Source of the DNA: a virus
DNA length: 40,498 nt
Direction: 5' to 3' (one strand)
IMG/VR virus record: IMGVR_UViG_3300037070_006168
Coordinates: 1-40,498 of that record
In this document: in pieces, positions 1 to 40,498 of the stretch
Layout of the letters: each line of letters starts with the position of its first letter
Position numbering within the stretch: position 1 is the first letter of the stretch
Notes under the pieces: generated by a model
What the model saw: only the letters and a program-made list of their open reading frames with translations
What the model was told of the DNA's origin: nothing
The model's database searches: none
Position numbers and translations under genes: made by a program

Positions 1-234
1 AAAGCACGCATCGCCAAAGACGCCGAGACACGCGGCACCACAACCAGCGAAGCCGTACGCGGCATCCTCCTCGCCGCATACCCCACCCCGACCCGAGCCC
101 CTCGCCAACCCACGCAAACCCCGGAGCGCGTCCCCGAGGCCCAGAAGCCGAGCGGCAAACGCCGCATCGAATCCCTCTGCGAGCACCGCGTCACGACGGG
201 CAGCTACTGCCGGAGGTGCGCACGAGTCGTATGA
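1..234 (+). CDS. Putative ribbon-helix-helix/zinc-binding small protein (5' truncated)
   Basis: The reading frame is open from the first base and ends at TGA 232-234, so only the C-terminal 77 residues are visible. The first 25 or so residues (AKDAETRGTTTSEAVRGIL) resemble the helices of Arc/CopG ribbon-helix-helix DNA-binding proteins: charged helix, RG turn, then SExVR. The end carries Cys-x-His plus CRRC, a possible zinc knuckle. The stop overlaps the next start (ATGA), which implies translational coupling. A regulatory role is inferred from this weak resemblance; the missing N-terminus prevents a firm call. Confidence 0.5.
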   Translation, partial: KARIAKDAETRGTTTSEAVRGILLAAYPTPTRAPRQPTQTPERVPEAQKPSGKRRIESLCEHRVTTGSYCRRCARVV

Positions 235-395
235 ACGACACCGAAGAACAACCCATGGACCGCCTCGCCCGAGTGATGCGCGAAATGCACACAGCGTGGA
301 CCGACGCCGGCTTCACCGACGAGCAAGCATTCGCGCTCACACTCGAATGGTGGCGCAGCAACAAGAACTACGACCCGACGAAGAGACGACGATAA
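231..395 (+). CDS. Small hypothetical protein (54 aa)
   Basis: ATG at 231 overlaps the previous stop by 4 nt and the frame ends at TAA 393-395. The product is acidic then basic, with a helical stretch (FTDEQAFALTLEWW) and a KRRR tail. Short helical proteins with a 'GFTDEQAF' type motif are often encoded near phage terminase genes, but no function can be assigned. Support for being a gene comes from the ATGA overlap, the lack of any other gene here and the typical pre-terminase location. Confidence 0.5.
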   Translation: MNDTEEQPMDRLARVMREMHTAWTDAGFTDEQAFALTLEWWRSNKNYDPTKRRR

Positions 396-417
396 CCCGC
401 ACAATCCTGAAAGAGCG

Positions 418-999
418 ATGACCAAGAAACTCCCACCCGACGAGCTAGCCGAGCGCCGCAAGACGCACAAGAAACCCGGCGTGAAACGCGGCCGGCTGGT
501 CGGCTCGACGCAGGGACCGATCAGCGGCGCGAAGGCGATCGAGCTGACGAAGAAGCAAGCGGACGCGCTCGGCCTGCGCCTCGCGGGCGCGAGCCTGATG
601 CAGATCGCTGAGAGCGTCGGCTGGGAAACGCCGGCGGCGGCGCACAGCGCGATCATGAGCGCCCTCAAGACGATCCTGCCGCCCGAGACGCGCGACGAGT
701 ACCGCCGGCTGGAGATAGCGCGGCTCGATCGGCTGGAGCAGGGTCATTGGGTGCGCGCGTTGAACGGCGACGATAAGAGCGCGAACGTCGTGCTCAAGTG
801 CATCGGGATGCGCGCGAAGCTGCTCGGCCTGGAGGCGCCGGCGCAGGTGCAGGTGAGTCTGTTCGAGGGCGAGGTCGTGGAGGTCGGCGTGCTCGACCTC
901 TTGGACGAGCAGCAGCTCGCGAAGGCGCTGGAGCTGCGCGACTCGATGGCCGAGCTGAGCCGCATGCGGGCCGGCGCGATCGAGGCCGAGCCGTCGTGA
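418..999 (+). CDS. terS: Terminase small subunit-like DNA-binding protein
   Basis: 193 aa. The N-terminus is basic (KKPGVKRGR). Residues about 44-80 (ELTKKQADALGLRLAGASLMQ, then IAESVGWETPAAAHSAI) form a helix-turn-helix of the kind used by small terminase subunits to recognise phage DNA. A long helical region with EYRRLEIARLDRLEQGHW follows, a pattern common in phage small terminases and typical of the oligomerisation part. It lies two genes upstream of the large terminase, separated only by a 97-aa overlapping gene. The ATG at 418 gives a length normal for the family. A general HTH regulator is the alternative, but the context favours packaging. Confidence 0.78.
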   Translation: MTKKLPPDELAERRKTHKKPGVKRGRLVGSTQGPISGAKAIELTKKQADALGLRLAGASLMQIAESVGWETPAAAHSAIMSALKTILPPETRDEYRRLEIARLDRLEQGHWVRALNGDDKSANVVLKCIGMRAKLLGLEAPAQVQVSLFEGEVVEVGVLDLLDEQQLAKALELRDSMAELSRMRAGAIEAEPS

Positions 1000-1289
1000 C
1001 CGACCAGCGCCTACCGGAGCACGCCGTGGCGATTGTGGAGCTAGCCGAGGCGATCGCCGCCGAGCGCTCGCTGACGCTCGACGAAGCCGCCGCCGTGATC
1101 GAACGCACGAGCCGCAGCCTCGCCTCGAACCGAGCCGAGGCGGTAATACCCGCCGCGCCAGCGGTAATACCGATCATCCACACGCCGTGCCTGCGCTGTA
1201 AGGGGCCACGCGAGCACTACGGCATCGGCCGCTGCTACGCCTGCATGACGCCCGCCGAGCGCGACCGCTACGCGCATCAGACGACGTGA
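996..1289 (+). CDS. Small zinc-ribbon protein
   Basis: 97 aa. GTG 996 overlaps the terS stop as GTGA, and the end overlaps the terL start in the same way, so the three genes should be translationally coupled. The N-terminal 50 residues are helical. The C-terminal third holds CLRCK and, after 13 residues, CYAC, a four-cysteine zinc ribbon. The open frame extends upstream inside terS, but that part is a shadow; the GTG is chosen from the overlap. Function is unknown; the position between the terminase subunits hints at an accessory packaging or DNA-binding role, which is inference. Confidence 0.65.
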   Translation: MTDQRLPEHAVAIVELAEAIAAERSLTLDEAAAVIERTSRSLASNRAEAVIPAAPAVIPIIHTPCLRCKGPREHYGIGRCYACMTPAERDRYAHQTT

Positions 1290-2677
1290 CGATCCGCCGC
1301 GCGCCGGCGCAACTACCGCGCGAGGCGATCGTCACCCCCGCGACGTTCATGCTCGCCACGAGCCGCGACCGCTTCATCATCCCGCGACACATCGAGCTGA
1401 TCGAGGACGTAGTGCTGCGCGCGATCGCGGCCGGCGACCGGCTCATCACGATCGAGGCGCCCGTCAGGCACGGCAAGAGCTTCTACCTCGACTGGCACCT
1501 GCCCGCCTGGTACCTCGGCTCGTTCCCGCACAAGAACGTCGGCCTCGCGAGCTACGAGCACCGCTTCGCCGCCTCGTGGGGGCAGCGCGCGAGGGACACG
1601 CTCGACGAGTTCGGCCAGAACTTCGGCATCCTCCTCGACCCGCAGATCAGGAGCCGCGACTGGTGGCAGACGGAACGCGGCGGCGCGATGCGCTCGATGG
1701 GAGTCGGCGGCGCGATCACCGGCAAAGGCTTCGACCTGCTGATCATCGACGACCCGATCAAGAACGCCGCGCAAGCCAACAGCGCGGTCTACCGCGAGGC
1801 GCACTGGACATGGCTCCAGAGCACGGCCCTCACGCGCGTCGAGCCGGGCGGCATCGTGATCGTCACGATGGCGCGCTGGCACGAGGACGACCTCATCGGC
1901 CGCATCCATCAGGAGATGCCCGACGAGTGGACGAACCTGCGCCTACCGGCACTCGCCGAGCCCGACGACGCGATGGGCCGAGACGAAGGCGAGCCGCTCT
2001 GGCCCGAACGCTTCAGCGCCGAGAATCTCGAGCGACGCAAACGCAGAGTCGGATCGTTCTGGTTCAACGCGCTCTACCAGCAACGACCCTCCCCGCCATC
2101 GGGCCGCATCTTCCAGCGGCACTGGTGGCGACGCTACGCCGCGCTGCCCGACGAGTTCGACTCGGCCGCGTGGAGCTGGGACATGAGCTTCAAGGACGGC
2201 AAGGACTCGTCGTACGTCGTCGGTCAGTGCTGGGGAGTGCGCGGCGCGGACTACTACCTGCGCCACCAAGTCCGCGGACGGTGGGACTACCCGACGACGA
2301 AGGCAACGCTCCAAGCGCAGGTCGGCGACCCGCGATACGCCGACGCCGCGAACCTCGTCCTGATCGAGGACAAGGCGAACGGCCCAGCGATCATCGCCGA
2401 CCTGCAGCACGACATGAGCGGCCTGATCCCCGTCGCGACGGGCGCGGACTCGAAGATCGGCCGCGCGACCTCGGTGAGCGGCATCGTCGAGAGCGGCAAC
2501 GTGTACCTGCCCGAGCAGGCCGAGTGGGTTGACGACTACATCGAGGAGCACGCACAGTTCCCGTTCGCCGCGAACGACGACCAGGTGGACTCGACCAGTC
2601 AGCTCCTGCGCGAACTGAGCCGCCGGTCGGGCGCGAGCGTCTGGGCGCCGAGCGGCCGACTACCCGTCCGAGCCTAA
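1286..2677 (+). CDS. terL: Terminase large subunit (ATPase and nuclease)
   Basis: 463 aa, the normal size for siphoviral large terminases. The packaging ATPase has a Walker A-like P-loop (APVRHGKS, about residues 58-65), Walker B (LLIIDD, 151-156) and a coupling motif (TMARWHEDD, 194-202). The RNase H-like nuclease follows, with acidic residues at WDMSFKD (Asp299), LIEDKANG (Glu361/Asp362) and NDDQVDS (Asp431-Asp435), which are the expected metal ligands. The enzyme pumps DNA into the prohead and cuts concatemers. GTG 1286 overlaps the previous gene by 4 nt. Unusually, the portal gene is not next but lies 9.5 kb downstream, after the modification genes. Confidence 0.96.
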   Translation: MTIRRAPAQLPREAIVTPATFMLATSRDRFIIPRHIELIEDVVLRAIAAGDRLITIEAPVRHGKSFYLDWHLPAWYLGSFPHKNVGLASYEHRFAASWGQRARDTLDEFGQNFGILLDPQIRSRDWWQTERGGAMRSMGVGGAITGKGFDLLIIDDPIKNAAQANSAVYREAHWTWLQSTALTRVEPGGIVIVTMARWHEDDLIGRIHQEMPDEWTNLRLPALAEPDDAMGRDEGEPLWPERFSAENLERRKRRVGSFWFNALYQQRPSPPSGRIFQRHWWRRYAALPDEFDSAAWSWDMSFKDGKDSSYVVGQCWGVRGADYYLRHQVRGRWDYPTTKATLQAQVGDPRYADAANLVLIEDKANGPAIIADLQHDMSGLIPVATGADSKIGRATSVSGIVESGNVYLPEQAEWVDDYIEEHAQFPFAANDDQVDSTSQLLRELSRRSGASVWAPSGRLPVRA

Positions 2678-2686
2678 GGAGGCGCG

Positions 2687-3190
2687 ATGAGAGTCCTGAG
2701 CCAAGAGTTCGACGAGGCCGTGCCGCTCGCGGACCTCACGCCGCACCCCATCAATCCGAACCACGGCGACGTAGGCGCGATCTACACGAGCATCGACGCG
2801 AACGGCTGGTACGGCGCCATCATCATCCAGAAGAACACCGGCATCATCTGCGCCGGTGAGCACCGAGTCGCCGCCGCGCGCGAGGCCGGCGCCGACGCCG
2901 TGCCCGCGATCATCGTGGACTGCGACGACGCGACCGCCCTACGCATCCTCTTGGCGGACAACCGCACGGCCGCGCTCGCCACGAACGACCTGCCGGCCCT
3001 CGCCGACGCGCTGGCCGTGATCGCCCGCGACGACTCGCTGCTCGGCACGGGGTACGACGCTGACGACCTCGACGCGATCACACGCGAAGCGAACAGCATG
3101 CTGCCTCCCCTGCCGCCCACCGAGGAGCATCTCGTGACCTGCCCGGAGTGCGGCGCGCGCTTCGCGACCGACGCGCGACCGGCGCGCTAG
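2687..3190 (+). CDS. ParB/Srx-fold protein with C-terminal zinc ribbon (copy A)
   Basis: 167 aa, preceded by a strong Shine-Dalgarno (AAGGAGG, 2676-2682) that overlaps the terL stop. The ParB-like core is clear: ADLTPHPINPN at the start, ICAGEHRVAA (GEHR about residues 57-60) as the nucleotide-binding motif, and LLADNRT (89-94). The C-terminus adds CPEC (152-155), half of a zinc ribbon. In phages such proteins are generally not partition factors; ParB/Srx domains recur beside DNA-modification genes and may bind or act on nucleotides. A related copy lies at 7436. The TAG stop is also the first half of a TAGACT hexamer. Confidence 0.8.
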   Translation: MRVLSQEFDEAVPLADLTPHPINPNHGDVGAIYTSIDANGWYGAIIIQKNTGIICAGEHRVAAAREAGADAVPAIIVDCDDATALRILLADNRTAALATNDLPALADALAVIARDDSLLGTGYDADDLDAITREANSMLPPLPPTEEHLVTCPECGARFATDARPAR

Positions 3191-3193
3191 ACT
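3188..3193 (+). promoter_or_regulatory. Possible -10 hexamer TAGACT overlapping a stop codon
   Basis: TAGACT fits the TAnnnT -10 pattern, lies 34 nt before the GTG of the FkbM gene, and belongs to a recurring GCTAGACTCGCG-like motif also seen at 11862, 16109 and 33136. No convincing -35 was found. Function is inferred from recurrence and position. Confidence 0.4.
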
Positions 3194-3227
3194 CGCGCCG
3201 ACGCGAACCAGCCACCGAGGGAGAGAC

Positions 3228-3863
3228 GTGACTACCAGCACCGAGCAATACGCCGACTTCTGGGCGCTCTGGAAGGGCGGCGAGTGGGAACGCGAGACGC
3301 GCGAATGGGTCGAGCGAGTCACGCGGCCCGGTGACCTGTTCGTAGACGTGGGCGCGTGGATCGGCCCGGTCACGCTGTGGGCGGTCGAGGCCGGCGCGTA
3401 CGTCATCGCGATCGAGCCCGACCGCGTAGCGTGCCGCGAGCTGCGCCGCGCGACCGAGCACGTCCCCGGCCGCGTCGAGGTCTGGGAAGGCGCGCTCGTC
3501 GCCGCCGCCGCCGAGGATCTGGTGATGCTCGCGCCGAACCCGAAGGCGGGCGGCGAATGGGGCGACTCGCAGAGCCTCATCGCGCCCGAGTTATCGACCG
3601 CGATCGAGGTACTCGGCTTCACGCTCGAAGCCGTCCTGCAAGGACGCACGCCGACGCAGCTCAAGATGGACGTGGAGGGTTACGAGGAGCGTCTCGCGCC
3701 GGCGATCCTGCCGTACCTCGCGAGCGTCGGCGCGTGGGTGCAGGTCAGTCTGCACGGCACGCCGCTGCCCGAGCAGACGGGCAAGTGGGCGTCGATGCGC
3801 TGGCAGCCCGACGAGCGTTGGGGCGACTGGCAGTTCGAGCCAGCGCGACGGCGGGCGACGTGA
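3228..3863 (+). CDS. FkbM-family SAM-dependent methyltransferase
   Basis: 211 aa. The SAM-binding motif I is LFVDVGAWIG (about 37-46), followed by the acidic loop AIEPD (61-65). The FkbM hallmark KMDVEGYE is at 146-153. FkbM enzymes are usually O-methyltransferases acting on sugars or polyketides. The motifs of DNA C5-methyltransferases (PCQ) and N-methyltransferases (DPPY) are absent, so it does not look like a base methyltransferase. With glycosyltransferases on the same operon, methylation of a sugar on modified DNA is a reasonable inference. The GTG start follows GAGGGAGAG. The stop overlaps the next GTG. Confidence 0.87.
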   Translation: MTTSTEQYADFWALWKGGEWERETREWVERVTRPGDLFVDVGAWIGPVTLWAVEAGAYVIAIEPDRVACRELRRATEHVPGRVEVWEGALVAAAAEDLVMLAPNPKAGGEWGDSQSLIAPELSTAIEVLGFTLEAVLQGRTPTQLKMDVEGYEERLAPAILPYLASVGAWVQVSLHGTPLPEQTGKWASMRWQPDERWGDWQFEPARRRAT

Positions 3864-4189
3864 CCGACGAGCGCGTGATGGACTACCGGCCCGACACGCC
3901 GACCGTATGCGAATGCGGCGCGGCCGTGCGCGTCACGGGCGAGCGACGCGGCGAGGTCTACCTGAGCGGCCCAGCCGACCTCGCGATGGCCGCCGAGTAC
4001 GGCATCACGACCGAGGGCAGAGCGGTCACGATCTGGCACGAGTACGTGTGCAGCAACGGGCACCACGGGCCGAGCCTGATGGGCGCCCAGACCGGCGACG
4101 CGATCCTCTACCACGACCCGCACCCGCCCAGCCACGCGCTCACGCGCGCGATCCGCGAGCACCCGACGCGCCGCACGAGGGACCCGTGA
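3860..4189 (+). CDS. Small zinc-binding-like hypothetical protein
   Basis: 109 aa. GTG 3860 overlaps the FkbM stop (GTGA) and the gene ends in another GTGA overlap with the glycosyltransferase. CECG near the N-terminus and CSNGHHG near residue 70 form a plausible Cys/His zinc site. No family was recognised. The open frame runs upstream inside the previous gene, but the coupled GTG is preferred. It is presumably part of the modification operon because it is translationally coupled on both sides. Confidence 0.6.
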   Translation: MTDERVMDYRPDTPTVCECGAAVRVTGERRGEVYLSGPADLAMAAEYGITTEGRAVTIWHEYVCSNGHHGPSLMGAQTGDAILYHDPHPPSHALTRAIREHPTRRTRDP

Positions 4190-4743
4190 CCGGCGTCACC
4201 GTCTGCACGCCGACGACCCTCGACCGCAAAGAAGTCCTGCGGGAATGCATCGAGAGCGTCGCGACGCAACGAGTCCTACCGACGCGGCACATCATCCTGC
4301 GCGACGCGAAGAACGCCGGCCCGAGCGTGATGCGGAACCTGATGCTGCGCATGACGAACACCGAACTCGTCGCGTTCCTCGACGACGACGACCTCATGCA
4401 CCCCGACCACCTCGAAGCGCTCACCGATGCGCTCAACGAGTCGAGCGCCGACCTCGCGACCTCGTGGTTCGATACCGTCGGCGCCGTGCCGCTCGTGCCG
4501 CGCTTCGACCAGTGGGACTCCGAGGCCGAGGCGTACATGGCGGCAGGCATGAACGTCGTGCCCGTGACCGTCGTCGCGCGGCTCGACTCGATCCTCGAAG
4601 CGGGCGGCTTCAACCCAGCCGACCGCTGGGAGGATTACGCGCTGTGGATGCGTATGCTCGCGCGCGGCGCGCGGTTCGTCGTCGTGCCGCGCGAGACGTG
4701 GACGTACCGGATGCTCGGAGGGAATAGGACATGGACTGGCTAG
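4186..4743 (+). CDS. Family 2 glycosyltransferase (GT-A)
   Basis: 185 aa from GTG 4186, which overlaps the upstream stop. The start is that of a GT2 enzyme (TVCTPTTLDRKEVLRECIES). The metal/nucleotide-sugar motif is AFLDDDDLMHP (Asp cluster about 66-69), and WEDYALWMRM (148-157) supplies the acidic catalytic-base motif. The usual glycine-rich nucleotide-binding half is short, so this is a compact GT2. It would transfer a sugar from an NDP- or UDP-sugar. The acceptor is unknown; the neighbouring TET, TAGT-like and PIG-L genes suggest a growing glycan on a modified base. Confidence 0.85.
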   Translation: MTGVTVCTPTTLDRKEVLRECIESVATQRVLPTRHIILRDAKNAGPSVMRNLMLRMTNTELVAFLDDDDLMHPDHLEALTDALNESSADLATSWFDTVGAVPLVPRFDQWDSEAEAYMAAGMNVVPVTVVARLDSILEAGGFNPADRWEDYALWMRMLARGARFVVVPRETWTYRMLGGNRTWTG

Positions 4744-4892
4744 CCCGCTCGGCATTCCGGCTCGCGTGGTGGCGAGGCGAGGATCACAACCGGCGCGTGA
4801 AGCTGTTGGAGTGGAGCTTCATGCACTGCGGCCGGCGCTGGCGCGCAGCGATCCTCAACTACGGCGACGAGCTGCGCCGGGCTCGGGCGTGA
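4731..4892 (+). CDS. Small basic hypothetical protein (53 aa)
   Basis: ATG 4731 lies inside the end of the GT2 gene, 13 nt overlapping, with GGAGGGAATAGGAC just upstream as a ribosome site. The stop at 4890-4892 overlaps the next GTG (GTGA). The product is rich in Arg and Trp, with one Cys. Without this gene there would be a gap in an otherwise fully overlapping operon, which is the main support. Function is unknown. Confidence 0.55.
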   Translation: MDWLARSAFRLAWWRGEDHNRRVKLLEWSFMHCGRRWRAAILNYGDELRRARA

Positions 4893-5632
4893 GGACGTTC
4901 GCGATCATCCCGGTGCGCGGCGAGTGGCGCCTGACCAGCCGCGCGCTCGGCTGCCTCGCGATGGAGCCTGTCGAGGACGTGCTCGTGCTCGACAACGGCT
5001 CGCCCGACGACACCGCCAGCCGCATACGATCGTTGCAGCGATACCGCGAGTGGAGCGGCCGGCTGCACCGCACAGACACGACCGGCTTGACGATCTACGA
5101 GGCGTGGAACCTCGGCTTCGCCCGCGCCAAGCAACTCGCGCGCCGCGGACCGTTCGAGGTGCTCGTGCTGAACAACGACGTAGAGCTGCCACGCGGCGCC
5201 GTCGGCCTGCTGCGCAACGCGCTGCTCTCGCAGCGGCACGAGCGCGTCTGGGTCACGTACCCGGACTACGACGCGGCGTGGATCGACGACGCGCGCGAGG
5301 CGTGGTGCGAGCTGCGCGCGACGCGCGGCGTGTTCGGCGACGGCGGCATGTTCGGCCCATGCTTCTGCCTCGCCGGCGACGCGATCCCCTGGACGCCGCT
5401 GATCACCGACCTCGCGTACGAATGGTGGTGGGGAGACAACCACCTCGCCGAGTGCGTCGCGCAGGAAGGCGGCACGCAGCTCCGCGTCGTCGGCCTGCCG
5501 GTACGGCACGAGGGCGAGGCGACCGCGAGGCACTACCCAGAACTCGACCGCGCGAAGCTGCGCGACCGGGGACGCTGGCTGACCAGAGAAGCGCGCGGCT
5601 CGCGCGCAATCAACCGAGGAGGCGCACCATGA
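4889..5632 (+). CDS. Family 2 glycosyltransferase (second)
   Basis: 247 aa from GTG 4889 (GTGA overlap). The N-terminal Rossmann half has FAIIPVRGEW and VLVLDNGSPDDT (about 31-42), the GT2 nucleotide-binding signature. VLVLNNDVELP (91-101) is the DxD-equivalent, here NND. The later WWWGDNHLAECV segment supplies acidic residues where the catalytic base is expected. It is closer to rhamnosyl/glycosyl transferases of the 'NGSxDxT' class than to the GT2 at 4186, so the two probably add different sugars. The acceptor is inferred from context only. Confidence 0.85.
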   Translation: MRTFAIIPVRGEWRLTSRALGCLAMEPVEDVLVLDNGSPDDTASRIRSLQRYREWSGRLHRTDTTGLTIYEAWNLGFARAKQLARRGPFEVLVLNNDVELPRGAVGLLRNALLSQRHERVWVTYPDYDAAWIDDAREAWCELRATRGVFGDGGMFGPCFCLAGDAIPWTPLITDLAYEWWWGDNHLAECVAQEGGTQLRVVGLPVRHEGEATARHYPELDRAKLRDRGRWLTREARGSRAINRGGAP

Positions 5633-6009
5633 CCCAGACGCTCACCTACACCGGGACGCTCGTCGTCACGCGCTGCTGGTGCGGCATCGGCCACGCGATC
5701 CCGACCGACCTCTACGACATGGCGAAGCGCCGCAAGGGCTTCAGCGTCTACTGCCCGCTCGGCCACGAATGGGTCATCCGCAGCGAGACGGAGGACAAGA
5801 AGGTCGAGCGGCTCGAAGGACGGCTGCGCGCGACGCGTGACCTGCTGCACGCCGAGGAGCGGTCGCACTCCGCGACGCGCGGCCACCTGACCCGACAGAA
5901 GCGCCGCGTCTCGGCCGGCGTCTGCCCGTGCTGCAACCGGACGTTCGCGAACCTCGCGCGGCACATGCACGGCCAGCACCCCTCGTACGCGCCGAGCGCC
6001 GACTCGTGA
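5629..6009 (+). CDS. Multi-zinc-finger protein with coiled coil
   Basis: 126 aa from ATG 5629, with GAGGAGG upstream. Three parts are visible: an N-terminal Cys/His site (CWCGIGH about 16-22, then CPLGH near 43-47); a helical, probably coiled-coil stretch rich in Glu/Arg (KKVERLEGRLRATRDLLHAEE); and a C-terminal finger, CPCCNRTFANLARHMHGQHP, which is a C2H2-like finger with an extra Cys. Such proteins are likely to bind nucleic acid. Its place between two glycosyltransferase genes could mean it targets or scaffolds the modifying enzymes; that is inference. Confidence 0.7.
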   Translation: MTQTLTYTGTLVVTRCWCGIGHAIPTDLYDMAKRRKGFSVYCPLGHEWVIRSETEDKKVERLEGRLRATRDLLHAEERSHSATRGHLTRQKRRVSAGVCPCCNRTFANLARHMHGQHPSYAPSADS

Positions 6010-6212
6010 GGCTTCACCGAGGGACGCCGCCCGAAACGATCGGCCACGTACCGCCCGGCGGGAAGCGCGAGCTGACGCTGCGCGTCGTCGGCGTCGGCGA
6101 GGACGCGCTCGGCCCGTACGTCACGATGCGCTGGGAAGAGCAGGAGCAGCAAGCCGATCTGCATATCGGCGACTGCATCGAGCTGAACCTCTACAACGAC
6201 AAGCCGGCATGA
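6006..6212 (+). CDS. Small hypothetical protein (68 aa)
   Basis: GTG 6006 overlaps the previous stop and the end overlaps the GT4 start at 6209. The product is predicted mostly beta (ELTLRVVGVGEDALGPYVTMRW), with an acidic C-terminal half. No family was recognised. Coding is supported by the double 4-nt overlap and the lack of alternatives. Confidence 0.55.
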   Translation: MRLHRGTPPETIGHVPPGGKRELTLRVVGVGEDALGPYVTMRWEEQEQQADLHIGDCIELNLYNDKPA

Positions 6213-7246
6213 TCGTCGGCGCGTACGTGCGCCGAGCGGCGCCCGACCACCCAGCCGGCGCCGAGTGGGCCATGCACGACCTGCTCGCCGCGCTCGCCGA
6301 CCGAGGACACACCGTGCAGCTCGTCGCCGAGAAGGGCCACACACGCTCCCGCTCGATCGACGGCGTGGGCGTCTACTCGCAGGCGACGCCGGAAGAGGTC
6401 GTCGCGCACTTCATCGACTGCGACGTGATGCTGACACAGCTCGAAGCGATCGCTGCCGCGATGGTGCTCGCCTCGGCGTACAGCACGCCGCTCGTGCACC
6501 TCATCCACTCGCCGTCGCAGGTCGAGGACTTCGGCGTGCTGCCCGGCGCGGCGGCGCTCGTCGCGTTCAACACGCACGACGCGGCCGGCGCGAACGAGTG
6601 GTGGCCGGGCGACCGGCTCGTCCTGCACCCCGTCGTGCGCGCGGAGCGGTACGTCGTCGAGCCGAAGGGGCAGATGGCGACGCTCGTCGGCCTGAGTCAC
6701 GAGAAGGGAGCGATGCGTCTCGTGCGTCTCGCGGAAGCGCTGCCGGGCCGGCACTTCCTCGGCGTCAACAACGCTTACGGCGATCAGGCCATCACCGTCG
6801 CCGGCATCCCCGGGCACGGCGACAACCCGGCGCCCGCCGGCCTGCCGCCGAACCTCGGCATCGGCGGCGTCACGACCGACATGCGCGGCATCTACGCCGC
6901 GACGCGCGTGCTGCTGATGCTCGGCGCGAGCGAGACGTACGGCCGCGTCGCCGACGAGGCGATGCTCTCGGGCATCCCCGTCATCGCGTTCCCCACGCCG
7001 GGCATCGTCGAGTGCTGCGGCTCGGCAGCGCGGTACGCCGAGCCGCACCAGCCGAAGGCGCTCGAAGCGCTCACGCTGCTCGCGTGGACGCCGGCGTGGG
7101 ACGAGTGGAGCGCCGCCGCCCGAGCCCGAGCCGCCGCGAACCGCGACCGCTCGCGCGGCGAGGTCGAGGAGTTCGAGCACACCCTGCAACGCATAGTCAA
7201 CGACCCACCGGAGATGACGATGACCCTGGAACCCCACCATGCCTGA
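6209..7246 (+). CDS. GT-B glycosyltransferase (GT4-like)
   Basis: 345 aa from ATG 6209. The N-terminal domain has the acceptor-side GT4 pattern (GAEWAMHDLLAALADRGHTV). The C-terminal domain carries SETYGRVADEAMLSGIPVIAF, with the retaining GT4 EX7E pair at about Glu242 and Glu250, followed by the PTPGIVE loop that binds the donor nucleotide. The family transfers sugars with retention of configuration. It is soluble, with no membrane segment. Together with the GT2 enzymes and the deacetylase it would allow an oligosaccharide to be built. It could instead glycosylate a virion protein. Confidence 0.88.
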   Translation: MIVGAYVRRAAPDHPAGAEWAMHDLLAALADRGHTVQLVAEKGHTRSRSIDGVGVYSQATPEEVVAHFIDCDVMLTQLEAIAAAMVLASAYSTPLVHLIHSPSQVEDFGVLPGAAALVAFNTHDAAGANEWWPGDRLVLHPVVRAERYVVEPKGQMATLVGLSHEKGAMRLVRLAEALPGRHFLGVNNAYGDQAITVAGIPGHGDNPAPAGLPPNLGIGGVTTDMRGIYAATRVLLMLGASETYGRVADEAMLSGIPVIAFPTPGIVECCGSAARYAEPHQPKALEALTLLAWTPAWDEWSAAARARAAANRDRSRGEVEEFEHTLQRIVNDPPEMTMTLEPHHA

Positions 7247-7439
7247 CAACTACGCCGAGTTCGACTTCCTCGTGACGGATCGGCCGGTCGCGGCGATGAC
7301 GTGCCTGCGCTGCGGCGTGGCGATCATCCTGCGAGAAAGCGTCGATGCCGTCGCGATCCACGACCGCTGGCACGCGCGAAGCGGCGAGCACGAGCAGCTC
7401 TGGCGCTCGCCGACCTGGCAGGAGGCGACGCGGCGATGA
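7239..7439 (+). CDS. Small CxxC...HxxWH zinc-binding protein
   Basis: 66 aa from ATG 7239, overlapping the end of the GT4 gene by 8 nt. CLRCG (about 22-26) and HDRWH (about 41-45) form a probable Cys2His2 zinc site. Short proteins with this layout are common in actinobacteriophage genomes but have no known function. The stop overlaps the ATG of the second ParB-like gene. Confidence 0.65.
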   Translation: MPDNYAEFDFLVTDRPVAAMTCLRCGVAIILRESVDAVAIHDRWHARSGEHEQLWRSPTWQEATRR

Positions 7440-8113
7440 CTCAGTCCGCCGCCACCCGCCGCGCGAAGGCGAGCATCGCCGAGCCGATCCGCCGCCTCGC
7501 CGCGCCCGTCGAGTCCCTCACGCTGCACCCGAAGAACCCGAGGCACGGCGTCGTGCCGAAGATCGCCGCGAGCCTCACCCGCTTCGGCCAAGTCAAGCCC
7601 ATCGTCGCGCAAGCCTCCACCGGCCACATCGTCGCCGGCAACCACACGTACCGCGCGGCGCTCTCGCTCGACTGGCCGCTGATCGCCGTCGTGCGCGTCG
7701 AGATGACCGACGAAGACGCCGAGGCGTACATGGTCGCGGACAACCGCACCAGCGACGTAGCGACGAACGACGACGCGGCGCTGCTCGCGATCCTCGAAAC
7801 GATGAGCGACACCGGGCAACTCGCCGGCACCGGCTTCGAGCCCGACGACGTAGAAGACCTACGCGCCGCGCTCGACGCGATCCACGAGACGACGCCCGAG
7901 GACTTTCAGGGCGGCTACAGCGAGCCGCCTGAGGACGCCCTCAACCGGCAACGCACCCCACCCGAAGCCTTGAAGGAGGTCGTGATGCTGCTCAGGCCGA
8001 GCGAGGCCGAGGTGTTCGCGAAGCACATGGACGCGCTGCGCGCCGCGTGGGGCATCAGCGGCGTCACCCAAACCGTCCTACGCGCCGCCGCCGAGTGCGC
8101 GAAGCAGCTATGA
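7436..8113 (+). CDS. ParB/Srx-fold protein (copy B)
   Basis: 225 aa from ATG 7436 (ATGA overlap). The ParB-like core is recognisable: VESLTLHPKNPRHG, GHIVAGNHTYRAA (about 63-75) and MVADNRTSDVATNDD (99-113). The usual arginine after the GxH motif is Thr (GNHT), unlike the GEHR of copy A at 2687. The C-terminal 80 residues form a separate helical part that includes VVMLLRPSEAEVF. The DNRT and ATND motifs are shared by both copies, so they are probably paralogues that diverged. A role in DNA modification is suggested by neighbours only. Confidence 0.8.
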   Translation: MTQSAATRRAKASIAEPIRRLAAPVESLTLHPKNPRHGVVPKIAASLTRFGQVKPIVAQASTGHIVAGNHTYRAALSLDWPLIAVVRVEMTDEDAEAYMVADNRTSDVATNDDAALLAILETMSDTGQLAGTGFEPDDVEDLRAALDAIHETTPEDFQGGYSEPPEDALNRQRTPPEALKEVVMLLRPSEAEVFAKHMDALRAAWGISGVTQTVLRAAAECAKQL

Positions 8114-8859
8114 GCGAATACGCGATCGCTGTGCGGTCGTACCGCCGCGCATCGTTGTGCGCGGCCAAGACGTGGGCGATGCTCACGAGGTACGGCGTCG
8201 CCGACCGCGCCTCGATCTTTCTGAGCGACCCCGAGGAGACCAACGAGTACCGCGCAGCGGTTGGTCCTAACCCGGCGATCATCGCCGGCGCGTTCGGCTG
8301 CGGCGCGAACGGCAACGCTGCGATCCGGTATTACCCCGAGGGTACGCGCCTCATCGTGATCGACGACGACCTGACGGACATGCTTATCCGCACCGGCCCT
8401 CAAACGCTGGAGCCCGTCGGCGCTGTGGGCTGGGACGAACTCGCCGAGGTCGGGTTCCTCGCCGCCGGCGACGGCTTGTGGGGAGTCCACCCGGTCGCCA
8501 ACGCCTTCTTTCACAGGCATCAGGTGAGCGCCGACCTGCGCCTAATCAGCGGAGGGTTCTTCGGCCTCACGACGCGCCGCGACCCGGGCCTGGACGTGAC
8601 GGTTGAGGAGAAGGAGGACTACGAGCGCACGCTCCGATGGTTCCGTGCCGACGGCCGAGTGACGCGCCTCAACTGGTATGCCATGCGAACCAAGACGTAC
8701 GCGGGAGCGGGCGGCATGCGCGAGGCGCGCACAGTCGAGCGGGTCGAGCGGGACGTTGCGCGGCTGCTGGCCGACTGGCCGCGGCACGTCGAGCTGAAGA
8801 AGCCGAAGGCGACGCGAGCGTTCCCCGAGATACGCCTCAGACGAACGGCGGCGCCTTGA
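8110..8859 (+). CDS. TET-associated glycosyltransferase-like protein (TAGT-like)
   Basis: 249 aa from ATG 8110 (ATGA overlap). It begins like a compact GT-A enzyme (AIAVRSYRRASLC), with IFLSDPEE and the DxD motif LIVIDDDL (about 81-88). Later conserved-looking blocks are WGVHPV (124-129), LISGGFFG (145-152), EKEDYERTLRWF (167-178) and WYAMRTKTY (189-197). This layout matches what I recall of the TAGT family described beside phage TET/JBP dioxygenases, proposed to glycosylate hydroxymethylated bases. A TET gene lies 1.8 kb downstream. It is the best candidate for adding the first sugar to 5hmC. The family call is from memory of motifs and should be confirmed. Confidence 0.75.
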   Translation: MSEYAIAVRSYRRASLCAAKTWAMLTRYGVADRASIFLSDPEETNEYRAAVGPNPAIIAGAFGCGANGNAAIRYYPEGTRLIVIDDDLTDMLIRTGPQTLEPVGAVGWDELAEVGFLAAGDGLWGVHPVANAFFHRHQVSADLRLISGGFFGLTTRRDPGLDVTVEEKEDYERTLRWFRADGRVTRLNWYAMRTKTYAGAGGMREARTVERVERDVARLLADWPRHVELKKPKATRAFPEIRLRRTAAP

Positions 8860-9629
8860 CGGTCGTGCTGTCGCCTCACTGCGATGACGCCGTGCTCTCG
8901 ACGTTCGGCGCGATCCTCGACGGAGCGAGCGTCGTCACGATCTTCGCCGGCGAGCCGTGGGCCGAGGCGACGCTCGAAGCGTGGGATCGCTGCTGCGGCT
9001 TCGCTGACCCGAGCGCCGCGATGCGCGCACGCTGGGTCGAGGACGACGCGGCGCTTACCGGCGTCGAGCACTCGCGGCTCGACCTGCTCGAAGAGCCGTA
9101 CCGGCCCGATCTGCCGCGCGCCGCGATCACCGACCGGCTAGTAGAGCTCCTCGCACCGCTCCTAGCTGGCGAGACGATTGTCTACGCGCCGGTGAGCGTC
9201 GCGCCTCGACCCCACCCCGACCATCTCCTCACGCTGGAAGCGGCCTGGGCGCTACGCGAGTCGTACGACGAGCTGCGGCTGTACGGCTGCATGCCGCACA
9301 TCCTGCGCGGCGAAGGCGTGTGGCCCGCCGCGATCAAGCGCGGCGTCACGAGCGCGCCGGCGTACTGGTGGCGCTGCCTCGACGAGCGACCGATCACGAG
9401 CCGCTGGCCGAAACTCAGATGCCTCACGCGGCCCGAGGCCGAGGCGAAAGCGGAGCGCACGCGCTTGTACCGCTCGCAGTTCCGCGGACTCACGACCGCG
9501 CTGCGCATGCCCGCCCGCTCAGTGCTGAAGAACCCGAGCGCGTACAGCATCGAGGCATGGTGGCCCGGAAAACGAGCGAGGGGATCGCCGGTAGCGATCC
9601 CCTCGCGTCCCCCGAGTTCCCCGAGTTGA
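8856..9629 (+). CDS. PIG-L family (GlcNAc) deacetylase
   Basis: 257 aa from TTG 8856, which overlaps the previous stop as TTGA; GTG 8865 is a possible alternative. The zinc/catalytic motif SPHCDDAVLS (His8, Asp10, Asp11) is the PIG-L/LmbE signature, and RPHPDH (His123) supplies the third ligand. The family removes the acetyl group from N-acetylglucosamine-type sugars, as in GPI and mycothiol synthesis. Here it could expose a free amine on a sugar attached to DNA. The last 20 codons run through the hairpin at 9576-9606, so the C-terminus (PSRPPSSPS) overlaps the terminator. Confidence 0.88.
   Translation: MTVVLSPHCDDAVLSTFGAILDGASVVTIFAGEPWAEATLEAWDRCCGFADPSAAMRARWVEDDAALTGVEHSRLDLLEEPYRPDLPRAAITDRLVELLAPLLAGETIVYAPVSVAPRPHPDHLLTLEAAWALRESYDELRLYGCMPHILRGEGVWPAAIKRGVTSAPAYWWRCLDERPITSRWPKLRCLTRPEAEAKAERTRLYRSQFRGLTTALRMPARSVLKNPSAYSIEAWWPGKRARGSPVAIPSRPPSSPS
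9576..9606. terminator. Perfect 13-bp hairpin between convergent genes
   Basis: GCGAGGGGATCGC (9576-9588) pairs exactly with GCGATCCCCTCGC (9594-9606) around a 5-nt loop. It sits just inside the 3' end of the PIG-L gene, 26 nt before the end of the opposing gene at 9632. No U-tract follows, as often in GC-rich genomes. A bidirectional terminator is the likely role. Confidence 0.7.
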
Positions 9630-9631
9630 GT

Positions 9632-9991
9632 CTACGGCTGCACCAGGGCGAACGTCGGGTCTCCCTCGATGATGGCCACAACGTCGCCGGCGACGGGCAG
9701 GCGCGGCAGCAGGTCGTCTGCGACCTCTATCGCGCGCTGAGCGGCGAGCGCGAACGACGCGATCACGTCGGCGAGACTCTGATAGTCCTTCGTGCCTTTC
9801 CCGGCTTCGCGCACGATGCGAGGCGAGCGCGAGATGAAACGGAACCCGCCCGGGAATGTCTCGTCGCGCTGAATGTAGAACTGAGGCCCGGTCATCTTGA
9901 CCGAGCCGTGGCCGCGCGCCGGGTGAATCGCGTACAGGCGATCCTCGTTGGCGACGCGCTGCACGCTGTTCTTGCCGTGACCGGATTTCAT
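9632..9991 (-). CDS. Hypothetical protein, minus strand (119 aa)
   Basis: The start is chosen at the ATG complementary to 9989-9991 because GAAGGAGAG lies just upstream on the minus strand; a longer frame begins at 10033. The product starts basic (MKSGHGKNSVQRV), has a beta-rich middle (MTGPQFYIQRDETFPGGFRFISRS) and a helical region (LADVIASFALAAQRAIEVADDLLP). No family was recognised. It follows the gene at 10091-10537 on the same strand and probably shares its promoter. Confidence 0.65.
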   Translation of the reverse strand: MKSGHGKNSVQRVANEDRLYAIHPARGHGSVKMTGPQFYIQRDETFPGGFRFISRSPRIVREAGKGTKDYQSLADVIASFALAAQRAIEVADDLLPRLPVAGDVVAIIEGDPTFALVQP

Positions 9992-10039
9992 GGTTGCTCT
10001 CCTTCTGGTAGTTGGGTGGGGTCGGTATGACACCGGCAG

Positions 10040-10065
10040 GCCCGCTCGACCGAGGCCGAGCGGGC
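10040..10065 (-). terminator. Hairpin between two minus-strand genes
   Basis: GCCCGCTCG (10040-10048) pairs with CGAGCGGGC (10057-10065), a 9-bp stem with an 8-nt loop, 26 nt downstream of the minus-strand gene ending at 10091. It may partly terminate transcription before the gene at 9632-9991. Confidence 0.45.
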
Positions 10066-10090
10066 AGCCGCTATCAGGCGACCGCGCGAC

Positions 10091-10537
10091 CTACTTGGTG
10101 CGGTCGTAGTGCCCGTTGAGCGCGTTGTGGAGGGCGCCGAGAGCTTTCGCGAAGTCGCCGTCGTCGGCCGCAGCGACGATCGACGCGACGAGCGCGCGCG
10201 CCTCGCCGGTCGCGAGACTCGCGATGAAGCGGGAGCGCCGGCTTCCGGGCTCGACATTCCGCGCGAGGCCGGCCTGGAACGCGGCGAGCAGCGTCCACTC
10301 GCCCTTCGGCGCCTTGACGGGCGCCGGCGTCGCGGCCGGCGTCTCGATCATGCCCGAGGTCGCCGCCGAGGCGGGCGCCTCGGCCTCGGCCTTGCGCTCG
10401 GCGCGCTCGATGCGCGCGTTGCGCTGAACCTTGGCGGCGGCGATCGCCTCTTCCTCGCTGTAGCTCGCCTTGACCTGGTACGTCTCGCCGTCGAGCTTGA
10501 TGTTCCGGCGAGCCTCGCGCTTGGTGGTGGTAGCCAT
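10091..10537 (-). CDS. Hypothetical protein, minus strand (148 aa)
   Basis: ATG is complementary to 10535-10537, with GAGGAG upstream on that strand. The N-terminal 55 residues are highly charged (TTKREARRNIKLDGETYQV, then a Glu/Lys/Arg-rich helix), followed by an Ala/Pro-rich linker (about 57-78) and a helical C-terminal domain (ALVASIVAAADDGDFAKALGALHNALNGH). Such a charged arm-linker-helix layout could suit a DNA- or capsid-associated protein, but no family was recognised. A shared 24-bp element lies 40 nt upstream. Confidence 0.65.
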   Translation of the reverse strand: MATTTKREARRNIKLDGETYQVKASYSEEEAIAAAKVQRNARIERAERKAEAEAPASAATSGMIETPAATPAPVKAPKGEWTLLAAFQAGLARNVEPGSRRSRFIASLATGEARALVASIVAAADDGDFAKALGALHNALNGHYDRTK

Positions 10538-10576
10538 GATCGTCGTGCTCCTCTGGTAGAAGGGCGTGCCTGTCAG

Positions 10577-10600
10577 CGCTAGCCTAGCGCGTTTCCCGCG
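10577..10600 (-). promoter_or_regulatory. Minus-strand promoter-like element (copy 1 of 2)
   Basis: On the minus strand this reads CGCGGGAAACGCGC then TAGGCTAGCG. The hexamer TAGGCT fits TAnnnT. The same 24 bp, with two changes, occurs at 18409-18432, again just upstream of a minus-strand operon. It lies 40 nt before the start at 10537. Confidence 0.55.
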
Positions 10601-10619
10601 TCGCCGTCGAAGAGGCCGC

Positions 10620-10625
10620 TAGAGT
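10620..10625 (+). promoter_or_regulatory. -10-like hexamer for leaderless TET gene
   Basis: TAGAGT is followed by exactly 7 nt and then the GTG start at 10633. There is no Shine-Dalgarno, so transcription would begin at or next to the start codon. No -35 was found at normal spacing. Confidence 0.45.
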
Positions 10626-10632
10626 TCGCGGC

Positions 10633-11556
10633 GTGATCGAGATGCGCCTGAGGTCGAAGGTGAGCAAGGAGGAACTCGACGGGAAAGTGGGGCGCGTGCT
10701 GACGCGCGACGATTACAACGTGCTCCTGACCGGCCCGGCGCGCGTACACAAGCCCGACGGGTCGCTGCTATGCGTCTACCTGCCGCGCTCGATCGTCGGC
10801 ATGACGACCTATCACGCGGTGCTGTCGAAGATCCGTCTCGACGGGTCGAACCGAGGCGCGGCGAGCGGCTCGAAGCGCGTCCTCACGAGCATGCAACGCT
10901 CCAAGGGGAAGAAGATCACGAGCGGCATCCTGGGCGCGTTCGACCCGATGGGAGCCGAGCAGTTCTGCCGCCTCACGGCCTACACCGCGCAGCACCCAGA
11001 GGTCTGGGAGAGCATGTGGCCGCTGTTCGTCGAGATAGGCGCGCGCTTCGCCGAGCAGGTACCCGAGCGTTACGCGGCGCAGGTCGAGTACGCCGCGCGC
11101 ACGCACGAGGACTGGCTCATCCCCGGCACGCCGTTCACGACCATCACGATCAACAACACGTACCCCACCGGCGTGCACAAGGATCAGGGCGACCTCGACG
11201 CCGGCTTCTCGTGCATCGCGGTCGCTCGTCGAGGCGAGTACCGAGGCGGCGTGCTCGTCTACCCCGAGTACCGCCTCGGGATCGACACGCAGCAAGGCGA
11301 CCTCGTGCTCATGGACGCGCACGAGTGGCACGGCAACACGTGGATGACGTGCGCTGATTGCGGCGAGCGGCTCGGCCTGCCCGGGCATCGCTGCGCCGGA
11401 GCGGCCGAGTCGCCCGAGCGCGTCTCGGTCGTCGCGTACTACCGCACGAAGATGGTCGAGTGCGCGAGCCTCGACGACGAGAATCAGCGTCGCCTCGCGC
11501 TCAGCGAGCGCCGCAACGCGAAGCGCCTCGCCGCGAGAGTCGAGGCCGAGACGTGA
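10633..11556 (+). CDS. TET/JBP-family 2-oxoglutarate/Fe(II) dioxygenase
   Basis: 307 aa from GTG 10633 (ATG 10642 is an alternative). The double-stranded beta-helix core carries FTTITINNTYPTGVHKDQGD, with the iron ligands His182 and Asp184 (HxD). It continues with YRGGVLVYPEYRLGIDTQQGD, the distal His in DAHEWHGN (His233 or His230), and Arg263/Arg271 in the ERVSVVAYYR segment as candidate 2-oxoglutarate ligands. This matches TET/JBP enzymes, which hydroxylate 5-methylpyrimidines in DNA. Between the distal His and the Arg lies CADC plus HRC (Cys240, Cys243, His252, Cys254), a possible zinc-knuckle insertion. The N-terminal 160 residues are a separate helical part. It is expected to make 5hmC in phage DNA. 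Confidence 0.88.
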   Translation: MIEMRLRSKVSKEELDGKVGRVLTRDDYNVLLTGPARVHKPDGSLLCVYLPRSIVGMTTYHAVLSKIRLDGSNRGAASGSKRVLTSMQRSKGKKITSGILGAFDPMGAEQFCRLTAYTAQHPEVWESMWPLFVEIGARFAEQVPERYAAQVEYAARTHEDWLIPGTPFTTITINNTYPTGVHKDQGDLDAGFSCIAVARRGEYRGGVLVYPEYRLGIDTQQGDLVLMDAHEWHGNTWMTCADCGERLGLPGHRCAGAAESPERVSVVAYYRTKMVECASLDDENQRRLALSERRNAKRLAARVEAET

Positions 11557-11864
11557 CCCTCGTGAACCTCATCGTCCTCGCGCTCGCCGTGTACCGCGTC
11601 GCGCGGTTCGTCGGCTGGGATCAGATCACGCAACGGTTCCGCGAGAAGCACACTGGGTGGAGCGACGACCAGCACCGCAACGAGTGGCCGCACAATCGCA
11701 AACGCATCGCGGAGATGATCCACTGCCCGTTCTGCTTCTCACTCTGGGTCGCGATCGGCGTGTGGGTCGCGTTTCGCGAGTGGCCGCACGCCGTGCTGCT
11801 CGTCGCGTGGCCGCTCGCGATCGGCGCCGCCGCCGGCCTCGTCGCCAAGAACCTGGATGCGTAG
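11553..11864 (+). CDS. DUF1360-like small membrane protein
   Basis: 103 aa from GTG 11553 (GTGA overlap with the TET gene). There is one hydrophobic segment at the N-terminus (LVNLIVLALAVYRVARFVG) and a second in the C-terminal half (FSLWVAIGVWVAF, HAVLLVAWPLAIGAAAGLVA), with the signature IHCPFCFSLW between. The Cys-Pro-x-Cys followed by a tryptophan-rich helix is typical of DUF1360 proteins, which occur in phages and sporulating bacteria with no known role. The stop TAG forms part of a TAGACT hexamer. Confidence 0.7.
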   Translation: MTLVNLIVLALAVYRVARFVGWDQITQRFREKHTGWSDDQHRNEWPHNRKRIAEMIHCPFCFSLWVAIGVWVAFREWPHAVLLVAWPLAIGAAAGLVAKNLDA

Positions 11865-11867
11865 ACT
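11862..11867 (+). promoter_or_regulatory. Possible -10 hexamer TAGACT overlapping a stop codon
   Basis: The TAG stop of the DUF1360 gene begins TAGACTCGG. It is one of four TAGACTCG copies at gene junctions. It lies just before the hairpin at 11878, so transcripts from it would begin close to that hairpin. Confidence 0.3.
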
Positions 11868-11877
11868 CGGGGGAGAC

Positions 11878-11909
11878 GGCTCGGCGGCAACGACAGCCGC
11901 CGCCGAGCC
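11878..11909 (+). terminator. 11-bp hairpin before the portal operon
   Basis: GGCTCGGCGGC (11878-11888) pairs exactly with GCCGCCGAGCC (11899-11909) around a 10-nt loop. It separates the TET-DUF1360 unit from the structural genes and may be a terminator or a cis-acting mRNA structure. Confidence 0.55.
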
Positions 11910-11911
11910 GC

Positions 11912-11917
11912 GTACAC
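11912..11917 (+). promoter_or_regulatory. Possible -10 hexamer TACACT for the portal operon
   Basis: TACACT fits TAnnnT, follows the hairpin directly and lies 26 nt before the ATG at 11944, which has its own AGGAG site. No good -35 was seen. Confidence 0.35.
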
Positions 11918-11943
11918 TCCAAGGCGTCGAAATAGGAGACGGT

Positions 11944-12141
11944 ATGCCGTGCGGTTGTAGCGGATCGGGCGGGTGGCAGGCAGAGGGCTACGAGCCCGCA
12001 CCGCCCGACATTACGAACCCAGACAACTTCTGGACAGGCGAGCCGGCAGCGACGAGCGACCAAGCCGAGACGGCGCGCGGCGCCGGCGGCGCGGCGCACT
12101 GGAGCGCCAAGACCGGCACGACGATCACACCGGAGGCCTGA
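11944..12141 (+). CDS. Small pre-portal protein (65 aa)
   Basis: ATG 11944 is chosen over the longer frame from 11857 because TAGGAG lies 7-12 nt upstream and the extension runs through the hairpin. The product begins MPCGCSG and is rich in Gly, Ala and Thr without clear structure. Small 'MPCGC' type proteins directly before the portal are seen in other actinobacteriophage-like genomes; their function is unknown. It is separated from the portal ATG by one base. Confidence 0.6.
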   Translation: MPCGCSGSGGWQAEGYEPAPPDITNPDNFWTGEPAATSDQAETARGAGGAAHWSAKTGTTITPEA

Positions 12142-12142
12142 C

Positions 12143-13951
12143 ATGGCGCGGTGGTGGGACGTGTTCCGCGCCGGCGGCGTCGGCGTCGCCACGGCGCCCG
12201 GCGCCTCAAGCCCGCGCTCGAAAGAGAACGAGCCGGGCAGCTCGCTGCAGGACTGGCAGCGACGCGCCTGGGAGTTCTACGACCAGCTCGGCGAGATTCA
12301 CTACGCCGGCAGTTTCTACGCCCGCATGCTGAGTGGCATCACGCTCGTCGTCGAGGAGCTCGGCCCGCCGCCGCCGGACGCGGAAGGCGAGGTCGGCGCG
12401 GACGAGTGGCAGGAGTCCACGAGCGAGGAGCTGCTGGCGCTGCCCGAGCGGCTCGCGAACACGCGCGGCGGACTCGCGGCGCTGCAGGCCGACTACGGCC
12501 GCTTGCAGTTCATCCAAGGCGAGGCGCAGCTCGCGCGGTCGCTCGTCCCGCCCGACGAAGGCTCGGGCGGCGAGGTCATGATCGACTCGAACGGTGACGA
12601 GTACGTCGAGACGTGGGAGATGCTCAGCGTCGAAGAGCTGTCGTACGACAAGAGCGCGAAGGAGTACAAGCGGCGACGCGGCCACAAGCTCAGCGCTGAC
12701 GAGGTGATCCGCGAGACGAACCCTGACGACCCGCTCGTCGGCACGATGATGGCGTGGCGGTTCTACCACCGCGACCCGCGTCACAGCGGCATGGCGGACT
12801 CGTCGATGCGCGCCGTGCTGAGCGACTGCGAAGAGCTGGTGCTGCTCAAGACCGCGATCCGCAACACGGCGCGGAACAGGGGAGCGGGGAACGGCATCCT
12901 GTTCCTGCCGTCGAGTCTCGGCGGGAACGAGGTCACGCTCGGCGACGGCACGAAGATACCGAAGAACGCGCAGGTGATCTACGAGTCGCTCACGGAGCCG
13001 ATCGGCGACGAGCAAGCCGCGTCGGCCGTCACGCCCGTGATCATCTTCGCGCCGCCCGACACGACCGCGAGCACCGCGTTCCACGTAGACCTGCGCGGCG
13101 CCGCCTTGTACCGCGAAACCGGGCTACGCGACGAGTGCATCCGGCGTATCGCGATCGGCCTCGACATGCCGCCCGAGGACCTGCTCGGCGTCGCGAACGC
13201 GAATCACTGGACGGCGTGGCAGATCGACGAAGCGAAGTGGACGAGTCACGGCGCGCCGGTCGCCGCCGAGTACGTCGAGCAGCTCACAGAAGCGCTGCTC
13301 GCGCCTCTCGCGCGCGAGCTGGGCCTCGACCCTCGCCGCGTGCGGTTCTGGTACGACGCGGCTGCCGTCGTGCAGGACCCCGACCGCGCCAGGGCGGCGA
13401 AGGAGGCGCACTCGAACCTGACGATCAGCGACGCGGCGTACCGCGAGGCGACGGGTTGGGCCGAGGACGACGCGCCCGACGAAGCCGAGTACGAGAAGCG
13501 CGCGAAGATGAAGAGCAGCGCGCCGGCCGAGGCGCCGCCGCCGACCGCCGAGCCCGGCGCGGCCGTCGCGAGCGCGGAGCACGTCATCGGACTCGCCGAG
13601 GCGTGCGTGCTGCGCTGCCGCGAGCTAGCCGGCTCGAAGCTGCGCACGAAGATGCAGCGCGCCGACGCGCCACCGAACCTGCGCGCGCGTATCTCGACGG
13701 CGCAGAACGTCGAGGTCGCGCACCGCCTCGCGGTCGAGCTGCGCGGCTCGCTCGACTCGGACAGTCTCGTGGCCGGCGCCGGGCAGGTGTTCCTCAGCGC
13801 GATGATCCGCATGGGCCTCGAACCGTCGATGGCCGAACGGCTCGTCAGGGTCACGGAGGAGCACGCCGCGTTGACGCTGTTCGACGACGAGCCCGGCCCG
13901 CTACCCGACGAGGCGTTGGCGATATGCGGCCTGCTCTCACGCCGAGCGTAG
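12143..13951 (+). CDS. Portal protein
   Basis: 602 aa from ATG 12143. It has the layout of siphoviral portals: an N-terminal arm, the wing (EFYDQLGEIHYAGSFYARML), and a stem region with the signature CIRRIAIGLDMPPEDLLGVAN followed by NHWTAWQIDEAKW. That last motif is typical of portals in actinobacteriophages. The C-terminal 140 residues include a Pro/Ala-rich linker (PAEAPPPTAEPGA) and a helical crown-like part. The dodecameric portal forms the DNA channel and docks the terminase. The last 28 nt overlap the next gene in another frame. Confidence 0.92.
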   Translation: MARWWDVFRAGGVGVATAPGASSPRSKENEPGSSLQDWQRRAWEFYDQLGEIHYAGSFYARMLSGITLVVEELGPPPPDAEGEVGADEWQESTSEELLALPERLANTRGGLAALQADYGRLQFIQGEAQLARSLVPPDEGSGGEVMIDSNGDEYVETWEMLSVEELSYDKSAKEYKRRRGHKLSADEVIRETNPDDPLVGTMMAWRFYHRDPRHSGMADSSMRAVLSDCEELVLLKTAIRNTARNRGAGNGILFLPSSLGGNEVTLGDGTKIPKNAQVIYESLTEPIGDEQAASAVTPVIIFAPPDTTASTAFHVDLRGAALYRETGLRDECIRRIAIGLDMPPEDLLGVANANHWTAWQIDEAKWTSHGAPVAAEYVEQLTEALLAPLARELGLDPRRVRFWYDAAAVVQDPDRARAAKEAHSNLTISDAAYREATGWAEDDAPDEAEYEKRAKMKSSAPAEAPPPTAEPGAAVASAEHVIGLAEACVLRCRELAGSKLRTKMQRADAPPNLRARISTAQNVEVAHRLAVELRGSLDSDSLVAGAGQVFLSAMIRMGLEPSMAERLVRVTEEHAALTLFDDEPGPLPDEALAICGLLSRRA

Positions 13952-15513
13952 TCACAGACGCATCGAAGGCCGCGATCGAAGCGGCCGCAGCGGAGCACGA
14001 GCCGCGTTGCCGCCGCGCCGTAGAGCGCCTGCTCCGCCGCCTCGTGCGCGAGGCGGTCGCCGCGTTCGAGGACTCGACGCGCATCGTTCACGCGGCTGCG
14101 GAGGCCGACTGGACGCCACCGTCGTACCACGTCCCCGTCAGCAGCGACCTGCTCGACGAGGAGGCCGCGAACGAGCTGCTCGGCGAGACGACGAGCAAGC
14201 ACGCGGGCGCGGCGGCGCGCAGCGTCGCCGGCGACCTCGCCGTCCAGTTCGACGTATCGAGCCGGCTGCTCGAAGGCGTCATCGCCTCGCAGGCCGGCCA
14301 GAAGATCGTGACGGCGCCGAGCGACCTCGTGGAGACGATGATGGGCAGCCTTCAGACGAGCTACGACGAGGGACACTCGATCCCGCGCGCCGCTCGAGAA
14401 ATGCGCAAGGCCGGGTACGCGCAGTCGCAGAGGATGGCTGAGCGCATCGCGCGCACCGAGGTCATCAGCGCCTCGAACGCCGCGAGCCTCGCCAGCGTGC
14501 GCGCCGGCACGGACCTGAAGTACAAGAGCTGGATGGCGACGAACGACGCGCTCACCCGGCCCGAGCACGCCGAGGCCGACGGCCAAGTCGTCAAGATCGA
14601 AGCGACGTTCGACGTGGGCGGCGAAGCGCTCGACTGTCCCGGCGACGGCAGCGCGTGGAACGCGATCAACTGCCGCTGCTCGATCGGGTACCAAGACGAG
14701 CCCGGCGTGGCCGTGCTCGCGAACCGCGCAAGTAGGGTTCCCCTCGACACAGGAGGCACGAGCATGGCGACAGCAGAAGCAGAGCAGACAGACGCGCCGG
14801 TCGGCGCGGCCTGGAGCGGCGTCATTGCGCAGGAAGGCGTCGATACCGGCGACGGGCGGCGCATCGAGCGGAACGCGCTCGGCTGGCGTGCGCTGCCGTT
14901 GACGCTGATGGGCCAGACGACGACGCCCGAGTGGGGTGGGCATACGGACGCGCAGGTCTGCGGCCGCATCGATTCCATCACGCGCGAGGGTGACGACATA
15001 CTCGCCGGCGGCGTGTTCGACACCGGCACCGTCGGCGCCGACATTGAGCGCATGGTCAGGGAGCAGGTGCTACGCGGCGTGTCGGTAGACCTCGCCGTCA
15101 ACGAAGCCGAGATGATCCCCGACGAGGAAATCGAAGACCCGATGGAAGCCTGGTTCATGGGCACCTTCGTGATCCTCGACGGCACGATCCTCGGCGCGAC
15201 GGTCGTGCCGTTCCCCGCGTTCGAGAACGCCTCGATCGCCATCGTGGCGGGCGGCGCGATGCGTATCGGCAACCGCCGCTTCGAGAACATCGACGGCAAG
15301 CGCACGCTCGTCGTGAGCTTCTTCATGCCGTTCGGCGCCGAGTTCGCCGACCCGCCGCCGCCGCCCGCCGGCGAGAAGAAGCCGGCCGACGGCGAGGACG
15401 ACCCCGACCAGGGCGAGGACGACGCCGTGGAGACCGCGATGACCGCTGTCGAGAACGCCGTGGACAAGCTGCGCAGCGCGATCGACGCAGACGCAGCATC
15501 GGAGCCCAAGTGA
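13924..15513 (+). CDS. MuF-like head morphogenesis protein fused to prohead protease domain
   Basis: 529 aa from ATG 13924. Residues about 130-256 are a Phage_Mu_F-like domain: RIARTEVISASNAASLASVRAG, then KSWMATNDALTRPEH and NCRCSIGY. Residues about 297-445 look like the actinobacteriophage capsid maturation protease: SGVIAQEGVDTGDGRRI, His340 in WGGHTDAQ and Ser387 in RGVSVDLAV as likely catalytic pair. The C-terminus is a Pro/Asp/Glu-rich helical tail that could act as scaffold. There is no stop between the domains, yet a strong ribosome site (AGGAGG 14751-14756) precedes ATG 14764 (residue 281), so the protease may also be made alone. MuF proteins enter the head with DNA; the protease cleaves the capsid delta domain. 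Confidence 0.85.
   Translation: MRPALTPSVVTDASKAAIEAAAAEHEPRCRRAVERLLRRLVREAVAAFEDSTRIVHAAAEADWTPPSYHVPVSSDLLDEEAANELLGETTSKHAGAAARSVAGDLAVQFDVSSRLLEGVIASQAGQKIVTAPSDLVETMMGSLQTSYDEGHSIPRAAREMRKAGYAQSQRMAERIARTEVISASNAASLASVRAGTDLKYKSWMATNDALTRPEHAEADGQVVKIEATFDVGGEALDCPGDGSAWNAINCRCSIGYQDEPGVAVLANRASRVPLDTGGTSMATAEAEQTDAPVGAAWSGVIAQEGVDTGDGRRIERNALGWRALPLTLMGQTTTPEWGGHTDAQVCGRIDSITREGDDILAGGVFDTGTVGADIERMVREQVLRGVSVDLAVNEAEMIPDEEIEDPMEAWFMGTFVILDGTILGATVVPFPAFENASIAIVAGGAMRIGNRRFENIDGKRTLVVSFFMPFGAEFADPPPPPAGEKKPADGEDDPDQGEDDAVETAMTAVENAVDKLRSAIDADAASEPK
14751..14766 (+). promoter_or_regulatory. Internal ribosome-binding site and start for the protease domain
   Basis: AGGAGG (14751-14756) is followed after 7 nt by ATG 14764, in frame with the surrounding fusion gene. 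It precedes MATAEAEQTDAPVG and matches the expected protease N-terminus. A TAGGGT hexamer lies at 14733-14738. A separate 249-aa protease from this start is likely. Confidence 0.6.
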
Positions 15514-16124
15514 CCATCACCGCGTTCAAGAACCCGAATCTCGAGGGACCGACTCCGCTCACGATCGACGGCGACGTGGTGTACGGCCACTACGCCGCGT
15601 GGGGCACGGAGCACATCGGCGCCGCCGGCGTCACACCGCCCAGAGGCGGCACGCACCGCTACTTCCACCTCGGCGCGTACGACCTCGACGGCAAGGAGAT
15701 CGACGTTGGGTGCATCACGATGCGCACCGGCCACGCCGGCCTGCGCCTCGCGGCCGACGACGCGCGGAAGCATTACGAGGACACCGGCACCGTCGCCGCG
15801 TACGTCCGCGCGGGCGACGACGAGCATGGCGGCTGGTTCTGCGGCCGGCTCGCGAAGAACCTCGACGACGCGCGTATCGAAGAGCTGCGCGGCGCGAAGG
15901 TCAGCGGCGACTGGCGCGGCATCAACGGCAGGCGCGAGCTGATCGGCATCCTCGCGGTCTGCACGCCGGGCTTCCCGATCCCCCGGCCGCGCGCGCTGAT
16001 CGCTGCGGGGCAGCGCGAACCGCTCGCGCTCGTCGCGTGCGGCATCGTCAGGGGCGACGACGCTCGGCTCCGTCTGCGCGCTCGCTTGGCGCGAGGAAGG
16101 CTTCGCGCTAGACTCGCCGAATGA
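15510..16124 (+). CDS. C-terminal half of capsid maturation protease-like protein
   Basis: 204 aa from GTG 15510 (GTGA overlap). The sequence VVYGHYAAWGTEHIGAAGV, then CITMRTGHAGLRLAADDA, KHYEDTGTVAAYVRAGDDE and VSGDWRGING resembles a conserved segment that, as I recall it, forms the second half of the capsid maturation protease in many actinobacteriophages. Here that region is a separate gene, while the catalytic half is fused to MuF just upstream. The Arg-rich C-terminus (RLRLRARLARGRLRARLAE) is unusual. It is inferred to work with the protease in head maturation. Confidence 0.68.
   Translation: MTITAFKNPNLEGPTPLTIDGDVVYGHYAAWGTEHIGAAGVTPPRGGTHRYFHLGAYDLDGKEIDVGCITMRTGHAGLRLAADDARKHYEDTGTVAAYVRAGDDEHGGWFCGRLAKNLDDARIEELRGAKVSGDWRGINGRRELIGILAVCTPGFPIPRPRALIAAGQREPLALVACGIVRGDDARLRLRARLARGRLRARLAE
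16086..16114 (+). promoter_or_regulatory. Sigma70-like promoter with leaderless start
   Basis: TTGGCG (16086-16091) and TAGACT (16109-16114) are separated by 17 bp, the best -35/-10 pair seen in the window. Six nt after the -10 is ATG 16121, so the mRNA would be leaderless. It lies inside the end of the previous gene. Confidence 0.55.
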
Positions 16125-16300
16125 TCAAGACTCAGCGGGACGCAGAGAAGCACGAGGCGCGGCAGCAGGCCGAGATTCGGATGCTGCGACGCGCGTTGAA
16201 CGCGGCGCTTGACCGCGTGGACGAGTTGGAGCGGGAATGCGCGTCGGCGTGGGACGCGGTACGCGAGAGCGGGGCGCAACCGGCCGGCGAAGTAGCCTGA
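16121..16300 (+). CDS. Small coiled-coil protein (59 aa)
   Basis: ATG 16121 overlaps the previous stop (ATGA). The product is one long charged helix (EKHEARQQAEIRMLRRALNA, then ALDRVDELERE), a likely coiled coil. It may start from its own leaderless promoter. Function is unknown; small coiled-coil proteins near the capsid gene could be scaffold-like, but that is a guess. Confidence 0.6.
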   Translation: MIKTQRDAEKHEARQQAEIRMLRRALNAALDRVDELERECASAWDAVRESGAQPAGEVA

Positions 16301-16304
16301 CCGT

Positions 16305-16373
16305 ATGGGGCGAGGCGCGGCGATGACGAGCACCGTGCACTGCGCTTCTCGCCGGCCTCGCCTCTCGCCGTGA
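16305..16373 (+). CDS. Possible 22-residue leader ORF
   Basis: TAGCCT at 16293-16298 is followed by 6 nt and ATG 16305. The frame ends in a TGA that overlaps the GTG start of the glycosyltransferase (GTGA, 16370). It would place a coupled ribosome at that GTG, which lacks a Shine-Dalgarno. The peptide is basic and has no recognisable features. The evidence is positional only. Confidence 0.25.
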   Translation: MGRGAAMTSTVHCASRRPRLSP

Positions 16374-17074
16374 CGCGCGAAACGCGCCGCGCCGCGCCGC
16401 CGCCGCCGGTCAGCCTGAGCGTCGCGATCCAGACGCACCCGGCGCGGCCCGAACTCGCCGGCCGTCTGCTACGCGAGCTGCGCGACGTGCGCGCGGAGAA
16501 CAAGCGCATCACGACGCTCGTCGAGGTCGTGAGCGACCCGGACCCGAGCGGGCCACGCAACCCCTGGCGCACCGCCCGGCTCTGCTGGGAACGCACACCG
16601 CCCGACTGCACGCACCGGCTCGTGCTGCAGGACGACGTGATCCCCTGCCGCCGCTTCCTGTTCCACGCGCGGCTCGCGCTCGCCGCGAAGCCCGACCGCA
16701 TCACGACGTTCTACCTCGGCCAGTACCCCGTCACGACGTACCGGGACATGCTGATCGCGTCGATGCGCTGCGCGGCGTGGGTGCGCGGCTCGCCGGCCTC
16801 GTTCGTGCCGGCTCTCGCCTTGGCGATCCCCGCGCCGCTCGTCGCCTCTCTCGCCGAGTTTCACGACGGCACGGAGCCGATCGCGGATGACGAGGTGTAC
16901 GGCCGCTGGTGCCGCGCCGAGGGCTACCCCTGGTTCGCGACGATCCCGAGCCTCGTGAATCACGACGATGACGCGCCGAGCCTGATGCGTGACCCGTACG
17001 CGCGCGGCAGCCGCACCGCGTCGTGCTGGATCGGTAATACCGACCCTCACTTGATTGACTGGACGCGCGACTAA
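16370..17074 (+). CDS. Glycosyltransferase-like protein in the head module
   Basis: 234 aa from GTG 16370. SLSVAIQTHPARPELAGRLL resembles a GT-A start, HRLVLQDDVIPCRRFL carries a DxD-like Gln-Asp-Asp, and PIADDEVYGRWC is a plausible acidic catalytic region, followed by PSLVNHDDDAPSLM. This layout (short GT-A core with 'VNHxxxxSL' near the end) is seen in phage and bacterial GT25/GT2-like enzymes. It lies between the protease and capsid genes, away from the modification operon, so it may glycosylate a virion protein, or it may belong to the DNA pathway. Confidence 0.65.
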   Translation: MTRETRRAAPPPPVSLSVAIQTHPARPELAGRLLRELRDVRAENKRITTLVEVVSDPDPSGPRNPWRTARLCWERTPPDCTHRLVLQDDVIPCRRFLFHARLALAAKPDRITTFYLGQYPVTTYRDMLIASMRCAAWVRGSPASFVPALALAIPAPLVASLAEFHDGTEPIADDEVYGRWCRAEGYPWFATIPSLVNHDDDAPSLMRDPYARGSRTASCWIGNTDPHLIDWTRD

Positions 17075-17085
17075 CGTGGACCGTG

Positions 17086-17112
17086 CGGCCGGCCGCTGAG
17101 CGCGGCCGGCCG
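17086..17112. terminator. 11-bp hairpin between convergent genes
   Basis: CGGCCGGCCGC (17086-17096) pairs exactly with GCGGCCGGCCG (17102-17112) around a 5-nt loop. It is placed between the plus-strand gene ending at 17074 and the minus-strand gene ending at 17135, so it can serve both strands. Confidence 0.7.
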
Positions 17113-17134
17113 GTCGAGCGGGTCGAGTGGGGGG

Positions 17135-17608
17135 CTAGTGGCAGATGCGGATCGCGCGGCTCTTCGCCGAGTCGCTCACGTTGCTGAGTGTTTCCAGCGG
17201 CTCGCGGTGCATGTCCCGCGCGAAGTCGGTGATGCTCGTATGCCGATGCCCCTTGAGGTACAGCGTGAACGAGTCACTGACCTTCGACTGCGCGACCCAC
17301 CACGAGTGGATCGCGCGGCGGCAGCTCGGCGCCTGCGGCCTTGCGATCTTCGCGACCGCGCGATCGAAGCCGTGATCGCCGGGCTTCGAGACGATGCCGA
17401 GGAAGCCGGTCACGACGCACTCCCCGATCTTCTGATCGTCCTTGTGGAATGCGTCGAGGCAACGTGGGCCGATCGGATCAATGATCTTGCTGAGTCGGTT
17501 GTCGCGCTGCTGGAGCCAGAGCGCGAAGCTCGGCGGCGACGCGGCGGCGCCGGCGGGCAGGGCGAGCGCCGCGACGAGTGCGGCGGCGATGAGGGTCGAG
17601 CGGATCAT
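17135..17608 (-). CDS. Secreted four-cysteine hypothetical protein
   Basis: 157 aa. The start is the ATG complementary to 17606-17608 (AAAGG upstream, ATGA overlap with the preceding gene); the longer frame to 17749 is rejected. The N-terminus is a clear signal peptide (MIRSTLIAAALVAALALPAG, then AAASPPS) with likely cleavage near residue 24. The mature part has four cysteines (about 50, 64, 96 and 156) that could form two disulfides, and two tryptophans. Export from the infected cell or to its envelope is implied. A role in host surface change or superinfection exclusion is inference; no family was recognised. Confidence 0.7.
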   Translation of the reverse strand: MIRSTLIAAALVAALALPAGAAASPPSFALWLQQRDNRLSKIIDPIGPRCLDAFHKDDQKIGECVVTGFLGIVSKPGDHGFDRAVAKIARPQAPSCRRAIHSWWVAQSKVSDSFTLYLKGHRHTSITDFARDMHREPLETLSNVSDSAKSRAIRICH

Positions 17609-17805
17609 GCTGTGCCTTTCGAGGGTCGAGCGGTTCCGAAGATGTGCTCCGGTTGGGTGGGGGTGGCGCAGTCGTGCGCGTGGGCGAGGATGACGTGACC
17701 GTTGAGCCGCTCGATGGTCGTGACCATGCGCGTGCCGACCTCGATCCACTGCCCGCAGCGGTAGCAGCGGGCCTTGACGAAGCAGGTGTGCTCGGTCGCG
17801 CTCAC
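17605..17805 (-). CDS. Small zinc-ribbon-like protein, minus strand
   Basis: 66 aa. GTG complementary to 17803-17805 overlaps the stop of the upstream minus-strand gene (GTGA) and is preferred over the longer frame. CFVKARCYRCGQWIEVG and HAHDC give four Cys and two His suitable for a zinc site. Function unknown. Confidence 0.6.
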   Translation of the reverse strand: MSATEHTCFVKARCYRCGQWIEVGTRMVTTIERLNGHVILAHAHDCATPTQPEHIFGTARPSKGTA

Positions 17806-18020
17806 GAGGCGTCCTGCGGCTCGGGCGCGAGCGCGACGAGCGCGTACGCGGGCCACGAGCCGCGCTTGCCGCTGTCCCAGACGACGAACACGCGGGCGGT
17901 CGCGTGATGACCGCCGAGGCGCCTCGTGACGGTGCCCGTCTCGCCGCCGCTGTGCAGACGGACGCGCATGCCGGGCTGAAGAAGCTCCGTCTCAGGCGCC
18001 CTCCGTGTCGTAGATGGCAT
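17802..18020 (-). CDS. Small beta-barrel-like protein, minus strand
   Basis: 72 aa from the ATG complementary to 18018-18020, overlapping the preceding gene by 29 nt; an internal ATG at 17969 would give a shorter form. The pattern GMRVRLHSGGETGTVTRRLG ... VFVVWDSGKRGSW resembles SH3/KOW-type small barrels with a GTV turn and a VxWDxG strand. Such folds often bind nucleic acid or protein. Family membership is a guess. Confidence 0.55.
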   Translation of the reverse strand: MPSTTRRAPETELLQPGMRVRLHSGGETGTVTRRLGGHHATARVFVVWDSGKRGSWPAYALVALAPEPQDAS

Positions 18021-18375
18021 CGGCGTCGCTGATCACGAGGTCGGGCCGGCCGAGGTCGAGGCAGCGCGCGTTGTGCCGCTCGCGCGAGTCGTAGTCGAGC
18101 CCGCGAGCGTCACGCCGATTGAGGGACTTCATCCAACGGTCGAACGCGGCGCCCGGCAGGTCACGGATGCCGACGTTGGCGGAGCACTCGACGGCCTCGG
18201 CGAGGTCGCTCGTGGCCCACGGCTCGGTGCGCTTGTCGAACTCGGCGCAAATCTCGCGGGTGATGCGGATCGCGTCGGTCGGCCACGTGGCGCCGCAGTT
18301 GCTGCAGACGCGCCGGCCGTTGATGGTGTCGCCGTGCTTGCTGTAGTCGCAGAAGGTGCAGGTGGCGCGGGTCAT
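17992..18375 (-). CDS. Zinc-ribbon hypothetical protein, minus strand
   Basis: 127 aa; ATG complementary to 18373-18375 with GAGAGG upstream. The longer frame to 18405 is less likely. CTFCDYS (Cys6, Cys9) and CSNCG (Cys24, Cys27) form a four-cysteine zinc ribbon. The remaining 95 residues are helical and acidic with no recognised domain. It is the first gene of a four-gene minus-strand operon driven from the element at 18409-18432. Confidence 0.65.
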   Translation of the reverse strand: MTRATCTFCDYSKHGDTINGRRVCSNCGATWPTDAIRITREICAEFDKRTEPWATSDLAEAVECSANVGIRDLPGAAFDRWMKSLNRRDARGLDYDSRERHNARCLDLGRPDLVISDADAIYDTEGA

Positions 18376-18408
18376 CGGGTGCCTCTCGGTTGGGAAACTA
18401 AACATCGA

Positions 18409-18432
18409 CGCTAGGATAGCGCGTTTCCCGCG
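18409..18432 (-). promoter_or_regulatory. Minus-strand promoter-like element (copy 2 of 2)
   Basis: On the minus strand it reads CGCGGGAAACGCGC then TATCCTAGCG. It is identical to 10577-10600 at 22 of 24 positions. TATCCT fits the -10 pattern. It lies 34 nt before the first gene of the minus-strand operon. Confidence 0.6.
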
Positions 18433-18474
18433 CTCGCGCGGCGCGACGTTGAAGAGTGGCGCCGGCGGGTGCGC

Positions 18475-18480
18475 TACGGT
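18475..18480 (+). promoter_or_regulatory. Weak -10 candidate for the capsid gene
   Basis: TACGGT fits TAnnnT, but the nearest -35 candidate TTGAAG (18449-18454) is 20 bp away, too far for a standard promoter. It would leave a 5' leader of about 90 nt before the capsid ATG. No gene was found in 18433-18576. Confidence 0.3.
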
Positions 18481-18576
18481 TCTTCCCGATCGAGCGCCGG
18501 CAGAGCCGACTCAGCGCACCGAGAGACGTAGCTCCTCGGGTCACGATTCCTGTTCGACGACCCTGGAGGACACGTC

Positions 18577-20298
18577 ATGGCTGACGAGGTAATCACGAAG
18601 CTGGAGCCGCTCGACTACCCCGAAGACCTGACCGGGCTGAGCGACGAGGAGCTAGAAGCTGCCGTCGCAGAGTGCCTGGAGCGCAGCGAGTACCTCGCTG
18701 ACGAGAAGAACCTCGCTGACCTCTCGACCGAGGAAGCGACCGAGCTGATCGAGAACGCTGTCGTGACGGGCGAGGCGCTGGACGCCGAGGTCGCGAAGCG
18801 CGAAGAGGCGAAGGCCGAGCAGGACCAGATTCTCGAGGCGGCGCGGGCGCGGCTCGCGAAGCGGCTGGCGCCCGAGGACGAGGACGATCCCGAGAAGGAC
18901 GGCGAGGCCGACGACGACCCCGAGGCCGAGGGCGACGCGAAGACGCCGGAGGGTGACGCGGACGAGGCCGACGACGACGACGACGAGATGGACGAGGCCG
19001 AGCCCGCGCGTGAGCGCGAGCTGGAGCCGGCCCTCTCGGCGGCGAAGCCGAATCGCGCGATGCGGCGCTCGAAGAAGCACGAGCCGCTCGACGCGAAGCC
19101 GCGCGGACAGAAGATGATCGCGCTCGCCGACATGCCCGGCGCGTTCGCGGCAGGCGAGGCGATCAACATGCGTCAGGCGGCGGAACTCGTCGCCGAGCGC
19201 TGGAACCGGTCGCACGTCGTGGACGGCCCGAAGCAGGACGTTCCGCTGATGCGGTTCTCGATCGACACGCCGCCCGAGCGGATGCTCGGCGAGGACGCGA
19301 ACGAGAACGGCCGCAAGATCTACGACGCGATCGGCGAGGAAGCGCTCGTCGCGTCGGGCGGTATCTGCGCGCCGCCCGAGCCGTACTACGACCTGCAGGT
19401 ACTCGCCGGCGCGCAGACGCCGGTCGTGGACTCCATCCCGCGCTTCGGCGCGGCTCGCGGCGGCATTCTCTGGATGACGCCGGCGACGCTCGCTTCGATC
19501 ACGACCGGCGTCGGCGTGATCACCGAGGCGAACGACACGCTGGGCGGCACGAACGCGACGAAGACGTGCCAGGTCATCCCCTGCCCGGCGCAGAACACCG
19601 CCGTCATCGACGCGATCTACCACTGCCTCTCGACGGGCAACATGGGCGCCCGGACGTACCCCGAGTTCGTGCAGCACTTCACGCAGCTCACGATGGCCGC
19701 GTTCGCGCGAGTCAGGGAGACGAAGGCGCTCGACGCGCTCAAGGCAGGCTCCACGCAGGTCACGCAGGCCACGGTCGGCGGCGCCGCTCCGACGATCCTC
19801 GGCGGCATCCTGCAGGCCGCTGAGGGCATGAGGAGCCGTCACCGGATGGTGGACACCGCCGTCCTGCGCGCATGGTTCCCGACCTGGGCGCTCGGCCTGC
19901 TCGCGGAGGACTTCATCCGCCGGCCGTACGACCGCATGGAGGCGCTCGACCAGGGCTACAAGGCGTACGTCACCGCGAAGCTCCGCGCCTGCCAGATCGC
20001 GCCGACGTTCTACGTGGACACGGAGACGGCCGGCGGCATGATCTTCGGCACGCAGACCGCTGCCGCGCTGCTGCCGTTCCCCTCGACGGTCAAGTGGTTC
20101 CTCGCTCCCGAGGGCACGTTCATCCGCCTCGACGGCGGCACGCTCGACCTCGGCATGGTCAGGGACTCCGTGCTGAACGCGACGAACGACTTCCAGATGT
20201 TCGGCGAGGTCTTCGAGACGTACGCGAAGGTCGGCATCGAGTCGCTCGAAATCACGACCACGACCGCCGGCACCGGCGTCGTCACGGCGCCTGCCTGA
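18577..20298 (+). CDS. HK97-fold major capsid protein with N-terminal scaffold (delta) domain
   Basis: 573 aa, with GGAGG before ATG 18577. Residues 1-98 are helical and charged, and 100-142 form a very acidic stretch (DEDDPEKDGEADDD...), followed by a basic segment (NRAMRRSKKHE): the expected delta/scaffold domain removed by the protease. The HK97-like shell domain then follows, with VDSIPRFGAARGGILWMTPA, later FPTWALGLLAEDFIRRPYD and TVKWFLAPEGTFIRLDGG. The upstream protease and portal support this. It forms the hexamers (and possibly all capsomers) of the head. Confidence 0.9.
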   Translation: MADEVITKLEPLDYPEDLTGLSDEELEAAVAECLERSEYLADEKNLADLSTEEATELIENAVVTGEALDAEVAKREEAKAEQDQILEAARARLAKRLAPEDEDDPEKDGEADDDPEAEGDAKTPEGDADEADDDDDEMDEAEPARERELEPALSAAKPNRAMRRSKKHEPLDAKPRGQKMIALADMPGAFAAGEAINMRQAAELVAERWNRSHVVDGPKQDVPLMRFSIDTPPERMLGEDANENGRKIYDAIGEEALVASGGICAPPEPYYDLQVLAGAQTPVVDSIPRFGAARGGILWMTPATLASITTGVGVITEANDTLGGTNATKTCQVIPCPAQNTAVIDAIYHCLSTGNMGARTYPEFVQHFTQLTMAAFARVRETKALDALKAGSTQVTQATVGGAAPTILGGILQAAEGMRSRHRMVDTAVLRAWFPTWALGLLAEDFIRRPYDRMEALDQGYKAYVTAKLRACQIAPTFYVDTETAGGMIFGTQTAAALLPFPSTVKWFLAPEGTFIRLDGGTLDLGMVRDSVLNATNDFQMFGEVFETYAKVGIESLEITTTTAGTGVVTAPA

Positions 20299-20334
20299 GT
20301 CAGCGAGTAGTCGAGCGTCGGAGAGGAGTGATAG

Positions 20335-21189
20335 GTGGCTAGCCCAACATACGCGGCGCCCGTCTCGATTGACGGGCCACCGCCCTCCCCTCCGGCGCTC
20401 ACGCTCGTCGGCGCTGCGCGCGTCGTCTCGGACGCCGGCGACCGCTGGATCAACGGCGCCGGCATCTGGCCGTACCCGCGCGACCTGCCCGACCGCTTCG
20501 ACCCCTGCCAGCCGGCAGGGTCAGCGGGCCACGCGAAGGACGCCGGCACGCCGGCCGTCCCCGAGGTGTTCGGCTCGTTCACCGTCGTCGAGGGCATCAC
20601 CTGCACGACGCGCTCGGTGCGCGACCCGGCCGAGTGGCAGGCTCGGGCGCAGAAAGCGCTCGAAGCGTACGAGCACTGGACGATCGAGAACGAGTTCTGG
20701 ACGGGCGCTCTCAAGCCCGACAACACGCACCTCGCCGAGTCGCCCGCCGCCGTGATGGTGCAGGCCGCGACGACGAACCCGCGCCACGGCCTCGCGCTGC
20801 TCGAACAGGCGATCGCCGACAAGGGCGGCAGCGGCGTGATCCACCTACGACCCGCCGTGTTCTCGCTGCTCGACCACACAGACCTGAGCGTCAACGCCGG
20901 CGTCGCGAAGACGCAGCTCGGCACGAAGGTCGTGCCCGGCGTCGGCTACCCCGGCACGAGCCCGGCGCAAGCAGCTCTCGCGACGACCGTCGAGTGGGCG
21001 TACGCAACCGGCAGCGTCGAGCTGCGCCGCAGCGAGGTCTTCATCGTGCCCGGCTCGATCGTGGAAGCGACCGACCGCGCACAGAACGTCACGACGTTCC
21101 GGGCCGAGCGTCACGTGCTCATCGTCTGGGACACCCGAATCCATGCGGCCGTCAAGATCGACCGCGCATTCACCGGATACGCGAGCTAG
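20335..21189 (+). CDS. Second capsid-like protein (putative pentamer protein)
   Basis: 284 aa from GTG 20335, with GAGAGGAG upstream. It starts with a Pro-rich arm and contains PAEWQARAQKALEAYEHWTI, ENEFWTGAL, then GSGVIHLRPAVFSLL, TKVVPGVGYPG and NVTTFRAERHVLIVWDTRIHAAVKID. From memory, these blocks are seen in an actinobacteriophage protein encoded right after the major capsid gene and sometimes called the capsid pentamer protein; it is encapsulin/HK97-like. If so, hexamers and pentamers here use different proteins. A head-completion protein is the alternative. Confidence 0.6.
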   Translation: MASPTYAAPVSIDGPPPSPPALTLVGAARVVSDAGDRWINGAGIWPYPRDLPDRFDPCQPAGSAGHAKDAGTPAVPEVFGSFTVVEGITCTTRSVRDPAEWQARAQKALEAYEHWTIENEFWTGALKPDNTHLAESPAAVMVQAATTNPRHGLALLEQAIADKGGSGVIHLRPAVFSLLDHTDLSVNAGVAKTQLGTKVVPGVGYPGTSPAQAALATTVEWAYATGSVELRRSEVFIVPGSIVEATDRAQNVTTFRAERHVLIVWDTRIHAAVKIDRAFTGYAS

Positions 21190-21208
21190 AAGGAGAGGAG
21201 CGGAGCAG

Positions 21209-21883
21209 ATGCCACAGGCAGTAGCGATCAACCCGGGTTCGATCCACGTCTGCAAGGCGCGGTTCACGCGCCTCAACGCAGACGGGTCGTTCGCGGCAGG
21301 AGCGAACAGCCACGTCGTCACGGACCAGATCATGGACGTGGACTACACGCCGCAGATCAAGGGCGGCGAAACGAAGGAGCTCGTCTCGGGCTGCGACTGC
21401 ATCCCGCTCGCGTACCGAGGCTTCGACAAGCTCATGCGCGTCGAGCTGAAGTTCCAGCTCGCGACGCTCGCGCCGGCGCTGGAGGAGCTGATCCTCGGAG
21501 CGGCTCTGCTCGTCGATACCTCGACGATCCCGGTCCCGGTCGGCGTCGTCTACCCGAACCAGGTGTCGTGCACGGCCGCGCATCAGCCGGCGGTCGCGTG
21601 CGAGTTCTGGAGCGATGCGTGGGACGGCGACCATCAGGCGGCGGCGCCCAACCGGTACGTGCGGTGGGTGTTCCCGATGGTGTTCTGGCAGAAGGACAAC
21701 GGCAAGCTGGAGAACGACTTCCACATGCCGGCCTTCCAGGGCTGGACTCGCGCCAACTCGAACTGGACGAACGTGTACGCCGACTGGCCCGCCGGCGTCG
21801 CCGGCTCGCTGTCGCCGTTCGCGTGGTTCTGGGACAACACGCAGCCGGCCGCGACGGTTGGCTATTCGAGCCTGAGCACATGA
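21209..21883 (+). CDS. Putative major tail (tube) protein
   Basis: 224 aa from ATG 21209, preceded by GGAGAGGAGCGGAG. It is beta-rich with ARFTRLNADGSFAAG, VVTDQIMDVDYTPQIKGGETKEL, a central helix APALEELILGAALL and VACEFWSDAWDG ... YVRWVFPMVFWQKDNGKL. The 'FTRLNADG', 'GGE' and 'VFPxVxW' blocks are typical of tail-tube or major virion proteins in actinobacteriophages. It sits next to the capsid genes rather than next to the tail chaperones, so a capsid decoration role is also possible. Confidence 0.55.
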   Translation: MPQAVAINPGSIHVCKARFTRLNADGSFAAGANSHVVTDQIMDVDYTPQIKGGETKELVSGCDCIPLAYRGFDKLMRVELKFQLATLAPALEELILGAALLVDTSTIPVPVGVVYPNQVSCTAAHQPAVACEFWSDAWDGDHQAAAPNRYVRWVFPMVFWQKDNGKLENDFHMPAFQGWTRANSNWTNVYADWPAGVAGSLSPFAWFWDNTQPAATVGYSSLST

Positions 21884-22167
21884 CAGACCTCCTGACCCTG
21901 CGCCGCTCGACGCTCGTGCCGATCCTCTTGGTGGATGGGCCGTGCGCGGGCACCTGGACACAGGTCGCCGCGTGGGGTCAGGAGTGCTGGCAGCGCGTCG
22001 GCCGCACCGGTGTGGACAAGCAGGTCTGGGCGCGTTACGACCACTCGCCGCTGCGGCAGGGCGAGTACTTCTACAGCGGCATGTGCCTCAGCACGAGCGA
22101 CCTCGGCGCGGCGCTCGCTGCGCACAAGAAGGCGGGTCACACTCACGGAGAATCGAGGGGGCTATGA
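21880..22167 (+). CDS. Small hypothetical protein (95 aa)
   Basis: ATG 21880 overlaps the previous stop (ATGA). The product contains LVPILLVDGPCAGTWTQVA and, near the end, HKKAGH. No family was recognised. It is part of the virion-gene operon by overlap on both sides. Confidence 0.6.
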   Translation: MTDLLTLRRSTLVPILLVDGPCAGTWTQVAAWGQECWQRVGRTGVDKQVWARYDHSPLRQGEYFYSGMCLSTSDLGAALAAHKKAGHTHGESRGL

Positions 22168-22499
22168 GCGAATGGGCGCCGCCCAAGGGCTGGGTTCTCA
22201 CCCGCCACGAGGGCTACTACATCAATCATCAGGGAGTGCGGCTCGCGGACGGCATGCGCGCCGAGCACCTCACGCAGATGCCGGACGGCTCGATCGACGT
22301 TGCGTGGTTCGACGAGGATCAGCCGTTCTACGAGGACAAGAACATGAAGCCCGGCCCGGGCTACGGCGAGGAGGGCTTCTCGCCGAACGTCACGCTGCTG
22401 CCCATCAAGGACGGCTACGTGCCGCCGCAGTACCACCTCGTGCATGAGAAGGACCCGCTGCACGGGACAATCGAACCGGCGAACAACGTCGCGACCTAA
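22164..22499 (+). CDS. Small hypothetical protein (111 aa)
   Basis: ATG 22164 overlaps the previous stop, with GAGGGGG upstream. The sequence has alternating aromatic and charged residues (GWVLTRHEGYYINHQGVRLA, PGPGYGEEGFSPNVTLLPIK). Family not recognised. Position suggests a virion-associated protein. Confidence 0.6.
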   Translation: MSEWAPPKGWVLTRHEGYYINHQGVRLADGMRAEHLTQMPDGSIDVAWFDEDQPFYEDKNMKPGPGYGEEGFSPNVTLLPIKDGYVPPQYHLVHEKDPLHGTIEPANNVAT

Positions 22500-22510
22500 G
22501 GGGGTCGAGG

Positions 22511-22909
22511 ATGAGCAAGACAGACGCAGTCGAAATCGACCTTCTCAAGCTGTTCGTGGGGAAGGCCACGACGATCTTCGCGACGACGCTGATCACGCCG
22601 TACATCGCGCTCTACACGACGGCGCCGAGCGACTCGGCGGGCGGCACGGAGGCGACCGGCAACGGGTACACGCGCATCAACGCGCCCGCCGCGAGCTGGC
22701 CCACGCCGGCGGCAGGGTCGGTGGCGAACACCACGGCGGTGCTGTTCCCGGCCGCGACCGGCTCGGGCTACACCCTGCTCGGCGCCGGCCTGACCGACGC
22801 CGCGTCGGCCGGCAACCTGCTGCGCTGGCAGGCCATCAGCTCCCTGGCGCTCGCGATCGGCGACCAGGCGAACTTCCCGATCGGAAGCATTACCTTCACG
22901 GAGGACTAG
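22511..22909 (+). CDS. Gp80-like phage structural protein
   Basis: 132 aa, after a GGGGGTCGAGG ribosome site. The segment TPYIALYTTAPSDSAGGTEAT, then NGYTRINAPAASW and a beta-rich tail ending FPIGSITFTED, matches a widespread phage protein family (I recall it as Gp80-like), predicted to be an all-beta virion component. It may decorate the tail or fibre. It heads a run of small all-beta proteins before the giant repeat protein. Confidence 0.65.
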   Translation: MSKTDAVEIDLLKLFVGKATTIFATTLITPYIALYTTAPSDSAGGTEATGNGYTRINAPAASWPTPAAGSVANTTAVLFPAATGSGYTLLGAGLTDAASAGNLLRWQAISSLALAIGDQANFPIGSITFTED

Positions 22910-22915
22910 ACCGCC

Positions 22916-23368
22916 GTGTCGGACGTATTCTCGACCGGCGTGATGACGCCCGTCGTTCTGACGAACGGCGTGCGCACCATGTTGGAGCTGATCGCTGCGG
23001 CGTCGCATCCGCTGCAGCTCACGCACGTCGGCGTGAGCTATGACGGCTCGGCGGCAGCGGCGGGCATCCTGCACGAGCTGGTCTACCTGACCGCCACGGG
23101 GACGGGCACGGCGCAGACGGTGCGCGCGCTCGACCAGATCAGCAACCCGACGATCAGCGCGGTGGCGAAATACAACGACACGGTGGAGCCGACCGTCGGC
23201 CACTCGATCTTGCCGTTCTACGTGCCGCCGAGTCAGTTCGACCGCTTCGTGCTGCCCATCGACGACTACCTGATGTGCGGGCCTGGCACGGGCTGGGGCC
23301 TGCGCGTCACGGCTGTGACGGGCAACCTGCCGAAGTGCGCGCCGTTCTTCATCTGCCACGAGTTCTAG
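22916..23368 (+). CDS. Putative virion/fibre protein (150 aa)
   Basis: 150 aa from GTG 22916, 6 nt after the previous stop. The sequence is beta-rich (VVLTNGVRTMLELIAAA, LQLTHVGVSYDG, HSILPFYVPPSQFDRFVLPID). No family was recognised; its place and composition fit a tail fibre or spike component. Confidence 0.55.
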   Translation: MSDVFSTGVMTPVVLTNGVRTMLELIAAASHPLQLTHVGVSYDGSAAAAGILHELVYLTATGTGTAQTVRALDQISNPTISAVAKYNDTVEPTVGHSILPFYVPPSQFDRFVLPIDDYLMCGPGTGWGLRVTAVTGNLPKCAPFFICHEF

Positions 23369-23371
23369 CCC

Positions 23372-24193
23372 ATGCCTGACTGGCTGAACATGTCCGGCTC
23401 GGGCCGGGTGAGCGCGCTCGGCGAGGCGTTCAACATCGCGAACGGCGGCGGCGTGTCGTTTACGTGCGGCGCGGCGAACACGAAGGGCAGCTGGGCGGTC
23501 GTCAGCGCCGCAACGCCGTACGAGGCGCACGGCGTGTGCGTCGTGCTGGCCGTCAAGAGCGCAGGCGTAGACCTGCTCGTGGACATTGGCATGGGCACGG
23601 CCGGCAACGAGTGCGTGATCATCCCGAACCTCTTGTGGACGGGCGGCTCGTCGTCGAGCTACAACAAGTGCTTCTTCGTGCCGCTCAACATCCCCGCCGG
23701 GGTGCGCCTCGTTGTGCGCGCGCAGAGCATCGCCGGGTCGCACACCGGCCGCTGCTCGGTGACGCTGTTCGAGGCGGGCATGCTGGGCATGCCGAGCATC
23801 GGCCGCGTCGTCGCGTTCGGCGCCGACACCGCAGCGACCGGCGGCCTCGCGCTCGGCAACCCCGCAGGCGCGAACACGTGGGGAGCGTGGACAGAACTTG
23901 CGTCGAGCGCTGGGCAGAACCTGAAGTGGGTCATGCCCGTGCCCGGCGACGGGGGCATCACGACGCGCACGAGCGGGTCGCGGCACTTCCTGCAGATGGG
24001 CACGGGCGCCGCCGCCGCCGAGATAGGGCTCGGCCCGGAGTACCCATTCTCGAGTTCGAGCACGTCGTTCTCGACGAATATGTTTCACGGCTTCTGGGCG
24101 GACATACCGTCGAGCGAGCGCCTCGCGATGCGGTACGGCATCAGCGCCACGACGACCGTCGGCTGCGACGGCATGATCTACGGGGGGTGGTGA
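23372..24193 (+). CDS. Putative virion protein with internal duplication (273 aa)
   Basis: ATG 23372, 3 nt after the previous stop. Two halves look related: LLVDIGMGTAGNECVIIPNL ... VPLNIPAGVRLVVRAQS ... SVTLFE (about 70-155) and LQMGTGAAAAEIGLGPEYPF ... WADIPSSERLAMRYGIS ... DGMIYGG (about 207-272). Each half looks like a beta-sandwich domain. Similar proteins are seen among phage tail or fibre genes. The function is not known; a virion-surface role is inferred. Confidence 0.55.
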   Translation: MPDWLNMSGSGRVSALGEAFNIANGGGVSFTCGAANTKGSWAVVSAATPYEAHGVCVVLAVKSAGVDLLVDIGMGTAGNECVIIPNLLWTGGSSSSYNKCFFVPLNIPAGVRLVVRAQSIAGSHTGRCSVTLFEAGMLGMPSIGRVVAFGADTAATGGLALGNPAGANTWGAWTELASSAGQNLKWVMPVPGDGGITTRTSGSRHFLQMGTGAAAAEIGLGPEYPFSSSSTSFSTNMFHGFWADIPSSERLAMRYGISATTTVGCDGMIYGGW

Positions 24194-24194
24194 A

Positions 24195-24527
24195 GTGACG
24201 ACACTGGTCGGCAGCGGCACGCAGACGGCGACGGTCACGACGGAGCACACGCTGGACACGGAGACGACGAACGGCGTGTTCGTCCTCGTTGTGGACACGG
24301 CCGCGATGCTGAGCGGCACGACGCCGGACGAGCTGGAGCTGCGCATCTACTACACCTGCCTCTCGGCGGGCACGGAGCGGCTCGCGTACGCCGTGGCGTA
24401 CAAGGGTGTGCAGGGCGAGCCGATGAAAATAAGCCCGCCGATCCCGAGCGACATATCAATGAAGGCGACGCTGAAGCAGACGACCGGGACGAGCCGCAAC
24501 TTCCCCTGGAAACTGCTAGCGCTCTAG
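24195..24527 (+). CDS. Small beta-rich phage structural protein
   Basis: 110 aa from GTG 24195, two nt after the previous stop. The pattern LDTETTNGVFVLVVDTAAML, then PDELELRIYYTCLSAG and LKQTTGTSRNFPWKLLAL matches a type of small protein found beside tail fibres in many phages, function unknown. It ends at TAG 24525-24527, followed directly by the next ATG. Confidence 0.6.
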   Translation: MTTLVGSGTQTATVTTEHTLDTETTNGVFVLVVDTAAMLSGTTPDELELRIYYTCLSAGTERLAYAVAYKGVQGEPMKISPPIPSDISMKATLKQTTGTSRNFPWKLLAL

Positions 24528-25307
24528 ATGAGCAACACTCGGTACCTGGCCGAGTTCAAGCTCGCCGTCGCGGCCGGGCCGCGCGACGCGACGTTCACGA
24601 GCGCCGGCACGGGCCTCAGCTACTTCTACTGCGACCAGCACGCCGACTTCCCGTACACCCCGATCCTCGATGCGTTCGACGCGACGGCGCTGCAGAACCT
24701 CAACGCGCCGCGCAGCGGCTGGAGTACGGCGACCGAAGCGACGATGCCCGGCACGTTCCAGACGGACGCCGTGCCGACGACGGCTGTGGCGGCCACCAGC
24801 ACGTCGAGCGCGTTCCGCACCGCGACGGCCGTTGACGTGGAGTGCTGGGCGCGCTTCGGCGGCACTCCTTCCGGCGGTACGTGGAAGCTACTGGCGCGCA
24901 ACAACCTTGACGGCAGCAACTTCTGCAACTGCTACTGCGTGACGCACCTCGTCGGCAACATCGCCATCTGGAAGATCGTCGCGGGCGCGTTCACGAAACT
25001 CTCGCCGGTGCCTGACCTGCATATACCGTCGCTGGCGTCGATGCAGCCGGGCGACTCGCTCGGCATGCGCGTCAAGGGCAATGTCATCACGGCGTACTAC
25101 CGTCCGGCCGGTGGCGACTGGATGCGGATAGTGAGCGTGACGGACAGCACCTACACCACGGCCGGCACGATCGGCTGCGGCACGAGCCTCGCGGCGGCGA
25201 GCGCCGTGCTGGAGGAGTTCGGCGGCGGCGAGGTCGTGACCGAGCGGAAGCCGCGCCCGCCGATGCCGCACGCGGCGCAGGCAGCGATCAACCGGGCGAC
25301 GTGGTAG
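24528..25307 (+). CDS. LamG-like domain virion protein (259 aa)
   Basis: ATG follows the previous stop directly. After a short N-terminal part, residues about 45-240 form a concanavalin/LamG-like sandwich: ILDAFDATALQNLNAPRSGW, VECWARFGGTPSGGTWKLLA, then GDSLGMRVKGNVITAYYRPAG. Domains with this 'DsF.......W... / VTAYYrpaG.W' plan are common in phage tail proteins and may bind glycans. Related domains occur in the genes at 25312 and 37488. Confidence 0.65.
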   Translation: MSNTRYLAEFKLAVAAGPRDATFTSAGTGLSYFYCDQHADFPYTPILDAFDATALQNLNAPRSGWSTATEATMPGTFQTDAVPTTAVAATSTSSAFRTATAVDVECWARFGGTPSGGTWKLLARNNLDGSNFCNCYCVTHLVGNIAIWKIVAGAFTKLSPVPDLHIPSLASMQPGDSLGMRVKGNVITAYYRPAGGDWMRIVSVTDSTYTTAGTIGCGTSLAAASAVLEEFGGGEVVTERKPRPPMPHAAQAAINRATW

Positions 25308-25311
25308 CCGA

Positions 25312-28300
25312 ATGGCGACCGTCACTCTCGTTCAAGACAAGGGCAACGCGAACGTCGGCACGCAGAAGGCCACGCCGCCGACGTGGGACACCACGCCGAC
25401 GAGCGGCAACCTGCTGGTCCTGCTGGGCAGCGAGGTCAACATCACGAACGGGACGTGGCCGACGACGCCGACCGGCTGGACGGCGATCCCGAACAACGCC
25501 TTCAACCACTACACCGCCGGGATCGGCTCGGTGAACGGCGGGTATTACCGCATCGCCGACGGCACCGCGAACGACCAGCCCGGCCAGTACGGCGAGTCCA
25601 GCTCGACGCAGGACTGGGTCACGTACCTGTTCGAGTTCAACTCGACGACCGGATGGATCAACCCGCCGATCGACAAGGAGACTCACAGCGCGGCGAGCAG
25701 CACGGCCGGGACGAGCAAGGCGGCGGTGACCACCGCCACGCTGACGCAGGCAGAGGAACTGGTCGTCGCGTTCTGCACGACTGAGATCGCCGTCACGTCG
25801 CTCACGTTCGGCAGCATCAGCATCACCATCGACCGGCCGGCGACGACGAACGGGAAGCTGTGGTCGGCGTGGATCAAGGTCACGGCCACGACCGCTATCG
25901 CGACGACGGCGAGCTGGACTACGAGCGCACGCGGCTGCGTGCGGCTGCTGACGTTCAAGTGCGCCGCCGGCGGCGGGCCGATAGACCGCACGTTCACCAG
26001 CACCGGCACGAGCACGTCGGTCTTCGCGCGGAAGGTGCCCGACCGCACACTGACGAGCACCGGCACCTCGACCAGCGTCTTCGCCCGCAAGGTTCCCAGC
26101 CGCACGTTCACGTCGGCGGGTACCAGCACGTCGGTGATGACGCCGGTCAAGGGTCCGTCCTTCGTCAGCAACGGCACCTCGACGAGCGTCTTCGCGCGCC
26201 TCGTGCCGTCGCGCACCCTCACGTCGAGCGGGTCGAGCGCCAGCACGTTCGCCGCCGCGCGCCGACTGGCGCGCACGTTCACCAGCACCGGCATCGGCAC
26301 GACGGCGTTCCTGCCGTCGTACGCGAAGCCGCCGACCAGCAGCGTGCTCGACTCGTTCAATGCGGGCGCCACGCAGAGCCTCGTAGCGCGCACCGGCTGG
26401 TTCGGCGTCAACCCGAACGGCTCGTTCGCGTCGCTCAAGACCGACGCCGCGCCGACGTACGCGAGCAACGTCAGCGGCGCGGAGACGCTCGACGTGTGGG
26501 ACGCGCGGTTCGCCGACGAGCAAGAGGTCATGGTCACGTTCGGCGGCGTCGTCGGCGGGTTCTTCTGGCTCTGGGTGCGGCAGAACCTCAGCCTCACGAA
26601 CGGGTACTTCCTCTACTGCGACTCGGGCGGGTACAGCGAGGTCTGGAAGCGCGTCAACGGCGTCAACACGTTCATCGTGGCCGGGTCGAAGCCGAGCGCG
26701 TTCGTGACCGGCGATCAGGTTGCGCTGCAGGCCATCGGCACGACCGTCAGCGCGTGGTACAAGAGCGGCGCCGGCGCCTGGACTGAGTTCATCGACACGA
26801 GCGACGCGACGCACGTCTTCGGCTACATCGGCGTGCAGACGCCGCTGTCGGTGACGACGCGCTTCGACGCTTTCAGCGGCGGCAGTCGCGGCCCGACGCA
26901 CAGCACCTTCTTCCCGTCTGGCGGGTCTGGCGAGTCAACCTTCAGCGCTGAGCTGTTCGTGCCGCCCTGGGCGTGGGTCAGCACCGGCGACTCCACCTCG
27001 GACTTCGTACCCGAGCACTGGTCGGCGACGACGTTCACCAGCAGCGGCAGCTCGACCTCGACCTTCGCGCCGGGCAGGCAGCGCGCCTCCACCTTCGCGT
27101 CGGCCGGCGCCTCGACCTCGACCTTCGCGCCGGTCGCGAACCCGGGCTTCGTCAGTGATGGGCTCGGCACGAGCACGTTCAGCGCCGTCGTGCGTCGAGC
27201 CGGCGTGTTCGCGAGCGTCGGCAGCTCGACGAGCATCTGGAGCGCTCAGCGAGGCCGCAGCGCCGCGTTCGCGAGCAGCGGCTCGTCGGCCTCGACGTGG
27301 AGCGCGACTCGGCGCCGCGCCGCCGCCTTCACGAGCGTCGGCAGCTCGACGAGCGTCCTGCGGCCGACGACGCTCGCGTTCGAGAGCCTCGGCGACTCGA
27401 CCTCGACGTTCGAGCCGCACCGCCACCGGCCCGCCGCCCTCACCTCCATCGGCGTCGGCACGAGCGACTTCGACGCGACGCGCCGCTTCGCCCGCACCTT
27501 CGCGAGCAGCGGCAGCTCGACGAGCGTCTTCGACGCGGCGCGGCGCCGAGCGCTCGCGTTCACGAGCAACGGCTCGTCGGCCTCGGCGTTCGTGCTCGGT
27601 GCTCGCCGAGTCGCCGCGTTCTCGTCGAGCGGGTCGAGCACCTCGACGTTCTCGATGGTGCGAACGAAGCCGGCCAGCCTCGTCTCGGCGGGCGCCTCAA
27701 GTACCACCTTCAGCGCGCTACGAGCCCGGGCGGTAGCGTTCACGAGCAGCGGCGGCTCGACGACCATCCTGGTTGCGGCGCGTCGGCGAGCCGCCGCCCT
27801 CACATCGACCGGCACGAGCACGAGCGACTTCGACGCGCTCGGCGCGCGGCGTGTCACCCTCACGTCGGCCGGCGGCTCGACGACGGCGTTCGTGCTACAC
27901 GCCGTCCGTGTAGCACTGTTCGCCTCTGCTGGCGGCTCGGCGAGCAGCTTCGCGCCGAGCACTCAGCGCGTCGCCGCGTTCAGCTCGGCGGGGACGAGCA
28001 CGACGACGCTCGCCGGCGTCCGACACCGAGCCGCGAGCTTCACGAGCACCGGCGGCTCGACGACGACGGCTCTCCCTGCCCGCCTCCGCGCTTCGAGCCT
28101 GACGAGCGTCGGCGGTTCGACCTCGACGTTCTCGGCCGTCTCGCGGCTCGCAGCGGCGTTCACGAGCGTCGGAGTGGGCACGAGCGTCTACGCGCTCGTC
28201 GTGCGGCGCGTCGCAGCGTTCGCGTCGGCTGGCGGCTCGACGAGCAGCTTCGCTCCTCGCGCGCTCGCGCGGCTCGCGCTCACCAGCGCCGGGCTCTCGA

Positions 28301-30933
28301 CCTCGACGTTCGCGCTGACCACTCGCCACGCGCTCACCTTCGCGAGCAGCGGCACCTCGACGAGTCTGTTCGACCCTGGCCGGCGCGCCGCCGCCTCGTT
28401 CGCGAGCAGCGGCAGCGGCACGAGCATCTTCGCGCGCGTCGCGGTCCGAGCTCTGGCGCTCACGAGCCTCTCCGCATCGACTTCGACGTTCGCCGCGACC
28501 ACGCGCCGCGCCACGCAATTCTCGAGCGGAGGCATCGGGTCGAGCATGTTCGGCCTGCGCCTGCTCGCGCGTCTCGCGTTCACTTCGGCCGGCGTCGGCA
28601 CGAGCAGCTTCGTCGGCGTGCCGCTCATCACCGTCCACCTGACGAGCATTGGCGGCTCGACGAGCGTGTTCGCGCTGAGTCGCCGCCGAGCGCTACGCAT
28701 CGACTCGCTCGGCGTCGGCACGACCAGCTTCGCGATCGCCGTGCGTCGCCGCGTCACGTTCGCGAGCGCCGGCTCGTCGTCGAGCAGCTTCGTGCTGCGC
28801 GGGCAGCGAGCCGGCGTCATCTTCGTCGCCTGTCACGACCCGAAGTCCGGCACGTGGAGCAGCGCGACGACGAGCTTCGTGCCCGAGGTTCTGAGCGGCG
28901 CGACGGGCGGCGGCGTAGAGACGAGCGCGAGCGGCAGCGCGAGCAGCGAGCCGACGGCCGATACCGTGCCGGTGCTGGGCGGGAATCCGCAGGGAGTGCT
29001 GCCGCCGAGGCCGGGCGCTCTCGGCGGCGTGTTCGCGAGTCACGGCACCTCGACCAGCGTGTTCGCGGCGTCTCGCATCCTGGCGCGCGCGTTCACGAGC
29101 ACAGGCATCGGCGCGAGCGTGTTCGGCGCGTCGCTGCGCCGGGCGAGCGTGTTCGCGTCGAGCGGTAGCGGCTCGACGACGTTCGCCGCGACGCGCCGCC
29201 GCGCGGCCTCGTTCGCGAGCGCCGGGCAGGCGACGAGCAGCTTCGCAGCGGCGCGCGTACGGGCTGCTGCGTTCGCTTCGAGCGGTACGGGCACGACGAG
29301 CCTCACGGCGACGCTCAGGCGCGCAGCGGCGCTTACAAGCCTCGGCGCGTCGGCGAGCGTCTTCGCGCCGGCAGTGCGTCGCGCGGCCTCGTTCGCGAGC
29401 GTCGGCGACTCGTCGAGCGTCTTCGAGTTGGAGAAGGCCGGCGCCGCGTCTCTCAGGAGCCACGGCGACTCGACGAGCATCTTCCTGCCGGTGCTCGTGC
29501 GCGCCGCAGCGCTCACGAGTACCGGCTCTTCGACGAGCGTCTTCGCGCCGACCCGCTACGCCGCCGCCGCGTTCGCCTCGGCGGGGACGAGCGCCTCGAT
29601 GTTTGCGCGGCTCATCCCGCCACGCGCATTCGCGAGCAGCGGCGGCTCGACGAGCGTATTCGCGGCGTCCGTGCGGCGCGCGGCGAGCCTCACGAGCGCG
29701 GGAACGAGCACGAGCACCTTCCAGCCGACCCGGCTGCGCGCCGCAGCGTTTACGAGCGCGGGCGCGTCGGCCTCGACGTGGGCGGCGGCGAGCGTGCGCG
29801 CCGCCGCGTTCGCCTCGGCGGGCACGGCGACCTCGACGTTCGACCTGAAGCGCGCGAAGCCCGCCACGTTCAGCAGCACCGGCACGAGCACGAGCACGTG
29901 GAGCGCCGCGCGCTACCGCGCCGCGAGCTTCACGAGCGCCGGATCGAGCGCCTCGACGTTCGCCGCCGCGCGTTACCGCGTCGCCGCGTTCTCGTCGGCA
30001 GGCGGCTCGACGAGCAGCTTCGCGCTGAAGCGCGCGAAGCCCGCCGCGTTCACCTCGACGGGCACGAGCGCCTCGACGTTCGCGCGGCGCGTCCCCGACC
30101 GCACCTTTACGAGCACGGGCTCGGCGACGAGCGTGTTCGACCTCAAGCGCGCGAAGCCGGCAGCGTTCACGAGCACGGGCACCTCGACCTCGACGTGGGC
30201 AGGAGCCCGAGCGCGCGCCGCCGCGTTCGCCTCGACTGGCACTTCGACGAGCGTCTTCGCGCGGCTCGTGCCGTCGCGCACGCTGACGAGCACGGGCACC
30301 TCGACCAGCGTGTTCGCAGCCGTGCGCTACCGCGCCGCCGCGTTCACGAGCACCGGCCTCTCGACGAGCATTTTCGCTCGGCGCGTCCCCGACCGCACCT
30401 TCACCTCGACGGGCACGAGCACGAGCATCTTCGACCTCAAGCGCGCGAAGCCCGCCACGTTTACCAGCAGCGGCACGAGCGCCTCGACCTGGGCCGGCGT
30501 GCGCCTGCGCGCCGCCGCGTTCACGAGCACCGGCACCTCCACGAGCGTCTTCGCCCGCCTCATCCCGAGCCGCACGTTTACGAGCAGCGGGTCGAGCGCG
30601 AGCACGTTCGCGGCCGTGCGCCGCCGCGCCGCCGCGTTCACCTCGGCGGGGACGAGCACGAGCGTCTTCGCCCGACTCGTCCCGAGCCGCACCTTCACGA
30701 GCACGGGCGGCTCGACCTCGACGTTCGCCGCCGTGCGCTACCGTGCGGCCTCGCTCGCCTCGACCGGCACGAGCGCCTCGACGTTCGCGCCGACCCGCTA
30801 CCGCGCAGGCGCCTTCACGAGCACCGGCACTTCGACGAGCGTGTTCGCGCGGGACGTGATCCTCGGCGGACCGCAGGTCGCGTTCACGAACCGGCCGGTG
30901 CGCTGGAACCAGCGCGTGCGACGGCTCCGGTAG
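25312..30933 (+). CDS. Giant Ser/Thr-rich repeat protein, putative tail fibre (1873 aa)
   Basis: ATG 25312. Residues 1-224 are a beta-rich jelly-roll-like head domain. A tandem repeat of 19-20 residues then runs almost to the C-terminus, near 68 copies, with the approximate consensus AAFTSTGTSTSVFAxxRxRA. It is interrupted by a LamG-like domain (about 343-527) and a linker of roughly 70 residues (1169-1240, with CHDPKSGTWSSATTS and a Pro/Gly-rich stretch). The last 25 residues are basic (RWNQRVRRLR). Every unit has an aromatic or Leu at position 3, Gly at 7, Ser/Thr at 8-12 and an aromatic near 13, a pattern that suits a beta-solenoid. It lies in the fibre region. Adhesin or fibre function is inferred from size and place. 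Confidence 0.8.
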   Translation: MATVTLVQDKGNANVGTQKATPPTWDTTPTSGNLLVLLGSEVNITNGTWPTTPTGWTAIPNNAFNHYTAGIGSVNGGYYRIADGTANDQPGQYGESSSTQDWVTYLFEFNSTTGWINPPIDKETHSAASSTAGTSKAAVTTATLTQAEELVVAFCTTEIAVTSLTFGSISITIDRPATTNGKLWSAWIKVTATTAIATTASWTTSARGCVRLLTFKCAAGGGPIDRTFTSTGTSTSVFARKVPDRTLTSTGTSTSVFARKVPSRTFTSAGTSTSVMTPVKGPSFVSNGTSTSVFARLVPSRTLTSSGSSASTFAAARRLARTFTSTGIGTTAFLPSYAKPPTSSVLDSFNAGATQSLVARTGWFGVNPNGSFASLKTDAAPTYASNVSGAETLDVWDARFADEQEVMVTFGGVVGGFFWLWVRQNLSLTNGYFLYCDSGGYSEVWKRVNGVNTFIVAGSKPSAFVTGDQVALQAIGTTVSAWYKSGAGAWTEFIDTSDATHVFGYIGVQTPLSVTTRFDAFSGGSRGPTHSTFFPSGGSGESTFSAELFVPPWAWVSTGDSTSDFVPEHWSATTFTSSGSSTSTFAPGRQRASTFASAGASTSTFAPVANPGFVSDGLGTSTFSAVVRRAGVFASVGSSTSIWSAQRGRSAAFASSGSSASTWSATRRRAAAFTSVGSSTSVLRPTTLAFESLGDSTSTFEPHRHRPAALTSIGVGTSDFDATRRFARTFASSGSSTSVFDAARRRALAFTSNGSSASAFVLGARRVAAFSSSGSSTSTFSMVRTKPASLVSAGASSTTFSALRARAVAFTSSGGSTTILVAARRRAAALTSTGTSTSDFDALGARRVTLTSAGGSTTAFVLHAVRVALFASAGGSASSFAPSTQRVAAFSSAGTSTTTLAGVRHRAASFTSTGGSTTTALPARLRASSLTSVGGSTSTFSAVSRLAAAFTSVGVGTSVYALVVRRVAAFASAGGSTSSFAPRALARLALTSAGLSTSTFALTTRHALTFASSGTSTSLFDPGRRAAASFASSGSGTSIFARVAVRALALTSLSASTSTFAATTRRATQFSSGGIGSSMFGLRLLARLAFTSAGVGTSSFVGVPLITVHLTSIGGSTSVFALSRRRALRIDSLGVGTTSFAIAVRRRVTFASAGSSSSSFVLRGQRAGVIFVACHDPKSGTWSSATTSFVPEVLSGATGGGVETSASGSASSEPTADTVPVLGGNPQGVLPPRPGALGGVFASHGTSTSVFAASRILARAFTSTGIGASVFGASLRRASVFASSGSGSTTFAATRRRAASFASAGQATSSFAAARVRAAAFASSGTGTTSLTATLRRAAALTSLGASASVFAPAVRRAASFASVGDSSSVFELEKAGAASLRSHGDSTSIFLPVLVRAAALTSTGSSTSVFAPTRYAAAAFASAGTSASMFARLIPPRAFASSGGSTSVFAASVRRAASLTSAGTSTSTFQPTRLRAAAFTSAGASASTWAAASVRAAAFASAGTATSTFDLKRAKPATFSSTGTSTSTWSAARYRAASFTSAGSSASTFAAARYRVAAFSSAGGSTSSFALKRAKPAAFTSTGTSASTFARRVPDRTFTSTGSATSVFDLKRAKPAAFTSTGTSTSTWAGARARAAAFASTGTSTSVFARLVPSRTLTSTGTSTSVFAAVRYRAAAFTSTGLSTSIFARRVPDRTFTSTGTSTSIFDLKRAKPATFTSSGTSASTWAGVRLRAAAFTSTGTSTSVFARLIPSRTFTSSGSSASTFAAVRRRAAAFTSAGTSTSVFARLVPSRTFTSTGGSTSTFAAVRYRAASLASTGTSASTFAPTRYRAGAFTSTGTSTSVFARDVILGGPQVAFTNRPVRWNQRVRRLR
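25987..30856 (+). repeat. About 68 tandem ~60-bp coding repeats in three blocks
   Basis: The DNA repeats with a 57-60 bp period in blocks 25987-26340, 26893-28815 and 29032-30856. Units of 20 residues end in 'RYRA/RRRA'; units of 19 residues end in 'ARLVPS' or 'ARRVPD'; a third type ends 'DLKRAKP'. Copies near the 3' end are most alike (many FTSTGTSTSVFA), while those in the middle block are more diverged, which suggests recent expansion at the 3' side. Confidence 0.85.
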
Positions 30934-30936
30934 CCT
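30931..30936 (+). promoter_or_regulatory. -10-like hexamer with leaderless start
   Basis: TAGCCT includes the TAG stop of the repeat protein and is followed by 7 nt and ATG 30944, which has no Shine-Dalgarno. It fits a leaderless promoter; no -35 was seen. Confidence 0.4.
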
Positions 30937-30943
30937 TGCGCGT

Positions 30944-32041
30944 ATGACGATCAACCTGTTCGTCGGCAATACGGCGCCGAGCGTGACCGACACGCTGCGG
31001 CAGACCGACTCCAGCGGCGCGCTCGCGGCCATCGACCTCGCGGGAGTGACCGTCTCGTTCCGCCTCCGCTCGCGGTTCAGCGGCGTCGGCGACCCGCCGC
31101 TGATCGACGCGCCGGCCGTCGTCGTCTCCGCGCCCGCCGGCCAGGTGCGGTACGACTGGGCGCTGGCCGACACTACGACCGCGATCGACTCCAGTCCCGG
31201 ACCGTACCTCGCGTGGTGGCATCTCGACTTCGGCGCCGGCATCCTGCTCGACACGTTCGAGTTCCCCGTCGAGTTCTGGTCGCACGAGTCTCGCCGCTCG
31301 ATCGGGCCATGCACGGATTGGTGCTCGACGCAGGACGTAGTGGCTTGCTTCGACGACGTGACGCCCGACTCGTGCCTCACGAGCGCGGTGACGATGGCGA
31401 GCGAGCTGCTGTACGAGCTGAGCGGCCGACTGTTCCAGGGCTGGTGCCAGAGCGTGATCCGGCCCTGCGCTCGCGGCGGCTGCGGCATGCAGATCCTCAG
31501 CCGAGGGCACATCGTTTCGTGGCACGGCTATTCGTGGCACGACGAGCACGGCGACGTGTGCTCGTGCGGCTACGAGCAGACCATCACGCTGCCCGGCTGG
31601 GCGCAGCGCGTCGTCGAGGTCATGATCGGCGGCGAGGTCATCCCCTCGACGAGTTACCGCCTCGACCCGGACGGCACGCTGTTCCGCACGGACGGCGGCG
31701 CGTGGCCGGTCTGCCAGAACATGAGCCTGGACGGCGACGCGGCCGGCGCGTTCCAGGTCACGTACGCGCACGGCCTCGACCCGACGGAGCTAGGACGCCG
31801 AGCGGCGGCGCAGCTCGCGCGCGAGTTCTGGCTGGCCTGCAACTCGCGTGCCTGCCGGCTGCCGGCCGGCGTCGTGCAGATCGTGCGGCAGGGAGTTACG
31901 ATCACTCGCGCCGCGACGCTCTTCGCCGACGGCGCGACGGGACTGGAGATGGTGGACGCGTTCCTCGCCGGGTACGCCGAGAAGGACGCGACGCTCGTGA
32001 TGAGCCCAGAAACGATGACGACCTCTCGGAGGACTGCCTGA
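30944..32041 (+). CDS. Head-to-tail adaptor with N-terminal BppU-like domain
   Basis: 365 aa from ATG 30944. Residues 1-118 resemble the Ig-like N-terminal domain of baseplate upper proteins (INLFVGNTAPSVTDTLRQTD, IDLAGVTVSFRLRSR, VRYDWALADT). From about 128, the sequence fits the head-to-tail adaptor of actinobacteriophages: SELLYELSGRLFQGWCQSVI, the cysteine cluster RPCARGGCG and CSCGYEQTITLPGWAQRVVE, GGAWPVCQNM and CRLPAGVVQIVRQGVT. The adaptor docks under the portal. The fusion is unusual. The order (after the fibre genes) is also unusual for connectors. Confidence 0.75.
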   Translation: MTINLFVGNTAPSVTDTLRQTDSSGALAAIDLAGVTVSFRLRSRFSGVGDPPLIDAPAVVVSAPAGQVRYDWALADTTTAIDSSPGPYLAWWHLDFGAGILLDTFEFPVEFWSHESRRSIGPCTDWCSTQDVVACFDDVTPDSCLTSAVTMASELLYELSGRLFQGWCQSVIRPCARGGCGMQILSRGHIVSWHGYSWHDEHGDVCSCGYEQTITLPGWAQRVVEVMIGGEVIPSTSYRLDPDGTLFRTDGGAWPVCQNMSLDGDAAGAFQVTYAHGLDPTELGRRAAAQLAREFWLACNSRACRLPAGVVQIVRQGVTITRAATLFADGATGLEMVDAFLAGYAEKDATLVMSPETMTTSRRTA

Positions 32042-32301
32042 TGCCCGACGATCCCCGCCACCCGCACCTCGGGAAAGGCTACGCCTGGGAGGGCGGCGCG
32101 GACATGGCCGCCCGGCCGCAGAGCGTCAACCCGGCGACGCATACAATGACCAGCGCCGGTGGCGCCGCTGAGGTCACGATGCTGCCCGGCCGGGCGCTGG
32201 AGGAGATGGGCATCGACGAGCTGCGCAAACGCGCGAAGGCGCGCGGCATCCCTTACTCCGGCTTGAAGAAGGCCGCGCTCGTCAAGGCGCTACGTGACTG
32301 A
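32041..32301 (+). CDS. Small protein with SAP/HeH-like C-terminal domain
   Basis: 86 aa from ATG 32041 (TGATG junction; CGGAGG upstream). The first 50 residues are disordered-looking. The last 35 (LEEMGIDELRKRAKARGIPY, then SGLKKAALVKAL) form a helix-extended loop-helix of the SAP/Rho-N type, which often binds DNA or RNA. Similar small proteins lie beside head-tail connector genes in other phages. Confidence 0.7.
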   Translation: MPDDPRHPHLGKGYAWEGGADMAARPQSVNPATHTMTSAGGAAEVTMLPGRALEEMGIDELRKRAKARGIPYSGLKKAALVKALRD

Positions 32302-32836
32302 CCGCGACTCGCTCTACGAGGTCGCGCTGGAGCTGCTCACCGCGAGCGCCGCGATCCTCGCGACGACGAGCGGCGGCGCTCCGACGAACCGGCTCGTCGT
32401 TCACGGCCTGCCGGCGTTCGACTGCTGCGACTCGCTGTTCGTGAGCGTCGGGACGCTCTCGTACGACTCGCTGATGCGCCAGCCGCCCGGCGGCGCGCCC
32501 GGCAGCATGCGCGCGTCGCAGATGCCGGTCGTGCCGATCGTGCCGCTGACCGTCACGGCGCTGCGCTGCGTCAGTCGGCAGGCGATGCCCGAGGGCGGCT
32601 TGGCGATCCGCGCGGCCGACGCGGACGCGATCCAGACCGACGCGCGCGCGGTCTACGCCGACGGTTGGAGCCTGCTCTGCGGCCTGTACCACGCGCACAA
32701 GGACGGCTCGCTGTTCGCCGACTACCCCTGCCGCGTGAGCGAGGTCGGCGCCGTCATCCCCGTCGCGCCCGAGGGCGGCTGCCTCGGCTGGGCCGTCGTC
32801 GTGACCGTGACCCTCGACGGCTTCACTCCGGCCTGA
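32294..32836 (+). CDS. Putative neck/tail terminator protein
   Basis: 180 aa from GTG 32294, overlapping the previous gene by 8 nt. The block RLVVHGLPAFDCCDSLFVSVG, then ADAIQTDARAVYADGWSLLC and GWAVVVTVTLDGF matches the tail-terminator or neck proteins encoded between adaptor and tail-chaperone genes in actinobacteriophages. No catalytic motif is visible. It is placed by synteny and by this resemblance. Confidence 0.62.
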   Translation: MTDRDSLYEVALELLTASAAILATTSGGAPTNRLVVHGLPAFDCCDSLFVSVGTLSYDSLMRQPPGGAPGSMRASQMPVVPIVPLTVTALRCVSRQAMPEGGLAIRAADADAIQTDARAVYADGWSLLCGLYHAHKDGSLFADYPCRVSEVGAVIPVAPEGGCLGWAVVVTVTLDGFTPA

Positions 32837-33138
32837 TGCTGAAGTTCCACGAGGGCGAGCTGGCGCTGCTCTTGAAGAGCGAGGGCGGGCCGACCGGCAG
32901 GTTCATGGCGACGCTCGCGGCGAAGGTCGAGACGGCCGCGAAGGCGCGCTGCCCCGTCAAGACCGGCCGGCTTCGCTCGTCGATCAATCATCGCGTCGAG
33001 ACGAGCGGGAAGGGAATCGTCGCGATCATCGGAACGAACGTGGAGTACGCGATCTACGTCCACGAAGGCACGCGGTACATGACCGGCCGGCCGTTCCTCG
33101 TGGACGGCCTCCATGCCGTCGCCGGGTCGCGTGGCTAG
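32836..33138 (+). CDS. HK97 gp10-like tail completion protein
   Basis: 100 aa from ATG 32836 (TGATG junction). AKVETAAKARCPVKTGRLRS, then IIGTNVEYAIYVHEGTRYM and GRPFLVDGL are hallmarks of the HK97-gp10 neck/tail-joining family. It acts at the head-tail interface. The stop TAG at 33136-33138 is part of a TAGACT hexamer. Confidence 0.82.
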   Translation: MLKFHEGELALLLKSEGGPTGRFMATLAAKVETAAKARCPVKTGRLRSSINHRVETSGKGIVAIIGTNVEYAIYVHEGTRYMTGRPFLVDGLHAVAGSRG

Positions 33139-33141
33139 ACT
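33136..33141 (+). promoter_or_regulatory. Possible -10 hexamer TAGACT overlapping a stop codon
   Basis: TAGACTCGCGG lies 26 nt before ATG 33168, which has GAAGGAG as ribosome site. It is the fourth TAGACTCG copy at a gene junction; no -35 was seen. It may give extra transcription of the tail chaperone and tape-measure genes. Confidence 0.35.
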
Positions 33142-33167
33142 CGCGGGTATTACCGAGAAGGAGTGAC

Positions 33168-33665
33168 ATGGCACCGAAGGATTTCAACGCTGCGCGTGTG
33201 CAGCGCGCGACGAGCGAGCGGCGCTTCGAGCTGGGCCCGTACACGCTCGCGCGCCGAGTGAGCGTCCCGCCGGAGGCCGTCGTCGGCTTCCAGCAGGCCG
33301 TGACCGACGCGCAGGGCGACGACTCGCTGGCGCTCGCAGCGATGGAGAAAACGATCCGCGCGCTGTGCGAGCCGAACGCGATCTTCACCGAGACGGGCGA
33401 CCCGATCAGCTTCGAGGATGCCTGGCACGCGATGCGTAGCGACGGCGACGAGTACGGCCCGCTCGACGTGCGCGACCTCGGCGACGTGGTGGAGTGGCTC
33501 GTGGAGGGAGTCACCGAGCGCCCTACCCAGCAGCCACCCGCCTCGCCGGATGGCTCGCCGATCCCGCCAACTGGAATGACCTCGACGGAAGACTCACCCT
33601 CGCCGGCTCCAGCCTTGACGCTCTCGACGCCCGACGGAGTATCAACGCGGTCTACGCCTGCCTGA
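33168..33665 (+). CDS. Tail assembly chaperone (gpG-like)
   Basis: 165 aa from ATG 33168 with a strong ribosome site. PKDFNAARVQRATSERRFEL, then PEAVVGFQQAVTDAQGDDSL, LALAAMEKTIRAL and LGDVVEWLVEGVTERPTQQP are typical of gpG-like tail chaperones, which bind the tape measure. The C-terminal 45 residues are Ser/Thr/Pro-rich and look disordered, as usual after the slippage point. The gene overlaps an open -1 frame (33494-33829), so a longer frameshifted product is expected. Confidence 0.8.
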   Translation: MAPKDFNAARVQRATSERRFELGPYTLARRVSVPPEAVVGFQQAVTDAQGDDSLALAAMEKTIRALCEPNAIFTETGDPISFEDAWHAMRSDGDEYGPLDVRDLGDVVEWLVEGVTERPTQQPPASPDGSPIPPTGMTSTEDSPSPAPALTLSTPDGVSTRSTPA

Positions 33666-33829
33666 CGGAAGGCCGGGATAAGAAGGAGCTGGCGAAGTTC
33701 GACCGCGACCTCTTGCGGCCGCTACCGACGCGGCGAAGCGGTCCCGGTAGAGTGAGCGCGTCGAACGGTCGGCAAAGCGGGATCGCGGAGATGATCAGCA
33801 TGATGCAGCACGCGCGAGGCGGCGGCTGA
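33494..33829 (+). CDS. Frameshift extension of the tail assembly chaperone (gpGT-like)
   Basis: This frame is -1 relative to 33168-33665 and has no ribosome site of its own; GTG 33494 is only where the open frame can be extended to. The product AATRLAGWLADPANWNDLDG, then DALDARRSINAVYACL is the globular T domain expected after gpG. Slippage could occur near GGAGGGA (33503-33509) or CCCT (33521-33524); neither is a classic heptamer. The frame ends directly before the tape measure start. The fusion would be about 220 residues. Confidence 0.72.
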   Translation: MARGGSHRAPYPAATRLAGWLADPANWNDLDGRLTLAGSSLDALDARRSINAVYACLTEGRDKKELAKFDRDLLRPLPTRRSGPGRVSASNGRQSGIAEMISMMQHARGGG

Positions 33830-36800
33830 GTGGGCGTCATCGCCGAAGAGACGGTTCGCATCACAGCGGATAGCTCGGCGTTCAAGAAGGACGTGACGAG
33901 CGGCGTCGGCGCCGGCCTCAAGACGATCGGCGTCGTGGCGGGCGCGGCGGCGCTCGGCGGCGTCGCGCTTCTCGGCAAGGGACTGATGGACGGCGTGAAG
34001 GCCGCCGCCGAGCATCAGGCGATGCTCGCGCAGCTCCAGACGGGCATCAAGAGCATGGGCGGCGCGTCGAACGTCACTGCCGGTCACCTCGTCGGGATGA
34101 GCGACAAGATCGAGAAGATGAGCGGCGTGGACGACCTCGCCGTGCAGAGCGGCGAGAGCATGCTCCTCACGTTCGGGAACATCAAGAACGGCGTCGGCGC
34201 CGGGAACCAGGTGTTCGACGAGGCGACGATGGCCGTGACCGACCTGAGCGTCCGCATGGGCGGTGACATGAAGGGCGCAGCGATCCAGGTCGGCAAGGCG
34301 CTGAACGACCCGGTGAAGGGCGTGAGCGCGTTGACGAGGGTTGGCGTGTCGTTCACCGAGGGCCAGAAAGCCTCGATCAAGGCGATGGTCGCGCACGGCA
34401 ACACCGCCGGCGCGCAGAAACTCATCCTCGGCGAGCTACAGAAGGAGTTCGGCGGCGCGGCGAAGGCGGCGGGCGGCACGATGGCCGGGCAGGTGAACAT
34501 CCTCAAGGCGCATCTCGAAGACCTCGAACAGTCGATAGGCGAGAAAATCCTGCCGATCCTGATGCAGCTCGTCGCGTGGGCGATCGCGAACTGGCCGCGC
34601 TTCGCGGCCGTCGCCGGGCAGGCCGTGCGCGTGCTCATCTCGGTCTGGACGGGCTCGCTGCTGCCGGCGCTCAAGACCGGCTTCGCCGTCATGAAGACGA
34701 TCGTGACGGTGCTCGCGGAGCTGATCGGCTGGCTGAACCAGAACCGTGACGTGGCGGCGGCGGTCGGCGCCGCGATCGGCGTGATGGCCGCCGGGTTCGT
34801 GATCTGGACGGCGGCGGTCAAGGTCGCCTCGATCGCGACGAAGGCGTACGCCGCCATCCAGGCGATCCTCAACGTGACGATGATGGGGTTCCCCGTGATC
34901 CTGATCGTCGTCGGCATCGCCGCGCTCGTCGCCGCGCTGATCCTGCTCTACACGCGCTGCGAGACGGCGCGCAACATCATGAACGCCGCGTTCGAGGTGA
35001 TCAAGACGGTCGCGACGACTGCCATGGCGGTGATCCGGAGCGTGATCACCGTCGCGATCGACTTCGTGCTCGCGCACTGGAAAGAGGTCTGGGGCGTGCT
35101 CGCGCCTTTCGTGACGACCGCTCTCAACGTCGTCGTCACTCTCATCACCGGCTGGGTGAACGTGATCAAGGGCGTGATCGCCGTGTTCCGCGCGATGCTC
35201 GCCGGCGACTGGGGCGCCGCGTGGACGGCGCTCGTCGGCATCGTCACGACGATCCTCAACACGATCAAGACCGTCATCGTGCAGATCATCACCGGTATCG
35301 GCCCGAGCGTCCTCGCCGGCGCGACCGCGATCGGCACGGTGATCTGGACGGGCATCAAGACCGTCGTCACGCTGCTGCCGCAACTCCCGGGCCTCGTCAT
35401 CGGCCTGCTCACGACGGCGCTCACGGCCGTCGCGACCGCCGAGCTGACCGTCGCGAAGCTCATCGCGGAGGCGATCTGGAACGGCATCAAGACCGTCGCG
35501 GGACTGCTCGGCGCGCTCGGAGGGATACTCACCGGCGCCGTCGGCTCGGCTATCAACTCAGCGACGGGCGCGGCGACCGGAGCGGCCGGTCGTATCGCGA
35601 GCGCGATCTGGAACGGCATCAAGACGGTCGGCGAAAAGATGGCCGGCCTGGGGAACCTGCTGATGGACAAGGTCAGCGCCGGCATACAGGCAACCCTGAC
35701 CATGGCCCTCGGCATGGCCAGGGGCATCGGCGCTGCGATCAAGGACGGCATCATCAATGGCCTCGGTGACATAGCCGGTGCCATTGGCGACAAGGTGAAC
35801 GCTGCGCTGGACAAGGGCCGCGCGCTGATCGCCAAGGCGAACATCTTCGGGTCGCCGTCGAAGCTCTGGGCGGACACGATCGGCAAGCCGCTCGGCGAGG
35901 GAGTCGTCAAGGGCGCCGAGGACGGGCTGGCGCTGCTCGGACCGAAGATGACGGCGGCGATCGGCGTGATGCACACAAAGCTCGTCGCGGACGTGAAGAA
36001 GAACAGCAAGCCGGTCGGCGAGGCGTTCGGCTCGTGGGTTACGGCCGCGAAGGGCAAGATGGACGCGAACTTCGATGCGATCAGCGCGAGCCTGAGCGCG
36101 AAGCTCACGGCGCTGCAGGCGAAGCTGGCGACGCAGCAGGCCAAGCTGACGCCCACGGAGTCGATCATCAAGGCGAACGAGCTACAGGCGGCGGCGGCGA
36201 AGCTGCAGGGCGACGTTGACGCGGCGCTCGTGAAGATCCGCTCGCTGCCGGCCGCGCACGCGGCGGTCTGGGCCGAGCTGCTCGCGTCGCAGGCGAAGAA
36301 CATGGCGAGCCTGCAGGCCACGCTGCAATCGTCTAAGGACACCGCGATCCTCGCCGGCAACACGTTCAATAAGGGCATGGCGGCGGCAGCGGCCGACCCG
36401 CTAGCCCTCACGCTCATCTCGGCGCAGAAGAACTTCGACGCCGTGAAGCTCCAGTTCGACCAGGGCCTCGTGACCGAGGCCGCGTTCGTCGCCTCGGCGG
36501 ACGCGCTCGACGCGGCGCGGCTCGTCGCGAAGGACGACGCGAACGCGCTCTCGCTGCTCGCCGACTACAACACGTACACCGCAGCGATCGCGCAGCAGAC
36601 GGCGGCGGGCACGGCGATCACGACGCAGGAAGCGGCGGACGCGGCCGCGCAGGCCGCGGCGAAGGCCGGGTTTGCCGCCGAGGACGCGACCGCGCAAGAG
36701 GGCTACAACGTCGCGCAGCGCGCGCAGCTCGACGCGAACCTGAAGATCAAGGCCGACAAGGAGCGCGCCGCGAAGGACGCCGCGTTCACCGCACTCGGCG

Positions 36801-37330
36801 CGCACCTGACGGCCGTGTTCCAGCGCACTCAGACGCACCTGGAGAACATCCACAAGGACGCGACGGCGAAGTTCGCCGAGATGGCCCGCACCGCGAAGAC
36901 GGGCGGCGAGAACCTCGTCAACATGCTCAGCGACGGCATCAACGGCGCCATGCCTAACCTCCAATCGGCGCTCACGCGCATCGCCGGCGCGATCAAGAGC
37001 TACCTGAAAATCTCGAGCCCGACGGAGAAGGGCCCGATGAGCGACCTCGACAAGTGGTGGACGAATCTCGCGCCTACGCTCGTCGGGTCGTTCGACGGCA
37101 GCGTGGTGAAGGCCGCGCTTACGGACGCCGTGACGCCCGGCGGCGGCAGCGTCCGGCTCGGCGGTCGAGGCGCGCGCGACGCGCAGCTCAGCTTGAACGA
37201 CGCGGCGCTCATGAGTCAGATCGCCGCGCTGATCGTCGAGATACGCAAGAGCCGGTCGGGCGGCGAGGGCGGCGTCACGGTCGTCGCAACGGGAGGCGCT
37301 GACGCGGCCGTATACGCGGCGCGGCGCTGA
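33830..37330 (+). CDS. Tape measure protein
   Basis: 1166 aa from GTG 33830, directly after the chaperone extension. The N-terminal part has ADSSAFKKDVTSGVGAGLKT and the phage tape-measure domain (FDEATMAVTDLSVRMGGDMK, then VGKALNDPVKGVSALTRVGV). The middle is hydrophobic with several membrane-like helices, followed by a coiled-coil region of Ala/Lys/Gln (about 750-1000). Two 'SPSK/SPT' motifs (NIFGSPSKLWADTIG and YLKISSPTEKGPMSDL) are typical of tape measures. It sets tail length and may help DNA enter the cell. The length would fit a tail of roughly 170 nm at 0.15 nm per residue. Confidence 0.92.
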   Translation: MGVIAEETVRITADSSAFKKDVTSGVGAGLKTIGVVAGAAALGGVALLGKGLMDGVKAAAEHQAMLAQLQTGIKSMGGASNVTAGHLVGMSDKIEKMSGVDDLAVQSGESMLLTFGNIKNGVGAGNQVFDEATMAVTDLSVRMGGDMKGAAIQVGKALNDPVKGVSALTRVGVSFTEGQKASIKAMVAHGNTAGAQKLILGELQKEFGGAAKAAGGTMAGQVNILKAHLEDLEQSIGEKILPILMQLVAWAIANWPRFAAVAGQAVRVLISVWTGSLLPALKTGFAVMKTIVTVLAELIGWLNQNRDVAAAVGAAIGVMAAGFVIWTAAVKVASIATKAYAAIQAILNVTMMGFPVILIVVGIAALVAALILLYTRCETARNIMNAAFEVIKTVATTAMAVIRSVITVAIDFVLAHWKEVWGVLAPFVTTALNVVVTLITGWVNVIKGVIAVFRAMLAGDWGAAWTALVGIVTTILNTIKTVIVQIITGIGPSVLAGATAIGTVIWTGIKTVVTLLPQLPGLVIGLLTTALTAVATAELTVAKLIAEAIWNGIKTVAGLLGALGGILTGAVGSAINSATGAATGAAGRIASAIWNGIKTVGEKMAGLGNLLMDKVSAGIQATLTMALGMARGIGAAIKDGIINGLGDIAGAIGDKVNAALDKGRALIAKANIFGSPSKLWADTIGKPLGEGVVKGAEDGLALLGPKMTAAIGVMHTKLVADVKKNSKPVGEAFGSWVTAAKGKMDANFDAISASLSAKLTALQAKLATQQAKLTPTESIIKANELQAAAAKLQGDVDAALVKIRSLPAAHAAVWAELLASQAKNMASLQATLQSSKDTAILAGNTFNKGMAAAAADPLALTLISAQKNFDAVKLQFDQGLVTEAAFVASADALDAARLVAKDDANALSLLADYNTYTAAIAQQTAAGTAITTQEAADAAAQAAAKAGFAAEDATAQEGYNVAQRAQLDANLKIKADKERAAKDAAFTALGAHLTAVFQRTQTHLENIHKDATAKFAEMARTAKTGGENLVNMLSDGINGAMPNLQSALTRIAGAIKSYLKISSPTEKGPMSDLDKWWTNLAPTLVGSFDGSVVKAALTDAVTPGGGSVRLGGRGARDAQLSLNDAALMSQIAALIVEIRKSRSGGEGGVTVVATGGADAAVYAARR

Positions 37331-37491
37331 TGCGCGACCTCGTGATCATTGCGGTCGGGTACCTCGCGGGGTTCGGCGTGCGCTGGCGCATCGACGCCGT
37401 GGCCGCGTGGCGGGAGCGGAAGCGGATGGAGCACCTCGACCCGCCGAAGGCGCGGCAGTCGCAGATCGAATGGAATGAGGATCACGAGTGA
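37330..37491 (+). CDS. Small single-pass membrane-like protein (53 aa)
   Basis: ATG 37330 overlaps the tape measure stop by one base (TGATG). A weak hydrophobic segment (LVIIAVGYLAGFGV) is followed by a charged helix (RERKRMEHLDPPKARQ). The stop overlaps the next GTG. Function unknown; a membrane or tail-tip association is possible. Confidence 0.5.
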   Translation: MRDLVIIAVGYLAGFGVRWRIDAVAAWRERKRMEHLDPPKARQSQIEWNEDHE

Positions 37492-39764
37492 GCGGCCAGC
37501 TTGCGTTCCTCGACGTGAACGGGCACGAGGTCGCGAACAGCTACCGCACGGCGAGCTACATGCAGCGCGGCCTCGCGGCGATCAACTGGACGGTGCCCGA
37601 CCTCGGCTGCCTCGTCCTCGCGCGCGAGGTCGGCGGCGTCTCGCCGTTCGTCTCGCCGAGCGCTGACCCGGCGCCGTGGTACGACGCGGCGATCGCGGAG
37701 AGCGCCGAGTTCCTCGGCCTGTACCTGACGGAGCTCGACTTCCAGTCCACGGTGACGCTGCGGTCGATCAAGCAGCGGTTCGGCGGCGTCGGCGGTGGCA
37801 CGATCAGCTTCGAGCAGTCCGCCGCTCGGGGGTGTGTCGCGGCTGGGTACCTGATCGCCTCGTCGTGCGCGGGGTTGGAGTACGGGCGGCATTGGCTCGC
37901 GGCGCAGCTCGGCGAGAGCGTCTCGGGCGCCTGCGAACTCGTGTCGCTGCGCGTGCGGGACTCCTGCCCGCCGGACAACGGTTTGAACGATGAGCGGGGC
38001 GAGTGGATTCTGTACGACGCGGCGCTCGTGGACGGCGTGAAACGGACGGATAACTCGCCGGCGTGCTGCGACTACGACGGCATCGGCTTCGCGCTCGCCG
38101 GGCAGTCGCCGTACCTGTTCAAGCGCACCGGCGTCGCGAGCGCGCCCGTCGAGATAGGCCAGGCGGGCGGGCTGATGGTGCCCGTCCCGGCGATCCTCGA
38201 CACGTTCGTGCGGGCGAATCAGGGCCCGCCGCCGACCGGCTGGACGGGCTCGACGTTCCAGGGCGAGGGGAACACTCTGCGCGTCCTCGCGAACGTGCTG
38301 GACAACAGCGTGCACACGAACGGCACGCAGGGCTCGGCGCACTGGTCGGCTGCGCAGTACGGGCCGAGCGTCGCCGCTACCGTCGTCGTCCCGACGCGGG
38401 TCAACAATGGCGCGTTCGAGATACGCGCCCGCGTGATCAACCCGGCGACCGCGAACGCTGCTGGCTGCTACGCGCGGATCATGTTCGGCGCCGGCGCCGG
38501 GCTGGACTCGTGGCAGCTCGGCAGGCGGTCGGTGACCTGGGCGCCGCAGACCACGTGGACGTACAACAGCGGCAGCGGCCAGACGTTCGCGAGCGGTGAC
38601 ACGTTCGCGCTGCTCTGCCGCGGCACGATGCTGAGCCTGTGGCGCAAGCCGAGCGGCGGGCAGTGGACGCGCATCGCGCACGCGTACGACCCGACGACGC
38701 CCGCCGCCGGGTACGTCGGCCTCGCGTTCTACGAGACGACGGCGACGCAGACGCTCGGCGCGTTCGGCGCTGGCACGCTCACGAACGGCGACGTGTACCC
38801 CACGGACATAGTGAACGTCACGATCCCCGCCAGCAAGACGCGGATCGGGTCGCCGCTGATCACGCTCGTCGCCGACTCGACTGTGCTCGACAAAGTGAGC
38901 GTCGGCAACGTCCGCATCCAGCTCAAGCAGTACGACGAGTGCGACGAAACGGACGCCTTCGGCAGCAACAGCATCCCTGCGAGCTGGTACCAGACCTCGG
39001 CGCTGTACGCGATCAGCGGCGGCAAACTGAAGCCGGCCGGGACGGGCGCGCGCCTGATCCGCCGCAGCCGGGACGGCACGCTGGCGGGGATCGTGCAGTA
39101 CCCGGGCGGCAAGGTCGAGGCGGCGGTCACGCTCGGCTCGACGCTGACGAACGGCACGTGGGGAGTGACGCTCGACGGAACGCAGGGATTCACGGCTCGG
39201 ATCAGCACTCCTGCGGCGACGTTCGCGATCCTCAACTACCTCGGCCAGGTGCTCGACAGCGTGCCGTTCACGCCCGTCGCGAGCGCGACGTACCGCATCA
39301 TCCTGGAGGCGCTGCCGGTCACGGCGACGACTTGGGACGTGCGCGCCTACCTCGTTGATCAGGCTCTCCCGACGATCATGGCGACGCGACCGCTGCGCGC
39401 CGCGACCGCGATCGGGCTCGGGCCGTACTTCGCGCCGGGCATCACGAGCATCGCGGCGGACGTGACGGAGGCCTGGGACTCGTTCTACGCCGTGGACTAC
39501 TCCGACCCGACCGGCTGGATGAGTTTCGCGATCCCTCCCGGCACGATGGTCATCGACGTAGCGCGGCGCACGGCGGTCTTCACGCCGAAGGGCTCGCTCG
39601 TCTCGATCGACGGGACGCAGTACATCAGCACGCCGAGCGGCACGCCGCTCTACTGGCCTGACGTGGAGCCGAACAGCGGGCCGGGCTGCGTGCAGGTCTA
39701 CGCGACCTCGACGCAGAACCCGGGCGCGCTCCTGTCGGTCGCGTTGCAATCGAGGACGCGATGA
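37488..39764 (+). CDS. Distal-tail-like minor tail protein with inserted beta-sandwich domains
   Basis: 758 aa from GTG 37488 (GTGA overlap). Residues 1-235 resemble a distal tail protein: LAFLDVNGHEVANSYRTASY, then WYDAAIAESAEFLGLYLTEL. A LamG-like domain (about 236-432, ILDTFVRANQGPPPTGWTGS ... LSLWRKPSGGQWTRIAHAYD) and a second sandwich (about 484-680) are inserted, after which a Dit-like end follows (MVIDVARRTAVFTPKGS, TPLYWPDVEP). It would form the ring at the tail tip, with the inserted domains possibly binding host glycans. The position after the tape measure agrees. Confidence 0.78.
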   Translation: MSGQLAFLDVNGHEVANSYRTASYMQRGLAAINWTVPDLGCLVLAREVGGVSPFVSPSADPAPWYDAAIAESAEFLGLYLTELDFQSTVTLRSIKQRFGGVGGGTISFEQSAARGCVAAGYLIASSCAGLEYGRHWLAAQLGESVSGACELVSLRVRDSCPPDNGLNDERGEWILYDAALVDGVKRTDNSPACCDYDGIGFALAGQSPYLFKRTGVASAPVEIGQAGGLMVPVPAILDTFVRANQGPPPTGWTGSTFQGEGNTLRVLANVLDNSVHTNGTQGSAHWSAAQYGPSVAATVVVPTRVNNGAFEIRARVINPATANAAGCYARIMFGAGAGLDSWQLGRRSVTWAPQTTWTYNSGSGQTFASGDTFALLCRGTMLSLWRKPSGGQWTRIAHAYDPTTPAAGYVGLAFYETTATQTLGAFGAGTLTNGDVYPTDIVNVTIPASKTRIGSPLITLVADSTVLDKVSVGNVRIQLKQYDECDETDAFGSNSIPASWYQTSALYAISGGKLKPAGTGARLIRRSRDGTLAGIVQYPGGKVEAAVTLGSTLTNGTWGVTLDGTQGFTARISTPAATFAILNYLGQVLDSVPFTPVASATYRIILEALPVTATTWDVRAYLVDQALPTIMATRPLRAATAIGLGPYFAPGITSIAADVTEAWDSFYAVDYSDPTGWMSFAIPPGTMVIDVARRTAVFTPKGSLVSIDGTQYISTPSGTPLYWPDVEPNSGPGCVQVYATSTQNPGALLSVALQSRTR

Positions 39765-40498
39765 CGCAGATTGCGGCGGCGCCGGCGTCGATTCGCGCCG
39801 TTTCGCGGCTCGGCTGCGGCGTGCCGCGCGCCGAGGTCTGGAGCCGAGGCGGCTTGGCGCGGTTCCTCGACCTGCCGACGATCACGTCCTGCTCGTGGGG
39901 ACGCGTCTCGAACGATACGAGCCTCGGCGCGGTGACGATCGACGGCCAGTCGGTGAGCGCCGACCCGGCGTGCTGCTCGACGCTGCGGCAGGTGCGGCCG
40001 TGGAAGCACGAGCTGCACATCTACCGCGACGACCTGCTGGTCTGGTGCGGGCCGATTGTCGAGGTGGAGCTGGCCGGCGACGCGATCAGCCTGCGCGCTC
40101 GTGACCTGTCGGCGTGGCTCGACCACCGGTTCGTGCACACCACGCACGACTACGGCGGGCAGAGCGTCAACTCGGGCGATACGGATACGACGACGATCTT
40201 CACCGACCTCGTGAACGACGCGATGCTGCCCGACCCGAGCCCGAACCTGCTGCTGAACCTCGTTGACGTGAGCAACGTGCTCGCGGCCGGCACGTACACG
40301 CCGGGCAGCTTCAAGGCGATCGGCCCGACGATCCGCGACCTCGCGAAAGGCACGATCGACTGGTACGTGAAGCAGCGCACCCTGACGTACGGCGGCAAGG
40401 GCAAGCCGACCGGCGACGACGCGACGAGCATCGCGCTCGTCAATCCCGTGTTCGAGGTCGATACGGCCGGCTGGGTGAGCGCGTCGCCGTCGAACCCG
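39761..40498 (+). CDS. Minor tail/baseplate hub protein (3' truncated by window)
   Basis: Open from ATG 39761 (ATGA overlap) to the end of the window; 246 codons are seen. VSRLGCGVPRAEVWSRGGLA, then CSWGRVSNDTSLGAVTIDGQ, LLVWCGPIVEVELAGDAISL and RDLSAWLDHRF resemble hub-like minor tail proteins next to the distal tail protein in actinobacteriophages. Near the cut end, NPVFEVDTAGW looks like the start of a carbohydrate-binding sandwich domain. Full length and C-terminal domains cannot be seen. Confidence 0.7.
   Translation, partial: MTQIAAAPASIRAVSRLGCGVPRAEVWSRGGLARFLDLPTITSCSWGRVSNDTSLGAVTIDGQSVSADPACCSTLRQVRPWKHELHIYRDDLLVWCGPIVEVELAGDAISLRARDLSAWLDHRFVHTTHDYGGQSVNSGDTDTTTIFTDLVNDAMLPDPSPNLLLNLVDVSNVLAAGTYTPGSFKAIGPTIRDLAKGTIDWYVKQRTLTYGGKGKPTGDDATSIALVNPVFEVDTAGWVSASPSNP

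Follow-up and report, generated by a model that had tools for sequence, protein, structure and literature searches.

A four-gene core that lies between the terminase and portal genes of this phage, comprising a ParB/Srx-fold protein, a TAGT glycosyltransferase and a PIG-L-like deacetylase (7436-9629) together with a TET/JBP dioxygenase (10633-11556), would by our estimate have an even chance of directing a post-replicative, base-J-type modification of DNA, with thymine as the most likely base. The ParB-TET-TAGT-PIG-L module is in itself already known, and the 40,498-nucleotide stretch analysed here (the window) is a new and elaborate variant of it, with additional glycosyltransferases (GTs) and an FkbM-like methyltransferase. 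Gene identities were taken from Pfam and PHROG profile scans with curated Pfam cutoffs, and these recovered the gene set that the initial annotation had placed between the terminase and portal genes:

1286..2677, + strand: terminase large subunit, the left boundary (PF03237 47.8 bits, PF17289 38.5 bits)
2687..3190, + strand: ParB/Srx-fold protein 1 (PF02195 27.9 bits; phrog_723 7e-32)
3228..3863, + strand: FkbM-like methyltransferase, marginal (PF05050 22.8 bits, cutoff 22.7; phrog_8156 1e-6)
4186..4743, + strand: GT2 glycosyltransferase a, FLDDDD motif (PF00535 44.5 bits)
4889..5632, + strand: GT2-like glycosyltransferase b, with NND as its DXD-like motif (PF00535 24.2 bits, cutoff 23.3)
5638..6009, + strand: small Cys-rich protein, start approximate (phrog_33336 6e-23)
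6209..7246, + strand: GT4-like glycosyltransferase (PF13692 30.8 bits, cutoff 27; phrog_26352 1e-46)
7436..8113, + strand: ParB/Srx-fold protein 2, part of the core module (phrog_723 7e-34)
8110..8859, + strand: TAGT glycosyltransferase (PF20691 27.0 bits, cutoff 27.5; phrog_842 1e-11)
8856..9629, + strand: PIG-L-like N-deacetylase, HCDD and HPDH motifs (PF02585 19.8 bits, cutoff 28.2)
about 9632-9991 and 10091-10537, - strand: two ORFs without a known domain (ORFs only)
10633..11556, + strand: TET/JBP 2OG-Fe(II) dioxygenase (PF12851 67.6 bits, cutoff 34.9)
11553..11864, + strand: DUF1360 protein, a conserved neighbour (PF07098 54.9 bits)
12143..13951, + strand: portal protein, the right boundary (phrog_776 268 bits)

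The two GT2 genes and the GT4 gene score over their Pfam cutoffs as annotated, both ParB/Srx-fold proteins are clear members of phrog_723 (38% identical to one another over 119 aa), and the FkbM call holds by the narrowest of margins, with a SAM motif of DVGAWIG. Neither the FkbM-like protein nor GT2b had any match in the phage collection, and no Pfam family scored above cutoff for the small Cys-rich protein. The TET-TAGT-GT cluster is not a single operon, because the two minus-strand ORFs stand between the PIG-L and TET genes. The DUF1360 gene that follows the TET gene was found in 21 surveyed loci, the window counted.

The product at 10633 matches the TET/JBP profile well over its cutoff, and on the basis of its residues and its modelled fold is predicted to be an active TET/JBP dioxygenase. 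The iron triad (H182, D184 and H233) and the 2OG-binding R263 are invariant in the alignment, and the AlphaFold model (pLDDT 91.5) adopts a double-stranded beta-helix for which Foldseek returned NgTet1 (4lt5, the best match), CcTet, TET2 and CMD1 as the top matches. The closest solved structures are thus all 5mC oxidases, which counts against thymine as the substrate; among the Foldseek matches there was no structure of a thymine-oxidising JBP dioxygenase. A single-sequence search of the PDB returned nothing for the TET, and a profile comparison with TET2 reached only E=0.18 and was used solely for residue equivalence. By that equivalence the base-side residues D187, Y269 and R271 can be placed in part: D187 aligns with TET2 N1387 and corresponds to NgTet1 Asp234 and CMD1 Asp350, which touch N4 of 5mC, and R271 aligns with TET2 H1904 and corresponds to CcTet Arg393, which touches O2 of 5mC (PMC11040006). 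The oxygenase domain is the sole Pfam match in the 307-aa protein, with neither the J-binding domain of JBP1 nor the SNF2 domain of JBP2. The PHROG that it matches, phrog_6059, bears the label 'queuine tRNA-ribosyltransferase'.

The TAGT and PIG-L assignments stand on motifs and relatives, as both products fall below their Pfam cutoffs, the former only just. The TAGT has an invariant DDD at residues 85-87 (of the GT-A DXD type), is linked to the TET, belongs with phrog_842 (beta-glucosyl-HMC-alpha-glucosyltransferase) and is 36% identical (E=1e-35) to gp3 of mycobacteriophage Acadian, which itself scores 131 bits to the TAGT profile. The PIG-L-like protein keeps both metal motifs (HCDD at residue 8 and HPDH at residue 120), and the start codon of its gene and the stop codon of the TAGT gene overlap. 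Its relatives include proteins in locus L044, Acadian gp4 and Klevey gp69, in each case with a TAGT, and relatives at the equivalent place score 42-54 bits to PF02585. Among solved structures its closest relative is a glycopeptide N-acyl-glucosamine deacetylase, the teicoplanin pseudoaglycone deacetylase Orf2 (phmmer 5e-4); the predicted model, built from a two-row alignment, has a pLDDT of 50. More broadly, PIG-L occurs in 11 of 110 TAGT loci, frequently overlapping the TAGT stop, versus none of 45 loci that carry only a putative 5hmU kinase or amino acid:DNA transferase (ADDT).

The linkage of TET, TAGT and ParB is more than chance: a TET lies no more than 300 bp away in 72 of the 79 loci retrieved by TAGT similarity alone, and a ParB is found within 6 kb of the TET in 71 of 79 and in 63 of 73 loci. 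What accompanies the TET follows one of two routes. Among 58 loci with window-like TETs, 20 have only a TAGT, 34 have only the kinase (PF18751) or ADDT (PF18724), one has both and three have neither; the wider TET tree shows 17 or more switches between these routes. The 6 kb on either side of the window TET contain no kinase or ADDT. The sister mycobacteriophages Acadian and Stinger have TETs that are 67% identical, followed by TAGT and PIG-L in Acadian versus a kinase in Stinger, and Microbacterium phage Kozie has the order TET-ADDT-FAD oxidase-kinase. A prophage of Haloechinothrix alba carries ParB-TAGT-TET, its TET being 49% identical to that of the window. Such kinases and transferases work on 5hmU in phages M6, ViI and W-14 (PMC6449724), and the ParB, TET-like, aGPT-Pplase2 and kinase genes of Rhodococcus phage Tonitrus have been published as candidates for thymidine hypermodification (PMC11955845). 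PHROGs, for its part, groups the PF18751 kinases together with terminase small subunits.

The initial annotation had taken cytosine as the modified base, an assignment that comparison with the relatives does not support. No C5-methyltransferase (PF00145) is present in the window record or in a contig, 99.99% identical to it, that reaches 6.4 kb further, nor in nine of ten named phage genomes with related TETs, nor anywhere in the 4.7-Mb genome of the lysogen host H. alba. It occurs in one of 50 contigs with window-like TETs, there more than 40 kb from the TET, and in three of 50 contigs found by TAGT. The contrast is with the clade of the Melnitz TET, in which 49 of 50 contigs carry it and which is separated from the window-like TETs with a support of 0.997. 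As TAGT alternates with the kinase and ADDT, which constitute a known 5hmU route, and a C5-methyltransferase is missing, a base-J-like pathway from thymine through 5hmU to a glycosylated base is favoured over cytosine, and judged from the genes is the more likely of the two. Three further candidates were considered and set aside: the 6.4-kb extension, as a place for an upstream methyltransferase, holds small recombination- or nuclease-like genes and none of that kind; a thymidylate-synthase-type hydroxymethylase, as a general source of the hydroxymethyl group, occurs in only one of 41 records (that of Cr30); and the 'DNA methyltransferase' beside the TAGT of phage P12024L is of the N6/N4 type (PF01555).

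It could nevertheless be that the host of the phage supplies 5mC, or that a methyltransferase lies beyond the recovered sequence, which is possibly a partial genome, such that the TET would oxidise 5mC to 5hmC ahead of glycosylation, extension, deacetylation and O-methylation. Phage TETs that oxidise 5mC were reportedly described by Burke in 2021, which we count in favour of this scheme, as we do the closeness of the TET fold to the 5mC oxidases and the D187 and R271 equivalents, which contact 5mC in NgTet1, CMD1 and CcTet; the T6-type TAGT, moreover, acts on glucosyl-5hmC (PMC13216743). D187 and R271 do fit 5mC readers, yet the methyltransferase-partnered phage clade has D or G at the R271 position. 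Set against the 49 of 50 methyltransferases in that clade, their near-complete lack in the phage, its relatives and the lysogen host, together with relatives whose TETs appear to feed the 5hmU kinase/ADDT route, leads us to regard the scheme as unlikely, though deserving of serious consideration.

Known systems bear on both the chemistry and the claim of novelty. The initial annotation had presented the deacetylase and O-methyltransferase as additions peculiar to this phage; ParB-TET-TAGT-PIG-L is in fact already found in Acadian, Klevey and Prairie, and ParB-TET-FkbM in Pelagibacter phage HTVC112P. Acadian genes 1-4 (ParB, TET/JBP, TAGT and PIG-L) resemble the window in all four enzyme types, in adjoining the terminase and in the overlap of PIG-L start and TAGT stop, although the Acadian TET is only 25% identical and has N/V/L on the base side where the window has D/N/R; no GT2, GT4 or FkbM gene was found adjoining the Acadian module. 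Arthrobacter phages Klevey and Prairie likewise encode ParB, TET ('oxidoreductase'), TAGT ('glycosyltransferase') and PIG-L ('glucosaminyl deacetylase') with the same TAGT-PIG-L order, but their module lies in the right arm, away from the terminase, and lacks the extra GTs and FkbM. The T6 TAGT is of the same family as the window enzyme, but the glucose that it attaches to alpha-glucosyl-5hmC is the second (PMC13216743), whereas the window TAGT would be the first transferase. Kinetoplastid base J shares with the window the pairing of a TET/JBP dioxygenase (the thymine hydroxylases JBP1/2) with a glucosyltransferase, the latter predicted in the same computational screen (Iyer 2013) and, according to PMC10057400, acting on 5hmU in dsDNA; it differs in being eukaryotic, and the window TET lacks the J-binding and SNF2 domains while the window adds a deacetylase and extra GTs. 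Thymidine hypermodification as in M6, ViI, W-14 and Tonitrus is related in that its kinase and ADDT adjoin TETs akin to that of the window; here, however, those enzymes are missing from the vicinity, and 5hmU would come from the TET rather than from a thymidylate-synthase homologue. TETs of the Melnitz type share the TET/JBP fold and HxD...H...R site, and differ in their adjacent C5-methyltransferase, their residue at the R271 position and their separate clade. Burke et al. are said to have characterised these methyltransferase-partnered TETs in 2021. Phage TET/JBP enzymes may form two classes by base, one partnered with C5-methyltransferases and acting on 5mC, the other ParB-associated, much used and hydroxylating thymine in DNA to 5hmU, which would then branch to sugars (TAGT, PIG-L) or to the kinase and amino-acid route; we hold this as a conjecture whose chances fall a shade short of even. 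With the same reserve, the sugar branch would be a phage 'base J' that carries an amino sugar, of which the window would be the most elaborate case among those surveyed.

Whether the whole interval serves DNA is a separate matter. The GT2-GT2-GT4 block is separable, since the trio is kept without a TET in a sister phage (G154) that is collinear with the window (terminase and portal 60% identical; ParB, compared with ParB 1, and GT2a 56%, GT2b 47% and GT4 45%). In its 43.5 kb G154 has no TET, PIG-L or window-type TAGT. Among annotated phage proteins the best relative of the GT4 is TurkishDelight gp20, encoded between the capsid genes and the tail genes of a genome with no TET, and the window itself has a further glucosyltransferase-like gene amid its head genes (at 16370). 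A search of viral contigs by peptide patterns had found GT4 relatives only in the same phage, and G154 was found later by way of GT2a. Actinobacteriophages, according to PMC12363180 citing Freeman 2023, use their own GTs on capsid and tail proteins. The trio may thus glycosylate virions instead of DNA, and the interval may combine two functions, with ParB2-TAGT-PIG-L-TET acting on DNA and GT2-GT2-GT4 (with FkbM) acting on virion proteins or another target. The trio of G154 still co-occurs, however, with a DNA-type glycosyltransferase, a strong TAGT (132 bits) that adjoins its ParB; a TET could sit outside the G154 contig; and GT2a homologues also occur at the TET-bearing loci L163 and L258. 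We consider this division of labour, which fits either base, a good possibility that is somewhat less than even. Far more improbable is that the cluster is decayed or repurposed, its enzymes kept for another process such as surface glycan chemistry with no modification of DNA: the marginal PIG-L and FkbM scores and the queuine label of the TET-matched PHROG would agree with it, but the catalytic residues of TET, TAGT and PIG-L are all intact and the TET-TAGT-ParB linkage is strong and conserved in many phages.

The intact motifs, the TET fold and the conserved linkage bear out the proposal that TET and TAGT, with the deacetylase, form a base-oxidation and glycosylation module. Under the favoured thymine pathway, the TET/JBP enzyme would act on a pyrimidine, most likely thymine, after its incorporation into the phage DNA, hydroxylating the 5-methyl group to give 5-hydroxymethyluracil, and the TAGT would then move a sugar onto the hydroxymethyl group. 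Were that sugar an N-acetylhexosamine, PIG-L would strip its N-acetyl group, so that the DNA would bear a free amine; the GT2, GT2, GT4 and FkbM enzymes may lengthen and O-methylate the glycan, or have another target. DNA so modified would presumably be shielded from host nucleases.

The cultured relatives Acadian, Stinger, Klevey and Kozie provide material for the question of the base, and the exchange of TAGT for kinase in sister phages is a natural comparison. If the base is cytosine, the product would be an elaborate glycosylated 5hmC bearing an amino sugar. If it is thymine, a base-J-like chemistry would exist in phages, carried out by the enzyme family that trypanosomes use for it, and thymine hydroxylases would be available from phage TETs.

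Profile searches located each enzyme class named in the initial annotation at its proposed place, and the product encoded from 10633, whose score against TET_JBP is far over the cutoff, is indeed a TET/JBP protein; its predicted structure (pLDDT 91.5) matches NgTet1, CcTet, TET2 and CMD1, and its iron and 2-oxoglutarate residues are invariant. FkbM is over its cutoff by 0.1 bit. The TAGT is 0.5 bits short of its family cutoff and shares 36% identity (E=1e-35) with gp3 of mycobacteriophage Acadian, a 131-bit TAGT. PIG-L is under its family cutoff with both metal motifs retained, and among solved proteins it comes closest to Orf2, the teicoplanin pseudoaglycone N-acyl-glucosamine deacetylase, which deacetylates a sugar on a large aglycone. 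The window is the entire IMG/VR record of 40,498 bases, in which no exact end repeat was found; a second record, 99.99% identical, adds 6.4 kb to its left.

Features bounding, interrupting or accompanying the cluster
Left boundary of the cluster: terminase large subunit
Right boundary of the cluster: portal (phrog_776, 268 bits)
9632-10537 (-): two ORFs (119 and 148 aa) that break the cluster between PIG-L and TET, with no known domain in either
11350-11394 (+): Cys-rich insert in TET (residues 240-254, CADCGERLGLPGHRC), lying past the distal His and ahead of the 2OG-binding Arg
11553-11864 (+): DUF1360 protein, recurring near TET loci, ahead of the portal, in 21 surveyed loci, and present in the TET-less sister phage
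16370-17074 (+): further glucosyltransferase-like gene (phrog_854, 63 bits), between MuF-like and major head genes

The alignment consensus of window-like TETs holds CxCG...CxxCG at the site of the insert, a possible zinc knuckle.

Among 79 viral contigs found by TAGT similarity alone, 73 carried a TET (≤300 bp away in 72), and ParB lay ≤6 kb from TET in 71/79 and 63/73 loci. The deacetylase had been considered newly added; however, some cultured phages already carry the full core of ParB-TET-TAGT-PIG-L, namely Acadian (genes 1-4) and, among Arthrobacter phages, Klevey and Prairie, and the window cluster is a more elaborate variant of this known ParB-TET-TAGT(-PIG-L) kind. Acadian gp4 (L006:2438-3025) carries the label hypothetical but scores 42 bits and is a PIG-L deacetylase, and a metagenomic locus (L044) carries ParB-TAGT-TET-x-PIG-L upstream of terminase. 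PIG-L occurs in 11 of 110 TAGT loci, several of them near-duplicate phages, versus none of 45 loci carrying instead the P-loop kinase/amino acid:DNA transferase (kinase/ADDT) set, and its start and the TAGT stop share bases in the window as well as in Acadian and Klevey. This co-occurrence and overlap support TAGT and PIG-L as a functional pair, in which TAGT would transfer an N-acetylated sugar and PIG-L would then expose the amine.

A system that oxidises 5mC requires 5mC. A PF00145 C5-methyltransferase was found neither in the window nor in the 6.4-kb extension, and of 10 named phages whose genomes carry TET relatives, 9 likewise had none. The family was present in 1 of the 50 contigs with the most window-like TETs (>40 kb from TET) and matched in 3 of 50 TAGT-found contigs (one under the family cutoff), whereas the same search detected it in 49 of 50 contigs with Melnitz-type TETs, a separate phage clade (support 0.997), despite those contigs being mostly shorter. 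As contigs of one clade do not count as independent observations, Fisher values overstate the significance, and it is the clade-versus-clade contrast that carries weight. The lysogen Haloechinothrix alba (ParB-TAGT-TET; TET 49% identical to that of the window) gave no PF00145 match in its 4.7-Mb draft genome; the genome of a second lysogen, Actinomadura rayongensis, does contain such a match. Thymidylate-synthase homologues were missing from 40 of 41 records, which rules out this family as a general nucleotide-level source of the hydroxymethyl base.

Neighbours clustered around 58 window-like TETs (loci with each)
ParB: 51
P-loop kinase PF18751: 35
Amino acid:DNA transferase PF18724: 31
TAGT: 21
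FAD-type enzymes: 13
PLP-type enzymes: 13

Kinase/ADDT and TAGT alternate in these loci (kinase/ADDT only, 34; TAGT only, 20; both, 1; neither, 3), with at least 17 switches on the wider TET tree (shuffled mean 34). Exceptions, in which TAGT plus kinase or ADDT lie near TET, make up 8 of the 182 loci used for the tree (e.g. L037). The sister phages Acadian and Stinger have TETs that are 67% identical, followed by TAGT-PIG-L in Acadian and by the kinase in Stinger, and Microbacterium phage Kozie has the order TET-ADDT-FAD oxidase-kinase. Mycobacteriophage genes that follow ParB-TET and are called "terminase small subunit" or "adenylate kinase" (L275:776-2376 and many others) are PF18751 P-loop kinases (Stinger gp3, 239 bits), and the adjacent TETs carry the label 'queuine tRNA-ribosyltransferase'; both labels are likely misannotations. 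Kinases and transferases of this type use 5hmU in the DNA of phages M6, ViI and W-14 (PMC6449724). For Rhodococcus phage Tonitrus, a gene set of ParB, TET-like, aGPT-Pplase2 and 5-hmU kinase has already been described in print as possibly serving thymidine hypermodification (PMC11955845). The trypanosome base-J glucosyltransferase acts upon 5hmU in duplex DNA (PMC10057400) and, as relayed there, its prediction came from the same computational screen (Iyer 2013). The simplest reading of these gene neighbourhoods is one shared intermediate, with TET converting thymine to 5hmU, which would then take one of two alternative finishing routes, TAGT or kinase/ADDT.

The sister phage G154 (L266, IMGVR_UViG_3300045284_000156) is collinear with the window (terminase and portal 60% identical) and has counterparts of GT2a (56%), GT2b (47%), GT4 (45%), one ParB and DUF1360, together with a strong TAGT of its own (132 bits) beside ParB. 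PIG-L and the window-type TAGT are missing from it; it has a TAGT yet no TET within 43.5 kb that would account for its hydroxymethyl base. Because the glycosyltransferase trio occurs there without TET, PIG-L or the window-type TAGT, the interval comprises two separable blocks, GT2-GT2-GT4, common to the sister, and ParB2-TAGT-PIG-L-TET, found of the two only in the window. The best annotated GT4 relative is TurkishDelight gp20, encoded in a TET-less genome with capsid genes on one side and tail genes on the other, a setting that would be expected of a virion-glycosylation gene, and actinobacteriophages glycosylate capsid and tail proteins (PMC12363180). GT2a homologues also occur on the TET-bearing loci L163 and L258, so such enzymes may have a DNA role. 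The gene at 16370-17074, 62% identical in G154 and with no Pfam match, possibly serves virion glycosylation. FkbM adjoins TET in HTVC112P and turns up at 4 of 110 TAGT loci, the window's own phage accounting for two of these. The long multi-sugar chain of the initial annotation is hypothetical.

Aligned by profile to TET2, window residues D187 and R271 correspond to N1387 and H1904, and both are invariant in the window clade. Asp at the first position touches N4 of 5mC in NgTet1 and CMD1, and Arg at the second touches O2 in CcTet (PMC11040006), such that the pocket could be able to read 5mC. In the methyltransferase-partnered phage clade the first position is D and the second D or G; that clade differs from the window clade at the second position, and the residues therefore do not settle the base. 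The initial annotation had proposed cytosine, a choice left unsupported by the near absence of PF00145 and by the pairing of the relatives' TETs with 5hmU-route enzymes. We regard thymine as having about an even chance of being the modified base and cytosine as rather unlikely. The finding is of most use in exposing a testable split of phage TETs by base.
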